Source: Paraphysoderma sedebokerense
Taxonomy: Eukaryota > Blastocladiomycota > Physodermatomycetes > Physodermatales > Physodermataceae
Length of the DNA: 64,000 bases
Assembly: GCA_025602915.1 (NCBI GenBank)
Contig: JAHLJZ010000089.1
Coordinates: forward strand, 32,792 to 96,791
Reading direction: 5' to 3'
Within the stretch, counting starts at the first letter, position 1; the number at the start of each line of letters is the position of its first letter. The notes beneath the pieces were generated by a model. The model worked only from the letters and a program-made list of their open reading frames with translations, was not told the DNA's origin and made no database searches. The position numbers and the translations under genes were made by a program. Of the stretch, positions 1-64,000 are shown piece by piece.

Positions 1-732
1 GAGCATGCAGTGGATATTGAAGAGAAACTCTCTGGCGAAGAAGAGGATGCATTGCAGCATCAAGATACTGGCAGGCCGATCGAATTGAATTCCGAATACC
101 AAAACGAAGGAATATATGAAGGCCATGAAAATGAGGAATCCCCAGGAACTTTAGAAGGAATAGAAAGAGAAAGAGCTATTAATGATAATCAAGATGAAGT
201 GGAGAACTCGACACAAGTAGACAACAGGACGAGCAGTGACTTTACTGACGATCAAGACGTTTCCTCGCATCCTCAGCCTGGCGAAGTTTTGAATGATGAC
301 TCTTTTGAGTCCCAACATGAAGTTTTAGGCGAGGCCGGTAATGCGGATAATGATGATTCAAATGCAACGCCGGAGGAAACCGAAAATGAGAGACTCTCTA
401 TTGATGAGCAGTATCAAGCAGAAAACACGACTAGTGTAGAAGAAAACTCCACTGGAACAGAATATGAAAATCAAACGTTGAGTATTGATGATGGAGTAGA
501 GGAAGAGGATGTTCCAGCAAATGCATCGCAAAAGATGTCAGATGAAAGCGACATTGCGGACGTCTCAATTCACAACGACGAGATGGATGAAGGACCGGAA
601 CAAGAAGGCGGCGAAGGGGAAACCGAAGCAAATACATCTGTGCAAAGTGTTGATAGTCCCGGTTCAAGTCAAACTACAAGTCCTTCAAAGAAGAAAAAGA
701 AGAAAAAGAGAAAGGGAAAGGGGAAAAAGTAG
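1..732 (+). CDS. Acidic low-complexity protein, 3' end (5' end outside window)
   Basis: The reading frame is open from the first base, with no ATG in frame near the left edge, so this is the C-terminal 243 codons of a longer protein. The composition is very rich in Glu, Asp, Asn, Ser and Gln, with short degenerate blocks such as SIDEQYQ and SIDDGVEEED. It ends in a Ser/Thr stretch followed by an all-basic tail of Lys/Arg/Gly. An acidic disordered region with a basic C-terminus is common in nuclear or ribosome-associated proteins, but no domain is recognisable and I assign no function. The stop is at 730-732, followed by AT-rich 3' sequence. Confidence 0.6.
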   Translation, partial: EHAVDIEEKLSGEEEDALQHQDTGRPIELNSEYQNEGIYEGHENEESPGTLEGIERERAINDNQDEVENSTQVDNRTSSDFTDDQDVSSHPQPGEVLNDDSFESQHEVLGEAGNADNDDSNATPEETENERLSIDEQYQAENTTSVEENSTGTEYENQTLSIDDGVEEEDVPANASQKMSDESDIADVSIHNDEMDEGPEQEGGEGETEANTSVQSVDSPGSSQTTSPSKKKKKKKRKGKGKK

Positions 733-943
733 GCTAGGTTTATATGCATTGACAATTTAATATGACATTGATGTTCTGTAGCACAACGTATGGCATAATT
801 TGAATAATGTTTTGTAATATATCGGTGTCATCATAAAGCTTCAAGTGAAATAGCGTTCGCTTTCATATTCTTTGGTTTATTCAAAGGACATTCCTTCAAC
901 TGCTGATACATGCAAATTGAAGTAAAGCTGCAATTCAAAGCAT

Positions 944-2451
944 CTATTTGATTCCAATAAACGGTGTGTTCGTGCCGCTTCTACTCGCTTTTCTGCCCAT
1001 GGTACTTGCTGATCCAGAATCTTTAAACCACAAATTCCAAATTTTGCGAGCGTAGTTCACCAAGTTTTCTCGTTCCAAAACTAAATTCCGAAGCTTATTA
1101 GTTGGTAATGAAACGGATAGAATGGTGTGAAGATGGGAGAAAAGCAATGCGTCGACGAATGTTGGGCTATGATTGAAAATGAGTGGGATTGTCAGATCTG
1201 ATTTGTCCATGATGAGCAGGACAAGAGGCAACACAATGTTTAATACCTGTCATTGAAAAAGTATTGCCTATCACCTAATTTCGTGGAAAGAGCTTCTAAA
1301 GCCGTTGAAGCATCATTGTATATCTGGCAAAGATGCCCATTAGCAATCTGAGACTCATTGAGTTTTTGATACAGATGCATCTCACTTACATCGTCTGCTA
1401 GCACAGCATTGAAACGTTTTTCTAACAATGAACTCATTTTACGTCTGACATTCCAAGTGATCAATTCATTTAAAGGCCATGGGTAGTTCCTTCCGTACAG
1501 CTTTTTAGTGGATTGATGATAATTGTCGGATTCGCACCAAAAGTTATATAGTAGTGCAGGATATAACTTGTTTTCGATAAGAGAAATAAAAATATCGGAT
1601 TCGGCAGATTCAGCTTCTGTGAGTGATTTGTTGATATCGGTAAACTGCGTCGATCAAAGCCGCCAGAGGTAGGGGATGACAGGAATTGAGCAAACAGGTT
1701 CAAGCTTAACACAGAACGAGTGATGTTGTTATATTTACCTTGTTTGACACATATCGCATCATATCTGCTTGCCCGGAGTACACTTTGCCTCTCTCTGTAA
1801 CTAAGAACGGTAAACGCCCTGGGGAGAGTCCAAAAAAGAGGGTGTCAACCTCAAATACAATCACCGATATATTTACGTGGACGACGGTATGTGGATTTAC
1901 CTGAGGGCGACATCAAAGATTCGTTGCAGTTATTAATGTCGAACTTAACTTTTGAGAATCGAAGAAATGACTAGTAGAAGTTGTTGACATCAGAAACAGG
2001 TAATTGGGCGGAAAGTAAGCCGTGAATTCAAAAGGCGAGAGTAGAGGTCAATTTTCAAAATCTAATATCATGAAGTCGCTGCACCAATCTATCTACAAAC
2101 CTGCCAGACCAAACAATCTAAATCAAATGATGGCCAATTTCCCTTCCAACCGGGCCCATACACATATACTGTTGGAAGCCTGGACACAAGAATTAATTCA
2201 TCCTTGTTTATGGCTTCAGATTGCAACGCAGGGTCTGTAGATACAACTGATAATGCAGCTGCCTCCGACGACTCTTTGGGAATGATAATTCGAGGTGGGG
2301 AGTACACTGGAGGAAAGATGTATTTCGGGAATGAATCGTATACAGATTTTAAATGACGGAGGAGAGATGCGAGTGGATCGTCATCGGCCGGCTGAAGACC
2401 ACCATCTCTCAGTGGAGAGATGCTCGAAGGAGAACCAGACTGGGGTTCCAT
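944..2451 (-). CDS. Metaxin/Sam37-like mitochondrial outer-membrane protein
   Basis: Five exons read on the minus strand: 2451-2101, 1970-1901, 1818-1739, 1644-1247 and 1166-944 (1,122 nt, 373 aa). The family signature is clear after splicing. There is the YVYGPGWKGNWPSFD segment near residue 100 (metaxin-type Trp/Gly/Pro followed by Leu-Asp-Cys), then GRLPFLVTERGKVYSG, and the late helix PTFVDALLFSHLHTIL typical of the GST-like C domain. Metaxin/Sam37 proteins act in the SAM complex, which inserts beta-barrel proteins into the mitochondrial outer membrane. The first intron uses a GTTTGT donor. The N-terminal ~70 residues before the fold are Ser/Pro-rich and probably disordered. A transmembrane tail is not obvious; the last residues are Ser/Gly/Thr-rich. 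Confidence 0.75.
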
Positions 2452-3655
2452 TTCTTATCCACAAAGAAAGGCGAAGAATGGGTCAAGGAAGAAATCTTTA
2501 TGTTTTCTGTGACTGAGGTGAGGAGGGACGCACTTGGAGGCGGAATCGCGATAATTATTCAGACCGAAGCTCCACAATTGACAATTCATTCATATAATCC
2601 ATCATTCTGGTCTTTTCTTTATCTTGCCATTTCTTTTCCAGATTGCTACTGATAAGCTCTGCCTAATATGAGATTAATCTCTTTGAATAGATAAAAATGT
2701 GGTATTAGCACACAATTTTGATAAATGAAATTGAAACTGGTTCGCAGATTTCAGGTATAGGTTATAATTACGGCTATGGTTACAGGATAGGCCTGACTGC
2801 CTTTAATCCTCGGGAAATAAAGGAGTGCGCCAATGCCACAACGGGAACATAGCGGGAACTAATATTACTCCTTATTACACGCACGAGTCAAGTCTGACAG
2901 TCTGACTGTGTCCTACATTCCTAATATATGTCAGTACTACGTCCTACTCCTCCTGTTGAATGAAGTCAGTGAGGCCTGGGACAGCGGGATGACGCTCAGT
3001 CGATTAGATACGACTCTCGAGACTCGAGGTGAAGCCAGCCTACACATCACCCAGTACACACTCTGAGGTGTGGAGAGCAAGGAAATTGACGAGAACTGAT
3101 TACTACTTTATTACGCTTTCAATTCTATTACGCTTGCTGCTGATAGTCTTTGATAAGTCTTTGATAGTTCTCTTCATGCGAAATATTTGGCTGTTCTCTA
3201 ATACTGTCTGTTCATACTCTGTTCATGTCACCGCGATTCTTGGGTCTTGAGTCTTGACATAAATTTGGGGCCAGTCCCGCCGTCCCGAGTCCTACTCTGT
3301 CCTACTCCTGGCCACTCAGCTCTCGGGTCTCACCGCTCAGGCCAGGCAAGACGGGAACGGGGAAAGTGAATGGAAGTCACCTGGATACCGAGTCACAAGT
3401 CACAACTTCCAGTAATCCAGTTACGCTCATCAAGGGGGTTTGGGGGACAAAGTGATGAGGTCCTCGAGGATACATAGGCAAGGGACTAATGGGGATTACT
3501 CAGGCTTACTGTGACGAACTGAGGCACTGAGCTGTGAGGACTCCGTACATCTCATTTCTGACCAACCTAGGCCATACTATAAAAATACCTGGTCGTCCCG
3601 GTTACGAGTTACAACATCGACATCTAGATCAAACTGGCGAAAATCAAACACAGCG
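2452..3655. other. Intergenic region with a compositionally distinct repeat-like stretch
   Basis: This spacer lies between the divergent metaxin-like gene and the first membrane-protein gene. From about 2860 to 3530 it is less AT-rich than its surroundings and full of short recurring words (GTCCTACTC, ACTCGAG, CAGGCCAG/CAAG). The same kind of sequence (CACTCAGGCCAGTCAAGACT) occurs upstream of genes 2 and 3 near 9110-9140 and 14850-14880, so it may be an old shared promoter-distal element. No convincing gene was seen. Confidence 0.4.
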
Positions 3656-3660
3656 ATGCA
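3574..3660 (+). promoter_or_regulatory. TATA-type promoter of membrane-protein gene 1
   Basis: A TATA box (CTATAAAAATAC) lies near 3575-3590, about 70-80 nt before the ATG at 3656. The 17 nt before the ATG (AAATCAAACACAGCG in gene 1, AATATCAAACACAGCG in genes 2 and 3) are nearly the same in all three array members, which supports the chosen start. Confidence 0.5.
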
Positions 3661-6600
3661 AACCAATGCCGTGCTTAGAATTGTCGCAAAGTTTTTCATC
3701 GCTATTCTGCTTTTTGGTAGTTTATTAGCCGTTGACATAATACCGTTCTTGCCTACTCCATGGTATTTAAACACCTCTGTTACGGTCAACTTACAGGCCG
3801 ACACGACCATAATTGATACGCACAGTTTGAAACCACCGGATTACTTGGTTTTGACGGGCCGGAACGGTTCAAATGTTGTTGGATTATATCGCTATCAAGT
3901 TGACAACAATGGGTGGGTTGGACTGAATACTACACTTGGTGGAATCGGATGGGCTTTTGATATCCAAAGGTCATTTAATTTTATATTTCCATAATTTTTC
4001 CCTGTACTACCGCGTGCTCATTACTAGCGCTATCTTAGGAAATGGTCGACAGCCGCAGTAACAGTGAATCCTTGGACAAGAATTCCATTCATAATTTATT
4101 TATATTCGAATAATTTGGTTTTCCGACAGTATCCGATTATCGATACTTTATTCGACAACAATTCCTCCGCTGGAACAGCATTCCAGTTTACCTTAGCCCG
4201 AGTTGTCCCGAGACCGTTTGTATCGATTTTTCAAGTTTTCAGCGTCGTCAAGCTCTTGATTTTTACGGAGTTTTTCTGTCTTCAATCATTAGGCATTTAG
4301 TTTTGCATTGGGCTGATAATACAACACTGTTTATCGGTATCCATTCGCATTCAACTCCGGATGCAGGGCTTCAATCTAACTTTATACTCGGCCGTTTCCA
4401 TGTGAACGATACTAGCGTCTTTCAGGAGGCGATCCATTCTCATCAGACCTTGATTTATTCCATGGAGTTTATATGCAGTACCTGCTCTGTAGACAATGTC
4501 CGGATGATCTTTGGCAATGGCACTATGGGTTATCTCGGCAAACGCGACAACCAGTATACATGGACCGGTGATTTGAAGACTTTCAGTGATGCGGCTGAAT
4601 TGTCTCACAAATGTTATAATTATGCGAAAAATTGGACTTATATCTACTATCGAGTTCGTGAAACTCAGTGGGACGAGGAACCCTTTTTCCATAAGATTCA
4701 CGACCCATCGAATTCCGCGGGTAATATACATATATATATAATGCAAATGTGATTTACCTACCCTCCAATAACTTCTGTTCCTTTCACAGATTATCTAGCC
4801 ATTGATCCACCGACATCTCCGCGTTTCGCTTTCCGAAACCAATTGGCGGTGCATTGCCATAACGACAGAGTTGTCACTGCCCTTGTAACGACCTCGGCCC
4901 TTATCAGAGGGCAAGTAGAATGGCTTAATCAAATGAATTCCAGAACTAAAGGCAAATCCGACATATTTGTATATTTTAAACGTTCCAATAGCGATGGGGA
5001 AAGTGATGAGGAAGTTATGGTGTTCTCGACACCTGGGAATGATAATGTTTCCCGCATTTACCTTGACAACACTCAATTTCACATCATCGGTCTGACTGAA
5101 GGTGATATTGCAGACACCAATGTCACTTCGTTTTCGAACAAACTTTTCTTTGCCGGATTTTCTGCTTTTGATATCGTATCTGTGCGAAGTCCGGACGCTG
5201 CGGATATTTTGGATTCAATTGAAATATTACCTAATCGTGACTTCGCCATACGGTTCTCTTCTTTGCCTGCCGATCGGAGCGCATTGTATCCCGCAGCGGT
5301 AACAATAAATAAATTCACTTGTGGTAACGTTCGGTGGATTGGCGATGAACTTTACGCTTTGGCTCTGCCTACCCTTGACAAAAGTAAGTTCTGTTACCCA
5401 ATGAATTACTGTAATTCTTCCTCTTTCACTTCTAACATCGTAGTCTGCCAGATTTTGATTTGGTCGTTGAATTCTATGCTTTTCCACATGTACCGAAAAT
5501 CTCTAAGACGGTTTCTTTAAAGCGACCATCGATCTTATCAGTTGTTCCTAACGTGACTGACATCGGTTCGTTTGTATCCCCTCTACTCTTTTTGTGATGC
5601 TTACTGACCCCATTTGGTTATAGCTCCTTTCACGACTCTACAGTTTGCCGTTTTATACATGGGGTCGACAGAATTCAATGACATGATTATCTTGATTGGG
5701 AATCAGAGATGCGAAGTCCAAACCGCGGGAGTAGTGCCAGACTTCTTTGGTGTGACAACTTTCAACTGCACTGTACCGTTTGATACAACTGGACGAAAAG
5801 CTATCGACGTTACCTCTGTCGGCCGGAAATTGGCGACCAATTTCACGCTCACGTACAGACAATTGTCACAGAATGTCACAATTGCAATAGATGAAGGCCA
5901 AGAGACCCCTATTGTGTTAAATTGTTCCGCATATGCCAACATTTTCAACGATTTTGAATACCGCATTCTTGAGACGCCTTTGATACCCGTGGGACAATTA
6001 CTCTTTGAAAACAAAACGGAGTTACCTTTTGGTAAGCATATCGACGTCGGAGATAGCCTCGGAAGATTGCGATTCCGTTCTTTAAGTCATGGGAGAGTCA
6101 GCTTTCAATATTATTGCGCTGGTGTGTGTCAACTTTTTCGTAATAATATGGCATTTATTGCTCTGAGTCGGCTCATCATTTCTGAGTAGACAATGCAACT
6201 TCGTTCTCGCCGATTTTGGCGACTGTCGTTATCAATATCCGTCCGGTTATAAAATGCCAAAATTCCGTCTTCACTACCGGCGTTTTTCTGCTGGATGAAA
6301 GAAATACGACATTATTCAAGTTAGAATAATTTTTTTGTGTCTACCATGAGATACATGCTGACGCTTTTTTTGTGATAGCAACTTAACCTACACTATAATG
6401 TCAGTTCCGTCTTGGGGAAGATTAGGGGGTGTGGAAAACACTGCATTCCTCGCAGCTGGTGATAGCACAGTCGAGACGAGTATTCGCCTGACTGGAAGAT
6501 TGGCTGTTAAACAGTATGTATGTCTACGCAAAAAAAATCCTGTACAGTTCTTAAACTTCTCCCCTAGATCCCCAACCGGTACTTTCTCGTACATTGCCGT

Positions 6601-8564
6601 GAATGAATACGGGATGATTTCAGATAAATGCGATGTCGTTTTCTTCATAAGCTGCCCAAATCCTTTATATTTAAATGTGTTTAACTCAAGCAACAATGAC
6701 TTTTGTGCGTCTTGTCCTCTGGGTGCTAAGTGCAGGTAAAATCTAAGACTATTCAACACGTTCGAATCACTTGTGAATATCTGATTTTTCTCTAATATCA
6801 CGAACAGCCCAATAGGTGGCCATCTACCGTATGCTGCTGCAGGATATTGGACGAGAACAGAAGTATACGATCTGAATTCCGTCTACTTACCTTGCGTACC
6901 GGTACATTTGTCTTATTTTCCGACAAGCTAGTGTAAAGATTGACTTTATATTTTGATAGAAAAATGCATGTCCCGGTTTACCATCGGGTGAATGTTCACC
7001 TGGATTTCGCGGGTTTCGATGTGCGGAGTGTGCAAAACTCTATTACAAGTTTGGTGATGACTGTCTGCCTTGTAAAGTTGGAAATGAAGTCAACACCATT
7101 CTGGCCCTTATAATTCTAGTTGGAGGGGGAGCCCTTGTGTACGGGTTATCTAAATTAGTGAAAGCGGGTCCCATGTATGTTTATCTGCTCTTCGCTCCCT
7201 TTCTAAAGGAATGTCTCAATTTACAATAATTTTATTTCCGTAGCTATGGGTTGGTCAATGTGCTGATATCATTCTTGCAAACTATTGTCATCTTGCGCGG
7301 ATTTCAATTGAACTGGCCACCAGAATTTCATGAGGTTTTGGGGTGGCTATCAGCTATAAATTTCAACATTGAATTCACAGCGCCTGGTACGTTGTTAATT
7401 CCAGTCACGTATCTAAGATATATGCATTGACTTTCAAGCAATTCTGTAGAATGCTTTCTGGGTGATTTCATCACCTACAGCCAACGGCTTCGTGTGACAT
7501 TTCTACTGCCCATATTCTTTGTGACGTTTGCGGCAATCGTGCCAATATTTTTTCGCGGATTTCGCTGGCTTCGACTCAAGATTCCAATTGGCAAACGAAA
7601 GTCGTTCCCTTTCAAATCTTTCAACGCCATATTGCTTATTCTTTACCTTGCGTATGTTAATTCCTTTCGGATGAACATGGCCCGTTCTGGGGTTCTGACG
7701 CTTCGTTTTCTCCCGACAGGCACTTCGATTGTCACTTAGATGTTGACGGGTTTAAGTATCTGGAGGTCGATACGGGTTTTACTATCTCGAGGTCGATCCA
7801 AGTTTGAAATGCTACGACAGTGCATGGAAGGCCGAGTTGCCCTATGTCATCAGCGCTATTTGGTTCGTCAGTTATTATTTGAACGAAGCAATTTATCCAT
7901 AAATTTAATTCTATTCAAAATAGGTTCTACGTTGTGGGGATTCCGCTCTATTTTGGATCAATGTTTTACTTCATGTATCAAGAACAACGAACCAGTTCTT
8001 TCTGGCGATCGGCGAAAAGTGTGGCACTGAGAATCATGCGGTTTGATGAGTACTACCAACAAACCCGTCAATATTTTGTATTAGTTAATCTACTGCAAAA
8101 ATTGGTCCTTGTAGCGGCGGGAGTTTTTTTCACCAAGTATGTCTGGTCTCGACTGATCATTTTCTATCCACAAGAGCACTTACTAATGAGTTCTCTAAAG
8201 TCAACGAGGAATCCAGACGGTGCTGACATCTCTTACCTTAAATGCGACGTTGACCTTGTCGATAGCATATAAGCCATATTCACATCGAATTCTTAACACC
8301 TCGGAGCAACTGTCGTTTGCTTCTTCGATAGCCGTGCTAGGCTTGGGGTTACCATTTTTGACGGACAGCATTGACAATTCAGTTAGGTCATTTTTGACAG
8401 TTTCAATTTTGAGCATAATATTTGGGTTCATTTTATTTACTTTTGGGGCGTGTCTGGTGGAGGCGAAAAGTCGTCTACTTGCATGGAGGGCCGGTACGTT
8501 TAAAAAAAATGCATCTCGAGCACCTCTTGTCGCTCTGTCTTCAACAGCACGACTGAAATGTTAG
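3656..8564 (+). pseudogene. Large polytopic membrane protein, array gene 1 (frame broken at 7748-7776)
   Basis: Many exons, for example 3656-3969, 4039-4215, 4293-4720, 4790-5383, 5452-5575, 5624-6121 and 6190-6319. A signal peptide of about 25 residues is followed by a long N-glycosylation-rich ectodomain. Then comes a Cys-rich module near 6650-7080 (CPLGAKC, CPGLPSGECSPGF, CAECAKLYY, CLPC) like the EGF/ephrin-receptor-type repeats of large protist and fungal surface proteins, and finally about eight hydrophobic segments from 7090 to 8470. Function is unknown; a receptor- or channel-like role is only inference. Relative to genes 2 and 3, a 26-bp imperfect tandem duplication at 7748-7799 shifts the frame and gives an in-frame TGA at 7805-7807, cutting off the last ~5 membrane segments. 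From about 7772 onward the DNA is identical to gene 2. The 5' two thirds is clearly diverged from gene 2. Confidence 0.65.
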
Positions 8565-9348
8565 TTGCTTCCGGGGAATCCATAATTTCTTTGTAAATGC
8601 TTGATGCGAGGAAAATTAATACTGTAATGATATGTAATAAAAATAATGGTATTGTAAACTTTTGGTCAAGGGTTCTTAATGCTTTGACCGAGAGATTCCG
8701 CACACTGTCGAAGTCTAATTATTAAACCCCGTCAGTCGCGACGTAAGTATTCGTAATGGGTAAATGATGAATAGATTAAGCGGCAAAAACACAAGTTTGG
8801 TACATAAAAATTGGTTCATATAGGTCATGTTGACGACTTTTAGAATCAGGATGCGGTCCGAGTCATAAAATCGGTTCACTCCTCGAAGAAACATACACAA
8901 GGAAATACTAGCAATGCTTTGCAACTTTCAATTTTCGAAGAACCCATTTACCCGCCGACTCGACGAAAAAGGAATTTGATGCGCCTAATCACTATTAGTT
9001 TATTTAACTTTATTACGCATGCGAGTTGCGGCTTGGTATCGTAAATCTCTCATTTGAATGATTGGACAGCTCTTTGGACCTTGCCAGCAGCCAGACTCGT
9101 TATGGAAGCCACTCAGGCCAGTCAAGACTCAAGACTGGGAGTGAGACAAAATGGTGTTGAACCTTGAAATTGAGAAAAGCATAGGGATTACGACTGAATT
9201 ACGGTGGCGAATTGAGGTATCCGTACAGTCAATCAAATTTTGGCTTTGGATATACAAACTAGTCTATACTTATATGCGTAGCCGTCCCGTCAAACGGTCA
9301 TATTGGTGATATGATATAGATCGAACTCGCGAAATATCAAACACAGCG
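8565..9348. other. Spacer between array genes 1 and 2
   Basis: AT-rich 784-bp spacer with no convincing gene on either strand. It contains the 3' flank of gene 1 and the promoter of gene 2. The same spacer is repeated exactly at 14305-15088. A CGAACTCGCGAAATATCAAA-type leader precedes the ATG at 9349. Confidence 0.6.
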
Positions 9349-12300
9349 ATGCAAACCAATACCATATTTCGAATTGTCACAAAATTTTTCATCGGCGTTG
9401 TGCTTTTTGGTAGATTATTAGCTTACGACAATATACCGTTCTTGCCAACTCCATGGTATTTAAATACCTCCGCTTCGGTCAACTTACAGGCCGGCACGAC
9501 CATCATCGATACACATAGCCTGAAACCACCGGATTACTGCGTTTTGACAGGCCGGAATGGTTCAAATGTGGTTGGACTATATAGGTATAAAGTTGAATAT
9601 ACTGGGTGGATTGGACTGAATACCACACTCGGTGGAGTCGGATGGGCTTTCGACATCCAAAGGTGCATTATATAATTTCCAATTTCACGAGGTTTTCTTC
9701 CGCTCTGCCGTGGCTCACCAGAAGCACTATCTTAGGAAATGGTCGACAGCCGCAATAACAGTGAATCCATGGACAAGAATTTTATATATTGTTTACTTAT
9801 ATTCCAATATGTTGGTCTTCCGGCAATATCCAATGATCGATACCTTATTCGACAGTAATTCCGCCACTGGTACGGCCTTCCAGTTTACCTTAGCCAGAGT
9901 TGTCCCGAGACCGTTTGTATCGAGTTTTCGTGTTTTGAACGTCGTCGAGCTCTTGATTTTTACTGTGCTTTGTTTTCAATCTTTAGACAATTCGTTCTAC
10001 ACTGGGCGGATAATTCCACTCTTTTTATTGGTATTCATTCGCATTCTCAACTGGATGTGGGACTTCAACCTAATTTCGTCCTCGGCGAGTTCCATGTGAA
10101 TGATACAAGCATTGTGCAAGCGCTAATCCATATTGATCAGCACCTAATGCTTTCCATGGAATTTGGATGCAGCACATGTTCTGTGAATAAGGTTCGAGTA
10201 ATATTTGGTAATGAAACTATAGGTTATCTGGGTAAAATCGGCGACCAATATTCCTTCACAACGGATGTGAAACTTTTCAGTATTGAAGGCGCGGAATTAC
10301 CACACAAATGTTATGATTTCGCTAGAAACCTGACCTACTTTTACTATCGAGTTCGTGAAACACAGTGGGACATGCGGCCGATCTATCAAAGATTCCACGA
10401 CCCTTCAACATCTATTGGTATGTCGCAGATTTCCTATGAAACTCTCTTACGTTGATACAGCTAAATTTTGACTGCATTAAAGAGGATACCGGGATAGATC
10501 CCCCTTTGGTGCCTCGAACCGCATTCCGCAACCAAATGGCACTTCATTGTCACAATGACAAAGTAATCACTGCCCTTGTAACGACAACGAGTCTCATTAG
10601 AGGAGAATCAGAATGGATTAACCAGATGAATTCGCGCACAAAGGGAAAATCGGACATATTCCTGTATACTAAACGTTTCAGTGCCCTTGAGGAGATCATT
10701 GTGTTGTCGACGCCGGGAAACGACAATGTTTCGCGCATTTACTTCGACGACACACAATTACACATCGTTGGTTTGACAGAAGGGGAAATCATGAACCCTA
10801 ATGCCAGTTTTTTATCTAACAAACTTTTTTTCGCCGGATTTCCGGCACTTAATATCATATCAGCAAGAAGCCCTGAAGCTGCAGAGATGTCGGGTCCGTT
10901 AGAAATCTTGCCTGATCGTGATTTTGCCATACAGTTCTCCTCTTTACCAGTCAATAGGGGGGCTATGTCTCCGGTTATTGTTAAAATCAATGATGTTCCC
11001 TGTGGCAATGTTCGATGGATGGGTGAAGAAATTTACGCATTAGCACCGCCAGGACTAAGCATCGGTTAAGTTCAACCATTCGTATAATCGTCTATGTTAA
11101 GCTTTCGTGCCCAATATTAACTCTGCTTTGAGTAGATTTTAGCTTATCTGTTGAATTTAACTCATATCCATATCAACCCAAGGTGGTTAAAACTGTCTCT
11201 TTGAAGCGGCCGTCGATTATTAATGTTGTTCCCAATGTTACCGACTTCGGTGAATACCTTCTGCTAGTCGTACTATTTTGGCTTATTTACTGACATCTTT
11301 CGTTGAAGCCCCTTTCACGACTGTACAGTTTACAGTTTCATACATGGGGCAAACAGAATTTAATGACATGGCTATCTTAATTGGGAATCAGAGATGCGAA
11401 GTCCAAACCGCGGGAGTAGTTCCAGACTTCTTTGGTGTGACAACTTTCAACTGCACTGTACCGTTTGATACTACTGGAAGAAAACCAATCGACGTTACAT
11501 CTGTCGGCCGGAAAGTGGCCAACAATTTCACTTTAATGTACAGACAATTGCCACAGAATGTCTCAATTACGATAGATGAAGGACAAGAGACTCCAATCGT
11601 GTTAAACTGTTCCGCATATGCAAATATTTTTAACAGTTTTCAATATCGCATCTTTGAAGCGCCTTATTTTTCGATTGGACGTTTGCTTTTCGAGAACAAA
11701 ACGGAACTTCCTATTGGGAACCATATTAATGTGGAAGACAACCTCGGAAGGTTGCGATTCCGCTCTACGAGTCACGGGAGAGTCGAGTTCAACTATTACT
11801 GCGCCTGTATGTATTTGCGACTGAATGTCTTTGTGGTAATCTTGCAATTATAAGAGGCAACTTACATTTTGTGCTGCAGATAATGGTACCTTCTTTTCCC
11901 CAATCCTTGGAACGGTAGTGATCGATGTCCGTCCAGTGATAAACTGTCGAAATACCGTCTCCACTACTGGCAACTTTTTACTGGATCAAAGGATGCCCAC
12001 CACAGCTAGGTTTTTTTTTTTTTTTTGTATTTTTTCACCGTGGAAGATACTTAACTTTTTTTAATTTAGCAACGTAACTTATTCGTTTCTCACAGTTCCG
12101 TCTTGGGGACAGTTGGTTGGAGTTGAAAGCACTCGACTTCTCAATGCAGGAGATAACACTCTTGAGACGGTCATCCGTCTAACCGGCCGATTAGCTGTTG
12201 AGCAGTATGTGCACTATCTCTATTGAATGAAATAGCTGATTCTCACCCCTCGAATAGGTCCCCAACTGGTAGTTTTTCCTACATTGCCTCGAATGATTAC

Positions 12301-14304
12301 GGAATGTTATCGGATAAATGCGAAGTTGTGTTCTTGATTAGCTGTCCAACTCCATCGTTCCTGAATGTGTTCAATTCCAGTGTCAGTGAATTTTGCACTT
12401 CGTGTCCATCAGGTGCGAAATGCAGGTAATATTTTCGACTTGCGTATACCTCTCAGACTTTTGGCACTTACATAAATCAACTACATGGCAACCGAAAACA
12501 GCCCAACTGGTGATCATCTACCGTATGCCGCTCCTGGATATTGGACAAGAACAGAAGTTTACGACCCGAACTCAATTTACTTGCCTTGTGTGCCGGTTCG
12601 TTTCGCTCTGTATAGCTTCAAGTCTAGTGCGGGGATTAACTTGATATTCTCATAGTCATATGCATGCCCTGGATTACCTTCAGGGGAATGTTCAGCTGGA
12701 TTTCGGGGATTTAGATGTGCGGAATGCGCCAAACTCTATTACCGATTTGGCGACGACTGTCTGCCATGTAAGGTAGGAAATGAAGTCAACACTATCCTTG
12801 CATTGGCAGTTTTGGTCGGAGGAGGTGCTCTTGTGTATGGATTGTCCAGAAAGTAGGACCGATGTATGTTTATTCTGCTCGTCTACTCTATCTTCGTCCT
12901 TGCAAGATATGTCTCAATTAACAATAACTTCATTCTGCAGCTATGGTTTGGTCAATGTGCTGATATCATTTTTGCAAACCATTGTCATTTTGCGCGGATT
13001 TCAATTGAACTGGCCACCGGAATTTTATGAGATACTAGGGTGGCTAACGGCTATAAATTTCAACATCGAATTCACAGCGCCTGGTAGGTTATCTATTTCA
13101 ATTACGTATATCAGATATACGCATTGACTTTTAAGCAATGATGTAGAATGCTTTCTGGGCGACTTCATCACCTACAGCCAACGGCTTCGTGTGACATTTC
13201 TACTGCCTTTATTCTTTGTGACCTTTGCGGCGATCGTGCCAATATTCATTCGTGGATTTCGCTGGCTTCGACTCAAGCTTCCAATTGGCAAACGGAAGTC
13301 ATCTCTAGAAATCCCGAAGGAGTTTGAATTTTTCAAATCTTTCAACGCCATATTGCTTATTCTTTACCTTGCGTATGTTAATTCCTTTCGGATGAAATGT
13401 AACAACGAGTTCTCTTGCGTATGTTAATTCCTTTCGGGTGAAATCGGCTCTTCGCTGGTTCTGATGCTTAGTTTTCTCCCGTTAGGCACTTCGATTGTCA
13501 TTTGGATATTGACGGGTTTTACTATCTCGAGGTCGATCCAAGTTTGAAATGCTACGACAGTGCATGGAAGGCCGAGTTGCCCTATGTCATCAGCGCTATT
13601 TGGTTCGTCAGTTATTATTTGAACGAAGCAATTTATCCATAAATTTAATTCTATTCAAAATAGGTTCTACGTTGTGGGGATTCCGCTCTATTTTGGATCA
13701 ATGTTTTACTTCATGTATCAAGAACAACGAACCAGTTCTTTCTGGCGATCGGCGAAAAGTGTGGCACTGAGAATCATGCGGTTTGATGAGTACTACCAAC
13801 AAACCCGTCAATATTTTGTATTAGTTAATCTACTGCAAAAATTGGTCCTTGTAGCGGCGGGAGTTTTTTTCACCAAGTATGTCTGGTCTCGACTGATCAT
13901 TTTCTATCCACAAGAGCACTTACTAATGAGTTCTCTAAAGTCAACGAGGAATCCAGACGGTGCTGACATCTCTTACCTTAAATGCGACGTTGACCTTGTC
14001 GATAGCATATAAGCCATATTCACATCGAATTCTTAACACCTCGGAGCAACTGTCGTTTGCTTCTTCGATAGCCGTGCTAGGCTTGGGGTTACCATTTTTG
14101 ACGGACAGCATTGACAATTCAGTTAGGTCATTTTTGACAGTTTCAATTTTGAGCATAATATTTGGGTTCATTTTATTTACTTTTGGGGCGTGTCTGGTGG
14201 AGGCGAAAAGTCGTCTACTTGCATGGAGGGCCGGTACGTTTAAAAAAAATGCATCTCGAGCACCTCTTGTCGCTCTGTCTTCAACAGCACGACTGAAATG
14301 TTAG
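9349..14304 (+). CDS. Large polytopic membrane protein, array gene 2 (best-preserved copy)
   Basis: Starts at an ATG with a hydrophobic signal peptide (about residues 8-26) and runs through roughly 16 exons to TAG-free coding sequence ending at 14304. I estimate 1,200-1,300 aa. The ectodomain contains many N-x-S/T sites. The Cys-rich module lies near 12340-12770 (CPSGAKC, GECSAGFRG, CAECAKLYY). The C-terminal part has eight or nine hydrophobic segments, ending in a basic, Ser/Ala-rich tail. The second intron (9913-9986) uses a GTTTGT donor. Compared with gene 1, seven bases are missing just before the usual donor at 12860. The frame survives only if the donor moves to GTAGGACC at about 12854, giving a protein six residues shorter there. 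A 24-bp direct repeat duplicates another 5' splice site near 13371. Not assigned to a named family. Confidence 0.65.
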
Positions 14305-15088
14305 TTGCTTCCGGGGAATCCATAATTTCTTTGTAAATGCTTGATGCGAGGAAAATTAATACTGTAATGATATGTAATAAAAATAATGGTATTGTAAACT
14401 TTTGGTCAAGGGTTCTTAATGCTTTGACCGAGAGATTCCGCACACTGTCGAAGTCTAATTATTAAACCCCGTCAGTCGCGACGTAAGTATTCGTAATGGG
14501 TAAATGATGAATAGATTAAGCGGCAAAAACACAAGTTTGGTACATAAAAATTGGTTCATATAGGTCATGTTGACGACTTTTAGAATCAGGATGCGGTCCG
14601 AGTCATAAAATCGGTTCACTCCTCGAAGAAACATACACAAGGAAATACTAGCAATGCTTTGCAACTTTCAATTTTCGAAGAACCCATTTACCCGCCGACT
14701 CGACGAAAAAGGAATTTGATGCGCCTAATCACTATTAGTTTATTTAACTTTATTACGCATGCGAGTTGCGGCTTGGTATCGTAAATCTCTCATTTGAATG
14801 ATTGGACAGCTCTTTGGACCTTGCCAGCAGCCAGACTCGTTATGGAAGCCACTCAGGCCAGTCAAGACTCAAGACTGGGAGTGAGACAAAATGGTGTTGA
14901 ACCTTGAAATTGAGAAAAGCATAGGGATTACGACTGAATTACGGTGGCGAATTGAGGTATCCGTACAGTCAATCAAATTTTGGCTTTGGATATACAAACT
15001 AGTCTATACTTATATGCGTAGCCGTCCCGTCAAACGGTCATATTGGTGATATGATATAGATCGAACTCGCGAAATATCAAACACAGCG
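14305..15088. other. Spacer between array genes 2 and 3 (copy of 8565-9348)
   Basis: Matches the spacer between genes 1 and 2 wherever I compared them, including the leader before the ATG. No gene seen. Genes 2 and 3 therefore share the same promoter sequence. Confidence 0.65.
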
Positions 15089-18000
15089 ATGCAAACCAAT
15101 ACCATATTTCGAATTGTCACAAAATTTTTCATCGGCGTTGTGCTTTTTGGTAGATTATTAGCTTACGACAATATACCGTTCTTGCCAACTCCATGGTATT
15201 TAAATACCTCCGCTTCGGTCAACTTACAGGCCGGCACGACCATCATCGATACACATAGCCTGAAACCACCGGATTACTGCGTTTTGACAGGCCGGAATGG
15301 TTCAAATGTGGTTGGACTATATAGGTATAAAGTTGAATATACTGGGTGGATTGGACTGAATACCACACTCGGTGGAGTCGGATGGGCTTTCGACATCCAA
15401 AGGTGCATTATATAATTTCCAATTTCACGAGGTTTTCTTCCGCTCTGCCGTGGCTCACCAGAAGCACTATCTTAGGAAATGGTCGACAGCCGCAATAACA
15501 GTGAATCCATGGACAAGAATTTTATATATTGTTTACTTATATTCCAATATGTTGGTCTTCCGGCAATATCCAATGATCGATACCTTATTCGACAGTAATT
15601 CCGCCACTGGTACGGCCTTCCAGTTTACCTTAGCCAGAGTTGTCCCGAGACCGTTTGTATCGAGTTTTCGTGTTTTGAACGTCGTCGAGCTCTTGATTTT
15701 TACTGTGCTTTGTTTTCAATCTTTAGACAATTCGTTCTACACTGGGCGGATAATTCCACTCTTTTTATTGGTATTCATTCGCATTCTCAACTGGATGTGG
15801 GACTTCAACCTAATTTCGTCCTCGGCGAGTTCCATGTGAATGATACAAGCATTGTGCAAGCGCTAATCCATATTGATCAGCACCTAATGCTTTCCATGGA
15901 ATTTGGATGCAGCACATGTTCTGTGAATAAGGTTCGAGTAATATTTGGTAATGAAACTATAGGTTATCTGGGTAAAATCGGCGACCAATATTCCTTCACA
16001 ACGGATGTGAAACTTTTCAGTATTGAAGGCGCGGAATTACCACACAAATGTTATGATTTCGCTAGAAACCTGACCTACTTTTACTATCGAGTTCGTGAAA
16101 CACAGTGGGACATGCGGCCGATCTATCAAAGATTCCACGACCCTTCAACATCTATTGGTATGTCGCAGATTTCCTATGAAACTCTCTTACGTTGATACAG
16201 CTAAATTTTGACTGCATTAAAGAGGATACCGGGATAGATCCCCCTTTGGTGCCTCGAACCGCATTCCGCAACCAAATGGCACTTCATTGTCACAATGACA
16301 AAGTAATCACTGCCCTTGTAACGACAACGAGTCTCATTAGAGGAGAATCAGAATGGATTAACCAGATGAATTCGCGCACAAAGGGAAAATCGGACATATT
16401 CCTGTATACTAAACGTTTCAGTGCCCTTGAGGAGATCATTGTGTTGTCGACGCCGGGAAACGACAATGTTTCGCGCATTTACTTCGACGACACACAATTA
16501 CACATCGTTGGTTTGACAGAAGGGGAAATCATGAACCCTAATGCCAGTTTTTTATCTAACAAACTTTTTTTCGCCGGATTTCCGGCACTTAATATCATAT
16601 CAGCAAGAAGCCCTGAAGCTGCAGAGATGTCGGGTCCGTTAGAAATCTTGCCTGATCGTGATTTTGCCATACAGTTCTCCTCTTTACCAGTCAATAGGGG
16701 GGCTATGTCTCCGGTTATTGTTAAAATCAATGATGTTCCCTGTGGCAATGTTCGATGGATGGGTGAAGAAATTTACGCATTAGCACCGCCAGGACTAAGC
16801 ATCGGTTAAGTTCAACCATTCGTATAATCGTCTATGTTAAGCTTTCGTGCCCAATATTAACTCTGCTTTGAGTAGATTTTAGCTTATCTGTTGAATTTAA
16901 CTCATATCCATATCAACCCAAGGTGGTTAAAACTGTCTCTTTGAAGCGGCCGTCGATTATTAATGTTGTTCCCAATGTTACCGACTTCGGTGAATACCTT
17001 CTGCTAGTCGTACTATTTTGGCTTATTTACTGACATCTTTCGTTGAAGCCCCTTTCACGACTGTACAGTTTACAGTTTCATACATGGGGCAAACAGAATT
17101 TAATGACATGGCTATCTTAATTGGGAATCAGAGATGCGAAGTCCAAACCGCGGGAGTAGTTCCAGACTTCTTTGGTGTGACAACTTTCAACTGCACTGTA
17201 CCGTTTGATACTACTGGAAGAAAACCAATCGACGTTACATCTGTCGGCCGGAAAGTGGCCAACAATTTCACTTTAATGTACAGACAATTGCCACAGAATG
17301 TCTCAATTACGATAGATGAAGGACAAGAGACTCCAATCGTGTTAAACTGTTCCGCATATGCAAATATTTTTAACAGTTTTCAATATCGCATCTTTGAAGC
17401 GCCTTATTTTTCGATTGGACGTTTGCTTTTCGAGAACAAAACGGAACTTCCTATTGGGAACCATATTAATGTGGAAGACAACCTCGGAAGGTTGCGATTC
17501 CGCTCTACGAGTCACGGGAGAGTCGAGTTCAACTATTACTGCGCCTGTATGTATTTGCGACTGAATGTCTTTGTGGTAATCTTGCAATTATAAGAGGCAA
17601 CTTACATTTTGTGCTGCAGATAATGGTACCTTCTTTTCCCCAATCCTTGGAACGGTAGTGATCGATGTCCGTCCAGTGATAAACTGTCGAAATACCGTCT
17701 CCACTACTGGCAACTTTTTACTGGATCAAAGGATGCCCACCACAGCTAGGTTTTTTTTTTTTTTTTGTATTTTTTCACCGTGGAAGATACTTAACTTTTT
17801 TTAATTTAGCAACGTAACTTATTCGTTTCTCACAGTTCCGTCTTGGGGACAGTTGGTTGGAGTTGAAAGCACTCGACTTCTCAATGCAGGAGATAACACT
17901 CTTGAGACGGTCATCCGTCTAACCGGCCGATTAGCTGTTGAGCAGTATGTGCACTATCTCTATTGAATGAAATAGCTGATTCTCACCCCTCGAATAGGTC

Positions 18001-19786
18001 CCCAACTGGTAGTTTTTCCTACATTGCCTCGAATGATTACGGAATGTTATCGGATAAATGCGAAGTTGTGTTCTTGATTAGCTGTCCAACTCCATCGTTC
18101 CTGAATGTGTTCAATTCCAGTGTCAGTGAATTTTGCACTTCGTGTCCATCAGGTGCGAAATGCAGGTAATATTTTCGACTTGCGTATACCTCTCAGACTT
18201 TTGGCACTTACATAAATCAACTACATGGCAACCGAAAACAGCCCAACTGGTGATCATCTACCGTATGCCGCTCCTGGATATTGGACAAGAACAGAAGTTT
18301 ACGACCCGAACTCAATTTACTTGCCTTGTGTGCCGGTTCGTTTCGCTCTGTATAGCTTCAAGTCTAGTGCGGGGATTAACTTGATATTCTCATAGTCATA
18401 TGCATGCCCTGGATTACCTTCAGGGGAATGTTCAGCTGGATTTCGGGGATTTAGATGTGCGGAATGCGCCAAACTCTATTACCGATTTGGCGACGACTGT
18501 CTGCCATGTAAGGTAGGAAATGAAGTCAACACTATCCTTGCATTGGCAGTTTTGGTCGGAGGAGGTGCTCTTGTGTATGGATTGTCCAGAAAGTAGGACC
18601 GATGTATGTTTATTCTGCTCGTCTACTCTATCTTCGTCCTTGCAAGATATGTCTCAATTAACAATAACTTCATTCTGCAGCTATGGTTTGGTCAATGTGC
18701 TGATATCATTTTTGCAAACCATTGTCATTTTGCGCGGATTTCAATTGAACTGGCCACCGGAATTTTATGAGATACTAGGGTGGCTAACGGCTATAAATTT
18801 CAACATCGAATTCACAGCGCCTGGTAGGTTATCTATTTCAATTACGTATATCAGATATACGCATTGACTTTTAAGCAATGATGTAGAATGCTTTCTGGGC
18901 GACTTCATCACCTACAGCCAACGGCTTCGTGTGACATTTCTACTGCCTTTATTCTTTGTGACCTTTGCGGCGATCGTGCCAATATTCATTCGTGGATTTC
19001 GCTGGCTTCGACTCAAGCTTCCAATTGGCAAACGGAAGTCATCTCTAGAAATCCCGAAGGAGTTTGAATTTTTCAAATCTTTCAACGCCATATTGCTTAT
19101 TCTTTACCTTGCGTATGTTAATTCCTTTCGGATGAACATGGCATGTAACAACGAGTTCTCTTGCGTATGTTAATTCCTTTCGGGTGAAATCGGCTCTTCG
19201 CTGGTTCTGATGCTTAGTTTTCTCCCGTTAGGCACTTCGATTGTCATTTGGATATTGACGGGTTTTACTATCTCGAGGTCGATCCAAGTTTGAAATGCTA
19301 CGACAGTGCATGGAAGGCCGAGTTGCCCTATGTCATCAGCGCTATTTGGTTCGTCAGTTATTATTTGAACGAAGCAATTTATCCATAAATTTAATTCTAT
19401 TCAAAATAGGTTCTACGTTGTGGGGATTCCGCTCTATTTTGGATCAATGTTTTACTTCATGTATCAAGAACAACGAACCAGTTCTTTCTGGCGATCGGCG
19501 AAAAGTGTGGCACTGAGAATCATGCGGTTTGATGAGTACTACCAACAAACCCGTCAATATTTTGTATTAGTTAATCTACTGCAAAAATTGGTCCTTGTAG
19601 CGGCGGGAGTTTTTTTCACCAAGTATGTCTGGTCTCGACTGATCATTTTCTATCCACAAGAGCACTTACTAATGAGTTCTCTAAAGTCAACGAGGAATCC
19701 AGACGGTGCTGACATCTCTTACCTTAAATGCGACGTTGACCTTGTCGATAGCATATAAGCCATATTCACATCGAATTCGTTTTTGA
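15089..19786 (+). CDS. Large polytopic membrane protein, array gene 3 (C-terminus truncated by deletion)
   Basis: Identical to gene 2 for almost its whole length. Exceptions are a 6-bp insertion near 19137, inside the duplicated splice-donor region, and the end of the gene. At 19778/19779 a 61-bp segment present in genes 1 and 2 (14033-14093) is missing. This puts TGA at 19784-19786 in frame soon after the HRI residues and removes roughly the last 95 residues, including the final two hydrophobic segments. Coding-looking sequence continues after the break (19779-19989), but in another frame. The encoded protein would keep signal peptide, ectodomain, Cys-rich module and most membrane segments. 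Confidence 0.6.
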
Positions 19787-19989
19787 CAGACAGCATTGGC
19801 AATTCAATTAAATCGTTCTTGACGTTTTCGATTTTGAGTATTATTTTTGGGTTTATTTTATTTATTTTTGCGGCGTTTTTAATAGAGGCGAAAAGTCGTC
19901 TGAGGGCCTGGAGGGCTGGTGCGTTCAAAAAAAATGCATCTCTGGCGCCTCTGGTTGCTAAAACTTCAACAGCACAACTGAAACCTTAG
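19779..19989 (+). pseudogene. Orphaned 3' tail of a diverged array paralogue
   Basis: This segment encodes a C-terminus homologous to the end of genes 1 and 2 (the LTDSIGNSIKSFL, EAKSRLRAW and FKKNAS blocks) but clearly diverged at DNA level, whereas everything to its left is identical to gene 2. It ends with TAG at 19987-19989. It is out of frame with gene 3, so it is the remnant of a different paralogue that formed the right end of the array before amplification. Confidence 0.65.
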
Positions 19990-20479
19990 TACTTTGCATA
20001 GAAAGAAACGTGGCTTATTTTCTGTAGATGAGTGATATAATTTCGAATCAATTGTTCTTGTACATATATATTTTATACATATATATCCATTTAACATAAA
20101 CCGCCCACATAATAGTTGACCCAGCCTTTCCTCCGATGTCTCCATTCGCAGAAATACAAAATTTCGTGTCTTTTATCCTCCTTACAATTTTTTCATTACA
20201 TCGCATTTCGTCCTCTCTTGTACCGGTAACCAATACGTATCCCCCAAACACGAACAAATGAGAAGCATTTGAATTATCGCACACCCTGTGGTATATTTGA
20301 AGCGTAAAGTGGTAGCATTTCCTTTTGATATATTACTCCACATAAGGAACGCCTCAATTGCAGTAACCTACACGTGATCCGGCTAAACAATACTTAATCA
20401 TTGCGCATCCACCGTTGATCTACCTCTTGAATCGACTCTGAGCTGAAGTTGAATTTATATAAACGCAAAATTAGAATCA
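19990..20479. other. Intergenic region
   Basis: AT-rich, with a TATATATA-type stretch near 20060-20090. I see no gene here. A TATATAAA motif at about 20455-20463 lies very close to the next ATG. Confidence 0.5.
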
Positions 20480-21258
20480 ATGACTGTCACACCAGAGTCA
20501 TCTAGCACCACTTCTGGTGGTAAAATATCTTCAAAATTGTCCCTCATTGACCAAGAGACAGAGGACTTTACACCCGAATTTGAGGCGGTTTTGGTATAAT
20601 AATGATTTTTGCTCTTGCTTCGCCATTATAAAAATATCAATTTGCCTAACTTATATTTGTTTATCAATTTGACTGTACAATAATCAAAATGATTTACACC
20701 CAACCAGAATGAAATCTTTGAACGTTATGATAAAGATAATGATAACGAATGGAGTTTGCAAGAATTGCAGAATTATGCGATTGATATGAACGGAGTCGAG
20801 GTATTATTCAATTTATTATGTGCTAAATTTGGATCGGATGATTCATGTCATTTTATGTCTCCATTTGCTTCCGGTACTAATTGACTTTACGATTTATGAA
20901 CCACCCATCGAACCCGTCCCAAAATTTCGTCTCTTTATCCTCCGGTTCACTATTTCTGAACTCATCATTAATGCACATTCAGTTCGATGCAGATACTTTA
21001 TCAGAAATATATTCTTTCTTTACGACATCGCCCAACTCTTCCGATCCAGATGGCCGTCCAAATTTAACTAAAGCCGGATTCTTAGAATTGTATCATTTAC
21101 AAAGTACTAATGATGAAGACGAAACTTGGAAAGACTTAAAAAAGTTGGGGTATGCGGAAGATTTAAAATTAATTGGAAAGGGAAAGGAAGATAATGTAGT
21201 GAACGGAAATAGTGACACGGCGAAAACCGTCGAGGAAGAGGAACAACCGCAAAAGTGA
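20480..21258 (+). CDS. EF-hand calcium-binding protein
   Basis: Three exons (20480-20593, 20708-20800, 20983-21258; 483 nt, 160 aa). Exon 2 encodes a canonical EF-hand loop (RYDKDNDNEWSLQEL, with Asp at positions 1, 3 and 5 and Glu at 12). Exon 3 carries a second helix-loop-helix-like region (DPDGRPNLTKAGFLELY) followed by a WKDLKKLGY block, and ends in an acidic/Gln-rich tail. No signal peptide or membrane segment, so it is probably a cytosolic Ca2+ sensor. Only the first loop looks fully able to bind calcium. The partner is unknown. Confidence 0.7.
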
Positions 21259-21807
21259 ATAGTTTTATTACTTAGCATGTCAGTCGAGATCAATATTTAG
21301 ATATCGAAAAGTTACAAATTGCGGCATTCATGAAAAATTACAGGTATGTATTATAGTTTAAGTTGTAGACGATGTCAGTCGGTTCGAGTTATCCTGGCTG
21401 ATGTTCAGTGCTGTTCAAATGAGCTAACATTCAACAGTTTTTATATTTATTATACTTTGCAGTTCATTTAAATGTTTCTTTTGAATATCCAAAAACATGT
21501 ACAATACACAGTCGTTTTCCACGATGAAGAATTGGAGTCCTTGTTATGTCGTCGCATTCAATGACATGAGTCATGCATTTAAGTGGCTGTCCAGTCATTT
21601 TCGTGTCAGCCGACTTAGAGTCACTGAGATGACTCGTATGCAACTTTCCTGTTCCTCAATTTAAAGTATTTGCAACTCTCGAAAACGTCTGCAACTATGT
21701 GAAAAATGAATTGATAAACACCCACCTTAATCCACCTTGGCATAATCTATCACGACAAATAGCCGGCGCAGCAAAATCGATTGACCCCATAATTTACGTA
21801 AACAGCA
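21259..21807. other. Intergenic region
   Basis: 3' flank of the EF-hand gene and 5' flank of the F-box gene. Nothing with coding character was seen on either strand. Confidence 0.5.
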
Positions 21808-23229
21808 ATGCGCAGCTTACAATTACCATCCGAAATTATATTTCTGATTCTTCGTGATAGCGATATCGCAAAATCTACCTCCTACCGCAATTTAGCCCTT
21901 GTTTCCCGCGTTTTCTACAACTTAACGATTCCCTTAATGTGGTCTGACATAAGAGTTACCACTGTGCAGCAGCTGGCCCTCATCAGCAATCTACTTTCAA
22001 AATGCAGACTATCTAATAACAAGGGGAAGTTCATTAAAAAGTTGGCGATCACTGTGAGTTTGGCAGAATTGAATGAGTCTATTCTTATTTTGGATGGGAT
22101 GATACCATATTTAGATCGCTTAAATGTGCTGGAAGTTTCGAGCGTCGATAATATCCCGTTTGACCTGCCGCTTTTGACGAATGTATATCGACTGCGTCAA
22201 CTCGAGGAATTGATTCTGGGGCTTCCGCTTTCGAATGAACAGATGAAGTGGTACGCCGATTCCGTAAGAACCCAAAAGCTGAGAAAATTCAGATTCGGAG
22301 GATTTAAGAATGAGTTATTTCTGGGCGCTGATAAGATTCACCAAAATTTCGTCGTTGAGGCTCCAACTTTGGAAATATTGGAATTCGGATCCACCGACGT
22401 GACCGAGCTTGATAGAGTTTCCGGATGCATCAGTGAGGATCCAAACTGGCTAAAATTGACTGCTATCAATACAGACGGAATGGTGAAGTCCATGATGTAC
22501 GTCCGGGTCGAGAAAGCAACATCCAGCGGATGTATAGCAATTTGGCTGGAGCGGATGAAGTGCTTTGAGATGAAAAATCTATCTTCCTTCGATACAGCGT
22601 TCGTCACCCAGTTATTTCGAAAGATGAAGAATCTAACACATCTGCATCTTGTGTCAATTTCGAATTTTGATGCTCAAATATTGGCAGACGTGGTTGGGCA
22701 ACTTGAATTTGCCGAATTGAATGATATCCGATCAAAAAACTTGCTAGATTTGTTTTACCGAATTTCCTCGTCCTCTTCGCTGAAGAACATATGTATTTCC
22801 CGATCTTTTCACTCCTCGACCGAAGCGGATGCCGCTTTCACGTTATTGGCGGGTCACCCAACATTGAAATCAGTACAAGTTCGGTGTGAGTTCTTATCGA
22901 CCCACCGTTTGTCTTTGTTCCTTGGTTCAACTCCGTCGCTACGATCTGTATGTATTCAAGATAGCCAAGATCGGTCGGAAGCCATCATCAATTTATTCAG
23001 GCGGAATCGAAATGTCAATCACATAAATCTAAGCGGAGGAGTTAGATATGTTGAACTCTTTCAGATATTTCTACCGAAGTGGTTGGACAATACAATTAGA
23101 AAAAAGAAATCTTTCAAGTTGCCAAGGTTAGAGGTAGATAGTCGTATCATTGGAATGAGCAGGACAAAAGTGAATTTGTATTTTAAGCGATATCCTGCCT
23201 TGGGCCGGTTTATGCGTGTTCAGTTTTAA
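21808..23229 (+). CDS. F-box protein
   Basis: Single uninterrupted frame of 473 codons from an ATG. Residues about 3-45 form an F-box: LPSEIIFLILRD, then a conserved LALVSRVFYNLTIPLMW motif, which matches the LxxLP/.../LALVS+xW pattern. The rest is a series of leucine-rich, weakly repeated segments (for example LEILEFGST, LTHLHLVS, LRSVCIQ) typical of the divergent LRR-like regions of fungal F-box proteins. F-box proteins bring substrates to Skp1-Cullin1 ubiquitin ligases; the substrate cannot be predicted. The lack of introns sets it apart from most neighbours and is common in expanded F-box families of early-diverging fungi. Confidence 0.8.
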   Translation: MRSLQLPSEIIFLILRDSDIAKSTSYRNLALVSRVFYNLTIPLMWSDIRVTTVQQLALISNLLSKCRLSNNKGKFIKKLAITVSLAELNESILILDGMIPYLDRLNVLEVSSVDNIPFDLPLLTNVYRLRQLEELILGLPLSNEQMKWYADSVRTQKLRKFRFGGFKNELFLGADKIHQNFVVEAPTLEILEFGSTDVTELDRVSGCISEDPNWLKLTAINTDGMVKSMMYVRVEKATSSGCIAIWLERMKCFEMKNLSSFDTAFVTQLFRKMKNLTHLHLVSISNFDAQILADVVGQLEFAELNDIRSKNLLDLFYRISSSSSLKNICISRSFHSSTEADAAFTLLAGHPTLKSVQVRCEFLSTHRLSLFLGSTPSLRSVCIQDSQDRSEAIINLFRRNRNVNHINLSGGVRYVELFQIFLPKWLDNTIRKKKSFKLPRLEVDSRIIGMSRTKVNLYFKRYPALGRFMRVQF

Positions 23230-23509
23230 GGCAGCTTGCGGGCGAAACCAAACCAGGAAAAAGTAGTTTGAAAGCTATATTTATTGGTGTAAATTATTTT
23301 TTGTAAATACAATTTTGTAAATACAATACCGTATTGATTTTTGTCATGCCTAACTTGGATGGTTGCTCAAATAATTCATAAACGCCGTCGAACGATTGTT
23401 CTCGCTATATGGCCTCTTGTGGCTGATGACTGCAATTCCTTCTTCAGCCTTTACCTCTAGACCTATTCCCGCTCACATTACATTACATCTTAAATTTATT
23501 TTTTCAACT

Positions 23510-25504
23510 ATGGGTTTCTTTCGGAAGGTTGCTCGGTGTTTTCGATACAGACATTATGATGACGACTACGAGTATCATCCCTCTCCGTCCATTCCTTCGT
23601 CGACTTTCCGTCCGCAATCACCAAACTCGCAGCCCGCTACAGCCGTCGCTTATCCAACTCCACCATCGAGCAATGCAAGCTCAATCGTATCAACCCCTCA
23701 ATCAAAGCCTGATCAACAAAAGAACCAATATTTATCTCCCTCGTTGAATTCAAGTTCTCCACATCCTCCTCGTACAAGGTCACCGTCACCGAGTAGAAAA
23801 TATGTCAGTTTTCATGATGTTTATCGACTGGGAAAAGTATTAGGCCAAGGGACTTTTGCCAAGGTTAGAATTGCAGTACACAAACAAACTGGGGAAAAAT
23901 GCGCCGTCAAAATTATTCAAAAGGATCTGCTGGAAGGTATGTCCTCAATTTAACCAGTAACAAATTTTTAAATCATCTCATGCATTTCAGAGCTGATATT
24001 CAAGTTATTTATGCCTTCATAAATTAATTATTTACGCTTGGCTGATGTATTAATAGGCAAGGACGACGCTATTCAACGAGAAATAAAAGTTCTAATGGCT
24101 TTAAACGAACATCCGCATATTGTTGGGTTGCTCCCGAAGGAATCGTTCTTTGAAACTTCAACTGCATATTGTCTAGGTGGGTATGGTATCTCAAACATTC
24201 TTGAAATATTGTTAACTAACGTATTTCTGCTCAAAAGTAATGCAATTGTGTACTGGCGGCGAATTATTCGACTCCATTGTAAGTAGAGGGTCCTATACAG
24301 AAGCGGACGCTCGAGATGTGATTCGACAGATTTTGAGTGGTATACAGTATTGCCATTCTCGTGGAATAGTCCATCGAGATTTGAAGCCAGAGAATTTATT
24401 ATTGAGGGATAAATCTGATCCCCCTCAGATAATGGTGAGTTGTTTTTCTGCTGGTTCAATTTTCTGTTTAGCTGTTTCGGACATAAAGATTGATCCATAC
24501 ACACTGGACTTTTTTTCCGTTTTTAGATTACGGATTTCGGATTGTCTAAAATCCTGCAGCACGACAAGCAGATGTTTATGACGGCATGTGGAACACCTGG
24601 TGAGTGGTTCCGACTCAGTATAAATTATATGTCTTACCACTAATACCGACTTTGATTGTCAGGCTATGTTGCTCCGGAAGTTATCACATACGAAGGACAT
24701 TCGTTTCCTGCTGATATGTGGAGCGTTGGTTGCATCACCGTAAGCGTTTACTACTTTGTTTCTCGCCGACGTGAAAAAACTAAGTGAATTTCTCTTACAT
24801 TTATTTGATGACGTAGTACGTTCTACTATGCGGTTACATTCCATTCTGGGGTGCTAATCAGGCTGCGCTCTTCGAGGAAATTAAAGCAGGGAAATATTAT
24901 TTTGACGAAGAATATTGGGGTCAGATTTCCGAATTGGCGAAAGATTTTATTCGAAAATTGTTGGTTGTGAATCCCAAGAGGAGGTTGACTGTTGACCAAG
25001 CATTGCAACATCCATGGTATATTATATACATTTTGCAGAATACCTTCTTTCGCGGATTACTCATTTCTTGACTCTCTTGCTTTTTATAACCTTAGGCTCA
25101 CAACCGATCGTACTACTCTTCCCCGTCGCGATCTCCTTCCGGACTTCAAGCAAAATCTACGCGGAAAACAACGTTTTAAAGGGGCGGTCAATATGGTTAT
25201 TGCAGCTAATGTATTCAAGCAGTCTTCGTTCTTTAAATTAGTGAGCCAAAAGAAAAACCAAGGGGTGCTGAGACCGGTCAATATTTCCTTAAACAGAAAG
25301 GGCAAGGAACAGAGGCCACTCGATTCAGGAGTGAGTAGTCAGTTAAACTCCAATACTGTCGAGGAGAAAGTTGATTTGAATGGTAAAGATTATGAAGGGC
25401 GGAATGAAGAACACAAGGGAGTGGACGCCATAAAGGAGAAGGATGATTTGGTGAGGTTGCCAACTGATGATTTGTTGGCTTTGTACCCTTCGGACAATCG
25501 ATGA
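23510..25504 (+). CDS. CaMK-type serine/threonine protein kinase
   Basis: Seven exons (23510-23936, 24057-24176, 24238-24434, 24527-24599, 24663-24739, 24817-25016, 25096-25504; 1,503 nt, 500 aa). After a ~100-residue Ser/Pro-rich N-terminus beginning MGFFRK, the kinase domain shows every key element: glycine loop GQGTFAKV, catalytic Lys in [17 protein letters not shown] as TDFGLSK, activation segment ACGTPGYVAPEV and the C-lobe motif FIRKLL. The GTPGYVAPE and PFWG features and the C-terminal basic helix ([12 protein letters not shown]) match Ca2+/calmodulin-dependent kinases of the CaMKI group, where this helix is the autoinhibitory/calmodulin-binding region. An in-frame ATG exists slightly upstream; I prefer 23510. 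Confidence 0.85.
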
Positions 25505-26469
25505 TTTAAGACATCGTTTTCAAAGTTAGAATAGTGTGTGGCATTTAGGAATCAGTCTTGCAAGTATGTAAATGTATGAAATGTACATGGAGGGCGTCGA
25601 AGTATTTGTAATTGAAAACCGTTGTCGGCAGGGACATATTCGCAAATGTGAATAGTTCTACTACCTATATTATCGTATTATCATATACTAAGTGAAATAT
25701 CAATATCTATATAGTAATGCTTAAAATTTCCTCACTGTTACCTCCAAATTTCCAAATTTTGATGAAGAGATCGCAGGCATTACTTCCGTGTACTTGAGAT
25801 TTTGTCTGATACTCTACAGAATTCTTCTCCGTAAAGCTCAATTATGGAGTAACTATATCTGAATGCCCAGAAATGTAGTTTAAGGTCTCGTATCGCGAAT
25901 CTTGTTCGCTTGAAGGTAAATCGAATGCCAATAAACTTGTCACAATCAAACTATCTTTGATCCACATTGAATCATATAACTAGCAAATGTTGAATTTAGG
26001 AACTCTCTACTGCAGTTTTAAACAATCTCCTTCACTTCTATTGATACTGTTCCTTGTCTGTTTCCCTTTTTTAAGGCGACGCACTATATAGAATAGACCA
26101 CACATAAAGTATGGATCAACGCAACAATGTCGATAGAATGAAATCATTCTGGAATGCTGCGAATTTAAATTAGCGTTCAATCACAGTCAACAGGTACAAA
26201 GCAGTTCCATAGATGCAAGAATACACAATCAGTCATCGTCAGATGTTCTGTGTCGATGGAACATACTTTGTGATACTCGGTGATGCCATTGTTCGCCGCG
26301 CCGGGCGGAGCACGCTTTGCCGCTTGCGTCGAAATGACTCAGGAACTGTGCAATTTTCGTACCTCTTCGTGGATATAAAAAACCGCGTTCTCCGTCTTAA
26401 TTGTAAATACATTCTTTGATAACAAATCACAACAAACTGAAAGTATCCGAGGACAAATTTAACCCAAAG
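25505..26469. other. Intergenic region with GC-rich patch and TATA box
   Basis: Nearly 1 kb between the kinase and the universal stress protein gene. A short GC-rich patch with CGCGCCGGGCGG lies at about 26290-26335. No convincing gene on either strand. Confidence 0.45.
26371..26382 (+). promoter_or_regulatory. TATA box of the universal stress protein gene
   Basis: GGATATAAAAAA lies about 95 nt before the ATG at 26470, a fitting distance for a TATA promoter. The GC-rich patch just upstream (26290-26335) could hold activator sites. Confidence 0.45.
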
Positions 26470-27461
26470 ATGACAATTGAAACAACCGCAAACAATAGTA
26501 CTTCGGAATCAAGCCCTCTGGTAACCGAGTCTCAAGAACATATCGTCACAGAACATCTTCCGCAATCTTCACATCCACGAACAATCCTCATTTCTGTCGA
26601 TTCGTCCGCTCATTCTAAATACGCTTTTGAATGGGCTAAGGAGCACTTGTTGACTCGAGAGGATTTAGTCGTTTTGGTCAATGTCCGACCTGTGGTGGCG
26701 CCAGTTGGCGGCTGGTATGAAGATGTTGGATTGGTGATTAAAGAAGTGGAAGAAGAGGTAAATAATCTACACTATGTACAGTTAATGCTTTATACGTATC
26801 TGGATTTCCCATTTACCGTGAGATTTTCTTCTTTCCTCGTCATAAATTAGACTCGTAACGCATCACACCGATTACTTCAATACTACGGAACTGATCTCAA
26901 GTCTCATCACTACAACGTCCGTGCCATCTCTATTAGAGGTGACGCTCGTAGCGATATCGTCCGTAAAGCGTCTGAATTAAATGCTGATCTCGTCGTTCTC
27001 GGTTCAAGAGGATTAGGATTATTACAGAGAACCTTATTGGGTTCTGTGTCGAGTCATTTGGCACATCACTGTGAATGCCCCGTGTTAATTGTTAGACCGC
27101 CTAAAGATGTCGATTTAAAAGCTTTGGAAGAACAAATGTTTAAGGCAGACTCAATGGTTAGGGAGGGAAAAGTCAAAAGGTAAAGATCTTGTTCCATAAC
27201 TTTCTTGGCAGTTTTTCTTCCTTGAAAAAGAAGTGATCGCGGCTAGAAAGTCTATCACTGATATACCGTTTTGAATTCCAGTACCTAAATTCCTCTGGTT
27301 TCGTTTAATCTATTAGGCCGTCCAATGTTACCGACACTAAAATTCAGGCCCCAGCATCAAAAACTCAAACATACAAAACTGACGATGATCATACAACAAC
27401 GTTTCCAGAACCCTTTAGTTTGAATGTTTCAAATAGTGTGCTGCATTCGTTTGAGGCCTAA
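26470..27461 (+). CDS. Universal stress protein (UspA) domain protein
   Basis: Three exons (26470-26757, 26851-27179, 27317-27461; 762 nt, 253 aa). The Usp fold is evident from the first strand TILISVDSSAHSKYAFEWA, the middle ADLVVLGSRGLG segment and the nucleotide-binding signature GSVSSHLAHHCECPVLIVR (G-2x-G-9x-G(S/T)-type loop). The N-terminal ~35 residues are Ser/Thr-rich and the C-terminal ~65 are polar and probably disordered. Fungal Usp proteins bind ATP and are linked to stress and resting states; a specific role is not visible here. Confidence 0.85.
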
Positions 27462-27743
27462 TATGCAATTTAAATAATACCTTGGAAGACAATAATGGCT
27501 GAATAATATTTTGTAAATGATGCGCTTTGAGACTATACAGACTATGTATAAGATATGCGATGGGATTTGTACAGATTTCCAAAAAAAAATATAATGATTT
27601 CTGAAATATCTTCTGTTCTTTACATCTTGCACTGAATCATGAGCTACAGAACATAATACGTAATATTCCAGGGCCAAGTTCAGTCGGTTTTATTCTTTTA
27701 TACTCAAGTACTGGTAAATCATAGCTATGTCGTAGAATTCATA

Positions 27744-29219
27744 TTATACAGATGCGACCACATACGCTGTCATTCATGAAAGCGATGGCGAGAGAACCAA
27801 AGTCCAAGGTAAGTATATCATCGAAGAAAAATTGAAAAAAGAAATAAGATCCAAACCATTCCAAGCATCCATTTGCAACATTGTATCACCCTTTTTAACG
27901 TACTTATACTCTAAGTCATCTTTTTCCTCTCCGGCACTCTCATCTTCACTTTCCTCTTCCTCTACACCCGCGTAGACCCCGCGCCTTTCTTCCGTCCGAC
28001 TCGAAACATCGTCGTCTTCTTCAAACTCATTGACACCATTATCCACAACGGCTTTGGCAACGTAAACGTTTACTTCTTTAAATCCTGTTTCATACATGGC
28101 TTCCTCTAAATCAGTGATAGAGTATACCCTAAAATGATATGAAAACGCCTTTAACATCGGTTTTTGTTTTTGAGATAGTTTTTGTGGATAGAATTTACGA
28201 TGTCGGCTATGCGTTTCCATCGTTTCAGGGCTTTCCGAGGCATTCGATTTCGAGGAGGGCGAAGGAGGAGAGGGAGGAAAGAAAAATGAAATGTCACAGA
28301 GAATGGTGGATGATCGAACTGTAAACGACGAGACAAAGCGGGAGTATTAGTCTTAACATTGATGAAAACTACATTTAATCAACATGGACTTACTATTATA
28401 ATTCGACTGCGTGAATTGATACTGGTAGATAAGAAGAAGGCATTGCGGTAAACGTGCAAAATCCGCGGTTAGTCATCAGAACTCATCACGTAATGGCGGT
28501 ATCAGACGAAACTGAAGATGACATAGTAGCAACAAGAGAAATTCACTTACAGTGAAGTCTTTAAATTTCCTTACAACCTTTCGATTACCTATGCTTCGTC
28601 CTCCGAATAAATCACAAATCAAGATTCCTCCTTTCTTTAATCCTTCCTTTGCGATTTTCAAGTATCGTATCAGATCAGCTCTCTTATGAAAATGACAAAC
28701 CCCATAATTCAAAGCCACAATCACATCCACTTTACTGATATCCTTTTGATTTTGGATATTGACTTCCAATACGTTGCTTTGAACCAATTGTATCCTTTCT
28801 TCGTTACCTTGAATGATGTTTTGCCTTGCGTAATTCAAGACTTCCGATGAAATGTCAATGCCTATAGCTGTACGTAGCGGGTGCGATTTGATCCACTCTG
28901 CACAAAGAATGGCGGTCCCACAGAAATCTTCACGAAGCGAAAATGGGTTGTGGACGGGAGATGCTAGGGAATGCGTTCTATACAAATTCTGAATTGTTTT
29001 GAGTTCTTCGGCGGGAGATTGAACACTTTGAGCGTACAATGAATGTTTGTCTATTTGCGGGTAAGCAGTAGACTGAGTTCCTAGAGAGCTATTATGAGAC
29101 GACGATACAGCCGTCGGAGGTGTAGCAGTGGCCTTTAACCACTTGGAAGGGCCCTTGGCGGCAGACTCGACATTCTGGTCATTTTTTAATGACTTTGACT
29201 TCTTGTTCTTTGACACCAT
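27744..29219 (-). CDS. SAM-dependent methyltransferase
   Basis: Four exons on the minus strand (29219-28551, 28421-28394, 28318-27857, 27766-27744; 1,182 nt, 393 aa). After a basic N-terminus (KNKKSKSLK), the Rossmann-type methyltransferase core shows DFCGTAILCAEW (motif I region), AIGIDIS, DVIVALNYGVC and LKKGGILICDLFGG. The C-terminal half has FSYHFRVYSITDLEEAMYET and an acidic insert. Two exons are tiny (28 and 23 nt). The last intron uses a GTTTGG donor, and splicing it gives the expected Trp-Asn-Ala-Tyr ending of this fungal family. The substrate is unknown. It shares a divergent promoter region with the Caf120-like gene. Confidence 0.8.
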
Positions 29220-30504
29220 TGTTGTCTGGTACGAGTTCTTGAAATAAGAATATTGAATCAGGAAACGATGTCGATTGGATGTGTACGGACGGAATCAGCG
29301 GTGGAAGGAGGAGGAAAGGGCGTCGGAGTTTGCTTCAAAAGCCGACTCGGGCCTTGGCGATACTTTTGGGTATCCACGAAATATGCTTCCCGCGAAGAAT
29401 CCGAGAATTACCCGCAATGAGGAAATAGATATGGTGAATCAAATATAAAATAAGGGCGTTAGACAACTATTTATCTCATTATCATTATTTTATATATAAA
29501 ATTATTTTGTCCGTATCCAATTTGATGAAGTTGGCACTAGTGATATTTAGATTTAGTGGCAAGTCTCATACAAGAGCTTTATCTGTCAATAACTGCCATG
29601 GCCTAAAGGAAGATATATTTCCTACCAATGTCTAGTCGCAATGTTTGAATTCTCTCCTAAATCATCAATGTTCATTCTTATGTCTTGCCGGACCTCTCAC
29701 AGTGGCAAAGGTAACTCTGTTTCGCACACTCTCACTCTCATTTTATCCACCTGAACATATGTCTATTCGATTGAACACTTTTTGTTGATTATCATCATTG
29801 TCGGTCATAACATAAGAGAGTAGAAATTGTCAATACTGCTAACTATTCAGTTGTATCGACACCATCTGCCTGTGCCCAGTTCATCTAGAAATGATATAGT
29901 GCACAACTTATGTCCGGGAAAAAAGAATAGTCTGAAATGGTAGGGCAAGAATGAACATTCTATTAAACACATCGACGATTACTCTAGCAATTAGCGCGCT
30001 CAATGAAAGCGCTTACCCAATATTAGTCTGGAAAATGTGGCAGTTTGCTTTCATAGCCATCGGTGATCGGACGATATACAATATTGTTATATCGATACTT
30101 ATCACATAAGGCTTTTAAAATGTTGAACTTTATAACGTTTCTTTTTGACACTCTTATTCTTGCCCACCTGACGCGAATTTCAAACAGTCAACAAACACTC
30201 GACCGTAAACAAACATAATAATGAGGAATATCCAAACTACTGAGAATTATTAGAGATTGTAGATGAATGTGCAATAAGCAATCAAAATTGAATCATAGAT
30301 TGTAGCATCGTGTAAGAAATCCAGACATACTATCAATGGTGCGACCAAAATGAAACCAAATCCAACAAACTCAAAATCCCGTGCAAATATGAAAAATTGA
30401 TTCCTCACTGCCATCGACACCCATCTTTAATTTACATCGTTTTGTACCTTGCATCTATCCTCACCCCGTCCCCCCTCCCTTCTTCATTCTGTTGACGGTT
30501 CTAG
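29220..30504. other. Divergent promoter region
   Basis: 1.3-kb AT-rich spacer between the minus-strand methyltransferase and the plus-strand Caf120-like gene. It ends in a C/T-rich tract at about 30450-30500 just before the ATG, typical of a fungal core promoter. No gene seen. Confidence 0.5.
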
Positions 30505-33500
30505 ATGGAATCCGTCTCTCCTCAGCCGTCTATGTCCAATGCGGATTCCTCGTCGACGAACCCTCCTTCGCAGTCCCAGAATGCAGCCGACCTTACGGAA
30601 AAAGAATTGCCTCCGATAATTAATGAAGGACAGGTATCGTCAGAAAGCGCTATCAAGAACGATGCAGAATCGTCACAAACGACAACTGTGCCGAACGATG
30701 TTCCCATGAATACATTAAATCTTGTTGATTATCAACAGATGGTATGTCGTCTGACCTGTCCGTCAGTTCCTATGAATTAGTTCAACTAGATACATCAATC
30801 AGGGAAACTATTTCAATGGATTTACAACCGTTTATATTCACAAGTCTCACCATACTACTATTGTCTTATACTTTATATTACGCAGCAAATGTATCCGCAG
30901 TCCATGCAGACAAATATGATACCCCCCAACTCACTTTATTTCCAGTCCGCATCTTCTCAGGCCTCTGAAATGCCAGCAATTGATACTTCCATGTATTATC
31001 AGCCTCCTATGTTTATTCAGCCCGGTATGCCTGTTTCAAGCTACATGCCAGTGTCCATGCCAATTAGTACCGCGCAACTTCCCAATCTTCCATCGCAACA
31101 ACCATCTCCAATCATTCCACCCCGTATTCCGACACCGCCGCTGATTGATACCCCAATTCTATCTCTCTCTCCGCAAATATCTCTTCCCCCCGATTGCGAT
31201 CCTGAATTCGCCTCGGTCGCCACTTACTATTCCGCCTTCACTCAGAAAATGTACATGTCTGGCTTCTTGAATAAACAGAATTGCCTCAACGCCGAAGGAA
31301 AACTTTTCATGGTGCACGAATGGACAAGGTGGTATGTAGAATTAATAGGAGCCGTGTTGACGTTTTGGAGTGTGCCCGATGAAATTGTAGCGCTGCCACC
31401 AGATCAGATCACACCTGAAATAATCATGATGATAAAACAGACGATTCCGAATTACCTCAATATTACAGACTCGGTGGTCGATGTTCAAGATTATGCCAAG
31501 TTCAACCTATCTCCTTCCCAACCTCCTCGATCTCACACTTTCTTGTTGAATACCGCCGGATGCAATTTATACACACTCCAAGCACCTTCCGGTCAGTTTG
31601 TTTCCAAGTGGCTCGCGTCTATCCGTTTGGCGAGTTACGAAACCTCCAAACTTCATGAATTATACACCTCTTTTCTTCTCACCCGCCCATTTCTGTTCTC
31701 AACTATGTCGTCGTTTTGCCCATCCGATAAGTTTGAAGGTCATATTCAGGTCCGCTACACAGGGTCAACTGAGTGGAAAAAAGTTTGGGCTGTTGTTTCT
31801 TCGTCTCGATCAAAATCTAGTAGTGCGCTGTCCTTATTGAAAAAATCGTCAAAAGATCAAATAGCTAGAGGGCAAATTCAATTTTTCGATAGCAAGAAAT
31901 CTAAGAAACCATTCATGACGATGTACAATGTTTACCAAGCGTATTCCGTTTACCCAGAAAAGCCATCGCTCATTCAGGTCTCGACTATTGCAAAGATCGA
32001 GGGCTCACTTGTCTTCGCGGACTCGGCCTCTCCAGAAATTCTACATCCCACCGACCTGCCTAATCCGCTAACTGCCGCCCCGACACTTGTGTTACTGATG
32101 CCCTCCAACCCTGCTGAAATGGCAAAATGGCTGCTTTCAATTTATAATGTATTCAAACTGTACGATTACGATTCTTCGCAACATTACATTCCGTCGTCCT
32201 CCAAAAAATCTATGTCTCAACCAGATCTCGCCGCGTTAGCGAAAGATCAACCAATTATCAAAGTCACCCCTCCCACGAATTCGAACACACTGTATTTGAA
32301 CTTAGCTGATATTGAGCAGTTGCCGATGTCAGGTGAAACAGTAGTTGATACGAAGGCGCTTTTCGATAAAATATACCAAGAGAAAATTTCGAACGTCAAA
32401 GACAAAAGGCTTTCATCCACTACAACCAATTCTTCTTCCTCCGGCAGCTCCGCAAGCACATTACAACCCTCCGGACCAAATATTCCACAAAGGCAGAGTT
32501 CTCGGTTTTCGCATCTGCGGAGTTCTGTTATCTCAACCTCTGGGGCCTCAGATCTATCGAAAAGATCATCTGTCGCATCTAGTGGTAACGGTACCGACAC
32601 TTCAAACACAGCCAGCAGCAGTACCGCCCGAACATCGTTCACAAATGCCAGGGGTAAAGTCGTTCAATTAGGAAGCAGTAGTGGTAGCGATGATTCCAAT
32701 AGTTCACTGGATGAATCATCTGACGATGATGATGGCGAAGAATCAAAGCCCAACAGAGAAATTCAAAATGGCAAAACCCATTCCGATGCCGTGGCGAAGG
32801 TGACAGATGGCATCAAAGACGTTGGTATCAAGGATGGAGATGCAGTTGACCAGAAGAATGCTAACATAGGCGACAAGATTAGCGCAAACGGAAAGGGAAA
32901 ATCACGACAAAATCGAGAAAGTTTTATCAGCTCCGCTACATCTGCCTCGTATACGACCGACTCTAGCCAGGCTGGACATAGTTCAACGGAAACTGGTACG
33001 TCGGTCACAACCGGAACTTCGGAGGAAGGTTCTACTTCTTATTCCGAAAGTGAAAGTGAAACTGAAGACTCCGGCAGCGATGATGAAACGACGGACTCTT
33101 CGTCAGGCTCTAGCGATGGCGAATCCACTTCTGCAAGCTCCCAGAAGCAATCATCTGGGGTTCCTGGTGCTAATCCATCGTTCAATCCGAACCAGGTGGA
33201 CTTCATGTCCGGCCTACACCAGCAACAACAACCAGTTGATTATATGTCTCAGCAGCAACAGGCATTATCGTCAGGTGGTTCTCGATCATCGCAATACGAT
33301 CCGTATTTTAATCAACAATTTTTACCGCTTTCTGGTAGCGAGATACCTCAGTCTAGTCCGGTCACGCCAGTCTCTCCCCAGTTTGGAGGGTTACTAGCTC
33401 GTCCGCGCCAATCTCTGCTCTCACAGCATCACCAACAGCGCCAACAGTATTATTCACAATTAGCATACGAACAACAGTTAGCTCGCCAACAACAAGAAGC

Positions 33501-35282
33501 CTTTGATCCGCCTAATTTTATAGGTAATGTTGCCCCACGACCGCGCGGTCCTCTGTTAAGCGTTGAACCACCGAGACGTCCCGCACCGGTTCCATCAGGT
33601 CTAATTAGCGCAATCGACGCTAGAGAACAGCAAAAATCAAAGCAACGATACCTGCACACCGGGTTTTCAACCTCAGGTGTAGCCGAGTTAGTTGAACGCG
33701 GCGCAGGATTAGGCAAACCTGTTACCATGGATTTTGAAAAAGATCGAGAAAGACTAATAGCACTAGAACAGCGGAAAATGGAGAAGGAACGAATGGAAGA
33801 AATGAAAAGAAGTGAAGATATCATGAGAGTTAAAAAAGAACAGGAACGAGTGATGAAAGAAAATGCTATGTGGATGTCCTTGGGATTACGTCCTCCTAGC
33901 TCGGCTGTTCCTGGCGCTGGCGCAGAGGGATTCGATCCTAGACGTAGCAGCATGTATTCTTCACTTGGTGGTGCTGCTAGCACACCTGTGCTTCCGGCCA
34001 TGGCGATGCCCGGTTCAATGTCGCAGCCTGCGCCTAATACGGCCACAACACCGATGGGAATGAATCCGATGATGATGAACGGAATGTTAAATCCGATGAT
34101 GCAGCAGCAGATGTTACAACAGCAAATGATGATGAATATGAATATGGGAATGATGGTAAAGTTTACGAGACTTTGACTGTTGACATTTAAGTATGAACTA
34201 ATGACATTTTCTTTTGATTAATCGGGCTACCTTGTCTGTTTGTTTCTTAATGACCATCTACATTACAGATGAATCCTGTTATGCAACAGCAAATGATGAT
34301 GAATATGGGTATGGGTGGAATGAGTCCGATGAATATGGGTGGAATGAATATGGGAGGGATGAATCAGTTTGCAACGACCCCCGGGGCCTCCTCCGGTTCA
34401 AATTCCCCGATTCCCTCGGTATCATCTGCTGCGAAAAGTGCTAAAGTGAAGCGTAGTAGTAGTACCCCGGTGTTGACTAAGCGGAATGAAGCCGAGGAGT
34501 CTGGTAGTGACGACGGATCCGGAAGTGACAGTGACTTTTCAGACAGTGGAAGTGACGACGACGATGATGATGACGACTCGGAGTCGGATTCAGAGTTTAG
34601 TTCAGAGTCTGAATCTGAAACTACTTCGGCCTCGGTTTCGGCCTCGACTTCTGCGTCTGATTCTGAAAGCACTCCAAAGATGCAAAAGCAGCCAAGAGAT
34701 GCTGGTCAAAAGAATCGCGTTGAAAAATCCTCCCTCTCTTCTACCCAACCTCTTCGCCGGCCTTCAAATAAATCTGATGGCAGCTCAACTCAGACACCGA
34801 CACCAACTCCCTCACAAAGTTCATCGTCACGGCCTAGTTCTCCTACTGCAAAACGGGGCCCCGGAAGCTCCAGTTCGCAGTCGGTTTCATCTCAATCCAA
34901 CCGCCCTAATTCACGATCTTCGCATTCTCGGTCATCTTCGCAATCAACCTTTACGTCACTCAACGGAAACCTCCCACCCCATCTTGATCCTCAAACATTA
35001 CAATTGCTTCAGCAACAGCAGCAGCAACAACAGCAAATGATGATGGCTGGGATGTACAATCCGATGAATATGGGAATGATGTCGCCAATGACGCCAGTTA
35101 TGATGGGAAATATGGGAATGCCTGGCATGAATCCAATGATGATGGGAGGTGGCATGATGAGTCCAATGATGCAGCCACAAATGATGGGATTTAATCAGAT
35201 GGGACAAATGGGTTCTATGAACGGTAATGAAAATGGAGGAGCAATTGAAAAGAAAAAGAATAAGAGTAGGAGAAAGAAATGA
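30505..35282 (+). CDS. Caf120/Skg3-like PH-domain protein
   Basis: Three exons (30505-30741, 30886-34155, 34269-35282; 4,521 nt, 1,506 aa). The PH-domain core appears as MYMSGFLNKQN, WYVELIGAVLTFW, NYLNITDSVVDV and KWLASIRLASYE, followed by a second PH-like segment (GSTEWKKVWAVVSS). This order is that of yeast Caf120/Skg3, which associate with the CCR4-NOT mRNA-decay complex or the bud neck. The remaining ~1,000 residues are disordered: acidic Ser/Asp/Glu tracts, a Gln-rich region, a charged coiled-coil-like helix (EKERMEEMKRSEDIM) and two Met/Asn/Gln-rich blocks divided by the last intron, ending in a Lys/Arg tail. Confidence 0.75.
34076..34365 (+). repeat. ATG/CAG trinucleotide-rich coding repeat
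   Basis: Imperfect ATGATG, AATATG and CAGCAG runs encode Met/Asn/Gln-rich protein on both sides of an intron (34156-34268). A related stretch lies at 35010-35220. The similarity of the two exon edges suggests expansion across the splice sites. Confidence 0.6.
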
Positions 35283-36198
35283 TTCTAGAACGGGATGCTT
35301 CAGTTCCTAATTAGGCTATGGTGATTCTCCGTTTCGCTGTCGTTTAAGCATTTGGTTTGGCAATTGTAGATCTGTAACAATATAGATCATCATTTCATCT
35401 AAAGTTTTAATTAATATAAATTGCACTTCAAGTGCTTTTGCATAGTTATACAAAAGGATTTGAATCCTGAGTCAAAGGTTATATTTTACAAGCCAATTAG
35501 TGAGCTCTTTAGGCCAGGGCATGAATGCAAAATCAACCCGGCATGCATTCAGAATTCATGTAAACCTGCAAGTACAGCAATGATCCTTCACACGCACACC
35601 GCATACCGCACACCTCTGTTATTCGATATGTGGTGCATAAGTCTATTAATATCAAATCAAGGGCATGTATAGTAATGTTAAATTGTAGGCTTTCGAAACT
35701 TGCTGATGTTGGCCTCTTCCAACGAACGAGTGTGTTTATCGATATTGGATATCGCGCGGGTAGAATTCATTGGCGCTTGGACAATTGCGCAGGTGGTCCA
35801 TTTTACAATTATTCCGTGTTTCCATCAGTACTCCTTATGATAACTATATCGAATTATTTCAGCATATGGAGATAGCTGTTGGAAGTATATTTGGTAGTTG
35901 AGGGCAATTCCTTTTCTCCCAGTGTTCAGGTGGTATAAATCTGAACAACCTCAAACTCGGTGATATGATTGATGCCGTACCTGTGAATGTATATAATGCG
36001 ATGCAAAATGTATATCTGCTGTACCTATCTTTTCGGGGGTGTTACTAGATGCGACCACTTCCATTGTTCTCAATCAAGTACGTTGAAACGTTTCTCCATG
36101 TCGGTGTGCCGTAAACAAAAGGTGGAATTTTAAAATTCGTACCTCCTCTATTCATCATCATACGAGGTTTAGTACCTATTCAAACTATTATTAATACC
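35283..36198. other. Intergenic region
   Basis: 3' flank of the Caf120-like gene and promoter of the rhodanese gene. Open frames at 35421-35875 lack start context, splice logic and domain similarity. Nothing else seen. Confidence 0.45.
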
Positions 36199-37296
36199 AT
36201 GGCTACCACAAATTCTATCCGTCGGATACTCATATCTACCCCCTCCAAACGACTTCGTTTATCGTCACAATACCTCATTTCTACCCAAACAACGCTTTCG
36301 TTGAACCATGCTGTGATACCTACTGTTTCTGTATTTGCGAATCTTGTGAACTCAAGACAACGAAATTTCTCAGCATCATGCTCGTCTTATTCGATTTTCA
36401 ATATTCCAAATCAGTTCAGTAAGAGTTATTCTACGATGACGGCAGATTCGAATGCCAATGGATCAGAAACACACAAGGAAAAGGTCGCCGTAACTCCAGA
36501 AATTCAAGAATCATTTGATAACAAAAGAGATGTTTCAACCGAGGAAATGAAAGAACTAGTGACGAAAAAGTTGACTGAAAAGGTTTCTTTCGTTGCCCTC
36601 TCTTGTCTTGGGTTTACTGTTATGGATTTGCCGTTTAATTCCTGTTGCGCAATGGATTAAGATGATCGGTCATCTTCATTATGTGCCTTGCAATATCACT
36701 GAAACACACTATTTATTGCAGATTCCATTTGATGTATATTCATAGTGTTTCTGTATTCAGCATTCTAATAGTTATTGCTTAAATAGGATATCTTCGTCAT
36801 CGATGTTCGAACACCGGAAGAAGTAGCCGCAGGTGCTGTCCCGACGTCAAAGAATATTCCAGGTAATCAGGCCGTTCTCTTTCTGATTTATTGTCTGTTC
36901 TTAAGAAGTTTCTTAATACCTTGCGCTAACATAATATCATCATCTGCGTATTCATGTTAGTCACGGAATTGCAAGAAGCTCTATCCCTCCCAAATACCCA
37001 ATTTCAGCTGTTGTACCAATTTCCAAAGCCTTCTAGAGAAATGGATAAGATCATATTTTACTGCAGATCTGGCAAACGAAGCCAGGCAGCGTTTGAAATC
37101 GCAGAATCTTTAGGATTTAAAAAGTACGTTCAAGATTGGTTATAATCACCCTGCTGCCCTTGTGCAGCAATTGACATGCGCTTTTGCGATCTTTTTAATC
37201 ATCTATTTCGGCTCGTCACTTCTTAGGATTCGTAATTACCGGGGTTCATGGTTGGCGTGGAATGCAGCTCAAGGTGAAAACGATCGCTCAGCTTAA
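36199..37296 (+). CDS. Mitochondrial rhodanese-domain protein
   Basis: Four exons (36199-36582, 36787-36862, 36961-37123, 37227-37296; 693 nt, 230 aa). The first ~75 residues are Ser/Arg/Thr-rich without acidic residues and read as a mitochondrial targeting sequence. The rhodanese domain follows: IFVIDVRTPEEVAAGAVP, then the active-site loop YCRSGKRSQAA with the catalytic Cys, and RGSWLAWNAAQ at the end, as in single-domain thiosulfate sulfurtransferases. The loop sequence CRSGKR fits a sulfur-transfer enzyme using thiosulfate or persulfide. The first intron uses a GTTTCT donor. Confidence 0.8.
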
Positions 37297-37835
37297 CGCA
37301 GCGTGTAACATTATAGGTATCAATTTTCATGGTTGCGGACCATTATGTTAATAGTCATTCTCACCGCGAATGTTAAAAAAATAAACAATATGTCTTCGAA
37401 AATGGAAATTTCTGAATTCCCTGCAATCAGGCCTGTAGTATTGAGATATCGCTGTGACCAACAGCATTTAAAGTAACTGGCCGTGGTAACTTGATCAAAA
37501 AGTGACATATAAAAGTCTATTCACGAGTGTGTTCAAGCGGAAGGATGGATGTCACCGTGGTCAGAATAAAGGCGACAAGGCCAGCATTGCGCCCAGCTAA
37601 AAATATGAATACAATTATCCCTTATGCTATATGGATTTTTCATATTTGGCTTCCGTAGTTTGTTTGAAATTGTTTTGACAGATGTGGGAGTCTGATGGAG
37701 CACGCATTCTAAGCATCTTGATTCATCTACAAGTCTGACGTCATACCAAAGGACACGAATACTTCGCCCTTAAAAAAAAGCTTAGAGCACTTTACAAGAT
37801 TGATTCCAACGCTCGGATATCTCTTTACTGTCAAA
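37297..37835. other. Intergenic region
   Basis: Spacer between the rhodanese and Pmp3-like genes, with a poly-A-like tract near 37770-37780. No gene seen. Confidence 0.5.
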
Positions 37836-38502
37836 ATGGATCAAAGCACCCGTAGCACCCAAATCACCCCAAGCACCCCAAGCACCCAAAACACCCCAGC
37901 TAAGAAAGTAAAGCGCAGTTCTTTAGCGACATGCTGCATCGTTTTTGTCGCGGTTCTGATGCCGCCCCTCGCGGTCTTTGAAATCAAGGGTTGCAATGGA
38001 GGTAGGATAACACTGTTTTGCCTGGCTTACATACAACGTCCATCATCTAACGCCTTCATAAGATTTCTGGATTAATTTTCTTTTGACGTTACTTGCATAC
38101 TTTCCTGGGCTCATCCATGCCGTGTATATCATTATCAAGTATCCCGATCAATTATTTGGGTTTGGTCCCGATGAATTAGAGCAGATGGAACGAGCTCAAA
38201 GATTAGGTCAGCCCGCCGTTGTTGTACCAGCAGGAACACAAGTGATCTATACAGGTGAAGCGCCGAAAAAACCACCGATTGCCATTGTGGAGGCAAATCA
38301 TTCGAGACAGGCCAACCCTCCTCCCATGCATATGGTGGAAGCCAACCCACCTCCCAGACATATGGTGGAGGCTAATCCTCCTATGGCATACAGTTCTAGT
38401 TCCTCTCCGCCTGCGAGGAATGCTTTGGCTGCAACTCCTCACACACCCCCACCGACTCCTCCCTCGTTTCAATCATCGAAGAAAGATATGCCGCCATTGT
38501 AA
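37836..38502 (+). CDS. Pmp3/UPF0057 proteolipid with long C-terminal tail
   Basis: Two exons (37836-38001, 38063-38502; 606 nt, 201 aa). The Pmp3 core is exact in layout: a first membrane helix CCIVFVAVLMPPLAVF followed by EIKGCNG, then FWINFLLTLLAYFPG-LIHAVYIIIKY. Pmp3 proteins are small plasma-membrane proteolipids that affect membrane potential and salt tolerance, usually 50-60 aa. Here a Ser/Thr/Pro-rich N-terminus of ~35 residues and a ~110-residue cytoplasmic tail are added. The tail has a short repeat (HMVEANPP twice, with a third related block) and a Pro/Ser-rich end. Confidence 0.85.
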
Positions 38503-39079
38503 AGTTTTTTAAGACGGCACCGAGTTAAGGCGCTGCAGATTACTGTAAGGGTTATGTCTCTGGTGGAATATAAATTGTAGTCATTAATACGTAGCCAATC
38601 AGCATTCTATGATGCACTTTTGTGAAATTGTACAGATGGTATATTACTAAAAATGGTATATCACTATGAAAATAATCCTGGTTATTTTTCACTTCATTGG
38701 TGAAATCATTCAAATCTGAGCAAACCACTGATCGTGGAGATTCTTGCGCTATTCTATAGTTGCTAGTGTTAATAAATACTGTGTCATCGTATAATTCTCA
38801 TTATCTTACTGATGAGTGATCCCACTTTCCCGATTTTGATTGATGGCAGCGGCCAGCATATGTCATAATCAGCGGAAAGTTTCTAAGCGGATAATCTCGA
38901 GTACAATCAAAGAGCAATGACATGGATCTGGCCTCTGGGTCCCAGTTCATCCAGTATCAATTCATCAATGACGTATGTTCATTTTCGATCACTACATAAC
39001 ATGCAATGAACATTCCCTGATATTTTGGCCTCTCTAAAGCCTTGATTGCTTTTCTTTCACAAACTAAAAGCTTTGAGAT
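38503..39079. other. Intergenic region, includes promoter of Het-C-like gene 1
   Basis: AT-rich spacer. Its last ~180 bp resembles the region upstream of the second Het-C-like gene (see separate entries). No other gene seen. Confidence 0.5.
38954..38982 (+). promoter_or_regulatory. Conserved upstream block with TGACGTA, Het-C-like gene 1
   Basis: A 29-bp block about 125 bp before the ATG is shared almost base for base with the block at 41813-41841 before the paralogue. It contains TGACGTA, the core recognised by ATF/CREB-type bZIP factors. A GAGTACAATCAAA motif lies upstream of both. Confidence 0.45.
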
Positions 39080-41144
39080 ATGTTTCGATTACTTGCGTTG
39101 ATGTTTTTAGCGACTCTATGTCCATTCTATTCCGCGTATGACACTGGACATCATGCCGATGTGACGAGAAACAGCATGCTGCTGTTCAACTACAGTACCG
39201 TTGCAACTGACACTGCAGTTCTGATGAATTGGTTTACCGTAAGTGCACATTTTTCGTTCTATTGTTTGACCTCGGCGCGGTTTACAATAATATTATTATT
39301 GTCATTTAGGACTTGTATGCCTTTTCTCTTTCCTTTGGAAATGGTTTGGATGCATCTTCCAACTAATTTTCTATATAATGTTTTAACAGCGCTTCCGTTA
39401 TAGATGTTGTAGTACCAAAATACATTCCAGAATTGGAATCAATGCATTGTGATAATCTTTATAATTTCGTATACGCGGCCAATTACATGTCGCAATTGGT
39501 TATCAACACAAGGTTAGTTGCCGAGTCAATTCAGTAAGACAATACCTAGAATCTTACGTAAATTCAGAAATGCCATCCAATCAGCGGTCCGACAAAACGA
39601 TCCATTGTTATATCTAGCATTGCTTGGGAGCAGTGTTCATACCGTTCAAGACTTTTATACGCATAGTAATTGGGCCGATATTTTCTATCGGACTTCGTGT
39701 AGCTGTCTTGAGAATGGGCCTACTTTTTATCAAGTTCTAACAAGCGTGAATGGAAACGTGAGTGAGATCCCCCTGAAATGGCCTCAACTAGCAAATTTAC
39801 GTACATGTATGTGTCACTTCTCCTTCTTTCAGTATTACTTGGTACTAACCCTGAGTCGACAACCCTACCTCAGATTCTTGGAACGGTGTATCAAACAATT
39901 CAGTGAATCTGTACCCCGGTCAAGTTCAGCATGGCGACTACTGCAGTGGAATCAATCATGATTCATATGTTAGACCAACCTTTGAGCAATCCTATGCTCA
40001 CGCCCTTTCGGCATCTTTGGAGTGGTTGCTCAATATCGAGAATTGGGCAGGAGAAGTCAATAACACCTTCGTGAATTATGTAAAGACTGCTTATGTCGCC
40101 AATAATACGGAACAGCTTGCGGCAAATCTGGATTCCAGTTTTGTGGTTTCTTACTCCGCTGGGACTTGGGTTTTCGGAGAGAATAATGGTCACTATAAGG
40201 GAGCTGGGTCTGCAAATACGGATTTGTTCGGTGCTGCCACTGCAAGTCTTGCCAGAAGTGATACGGTTTATACAAAGGTTAGAATTTTCATTCCTTATAT
40301 TATTACTACTTAATCATCGTCTCACTTTCGCTTGACCGATACAATCTTTCAGCTCTATACGGACCAAGACGCATACAAACCGTTAGTTACCCCTTCGCTC
40401 TACACGGATCGGAATGTCTCCAATAATCCAGCAGTCGCAACCGCAGCAGAATACATTACCCCGTATTCGTCGATTCCGCAAAATTATCTGCCCTCATCAC
40501 AACTTTTTGTTCTCCGTACACTGTGGTATCAAACCCCTGGCCGATCCGCTTTGGATGATCCAAATGCATATTCCGAGGTTGCCTTTAATGTACATTCTAA
40601 CATCATGGTTATGAAGGATGCCCCAATGAAAGACCAAAGAACCTTCCGTCCACATTGGACTAGTATTATGGCTGTTCCATCGTTTGTGCCTGACAATGTA
40701 ATATCGAACGTCTAAATCTATGCGATTGATTGAGCATTAACCAACTTCGGAAATTGTAGGTAACAAATGTTGGCTATACGTTACTAGAGGCCGCAGATCA
40801 AAGTGTGTATGGCGTAACCGCTGACGACGGAAAACTAAATATAACGATTGATGCGACCAACATGACATTTTCAGGTTTGTTCCTCGTGCTTGTTTTCTGT
40901 ATGCGTTTGCTGAAGTCACCATCTATCGTTGACGATTGTATTTTCTTCAGGCGACATTTCGGGTCAGCTGGGAACTCCGTTTAACACAACCGGAGGACGA
41001 AGTACTGCCGAAATTTATTTGTTCCAACTACAATATGGAAATTGCGGCGATTTGAAAATTCCACCGATGCCAGATACGTATTGTAATAATACGGCATACG
41101 GCTCAATGTTGCTGTTTCAACCGCAATGTGCAGGTGCAGCTTAG
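39080..41144 (+). CDS. Secreted Het-C/VWA7-like protein, copy 1
   Basis: Eight exons (39080-39238, 39310-39343, 39404-39512, 39568-39806, 39874-40277, 40353-40697, 40760-40874, 40951-41144; 1,599 nt, 532 aa). A clear signal peptide (about residues 1-18) is followed by YDTGHHADVTRN and, near residue 115, HTVQDFYTHSNW. These paired His/Asp motifs are the hallmark of the Het-C/VWA7 group, whose fold is related to zinc phospholipase C/P1 nuclease. The mature protein has many N-glycosylation sites and ~10 Cys. The likely place of action is outside the cell or on its surface. Enzymatic activity is unproven; the metal-ligand set is only partly visible. Confidence 0.65.
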
Positions 41145-41932
41145 GCGCTTCCTCCATAACGTTGTTAAGTTCATATCTGTCTTTCCGGTAGTTCTCTTGT
41201 TTCGTATTCTCGCATATGTTAAATATTTGAAATATCAATGCCAAAGTTGGGCATAACTTCGATGGTTCGTTCGTGAATAACCATATGGATTTTTTAATTG
41301 AATATAAAACGTCATTCTTCATCCAAAAGATTGATGTTGGGCTTCTCTTCGTATATTGTGAGACGCGAGGGACTCACCTAGCATGACATTTTTCACTGAT
41401 AGATATGTTATCAACCTTGAGTGGTGTCTATGGTCGCATTAGTTGAGTAATCTCAGCCTGTTGGAAATTTGGCACACGATTGTACTTTGATTGTTCCAAA
41501 TTTCGTAAATTAAAGCGCAGATCATTATGATTCATCTTCACGTAGTACGGGAATAACTTGAAATGTTGAATTTGAAGCTGATAAATCGACCAGTTGTATG
41601 TGCAACAAATATATCAGTATCGGAGACGTATTCAACTTGAACAATATAGAATTTTCTACATTCAAGTGATGCATCATACATTTCCTACGATTAAAATCGA
41701 TAGCTAGGGAATGTTCCCGGCCCAATCCCGTGTATCAAAAGCGAACAAAGATCGGGAGTACAATCAAACAACAATTAGTTGTATCGAAGATAAAGTCATT
41801 TTGTATCAATTCATTAATGACGTATGCTCATGTTTACATCAGTACATAAAATGCTACATGCTGTTGTTGCCGACGGGAATTTATTCGTATGCCAAAGTGT
41901 AGCTCTTCAGCAAGCTGCAAATATTTGCGACT
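41145..41932. other. Spacer between the Het-C-like genes
   Basis: AT-rich 788-bp spacer. Its last ~180 bp is homologous to the promoter of copy 1. No gene seen. Confidence 0.5.
41813..41841 (+). promoter_or_regulatory. Conserved upstream block with TGACGTA, Het-C-like gene 2
   Basis: Counterpart of 38954-38982, about 120 bp before the ATG at 41933. Only two bases differ, although the surrounding spacer has diverged. Confidence 0.45.
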
Positions 41933-43975
41933 ATGTTTCGATTAATTTTTTTGATCTATTTAGCGGTTTTTTGCCCGTTTTATGCCGCATACGACACAGG
42001 CCATCATGCCGATGTAACAAGAAATAGCATGTTGCTATTCAACTACAGTTCTGTCGCAACCGACACTGCGGTTCTGATGAATTGGTTTACCGTTGGTACC
42101 ATACAATCTGCTCGGCCCAACAAACTCGCGTCTCTAATATTTCTTTTACTTCGTTAGGACTTGTACGCTTTTTCGTTATCATTTGGAAGAGGTTTGAATA
42201 CAATACTACACAAGTTAATGTACAGTACTAATATTTCCTATCACTTTAGATATTATTGTCCCCAAATTCATTCCAGAGCTGGAGTCCATGCATTGTGACA
42301 ATCTTTATAATTTCGTGTATGCCGCAAACTACATGTCACAGCTGGTAATCAATACGAGGTTGGTGTTTTAAAAATTTAAGTCATAAACTCTCGATATAAT
42401 TCATACATATATATTGTAGGAATGCCATTCATTTAGCGGTTCGCCATAATGATCCGCTGTTGTATCTAGCCATGTTTGGAAGCAGTGTTCATACCGTTCA
42501 AGACTTCTATACGCATAGTAATTGGGCCAGTATATTTTACCGGACTTCATGCAGCTGTCTTGAGAGTGGGCCTACGTTTTATCAAGTTCTCAAGAGCGTG
42601 AATGGAAACGTCACCGAGATCCCCCTGAAATGGCCTCAGCTTGCTAATCTGCGTACATGTATGGGTCCCTCCTGCATTCCGTAATTTGTGCCAATGTGCT
42701 GAGTCGACTAACTAATCACAGATTCTTGGGATGGTGTATCAAATCATTCCGAGAACCTTTATCCTGGTCAGGTGCAACACGGAGATTACTGCAGCGGAAT
42801 CAACCAAGATTCATACGTCAGACCAACCTTTGAGCAATCTTATGCTCATGCACTTTCGGCAACGTTGGAGTGGTTGTTCAATGTCGAAAACTGGGCGGGA
42901 GAGATCAACAGTACCTTCGTGGATTACGTAAAAATAGCTTATGTCGCAAACAATACGGAACAGCTTGCCGCCAATTTGAGGTCCAGCTTTGTCGTTTCTT
43001 ACGCTGCCTCAGCCTGGGTGTTTGGAGAAAACGACGGACATTACAAAGGTGCTGGATCGGGTAATACTGATGTGTTTATTGCAGCGACTGTCAGCCTTGC
43101 TCGAAGTAATACGGTCTATACCAGGGTAAGAATTGAACAAATTTAAAGGCATCCATTTTTCGATTGACTGATGATGACTTTAGCTTTACACCGACCAAGA
43201 CGCATACAAACCGCTAGTTACCCCTTCGCTCTACACAAATCGAAATATCTCAAACAATCCAGCAGTTACAACTGCTGCAGAATATATTACACCGTATTCT
43301 TCGATTCCACAAAACTATCTACCCTCATCACAACTATTTGTTCTACGTACTTTATGGTACCAAACTCCGGGGCGATCATTGCTCGATGCTCCTAATGCCT
43401 ATTCTCAAGTCGCTTTCAATATCCATTCGAACATTATGATAATGAATGATGCTCCAATGAAGGATCAAAGATCCTTTCGTCCATATTGGACTAGCATTAT
43501 GGCGGTCCCATCGTTAGTGCCTGACAATGTATAGTCACTTATCCAAACTATTATAGAGGTGTCAAACATTAACTTTCCTTGAACATTGTAGGTAACAAAT
43601 GTTGGCTATACGTTATTAGAGGCGGCGGATCAAAGTGTATATGGGGTCACATCGGATGACGGAAGGCTTAATATTACGATTGATGCAACCACCATGTCGT
43701 TCTCAGGTTTGTCTCTGTTTGTAACTTTCTCTTACGCATACAATAATTCATCGCTACTATTTTTGGTATCAATTTGATTAGGTGACATTTCCGGCCAATT
43801 GGGAACTACCTTTAATACAACAGGAGGACGTAGTACGGCCGAGATATTCTTACTTCCACTTCAGTACGGAGATTGCGGTAATCCAAAAATACCACCAATG
43901 CCAGACACATATTGTAATAATACCGCATACGGCTCGATGTTGCTGTTCCAACCTAATTGTAAAGGAGCTGCTTAA
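41933..43975 (+). CDS. Secreted Het-C/VWA7-like protein, copy 2
   Basis: Tandem paralogue of the gene at 39080, in the same orientation with the same exon plan. Signal peptide, YDTGHHADVTRN, HTVQDFYTHSNW, the CSGINQDSYVRPTFEQSY block and the C-terminal PPMPDTYCNNTAYG block are all kept. Third-position and intron divergence is high while protein identity is high, so both copies appear to be under selection and are an older duplication than the 5.7-kb array. It ends at TAA 43973-43975. Estimated size is about 530 aa. Confidence 0.65.
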
Positions 43976-44153
43976 AACTTTCAGTGGCGTATTGGTTAGG
44001 ATTATTCTGAAGTATGAGCTATTCTCTGTCGTTGATGTTTTAATATACTTTTTATTTGCGCGTGCACATAAAACTACTGTCACTTATGTCATTTAACTGT
44101 CTCTAGTCAGTTCCAGTAATTCACTCTTGCATAATAATCCTTACAACATAGTT

Positions 44154-45595
44154 TTATTTGAGCAAAGCGTTGCTGATCTCTCTTTGAACAATGCTCAATC
44201 CATCATGGTCCAGTTCTTTCAGCAATGCTAAAACTGCGATTAAAACATTTGGGGACGTTGTAGACCGTCTATTTTCCTTCTGCACTGCGCTAGAGCTAGG
44301 GTGGATAACTAATGACATGGGTCGAACTGTTTTCTCCTCCATTAAAGTGGGTTTGTCGGCTTTTGAGGTTGACTTATCGTCTGAATTGACGTCTTCTCCC
44401 CTAACTGACGCCGCGAATTGTGGAGATGCCTTGATCGAATTTTGAAGATTCAGTGCTGAATTGGACGAGTTCTTGTTTTTCGATGCTGCTCGAATGGAAC
44501 TGTTCACCTGTTAGTTCCGAGTCATAAAAGATTATCAATGAGATTATACAGTGAAAGAAGCTCAATAGAGAACGGTTTACTTCATCGAAATCTCCAATCG
44601 ACCAGGATGATCTGGATCTCTTCATATTCTCAGTCGAATTAGTACGCGAGATTGAGTTAGTAGTTTCGAGAGCCGATTCCTTTTGAACTAATAAATCTGC
44701 CGCAGATAACGAATTCGATCTGGATGTTATACGTTCGCACGAATTGATTCCTTTAGAGTCTTCCACTTTCTCGTGTGATATATGTTGAGTTTGCATGGCG
44801 ATGGCAGTTGGTGATTTCAGCGCAGCAGAAAGCTCGTCTGGGGTGACATCTACATAATGATTATCAATTTCAGATTCTACGACAAATATAAATTTAAGTA
44901 ATTGGAGCAGAAAAATTGTTGAATGTGACCTTTATTATCTATCTTCCTCAGGAAGGGACAGTAAGCAAGAATCGTCTTTCTATATTCCGAATCGCGACTA
45001 ATGGGATTATCGCCTAGCCACTAATAGATAATAAAGGAATTCATAGATTAATTGATGTTATTTCAAACTGAATTATTTGGTGAGAATCATTTCGAGTGTA
45101 GCCGTCCGACACTTAATTATGATGCGAATGATGCTCTGATAGCTCTCTCGAAAAAAGAAGGTGTTGATCCTAAAGTGACTCCCATACGATATCATGGAAA
45201 AGTAACTTGCCAAAATCTTCAGACGCTTTAAATTCGTTAAATATGCAAGTTGTTTTAAATCGGAAATATTGTTTCTTCGTAGGTATAGTTCTTGCAGACA
45301 AGTAAGATGACGAAACGGTTCGAGGGTTGTCAGACTATTGACACTGAGAATCGGGTTAGTTCCCATCGGTGAGCAAAGTAAATAAGCAAAAAGAGAATAA
45401 AGTTAATATAAAATTAATTAAACTGTTACATGATTTAAAGGTATCAAACCTCAAACTGAGCACTTCGAGATTAGGTAGATCTTTGAGTACATCCACATTA
45501 GTAAGATTGTTACCCCACAGATTCAAATTTTTTATTAAATTCAAATCGCTCTTCTGGGTTCTCTGTATTATAAGGTCTTTAGTGAGAGTTGTCAT
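44154..45595 (-). CDS. CFAP410 (C21orf2)-like leucine-rich-repeat protein
   Basis: Five exons on the minus strand (45595-45450, 45343-45211, 45020-44930, 44849-44581, 44507-44154; 993 nt, 330 aa). The N-terminus follows CFAP410 step by step: LTKDLIIQRTQ, LNLWGNNLTNV, LEVLSLSVNSLTTLEPF, LQELYLRRNNISDL, LWLGDNPI, then a cap with LRKIDNKDVTPDEL. A ~150-residue disordered Ser-rich middle is followed by a C-terminal helix (VLIAVLALLKELDHDGL) like the oligomerising helix of CFAP410. In animals and protists this protein works at the basal body. The second intron (45021-45210) begins GC rather than GT. Confidence 0.75.
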
Positions 45596-45856
45596 GGAAT
45601 TAAAATTTTCTTTTCGGAAACTGTCAATGGTTCCGCATATCTAAAGGCAACGCGAACATTGGCAAGCGTGCTCCGTGCAACCCCGAAGAGCATTTATTCA
45701 AACTGTCATGATTTATTATCAGGTTAACACCGACAATATTCACTTGTGAATAGAGTTAATATAAGACAGCATGCAGAAGTCATTTTTAGTTAAAAAGAGC
45801 GACAATGCAACAGCGCCAAGAACCGCAGCATTCAACATTTGCGTCCATAAACATTC

Positions 45857-46906
45857 CTAATTCTCTTTGCACTCCTGGAATAACCTAAGAACGTACAAAA
45901 ATAGATTGATAAAATCGAGATATAATCCAACAACACCTAGGATATATTCTTCTGGAGATAACTGTTGGCAAATCATTTGAGTGTCCCATAGCACCAATCC
46001 AGAGAAAACGAGAACACCGAGAATTGCGATAAAAAGGTTTAATCCATGTGAAAAAGGGATAAAAATGTTGACAATTCCGGCCAGTACCAACACAAGAAGC
46101 CCAACGAAAAGACTAGCCATTCAAGGAAAAATGAAGAAGGTAATGTGAAAATGGGTTAGCTCTTGCGGGTTGCAGGAACGATAGTGGGAGGACAATACTT
46201 ACACTGGAGCGAGGCCGGAAAAGTCATACTTAGTTTGAAATGTGAAAAGGGTCAAACCGATAAATACTCCGCTGGTAATAAGGAAAGCCTGAAGGACCAC
46301 TGAGCTATCATAGAAGGTCACTGTACAAAAAGACTCGGAACTTAGTGGTGTCGAATGCGACGATGAATTAGACAATTGACGAACCTATTGCTCCAATAGC
46401 AAAGCTTTGCAATAAGGTAAAGATCGAAAGGAGTATGTAGTTTGTTGGATAGCTCTTGCGTTTCCAAAACAGGATAAGATAAACGACAAGAGATAGTATT
46501 GAACTTGCTATCACAAAGCCGGGACTACTCTGAACCCAAACCTGGGCACTCTTGGAATATATAAGAAAAGAAGATGTTGCGACAGTCACAAGTAACATGG
46601 CTGTCAAGATTGAATACACTTTACGAATGAAGGCTGCGAAGAGGAAAAGTAAAAACCACAATGTCAGCTCAGTTTGTGATCTATGATGAGCTGAACATAA
46701 AAGTATAAAAGCATACCATTTCGAATTTCTACCGATAAATCACTAACTACGTATTTCTCAACCACCTGTCTCTCGGGATCATCAGTTGGACCGGCGTTAG
46801 GGAAAGATTCATGATAACTTGGGGGATGCGGACAGGTGGATTGGCCAAAGTCAGTAGGTTCGGTGGATTGATAGGAAGGGTATCCGGAGGGAGCCAACTT
46901 TGACAT
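45857..46906 (-). CDS. LFG/Bax-inhibitor-1 family membrane protein
   Basis: Four exons on the minus strand (46906-46717, 46633-46385, 46320-46203, 46112-45857; 813 nt, 270 aa). A cytosolic Pro/Ser-rich N-terminus of ~45 residues leads to [26 protein letters not shown], the entry motif of LFG proteins, and then seven hydrophobic helices. The signature [10 protein letters not shown] and the ending [25 protein letters not shown] include the Asp residues of the Ca2+-leak pore. These proteins sit in ER/Golgi or vacuole membranes and moderate calcium and cell-death signals (yeast Bxi1 is the relative). It shares a 255-bp divergent promoter region with the Nudix gene. Confidence 0.85.
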
Positions 46907-47161
46907 GATGTGTAGTATTGTTCAGAAATCCTTATAGGAGAAGAATTTACAATGTTATGATGATAATGATTGTTGACGATGTCGGTCGAAGGAGAACGGG
47001 CTGCGGAGAAGGAATTCATCACTTCTGTCGGCGGAGTGAATTACCATTGTCCAGGGAACTCGGAGGGAACTCCGGAGAAGAGAAGCACTTCAAGACGCAA
47101 CATCACTACAAGGACGACCCTAATCACTTTCAATATTCAGAAATACATATTATACACTATT

Positions 47162-47871
47162 ATGTCCGCATCCAAACCATTAGTGCGAGTTGGTGTCGGT
47201 GTATTTGTGATGCGTCAGGTAAGATTTCTCCTTACTGCTTATTGATACGCCATCTTTATCAACCACCGATTCCAATAGGATAAGAAGATTCTAATAGGAA
47301 AGCGGAAAGGGTCCCATGGAAACGGTAACCCGATCATTGATAATTAAATACATGGAATTTTAACTGATTCATAGTTTTAGGTACTTTTCAACTCCCAGGA
47401 GGTATGCTTGTATTTCCTCCTTCAATTCAAACCGCAGAAAGCTGAATGGACTCCTTCTTCCGTACTTCAGGACATCTAGAGTTTGGAGAAACCTTCGAAG
47501 AATGCGCAATTCGAGAAGTAAAGGAGGAAGCCGGATTAGATATTCATAACTTATCGTTCGAAACTGCAACAAACGATATTTTTCCAACTGATAATAAACA
47601 CTACGTGACGGTCTTCATGAAAGGGTGGTGTAAAGATCCAAATCCGAATGCAATTGTAAGCTGTTCTTTTCAATAATCTTCAATGTCGACACCCACATTA
47701 GAGAATAACCCATTTCCGTTTGAACAGGTCATGGAACCAGAGAAATGTGAAAAGTGGGAATGGCTCAGCTGGGAAGACACCTGCAGACTGAGGCCCTTAT
47801 TTAAACCGTTGGAAAGTCTGATAAAGACTAGATCAAATTATAGACCAGACAATTCAATAAATTCGGCATGA
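47162..47871 (+). CDS. Nudix hydrolase (MTH1/NUDT15-like)
   Basis: Five exons (47162-47218, 47279-47324, 47381-47401, 47471-47655, 47728-47871; 453 nt, 150 aa). VRVGVGVFVMRQDKKILIGKRKGSHGNGTFQLPGG leads into a complete Nudix box, GHLEFGETFEECAIREVKEE then AG. It has the invariant Glu residues for metal binding and a downstream KWEWLSW block like NUDT15-type nucleotide triphosphate cleaners. Length matches the family. The third exon is only 21 nt and encodes the GTFQLPG turn before the box. Predicted cytosolic; substrate (oxidised dNTP or similar) is inferred from family. Confidence 0.85.
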
Positions 47872-47950
47872 GATGTTTATTGCATTTTATTCGTTAAGTC
47901 TCACTTGCAAAGTCAGTGGATTTTCAAACATGTCATCGTTGACTGCTAGA

Positions 47951-49177
47951 TTACGTCCACCTCTCTCCGCCTACTTTCAACCATCCCGAGAATGCCGTAC
48001 TCCATTCAGCGTATCTTGGAGGCAATCCTCTTCCGAGCCAAGTCAACCAATGCTCAAGAAACGGAAATGCGATATTGTCCACTCCGCTTTCAATACCTTT
48101 AACAATGAGTCCTCCAGCTTCCTTAGCGTCCATCATTTGAAACCACGGCATTGTCGATTTTCCATCTTCTTCCAATGCTGCAGTCATTTTGGTTCGAACA
48201 AAGCCGGGAGTGACTAGGGTCACTTTAATGTTGTACGGTGAAAGAACATAACGCAGATCTCTTGTGAAGGAATTGATTGCTGCTTTCGTGGCTGCGTAAA
48301 CGAGAAATTGTGGGAAAGCAAACCAACCAGAAGCACTTCCCATGATGACGACATGGCCTAAACATATGATTTAGAACAATCTTCTGAAATTCACGGCCAA
48401 AGAGATCTCACCTCTTCTTCTTTCTTTAAATCTGGTGATCAAAGGAGAAATTGTATTGAAGACGCCATAAATGTTAGTTCCAACGACTTGCTTTGTAATT
48501 TCATCTAAAGGCTGATCTGTGTAATCTTCGCTCTCTGATGTAACGCCTGAGAGGAACGTCAGTGATAATCTCAAAAGAGATGTCTATGGTTGGCCAACTG
48601 ACCTGCGTTAGCAAGCACCAAATCGATCCCACCAGGTACTCTACTATCTACATCGAGCAAATATTTCTTGAGCTTCTCTTCGTCACGTATATCGATACTT
48701 TGAATTTCCGTCGAAGCCCCAAGAGCTTGGCAGTTGTTGCTGACACCCGTCAATCGATCTTAACAAGCGAACAAAAAGTCAGATATATGAAATCGTTCCC
48801 TGCGACATTACTTGAATTTAGTAACACACCTTGATTTCTTGCAACCAGTACAATATGACGACCTGGTTTCGCAAAACTCATCGCAACATTAGCACCTAAC
48901 CCTGAACTAGTCACGCAAGAATAAAATGAGTTAAAACGGTATATCAGTAAAGGCAAAGCATTCACTCGTACCTTGCACCAGTAATCACAATATTTCTTAT
49001 TTCTTCGCCCTCCCGTCTATTAAATCCCACTAAAGCGATCAACATATCCTTTACAACGTGATAACACATATCAATATAAGCGATGGGAATCGCTGCAATT
49101 AACGTCGGAATTTGAAAGCATAGAATCGCAAAGTTATAAAGGGCATCGAGAAAAGAGTTATAAGATAGAATCCTCAT
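47951..49177 (-). CDS. Short-chain dehydrogenase/reductase with N-terminal membrane anchor
   Basis: Five exons on the minus strand (49177-48972, 48906-48830, 48758-48603, 48546-48412, 48357-47951; 981 nt, 326 aa). A hydrophobic N-terminus of ~50 residues (two likely membrane spans) comes before the SDR core. The cofactor motif TGARSGLGANVA is formed across the first splice join. Then come LVLANAG, the catalytic Ser in IMGSASGW and YAATKAA (YxxxK), with the Tyr and Lys intact. The layout resembles ER-anchored SDRs such as 3-ketodihydrosphingosine reductase or 11-beta-HSD-like enzymes; the substrate is not decided by sequence. It converges with the Nudix gene, with about 80 bp between the stops. 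Confidence 0.8.
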
Positions 49178-50241
49178 TTTGGAGGAATTGCTGGGGTTTT
49201 TTCTTTGACGATGGGGTGAAAGAAAGAGAACTGAAGGATTGAAGTTCAAATCGAATTGAAATAACTATTGGCAACGAAAAGTATTCGAGATTTCAACGAC
49301 AAAGGTCGTGACGTCATTGTCTCGAGTTAATCTGGGTGCAATCTTTTACACGGAGCATTAAAGTTGATTGAACTGTGTGATACGAATCTGTCTCAGACTT
49401 TGCATGATAGATAAAAGTTGCAAATGTATTACGGTAATTTTTCGTATTTGACGTGATTGCAAAGTTTTATCAATGAATTATCGGTAATATTCACTGATTG
49501 AGATTTTCTCCGTCGACAAAACTTATATCACAGCAATACAAAATGTTCTTATGTTTTACTGCTTATTACCTCCAGCGAGGGCAGTTTAGCTGATTTGGGG
49601 CTCTAGTTATAATGTCATTTTATCAATATATAATATGCAAAACGCGACTAGACCTTGACGAAGGTCTTCTTTCTTTGATAAGTCTGGGATACGTTATACC
49701 AAGCACCGCTTATTCATATACGAACTTGTCATAAATTGTCTTCAATTGAATGGTCTCCAAACGGAATGTATTGGGCTGTTTGGCTTCAGCAGACGCATCA
49801 ATGCATGACAAGAATGTTATTTCTACAAGCGTTTCCAATAAACGTAGTTCCTCTCCAGTAATTAGTAACCTTATTATCTGCTATTATTTCCTTACTGGTA
49901 AATGTGTGCCTTGCTTGGTACCTGTTTAATCTCGTCGTCTTCGAGTCCATTAGAAGCCAAATTCGTGTGGCTTGTTCTAGCGTGTTGGCACCTATCGCCC
50001 ATCTAACATCATACTAATTCCTCCAGAAGAATAACTCCGGGGAAGGCTTCAAATGTGTGATCTTCTTCTGACACATTCTTAGCACTATTTACAATGGCTA
50101 AAAAAATTAATTACTTGTGGATTGTGCCGCCCCGCGTATGAAAACTTCCGGTGGCCCTCCTCGTGCCCTAATGAATAAATACCGGAGATGTCACTCTCGA
50201 ACTATTAAATTTTGTGAAACTAAAATTTTGGTACAAGCAGA
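49178..50241. other. Divergent intergenic region
   Basis: AT-rich spacer between the minus-strand SDR and the plus-strand MBOAT gene. No gene, repeat or RNA gene seen. Confidence 0.5.
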
Positions 50242-51906
50242 ATGTCCATTAGACTTCCATTCTTGCCTCTCGAGGTTTACCCACCTACCTATCACCTGGA
50301 GTACTTGCATAAAACAACGCTCGAAACATTAAATTCAGTTAATACCGTAATCGAATCTGGTCAAATTTCAAATTTTCCTATTACTACACATGAAATCTAC
50401 GCATTTCCATTGGCTTTCCTGGCGTTTATTCCGATCTTTTTAACATTACGTTTTTCAACTAATTCAAAGAATTTTGGACATCGTATACATGCCGGTGTGA
50501 TATCTTTGTATTTAATGATACTGCCTGTCATCGTTCGCCCGACAACCATGGCAGGGGGTTGGGTAAGTGGGATTGTTGCTATCTCTTGGTTAATTCATGC
50601 GTAGAATGGCTTGACTAACTGCTGATTGATACCGCTGCGTCGATAGCTTTTTAGCGCTCTGTGCTGGTTGTTAGCGCACAAAGTTATTCTATGGCTAATC
50701 ACCGACTTCGACGTTTTCAGGTATAACATCATCAGGAAATATGAAGGCAGCATTAAACGCCAAATCTGGGAATATGTCAAAATGATAGCTGAACATAGAA
50801 CTGGGATTCCCAAAGCATGGTCGATGAAAAATGACAATCCACAGTTGGTGGCGGAAGTAGAGCAGAAGAAGAATATGAATGAAACTACCATTCAGTCTAA
50901 TGGGCTTCGCCATCGAAAACCAAAAACTTTAGTCAATGTTACATCGAAACCATGTTATTCTTCCAAAACTGCACAACAATATTGGAGTATTCAAACTCCA
51001 GGACCTGAACCGTCCAGTGTTGCGATCCGCGGATTCGTCGCCGCGCTTTTAGCATACTGTTTCACCCATATTCCGACTTCGGCATATTCTACTACTCTTT
51101 TCACTATCCAGAGTATAAAAACAAACTTTATCCTGCTAAATTTTATTTGGACACTCGCGTCGTTCGGTTGGGACATGGGTTCTCTCATTATCAGATTCGC
51201 TGTATCCCAATGGATTTCAATGCATCAATTTGTGTATCCAAACTCCGAATTATTAAAACTGAACCCAAAGGAGAACCAAATAGCCTTGTATGTTCAAGAT
51301 GGCTTGAACTTCATTACTAGTTACAATCCGATGTTCCAGAATATATGGAATTTCCAATCGATTGGTCATTTTTGGGGTCAGAATTGGTATGAGATCACTA
51401 TTTTCTACATCCTAAACGTGAAGATTCCTAACTTTAAAATCTTTAGGCACCAAAATTTTAAATCAATTTTTTCGGAACTCATATATAAACGAATAATTGA
51501 TTTTAAACATCCATCGACGTGGAATAAGTTTCTCGCCCTATGCGGTGCTTTCATATCTTCGGCATTCCTTCATGAATATATGGTTTTTGTCATATCGGGC
51601 CCCAAGGCTGCTACATTCGAACAATCAACGTTCTTCTTGATTCAACCGTTCTTTATCATTTCGGAACACATTTTTGAAAGATCGAAATGGAGCAAATACA
51701 GTATATTGAGGTTATCGTTTCGATTAGCAGAACTATATCTGTTATTAAGCACTATTGGATTATTTTTTAAATATTTCATTGACTATGATCTTCATAGAAG
51801 TATGGGATATGCAGTGACATCAGTCGACTTTAAGAGGATCGATCAGAACGCCGCAATTCCGTTGCTCTTGGAGAGGTGGTTGAGAAGCGAATCAGTTTTC
51901 GGTTAG
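50242..51906 (+). CDS. Wax-synthase-like membrane-bound O-acyltransferase
   Basis: Two exons (50242-50562, 50647-51906; 1,581 nt, 526 aa). Multiple membrane helices are visible (for example FPLAFLAFIPIFLTL and FILLNFIWTLASF). The catalytic region of the wax-synthase/MBOAT_2 group appears as SIGHFWGQNWYE followed by FISSAFLHEYMVF, with the conserved His. A GPE/SS segment (PGPEPSSVAIRGF) precedes the core as in fungal members. Such enzymes transfer acyl chains to alcohols or terpenoid intermediates in the ER membrane. The acceptor is unknown. Confidence 0.75.
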
Positions 51907-52415
51907 AATAAGTGAATCCATATGTTTGTATTATATGACATTTGGTAGTCAGTTTATCGGTACATGCATCATGTGATTCTAATTAATAATAAAAAAAACA
52001 GATTCAGGAAATTATCTTCGGAGACGTACTATTTGAATCATCGTAAAAGTTCATGTCAAGTCTTAACGACGGCACTAGATTTCATGCCATTAAGTTCAGT
52101 ACGGAGTTCAGTACATTTCGACTGAAGAACAATCAAATTCTAGAATTCTTCGTACGGTATTCATCTTGCAGTTTCTTAGTAGATTGCTTATTGAAATACA
52201 AAGGATATATTGAGCTTGAATTAAATATTCATATTACAATCCTATGATCAATATTAAATATATATTATTAATCGGTATTACGTCCAGTGGATGATTGAAA
52301 ATTTCAGATTTGTCAAAGAAACAGGTGTAAGTTCTACCCATATACAAAAAACACCTGCTCCGCGACAGTCATTTACTTTCGAAATCGATCATGGTCATTA
52401 GAAATATATTTTCCA
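51907..52415. other. Intergenic region between convergent genes
   Basis: Very AT-rich 3' flanks of the MBOAT and alternative oxidase genes. Nothing else seen. Confidence 0.5.
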
Positions 52416-53672
52416 CTATTCTTTTTTGACATTCCCAGTATTGGCTTTAACCATCCAACTGCTCTTATCGACTTTGTGGTTAACTCGTAAATCTTCAGCT
52501 CGAAATTTGACGCGATCACTAAAATGATGGTTGGTATCCCGGTGTGCAGCTTCATCAGCTCGGATGGCTAATACAACATCTCTCAGTGTAGCAGCTATAG
52601 ATACACGGAAAATGAATCGAAATTGGAATTGTAAATAAAATGAGTCTTGATGAAGCGAATGGAAAATTTTCAGACTAACTTGGTTCTAAATTCCAATATT
52701 CCTTGGCAATATCTGGAGCAGGAGTATTCTGGATGCGACCGGCATCAATTTCTTTGAGGAAATGAGTGTACGAGATGACCGCTTCTTCCTGTTTTTATCA
52801 CAATGGAGCCTTAGTTATCCACACTGCACTTTCATGACATCCGCAAAGAACTTACCTCAAGGTATCCAACCACGCGATGTGCTGTTTTAGGAGACACCAA
52901 ATATAACAGAAAGAATGCGTTGAAGAAGACACCTTGAACAGATGTCACGAGAGCTCTTTCCCAAATGTTTGGTTTCGTAATTTTCATGAATGTCATTAGA
53001 TGCATTCTATTGAGACAGTGAGAGTTAGTTGATTGTGCAGATAAAGTTTTCCGCGGACAGAAAGATTTGTAATAGAGACATATTGTACCTTTCGTTTTCA
53101 GCTTCATGTAATAAATGATAGATCCATCCACCATCGTGTCTAAGGGTCCTTAAAGATCTCAAGTGACGTAAAACGGCACCGACCATTCCGGGAACAGCGG
53201 CAACAGTTTCCAGCATAACAGCTCGATGAATGTATTTGGTTTTGAAAAACCAATCGGTTGGCTTCCTCATTGTTTTGACCATCCCCAATGCGAACTTATC
53301 TCTGAAGTCTTGCGGTTCTCGATGCTTGTTTAGACCTACATCTAGACTCTCTAGTTCCTTGGTTGTAATGGGTTGGTCCTTTATGAATTCACGACGAACA
53401 GGGAATGGATGCGGTTCGTGTACCAAAAGTTGTTGGGTTTCCTTTCGTAAACGTTCGAGTACTTCGGTATTTTCAGTTTCGGTGGAAGCTTGTTGTGCGG
53501 GCGGGACCACCGTCGTTGTGGACTGCAACTGGAAGGGAACGACAGAGAAGGAGCGGGCGACAGAATTCGGAAATGCATGTCGAAGGCGAGATGTCGAATG
53601 CGAGGAAACTAACGATAGGAAAGTCCGGTTTGAAGAAGCGCAGCGACTCAAAATTCCGACAGACGGGAACAT
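52416..53672 (-). CDS. AOX: Mitochondrial alternative oxidase
   Basis: Four exons on the minus strand (53672-53089, 53006-52856, 52788-52680, 52594-52416; 1,023 nt, 340 aa). An Arg/Ser-rich targeting sequence of ~45 residues is followed by the di-iron oxidase with its ligand motifs in order: [26 protein letters not shown] (completed across the first intron), GYLEEEAVISY and RADEAAHRD. Alternative oxidase takes electrons from ubiquinol to oxygen on the matrix side of the inner membrane, bypassing complexes III and IV. I start at the ATG at 53672. Upstream on the same strand are a TATA box and a perfect heat-shock element. Confidence 0.92.
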
Positions 53673-53741
53673 GTTAATAGAATGTATATATGGCAAATAA
53701 CGGATGCGGGTATGAGTTCCGAAAAGATGGAAGTGGGTTTC

Positions 53742-53752
53742 TTTTTATAGCG
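53742..53752 (-). promoter_or_regulatory. TATA box of the alternative oxidase gene
   Basis: Read on the minus strand, CTATAAAAAG lies about 75 nt upstream of the AOX ATG. Confidence 0.45.
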
Positions 53753-53854
53753 CCCCAGATTGTAGTTGACAAATTATTACGGTATTATCGGGAGACGTTC
53801 CCTTTTGTATGCGGAAATTCGAAAGGCCAAGAGCGCGCGCTCCGGAAGAATACG

Positions 53855-53867
53855 GAATGTTCCGGAA
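53855..53867 (-). promoter_or_regulatory. Perfect three-unit heat-shock element upstream of AOX
   Basis: GAATGTTCCGGAA contains GAA, TTC and GAA at exact 5-bp steps (the nGAAnnTTCnnGAAn consensus for heat-shock factor). It lies about 185 nt upstream of the AOX start and about 105 nt upstream of its TATA box. Another GAAGAA lies adjacent. Confidence 0.5.
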
Positions 53868-54831
53868 CGAACAGGCCATCTTCTGGTTCGACTCACTGTA
53901 AGAACGTACTACATGCTATAGAACTTTCCTTCTCGAAATTTTAGATGACTCACTGGAGTACTTGATGAAAATCTATCCGAACTGATGAGCCAACATAAAA
54001 TAGTGGAAGTATTCATTTGAACGTGTGCAATGTTTATGATAGAAGACAAATACTATTAAAGGGTAGACTGACATCTACAGAGGGCGAGATAGCTAATCTT
54101 GAAAGAGCTTTAGAATTGAGTGATTACATATTACCTGGAATTGCAATTCATTTTATGTATTCAATGAATGAAATACAATACATAAGATGATACAATCTTC
54201 ATCAATCTTGCATCCCGAAATGCGAAACGAAAAGTCGAGCCGAATGAAATGAAATATACAATGCAAAAAACAACGTCGCGCAAAAAACTGAACTGCATAC
54301 TGCACATGATTAAAGAAAGTCACATGGATAGGTCATATAACACTTAATGTTTTAATTGCAACACTTCTTTCATTCTTTTCTTTACTCTGGCTTCCCACAT
54401 GTACAGCACTCTCGCTTCTCAATGATTAAACTACACTTTTAATGCCGTGCTAATGTTTGAAGAAAAGTATGAAATTTAACGTGGTTGCTAATAATTATTT
54501 TTGGTCTGTCACACACTTCTTGTTGGTGAGAGAAGAGAAGTTAGAACCCTTATAAAGTAATGGGCGTCGCGAATACAAACGCAGGTGACACTCCGCAGCA
54601 CACTCCTCGTAAAGTTTAAACAGAATCAATGTGACTTATATCAGTTAGATATGGCCAAAATGCAAGGGGTCCACAAAGCGTGGTAACGAATTAACTGGTC
54701 TTCTACTCGTGGAATTTGCTTAATGCTATTTCCAGTGCCATGGCGACAGTTAAAATTTACATGCACAACACCAAAAAATGCTAAAATTTCAGGAATACCA
54801 TCTTGGCTTTCCCGAGTCAAATCCGCTTAGC
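53868..54831. other. Intergenic region between AOX and the expansin-like gene
   Basis: AT-rich sequence without a convincing gene. A TATA box for the downstream gene closes it at about 54832. Confidence 0.45.
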
Positions 54832-55760
54832 ATATAAAATGAGAGGATCCCTGTGGAACATTACAACCTCTGTTCTCTCCAAACCTTCATATTCTGACTC
54901 AACCTATCACAAACGATGTTTACTCAACTTCATTTCGGGACAATATGTATCAACATCCTTGTATTCGCGACCACTCCGATTTCCGCGTCTTGGTCAGATA
55001 AGGAATACGGGGAGGGCGTCCTTTTTTCCTGGGTTCGCATTTCTTTTATTCATTTTACCCGACTACCTCTCTCAGAATGAAAGTAACGAGTTATCTCTAT
55101 AAAGTCTGAAGGAGTCATCTTACACAAATTCAAATCTGAAAAATTTGGCCTGCCTCGCTCGGCCAGATTCAACAACACTATCAGCGTCAGTAGACTTGTC
55201 TTTTCCCTCTGGCCCTGCGGCCGGAGCGTTAGGGGCAATATCTGACCATTCCCAAATATGGATGGGCGCACATCAATGTAAAAACAATACAGACCCTAAC
55301 AAAGACCCTACTTGTTTTGAACAAACAACCTGCGGCTTCTGTTTTGAAGTTGAGTGCGATGAATACTGGGATAACGCAAAAAGGGATCACCCCAATACCT
55401 GTCACAAGGATAAAAGTGTGATAATAAAAGTTTTAGATGGTAAAACGCGCTTTCTATTCAGATATAGTGATTTGATATACTAACTCTGTCCAACCCATTG
55501 ACAATGAAGCTTGCCCTGGCGTACATAAAATCAATGAACCTAAGGGTACAGCGAATTGGTGCAAGGATACAGGTGTGAACCACTTTGATTTATACCGTCC
55601 GGCCTTTGATCATATCGCAAATTTGGATGATGGTGTAATTAAAATGAAGTTCCGGCAGACGGATTGCAGTCGAGTTGGATACTGGTACAGAGACAGCAAC
55701 GGAAAATCTCAAAGATATAATTATGTTCCTGTGGGCGGAGGTTTGCCCACATCTGCATGA
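54832..55760 (+). CDS. Expansin-like (double-psi beta-barrel) secreted protein
   Basis: A TATA box (CATATAAAAT) at 54831 precedes an ATG at 54916 whose frame gives a good signal peptide (MFTQLHFGTICINILVFATT). The join of this exon to the next is unresolved. The supported body is 55165-55439 plus 55510-55760. It carries CGFCFEVECDEYW, IKVLDACPGVH (made by splicing), NHFDLYRPAFDHIANL and GVIKMKFRQTDC, the order found in expansins and other DPBB proteins, including the HFDL motif. The intron has a perfect TACTAAC branch site near 55478. Such proteins loosen or bind cell-wall polysaccharide. The C-terminal carbohydrate-binding domain of plant expansins is absent. Confidence 0.65.
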
Positions 55761-56560
55761 TGACCAATTTTTATGTCTATATTAATTATTATGTTCAAGC
55801 TCATTTATGATTTCGATAAATTATAGTTTAGTTTATTTTGAATAAATTATTTTTTTGCAAAACAATACTCCAATTTTTCAATTAAATAAAGGCCATAAAC
55901 AATAGCAAACTCAACAGTGATGATTTACCGTCAGCGGAAGTGAAAATCGGAAAATTTCGAGTTTGCAATGGAGTACCTCGAGGAATCTATCAATGCCATT
56001 CGTAAAGCATTTTAATAGAGGAACCAACCAACAATATCGTTATGCGGACACCGTTAGCTCATATAAATTGCGGCTCAAATGTTACGGAGTTCATGTATTA
56101 TTTAACATATTACTGAGAATTGCAATGCATTGATTGGAACGAAGATTTTCTGTATTACCCACATTCTTTCTTCAATGGCGTGGCAGTCAATCCGACAGTA
56201 TCGTTTCATTTTTAACCTGAATTGTTTGTATGTCTAACATGTAGCTACTTTTTCAATGCAATAGTTAAAGTGCAACCCGGTATGCGGCTCAATGGATATC
56301 TGATTTACTTCATAACAAGGACGACACCATATGTGAGTTGATACTGCGCATAATTTTGTTTGGCGTTCCCCAGAATCTTGACACCTCCGCATTGCTTTTG
56401 AGTCGAGCATCGCTTGCTGATGTCTGGAAAGAAATCCCATTATCCGAAGTTTGAACTCATATTTCCCTTTCCGATTTATACTGTGATCCAGTGTTGATGA
56501 TTTTTGATCACTCATAGATTTCGGGGGTAACTAAATATTTAATGTCTAGGTTTCTCAAAT
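55761..56560. other. Intergenic region
   Basis: AT-rich. A minus-strand open frame at 56234-56515 has no recognisable domain and no homologous counterpart near the second lectin-gene copy, so I leave it unannotated. Confidence 0.4.
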
Positions 56561-56589
56561 GTCTAACCAGATGTTTCTCATTTCAAAAT

Positions 56590-57283
56590 CTCGGTAACTG
56601 TTTTCGCAAATACAGAAGAGCATGAACCATAATTCCGCACCGATTTTTTAATTTTGCTTAATTAAACCATTCAATTATGTACATATTGCTTTCGCGTTGC
56701 GGAAACTCGGGTGCCAGTGATTTATAGTGCTAATAGACCGATGACAATAGAGCTTGACATTAGCAGTGGCGCATTTGATCTATTCTTAATTGTATCATGT
56801 ATTGACAATTCAAAATTCATTACAGCCCCATTTGAAGAAATATTACTAAAGGATATTTTTAATGTTTACAATTATTTTCCATTTTATGTCCATTACCGTT
56901 TCAAGTTAATATAAACATTGTAAAGCAGAATGACATTACTATTACAGCAACGCTATTACAGCCAATTCTTCAGATCTCGTATACTTGGTGCTGTTGGGGC
57001 GGGGGCGGTAATCGGTTTCGACATCTATGGGATCGTCGAAGCTTGTCATAAGACAGATAATCTGGATGAAAGAGAATGTTAGTTAAACTGTTTTTTTTAC
57101 AAACTTATCGGCGAAACAAAGAATCCCGTCTGACTCTATGTTCTATTAGGTTGGACTAGTGTAATTGTTATGGGTTTAGATATTGCCTCACTTGTCGGGT
57201 GTGCGGTTGCTGCAGGTAAGCAACATTTTAACACTCCCAGTTGAAATCAGTGCATTTTTACTAACGATTGATCTCAATAATAG
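56590..57283 (+). pseudogene. Decayed and rearranged 5' part of lectin-gene copy 1
   Basis: 56590-56970 is homologous to 62060-62400, the region upstream of copy 2 (shared LDISSGAFDLFLIV and SKFITAPFE-coding stretch), but has an in-frame TGA near 56728. At about 56973 it jumps directly into a duplicate of internal exons: 56973-57283 repeats 57612-57920 (offset 637-639 bp, the right 130 bp identical including a complete intron). Copy 1 therefore lacks the exons that in copy 2 encode the signal peptide and first ~350 residues. Normal splicing from this duplicate into 57284 gives a stop at once. Confidence 0.6.
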
Positions 57284-59095
57284 GCACGATTACGCACTAG
57301 ACAACTTGGTCCAGTCGTCTGTGGTGGAACTGGGGATCCTGTGAAGGGTGGTCCAAAAGAGCCAAACACTCCAAAAGAACCAGTCTTAGAGACAAACTTT
57401 AAGCCTAGCGTCAAGGATCCTAAATCGGTTAAATTGGGTACATCATACATTCCCTTCCATCCTCCAAAAATGAATCTTAATGAAATTGACCTGTCACTAC
57501 TAGATATTGATGCCAATGAGGCACGCCTCGCTGATGAAGAACTAACTCGAGGTTCTGCCAAGGGTGCCCTCGCAGTGAAAACCTTGGACTCCACGGTAGC
57601 ACGCTGGACAGGATCTCGGCTACTTGGTGCTGTTGGGGCGGGTGCGGTTATTGGTTTCGACATATATGGCATCGTCGAGGCCTGTCACAAGACAGATAAT
57701 CTGGATGAAAGAGAATGTTAGTTATACTATTTTTTCAAACATCATTTTCGAATCAAAGAATCCCATCTGACGCTATTTTCTATTAGGTTGGACTAGTGTA
57801 ATTGTTATGGGTTTAGATATTGCCTCACTTGTCGGGTGTGCGGTTGCTGCAGGTAAGCAACATTTTAACACTCCCAGTTGAAATCAGTGCATTTTTACTA
57901 ACGATTGATCTCAATAATAGGACCTCTAGCCGGGGTTGCTTGTAGTATGGCTGTTTCCATGCTAATTGCTCCTTTCGCAGCCGGAATGGTCAACTTCTCG
58001 GCAGATCTTGGTCAGGGTGTGGCTAACGGGTTTGCGTCGTGGGAACAAGGCAAAATTGGGGATGGATTCAAGGCGATAGCGTCTGGCTTAGCAAATGGAT
58101 TAAAGGACGGTTTATCGGCGTTTGCTACTAAACTCGTTCCATTACTGCAGGCTGCCCAAACCATACAGGGTCGTCCATTACGCGCCCCATCCATTGCGAC
58201 TGTCCTTAACGCCCAATCGCATTATATCCTCACCCTTCCGAGAGAAATGAGATTGACATTAATGAACTCCGGCTACCAATTCATTCAGGTGGTACAACAT
58301 TGCGAGTCATTTGTATTCAAGTCAACCTTTCGATCGGATTCAATACTCTTGGCACAATCCGAGTTCGCTCCACTTGATGTACCAGTCAAGTCATGCTACA
58401 TTGGACAGGCAGTCAATACATATAGCATCAAAATTCTTAAAACAAAAGATGGCTCACCCGAAGAGTGTCAGGATTCGGTAGTCCCAGATAAAACAAATCT
58501 CAATGTTGGGACGTTTTCGAAAACTATCGATCAATGTAAAGGTATTGCACCCGCCGTCAATCCAGAACCTTTACCTAATCCGACCATTGATCCGTCTACC
58601 CCTCAATTGACACAACTTCCTTGTGGTGTAAATGCTGACGGATCATTGAAAGAGGGAATTTCAGACACTTTTAACTACGGACCGAACGGTGGATTTAGCA
58701 CCGAGCTCGGTGAATTCGGAACCAAAGAATTTTGCCTTGTCTCACCCAACAAGCAGCATTTCGTCAAATACGAGTTTCAACCGTCCCCCGATTTCAGCAT
58801 TATAAATTTCAATGGTACAGCAACCCAAATTGCGAACAACTTCAAAGCGAACCGTATTATATTTGGTTTTAGGTCCATATACTTTGACGATTCTGCAAAG
58901 CGTATTGCCAAGACGAAGGATTGGAGTGAACGCCACTGTTTTGACAGACCTCCCTGTGTCCCTCCTCCTGGAGGATCATGCTCTATGCCGGGACCATGTG
59001 ATGCAAATATGTCAGTGAAAATTCAAGATGATGGAAACCTGGTCGTATTCGCCCCGGATGGTACTACAAACGAGGTAGTGTGCCCACACATTTGA
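57284..59095 (+). CDS. B-lectin-tailed protein with hydrophobic hairpin, copy 1 (5'-truncated)
   Basis: Exons 57284-57437, 57504-57716, 57787-57852 and 57921-59095 (536 codons, open throughout). It starts in a segment matching residues ~350 onward of copy 2 (ARLRTRQLGPVVCGG, PKEPNTPKEP). Then come Gly/Ala-rich hydrophobic stretches that look able to insert into membranes (LLGAVGAGAVIGFDIYGIVE, VIVMGLDIASLVG, GPLAGVACSMAV) and an amphipathic Gly-rich region. A Cys-containing beta-rich C-half ends in a bulb-lectin repeat (VKIQDDGNLVVFAPDG). No ATG gives a secretion signal, so the product may be unexpressed or cytosolic. The function is unknown; the layout of hydrophobic hairpins plus lectin recalls membrane-active secreted proteins, as inference only. 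Confidence 0.55.
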
Positions 59096-60083
59096 TTCTG
59101 AGTTAGCGAATTGCGACACTTGCTATGAGAGCGTTTTTCTGGAAACTGTAGATGACTTATTACACACTTCTTAATTAATGAGAATCTGTTGGATCAGATA
59201 TCGTTTTTTTTCTCACACTTTGGACACGTCTTTTATTAATTGGTCATCAGACGAAATTAAGTATCACTGGAAGCTTTGGCAGCCTGGGCAGTGGAGGATT
59301 TCCACCCAAATGCAGCCAAGTGTTTCATTCTATTATATAGGCTGTATTCCTGTAAAAAGGTGGTAGCAAGATGGGTGATTCACATACGACAACGTGCCGG
59401 CAGGTGCTGATTGAAGTGAAATTGATAAGAGGTGGAATCGCGGTTGTCAAGTTTGAACATTGTACGGCAAGGTGAATCGATACGCGAATTGTTGATCTCG
59501 TACGTAATACACCATGACTAGTACGAAGAAACATCGTTACTAACTTCCTAGTAGTTATGGCGTTATTTTCTGGTATTGGTTTGAGCCAACACTTTATTTT
59601 TGGTCATTTTTTACGTATGCTTCAAAATTGATTACGTCAGGTGAACTGTGCTGGCAACATATCATACATAATCCTTCTAGTAACATACATCCACCATATA
59701 CACTAAGCACAGCATATAAACTTATTTGTTCTCACGGCACACAATCGATTATAGGTGTCTGGTAATCCAAAGTCATTCAAATTTCAACGTAAGCAGGAGA
59801 TCGAACACTAGTGATTGACCAGTCATCCAGTCATGTCATGAATCGAATAGGTTAATGGCTTACACTCGTGACAGCAACTTTAAAATAAAACTGCGCGCTG
59901 AGCTGTACAGTGAAACGACTGCGTCAAGAAAGCATCGAATAATCCCATGATACCCATATCAAAGATTCAGTAGTGTAAACCACTCGTAATATCATATTTA
60001 GCTCCTTCAAGATAAAGCTAGATGTTATTATACAATTCATATGTAAACAGATGGAGACTATTTGAGACTGCATAGACTTCGCT
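59096..60083. other. Intergenic region between convergent genes
   Basis: About 1 kb, AT-rich. Small open frames show no domain. Nothing else seen. Confidence 0.45.
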
Positions 60084-61403
60084 TTACTGTATTCCTGGTG
60101 CATCCTTTGATACTACGCTCGCTCCGCCGACAATTGAAGAGGACTGGCATCTGATTTCTTCGTCAGTGTAAGTGATACTAGAGACGTGCTTGCAATACTT
60201 TCCTGGAGGTCTGCGACATTGCAGGCATCTAAAGTATCCTCTTCCATCTTTGTAACATCCGATAAATTTTTTACAGCCAAAATGGACAAAGACATTAATC
60301 GGATGAGAACGGTAGCGTGAGAATATAACAGTAGTGGATAATGGACGAGTCACCCTTCTTAGGTCGATAGGGTCCGGTAAATCTCTTCGATTGAAATACT
60401 GAAGCAGCAATGATTTCTGTTGATTGCTGGCTGTTTCTCGGGTATGCAGAGTTGCGGTCACTTGAGCATGACGACATTGTCCGTAATGAAGGCCTTTCCC
60501 AAGGATTTGTTCAGACAAGGTATGAGGGAACCGCTGTTGATGAAGTAAAGTGGCCACAGTTTCGTCTGGAAGATGACTGCAAGCCGTACAAAATGATACC
60601 AAATGCGTCCCATCTTCGAATTCACATTTCACTATCCCAGCGAAAACCAAGCGATCCACCAGAATTCTTGTTCCGTTCGGTCTAGTACCCACGTCTTTTA
60701 TCACATACAACACTCTATGATTGTGACTATATTCCTTCAAGAATGAATAATGATCGGCATAACTACTTAGAGCAATACAGTAATCCATGCATTCCTTTGC
60801 GAGGCCATCGGACTTTACAGGAGATGAAACGCTGGGATTCTGAAGGACAGAAGAGACTGAAGAAGTGGATGATGATTGAAAAACAACGGAAAACGGAAAA
60901 AACATGCGTTCGCTTTTCTGAGAAGTGCCAGATAAAGAGGATTTTTCGAGATCTATCGCATTTCTACTTTGTGTTAGCTTATGATCCTTGTGTGCGTCAC
61001 TTCCGGAGAATCTGTGACCGCAATCGCTACAAGATGCTTTCTTGCGGATATTTCGATGCATACTCTTTCTATCTGGGCAAGGAGGCCGATTCAATGTCGA
61101 GTAATCATTTGATGCCGCAATATTATATAGGTATTCTTCATACCGTTCTTTGAAGTAATCGTATGCTGCTTGTCCGACAACTGCAGTGTATAAGCGGGTT
61201 TCGCTATGAATAAACCTGGTGTACGATCCATTCTCCGTAACCACTGTTGCCTCTTGTTCGTGTGCAAGAGGCCTTCGATATCGAAGTAAAATCTTCGGAT
61301 TGTATATCTTCTGTTGATCCGCCTACGTAATATTGTGGAATGTTAATTTCATTTTGTTTTGTTGATATTTGTTAGGCTAACGTACCTTCCGAATGGCACG
61401 CAT
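60084..61403 (-). CDS. Cys-rich protein with SWIM-like zinc cluster, unknown function
   Basis: Two exons on the minus strand: a tiny first exon 61403-61386 (six codons from ATG) and 61322-60084 (1,257 nt, 418 aa). Two Cys/His clusters stand out. One, near residue 80, runs PCPDRKSMHRNIRKKASC then SDCGHRF. The other, near the C-terminus, runs GCKKFIGC, FRCLQCRRPPGKYCKHV, with the CxC...CKH order of a SWIM-type or KDZ-transposon-associated cysteine cluster. The middle is Ser-rich. Such clusters accompany transposases in several fungal genomes, so this may be a domesticated or mobile-element-related gene. No catalytic domain is present. Confidence 0.55.
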
Positions 61404-61885
61404 GTCAAGGAGATGGTATACGATCGAGAACGATTCAAGAGCCAATAGGTATATAAATGTGTCGCCTTGCGTATTTAGAAGTATTAATTATAGATTTCAT
61501 CAGTGCAGCACAGTTCCCATCACTGATTCACAGTTTTCATGACAGTTCTCATTGAAGTTCTCATCTGACGGTCCGCCCGTCCGGCACGGATGACAACATC
61601 CCATGGATCTTACACGAGTGTTGAATTTCGAACTTTTCAAAGAACTGGCGATGCTATACATAATTGCAAATGGATCTATGCCTTAACTCTCGATGGGGTT
61701 CTCAATCGTAGCAACATTTTCATTATTAACGGTGATTGTCGACAACGTTACATGATTATAAAATCGCCTACCATAGGGGAATCCTGTGAAATGCAGTCCA
61801 GATACCAGTTCGGCATTCGGCCAAATTTGCAATCACATACTGCGTACATAATTCATGTGCAAGACATGTTCCATACATAGATCAT
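61404..61885. other. Intergenic region
   Basis: Spacer between the divergent Cys-rich gene and the copy-2 region. An open frame at 61590-61880 begins with ATG but has no supporting feature. Confidence 0.4.
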
Positions 61886-62335
61886 ATGAGCCTAGAAATT
61901 ATAAACGGCTTGCCTGAGTTCACCGGCCCACGGCTTGCAACTTCTAACTTAGCAATGGTCAGCACTATCTCGTCCACTATTACCAACTTCTTGCATAAAA
62001 ATCTCAGAGAACAGCTAGTCAATAATGTCACCTCGCAAATGCAGCAGATAGGAAGCATAGTGCCGCACCGAGTTTTGGATTTTGGTTTGATTAAACCGTT
62101 CAATCAAATACAAGCTATCGCGTTGCGGAGACTCGGGTGCCACCGAATTTTTAGTGCTAATAGACGCATGACAATAGCCCTTGATATTAGCAGTGGCGCA
62201 TTTGATCTATTCCTGATTGTATCATCTATTGGCAATTCAAAATTCATTACAGCCCCATTTGAAGACATATTACTAAGACTATATTTAATATCTACAATTA
62301 TTCTACAATTTATTCCATTACCTGTTTCAAGTTAA
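61886..62335 (+). CDS. Hypothetical small protein upstream of lectin-gene copy 2
   Basis: Uninterrupted frame of 149 codons from ATG. It is supported only by the partly conserved homologous stretch at 56590-56930, where several differences keep the amino acid (for example in SSGAFDLFLIV) but a stop has appeared. No known domain. It could also be a 5' exon remnant of an older form of the lectin gene. Confidence 0.3.
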   Translation: MSLEIINGLPEFTGPRLATSNLAMVSTISSTITNFLHKNLREQLVNNVTSQMQQIGSIVPHRVLDFGLIKPFNQIQAIALRRLGCHRIFSANRRMTIALDISSGAFDLFLIVSSIGNSKFITAPFEDILLRLYLISTIILQFIPLPVSS

Positions 62336-62574
62336 TGCGACTATTGTAACGCAGACTGACATCCGCTATTACAGCAACGTTATATTACAGCCACTTTTCC
62401 AAAGTTATTGATACCAGCCCTTTAATGCATTCCTGACATATATGGGTATTATATTAGCAATTTAGTTCAAATGGCTGCTTTGTTCAATAGAAACGTTGAG
62501 ATGCAGGACTGCACCGAAGACCCAATAAATGTTAAAAACCAGCATCGCCCCGTTCCAAGATCATATGATACACA

Positions 62575-64000
62575 ATGATAATTCATAATTGTGCCTTTCT
62601 ATTCACCACTCTTTTCATATTCAGATTGACCCAAATCATTAATGGATGCCTCGAAGTTGCTCCGTTGGGGGGCCAAAAAGCTCAGTTTACTGATACCGTA
62701 GCAAATAGCATTGCTGAGATGCTCAACTCGAAAGCTTCAGCTGGACTGACAGCAAACAACTTAATTACCACCATCGCGCCGCCAAAGGCTCAAGGAAAAA
62801 TCGAATTGGCTACTGTTAACATTGCAGGGCTCGTCAAAGCTCTGAAAGTTAAAAAATTATGTTCCACAGAACTCAATGACGGATCAGTTTTTGCAAACAA
62901 GGAAGGTCGTCTCCCCAAAACTAATGGAGGAACATACCATGGTATATATGTAATAATGATTCCCAATAACGTCCAGGACTGACATTGAAAATGACTTTTT
63001 CGTAGAATTTCGTGTCACAGATAGCTCAGCGAACAGCATGCGGGCGGTTGTCTTTGTTCCAGACCAACCTAATCCAGCAGAACCCGCGAAAATGTTCGTA
63101 ACTGGCGACCGTACGTTTAAATTCACCGCACAAGAATCCAAATCGCAGACAAAGTGACTAAAACATCTCTATAATAGACTACTTACATTTCTCCACTTAC
63201 GACAATAACTTTGGACAATTCTTCCCTGTGAAGGATTTTGCTGCGACGGAGGTCGGTAAGAAGGCAATCGCCAATCCGGCATTATATCGAAAAGCGGTCG
63301 TCGAACAATATCCAGCACTGGGGATAGAATATGCTGCTTTCAAAGATGATTTTGCCAAGAGATTTCCGCCCATAGAACCAGCACACATCGATGTTCAGTC
63401 CAAAGTGGACGAAATCAAGAAAGCGTACCTCAATAAGCTGTCTGATCCAAAATCAGTTCAGCAGCTAGACTTGAAAGATGTCAATTTGCGAAAAGAGCTT
63501 GCCCTCACCGATAAGTATAATGATGGGACGTTTGTTGCGACAGAATACAAGATCTCTCCTCAACGATCATATCGCATCATTGGTCCCAAAGACATAGCGG
63601 AAAATGTTACTCCGCCAAACACATTGATATTTCAGGGAAATAGCGACGGAAAAGCTCCTCTGTCTTGGGAAAAGATAAAAGGTGTTATACTATGTCGTCG
63701 AGGGATATATGCCCGATTACGCGCTAGACAACTTGGTGCAGTCGTCTGTGGTGGAACGGTGGGACCTGACCCAAAAGAGCCAAACACTCCAAAAGAACCA
63801 CTCCCAGAGAAAAAGTTTAAACCTAGCGTCAAGGATTCCAAATCCGTAAAATTGGGTACATTCTGCATTCATTTATATTTATCTTCAAAAACGGTTTCCA
63901 TTTTAACTTATTCTTTCACTAGACATTGATGCCAATGAGGCACGGCTCGCTGATGAAGAACTAACTCGAGGTTCTGCCAAGGGTGCCCTCGCAGTGAAAA
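62575..64000 (+). CDS. Secreted protein with hydrophobic hairpin, copy 2 (runs off the right edge)
   Basis: Exons 62575-62941, 63006-63110, 63178-63855 and 63923 onward, with phases matching at each join. Starts with a clear signal peptide (HNCAFLFTTLFIFRLTQII), then about 340 residues without known domain (blocks such as QFTDTVANSIAEMLNSKA, VVFVPDQPNP, YDNNFGQFFPVKDF, and a Lys/Asp-rich helical part). It then meets the segment shared with copy 1 (ARLRARQLGAVVCGG, PKEPNTPKEP, DIDANEARLADEEL) and is cut by the window end. By homology with copy 1 the hydrophobic hairpins and B-lectin tail should follow. It shows what the complete gene looks like. Confidence 0.6.

Follow-up and report, generated by a model that had tools for sequence, protein, structure and literature searches.

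Results

The locus and its gene models

The window analysed here, i.e. the whole stretch of DNA with its 64,000 nucleotides (N count of 0), contains three related genes in the same orientation, named A, B and C, which are cut across by a block of nearly perfect direct repeats (Table 1). Two sequence types can be told apart along these genes. Q-type sequence makes up the block, which is 12,007 bp long and comprises two 5.74-kb units and a remainder of 521 bp, while P-type sequence is found at both of its outer ends.

Table 1. Coordinates of the genes, repeat units and junctions (positions in the window)
Feature	Position	Strand	Basis or length
Gene A, diverged P-type, exons 1-13 open, frameshift at the left block edge	3656..7807	+	curated exon model, edge alignment
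Junction at the left outer edge (7771/7772), where a P-type 26-mer abuts its block-type counterpart, 26 bp off register	7746..7797	+	alignment, Tandem Repeats Finder
First full repeat unit (gene tail, spacer and 5' part of gene B)	7772..13511	+	5,740 bp
Gene B, sole open copy, 16 exons, 1,300 aa	9349..14304	+	curated exon model, third-position bias
Second full repeat unit	13512..19257	+	5,746 bp
Gene C, B-like until it meets the right block edge and out of frame beyond it	15089..19786	+	curated exon model, edge alignment
Older mosaic around intron 13 of gene C	19071..19164	+	72 bp identical to A, 17 unmatched bases, intron start again Q-type
Third, partial copy	19258..19778	+	521 bp
Diverged native tail past the right outer junction	19779..19989	+	80.6% identical to A/B over 211 bp

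The curated models contain 15 introns, whose places match between A and B; those of gene B are short (53-113 bases) and of the GT-AG type. Most differences between A and B affect the third codon position (16 of 26 in exon 2 and 25 of 43 in the initial 150 bases of exon 3), which supports the frame of the curated models. At intron 11 of gene B (12840-12945), the apparent donor lies 11 bases upstream of the donor matching gene A; this shift is deduced from the exon, which would otherwise be off by 7 bp relative to A and lose its frame. In the same models, the first stop is met at 7807 in gene A and at 19786 in gene C, giving products of 1,099 and 1,212 aa, respectively. It had originally been proposed that each crossover rebuilds a gene. 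The curated models do not support this view, as B alone is open and the frames of A and C are shifted exactly at the outer edges of the block; the outer genes appear to be broken and the middle one whole. A crude gene finder returned open chains running past both faulty edges by way of other introns (1,412 aa for A and 1,304 aa for C), so alternative splicing is possible and the broken state of A and C depends on the curated models. The same gene finder placed the start of all three genes one base late, missed conserved introns and overran the gene ends.

Over exons 1-13, A and B share 805 of 1,060 aligned residues, with a dS of 0.97 and a dN/dS of 0.15, and the tail that follows the block is open in its own frame with a dN/dS of 0.20. 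As judged from these two ratios (1,060 and 69 codons, respectively), the coding sequence outside the block is under purifying selection, and this constraint makes it probable that the breakage of A and C is recent.

Anatomy and age of the repeat block

Exact string comparison shows that 7772-13396 is the same as 13512-19136 (5,625 bp) and 13397-14032 the same as 19143-19778 (636 bp). The two full copies display no substitution in 6,261 compared positions and a single gap of 6 bp as their sole difference. Besides, the segments 7772-8292, 13512-14032 and 19258-19778 are identical over 521 bp each. Since the next-longest exact direct repeat in the window measures only 144 bp (30-base seeds), chance is excluded as a source of the 5.7-kb repeat. 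The copies are adjacent, direct and several kilobases long, and they span coding, intron and spacer sequence alike, as is typical of a recent tandem segmental duplication. Of the 1,300 codons of gene B, number 1079 marks the beginning of the unit and number 1210 the end of the 521-bp segment. These results agree with the original prediction of a recent tandem duplication among related genes that is out of phase with them, and of a segment common to all three genes that marks where recombination took place. Its proposed structure of two units plus a remainder also holds, but the remainder and the shared segment, given as 519 bp and about 510 bp, are actually 521 bp long; similarly, both unit boundaries lie inside the reading frame as announced, but in its last fifth rather than broadly in its 3' third.

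Both units contain a T run of equal length (16 T), which fits either a very young event or one consensus that was used twice. The lack of substitutions in 6,261 positions sets an upper limit of about 5e-4 per site on divergence between the units (95%). With 3e-10 mutations per base per generation, the order of magnitude for yeast, this limit translates into an age under about 0.9 million generations.

The inner and outer joins of the block differ in kind. The inner join is seamless: it consists of native unit sequence, and B is open across it. At the outer joins, almost no overlap exists between the sequences brought together. On the left side, an A-type 26-mer (7746-7771) is followed by its block-type equivalent (7772-7797), to which it is identical at 23 of 26 positions, a pair that is also reported by Tandem Repeats Finder. 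The block sequence begins here 26 bp too early in gene coordinates and, in the curated model, shifts the frame of A. On the right side (19778/19779), identity to A/B stops and 61 bp of A/B have no counterpart, and the frame of C is shifted in the curated model as well. Simple unequal crossing-over leaves no indel in the flanking genes, whereas 26 bp are in excess on the left and 61 bp are missing on the right, both shifting the frame.

Probable traces of older exchanges

The 6-bp difference corresponds to the motif CATGGC in intron 13, which is present in the second copy, in gene C (19137-19142), and absent from the first copy, in gene B. The motif is also found in gene A (7676-7681), within a stretch of 72 bp (7610-7681) that is identical to 19071-19142. 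Since gene A retains it, a loss from the first copy is likelier than an insertion into the second one, and gene B has probably lost it. A single 6-bp difference between the units was thus correctly noticed at the outset, but its reading as an insertion probably has to be reversed.

This sole difference between B and C sits at the edge of the older mosaic around intron 13, whose tract likewise ends out of register, with the 17 unmatched bases. No source of these bases was found in the window outside the two copies, where their best matches have 4 mismatches in 17 in forward and 5 in reverse-complement orientation. Uninterrupted identity reaches 72 bp between A and C and 66 bp between A and B (78-79 columns when gaps are skipped). 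The longest run over 2,000 shuffles was 58, so that these tracts are longer than expected between diverged paralogues, as gene conversion would leave them; the shuffles assume even divergence, and the run-length test is weakened by an identity of 92-95% in the region near the block. Among nine stretches along the gene, dS takes values between 0.29 and 2.5.

Identity between A and B rises to 91% at 5622-5822, an island that contains perfect matches of 41 and 50 bp (5695-5786) and is flanked by 200-bp stretches that are 72.5% and 79% identical. This island is probably an older conversion patch, and sequence exchange within the gene family has probably occurred repeatedly.

Predicted product of gene B

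Gene B is predicted to encode a membrane protein, for which the earlier designation as a surface protein is a fair prediction. The protein starts with a hydrophobic segment (residues 6-24) and contains 28 cysteines and 21 N-glycosylation sequons, 18 of which precede the first of seven C-terminal hydrophobic segments delineated by a Kyte-Doolittle scan. Up to E = 1, its single Pfam match is TIG, with 19.5 bits for a cut-off of 20.9. No Pfam 7tm family was matched up to the same E value, and the protein does not qualify on this basis as a known 7tm GPCR. The whole protein had no match among PDB sequences up to E = 1. Searches with 484 aa of the C-terminal part confirmed none of 12 candidates in a collection of prokaryote genomes and did not confirm the only candidate from viral contigs either; neither collection being fungal, these outcomes carry little weight. 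TIG-bearing 7TM receptors in Salpingoeca and Capsaspora, as well as metazoan-like GPCRs in basal fungi, are described in the retrieved part of PMC3251606. The product of gene B resembles the receptors of Salpingoeca and Capsaspora, as they appear in that part, by its long sequon-rich N-terminal part, its TIG-like stretch and its seven C-terminal hydrophobic segments, but it differs from them by the lack of a Pfam 7tm match, a TIG score below the cut-off and the lack of a PDB relative.

Surroundings of the array

The window appears to be fungal by its short GT-AG introns and by its Pfam matches, which include a fungal PH-like domain protein, an alternative oxidase, a Tom37-like protein and a universal stress protein; a search of the window with Rfam gave no match at the gathering score. 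A second, older tandem pair (38954-41143 and 41803-43974) displays 74.5% nucleotide identity over 2.2 kb, and the predicted protein of its first member matches Pfam VWA7_N just over the cut-off (28.5 versus 27.5 bits). Several related pieces with 80-92% identity are spread over 56604-57921 and 62033-64000, including a close pair at 56973-57284 and 57612-57921. For the predicted protein at 62575-63929, Pfam gave a match to the family 'ribonuclease' (8.5e-06), and a predicted small protein at 55262-55760 has a double-psi beta-barrel match (DPBB_1, 9.9e-08).

Discussion

The 5.74-kb duplication described in this work belongs to a known class, namely tandem duplications that arise by recombination between paralogues. 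The class being known, the informative part of the locus is its untidy, near-register edges. Besides, one simple tandem duplication leaves two copies of a segment, and the presence of three identical 521-bp segments means that recombination through the segment is needed. We tentatively favour, although it falls a little short of being probable, a mechanism in which a P gene was repaired from a circular or repeated 5.74-kb Q template, with imprecise outer joins. Recombination between neighbouring paralogues would have generated a 5.74-kb unit, made of one gene and its spacer and either circular or arranged as a short tandem. The P gene would have suffered a gap within the last fifth of its coding sequence, repaired by copying this Q template, whose circular or repeated nature would have allowed about two extra laps of synthesis before capture of the second end. 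Both ends would have been finished by imprecise joining, near register, and the outcome would be one whole Q gene between two broken chimaeras. A single repair event of this kind covers both faulty edges and the identity of all three 521-bp segments. By a simple formula, the probability that two ends placed at random on a circle of 5,740 bp both fall so near homologous positions is about 2e-4.

Individual steps of this templated repair have precedents in the literature. For yeast paralogous neighbours such as HXT6/HXT7, the retrieved sections of PMC11879418 propose a circle together with a chromosomal fusion gene, and they mention the return of circles made by ODIRA at a homologous place. The excerpted review PMC3678771 reports that NHEJ leaves small indels and that template switching occurs early in break-induced replication. 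The narrower version of the mechanism, in which a one-gene circle was copied for two extra laps and thereby duplicated a whole gene while breaking the recipient at each end, seems to us on the unlikely side. A partial search of the literature yielded no natural case that we could recognise as multi-lap gap repair from a circle. If this version were true, the mosaic of intron 13 would represent an earlier trace of equally untidy repair at the identical place.

What counts against gap repair is that neither a circle nor a second Q locus was seen, and that a stepwise combination of unequal exchange and conversion can yield the identical sequence. The original prediction considered that a circle and unequal exchange would both fit. 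Both are possible, but plain unequal exchange in an identical segment predicts clean outer edges and therefore needs an additional conversion step with faulty ends. In such a stepwise scenario, the chief competitor of gap repair, which we regard as a real possibility while thinking it rather improbable, A and B would be old neighbours. Conversion by B would have replaced part of A and, through a faulty left end, broken that gene, and a later duplication of the 5.74-kb unit through the shared segment, by unequal exchange or break-induced replication, would have had a faulty right end. This scenario requires neither a circle nor a second locus, draws on tandem paralogues and earlier conversion tracts that exist at the locus, and produces by unequal exchange exactly two units plus the shared segment. 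The upstream regions of A and B are also weakly alike, as expected for old neighbours (score of 111.5 versus 106.5 for the highest of 200 shuffles); without the 35 bp adjoining the start codon, the score is 96.5 versus a shuffle maximum of 98.5. The price is that two distinct events are needed, that each must have left a faulty end shifting the frame precisely at an identity edge, and that both must be so young that the three 521-bp copies still show no difference. Because only two sequence types are present per side, divergence cannot assign the tail that follows the block to the 5' part of A versus the old gene B. The downstream spacer comparison gave a score of 55.0 versus a shuffle median of 61.5, and neither the downstream nor the upstream spacers are of help for pairing the outer parts.

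We consider it improbable that the second unit, or else an outer join, is an artefact of the assembly or library and absent from the cell. Copies that are perfect to the base, including the equal T run, are what a consensus used twice is expected to give, but the units differ by 6 bp that gene A also carries, and an assembler would have had hardly any overlap with which to bridge the outer joins. Finally, a dedicated recombination system generating membrane-protein variants, with the shared segment as exchange point, could account for repeated exchange near the same exons and for chimaeric genes, but it is highly improbable given that both outer products are frameshifted, that the stretches read contain no recombinase-like site or regular junction, and that dN/dS is low.

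Clean unequal exchange is the usual explanation for tandem arrays of membrane-protein genes. The fresh junctions reported here suggest that one growth event can give one good gene and two broken ones, which bears on the joint origin of fusion genes and pseudogenes in gene arrays.

Compared with known systems, the block shares with unequal crossing-over at yeast CUP1 and rDNA (works cited in PMC8150848) the head-to-tail units and a copy number changed by out-of-phase exchange, but it differs by indels at both outer edges, which clean exchange does not predict. The long-tract copying from another template and the early switches of break-induced replication, as outlined in the accessible portion of PMC3678771, are also reminiscent of templated repair, except that copying is deduced here from the sequence only. 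In the human segmental duplications mediated by eccDNA, the duplicated fragment is thought to have been circularised, cut elsewhere and reinserted, according to the available text of PMC7188851; insertion took place there at another location, whereas the present unit recurs within a related gene, close to register. Further parallels are offered by the yeast paralogues HXT6/HXT7, CUP1 and ENA, for which the same part of PMC11879418 proposes that paralogues in direct repeat give a one-unit circle and a fusion gene. In contrast to these systems, P and Q are diverged (dS of about 1 over exons 1-13), the circle is hypothetical, and the outer joins lie out of register and shift the frame.
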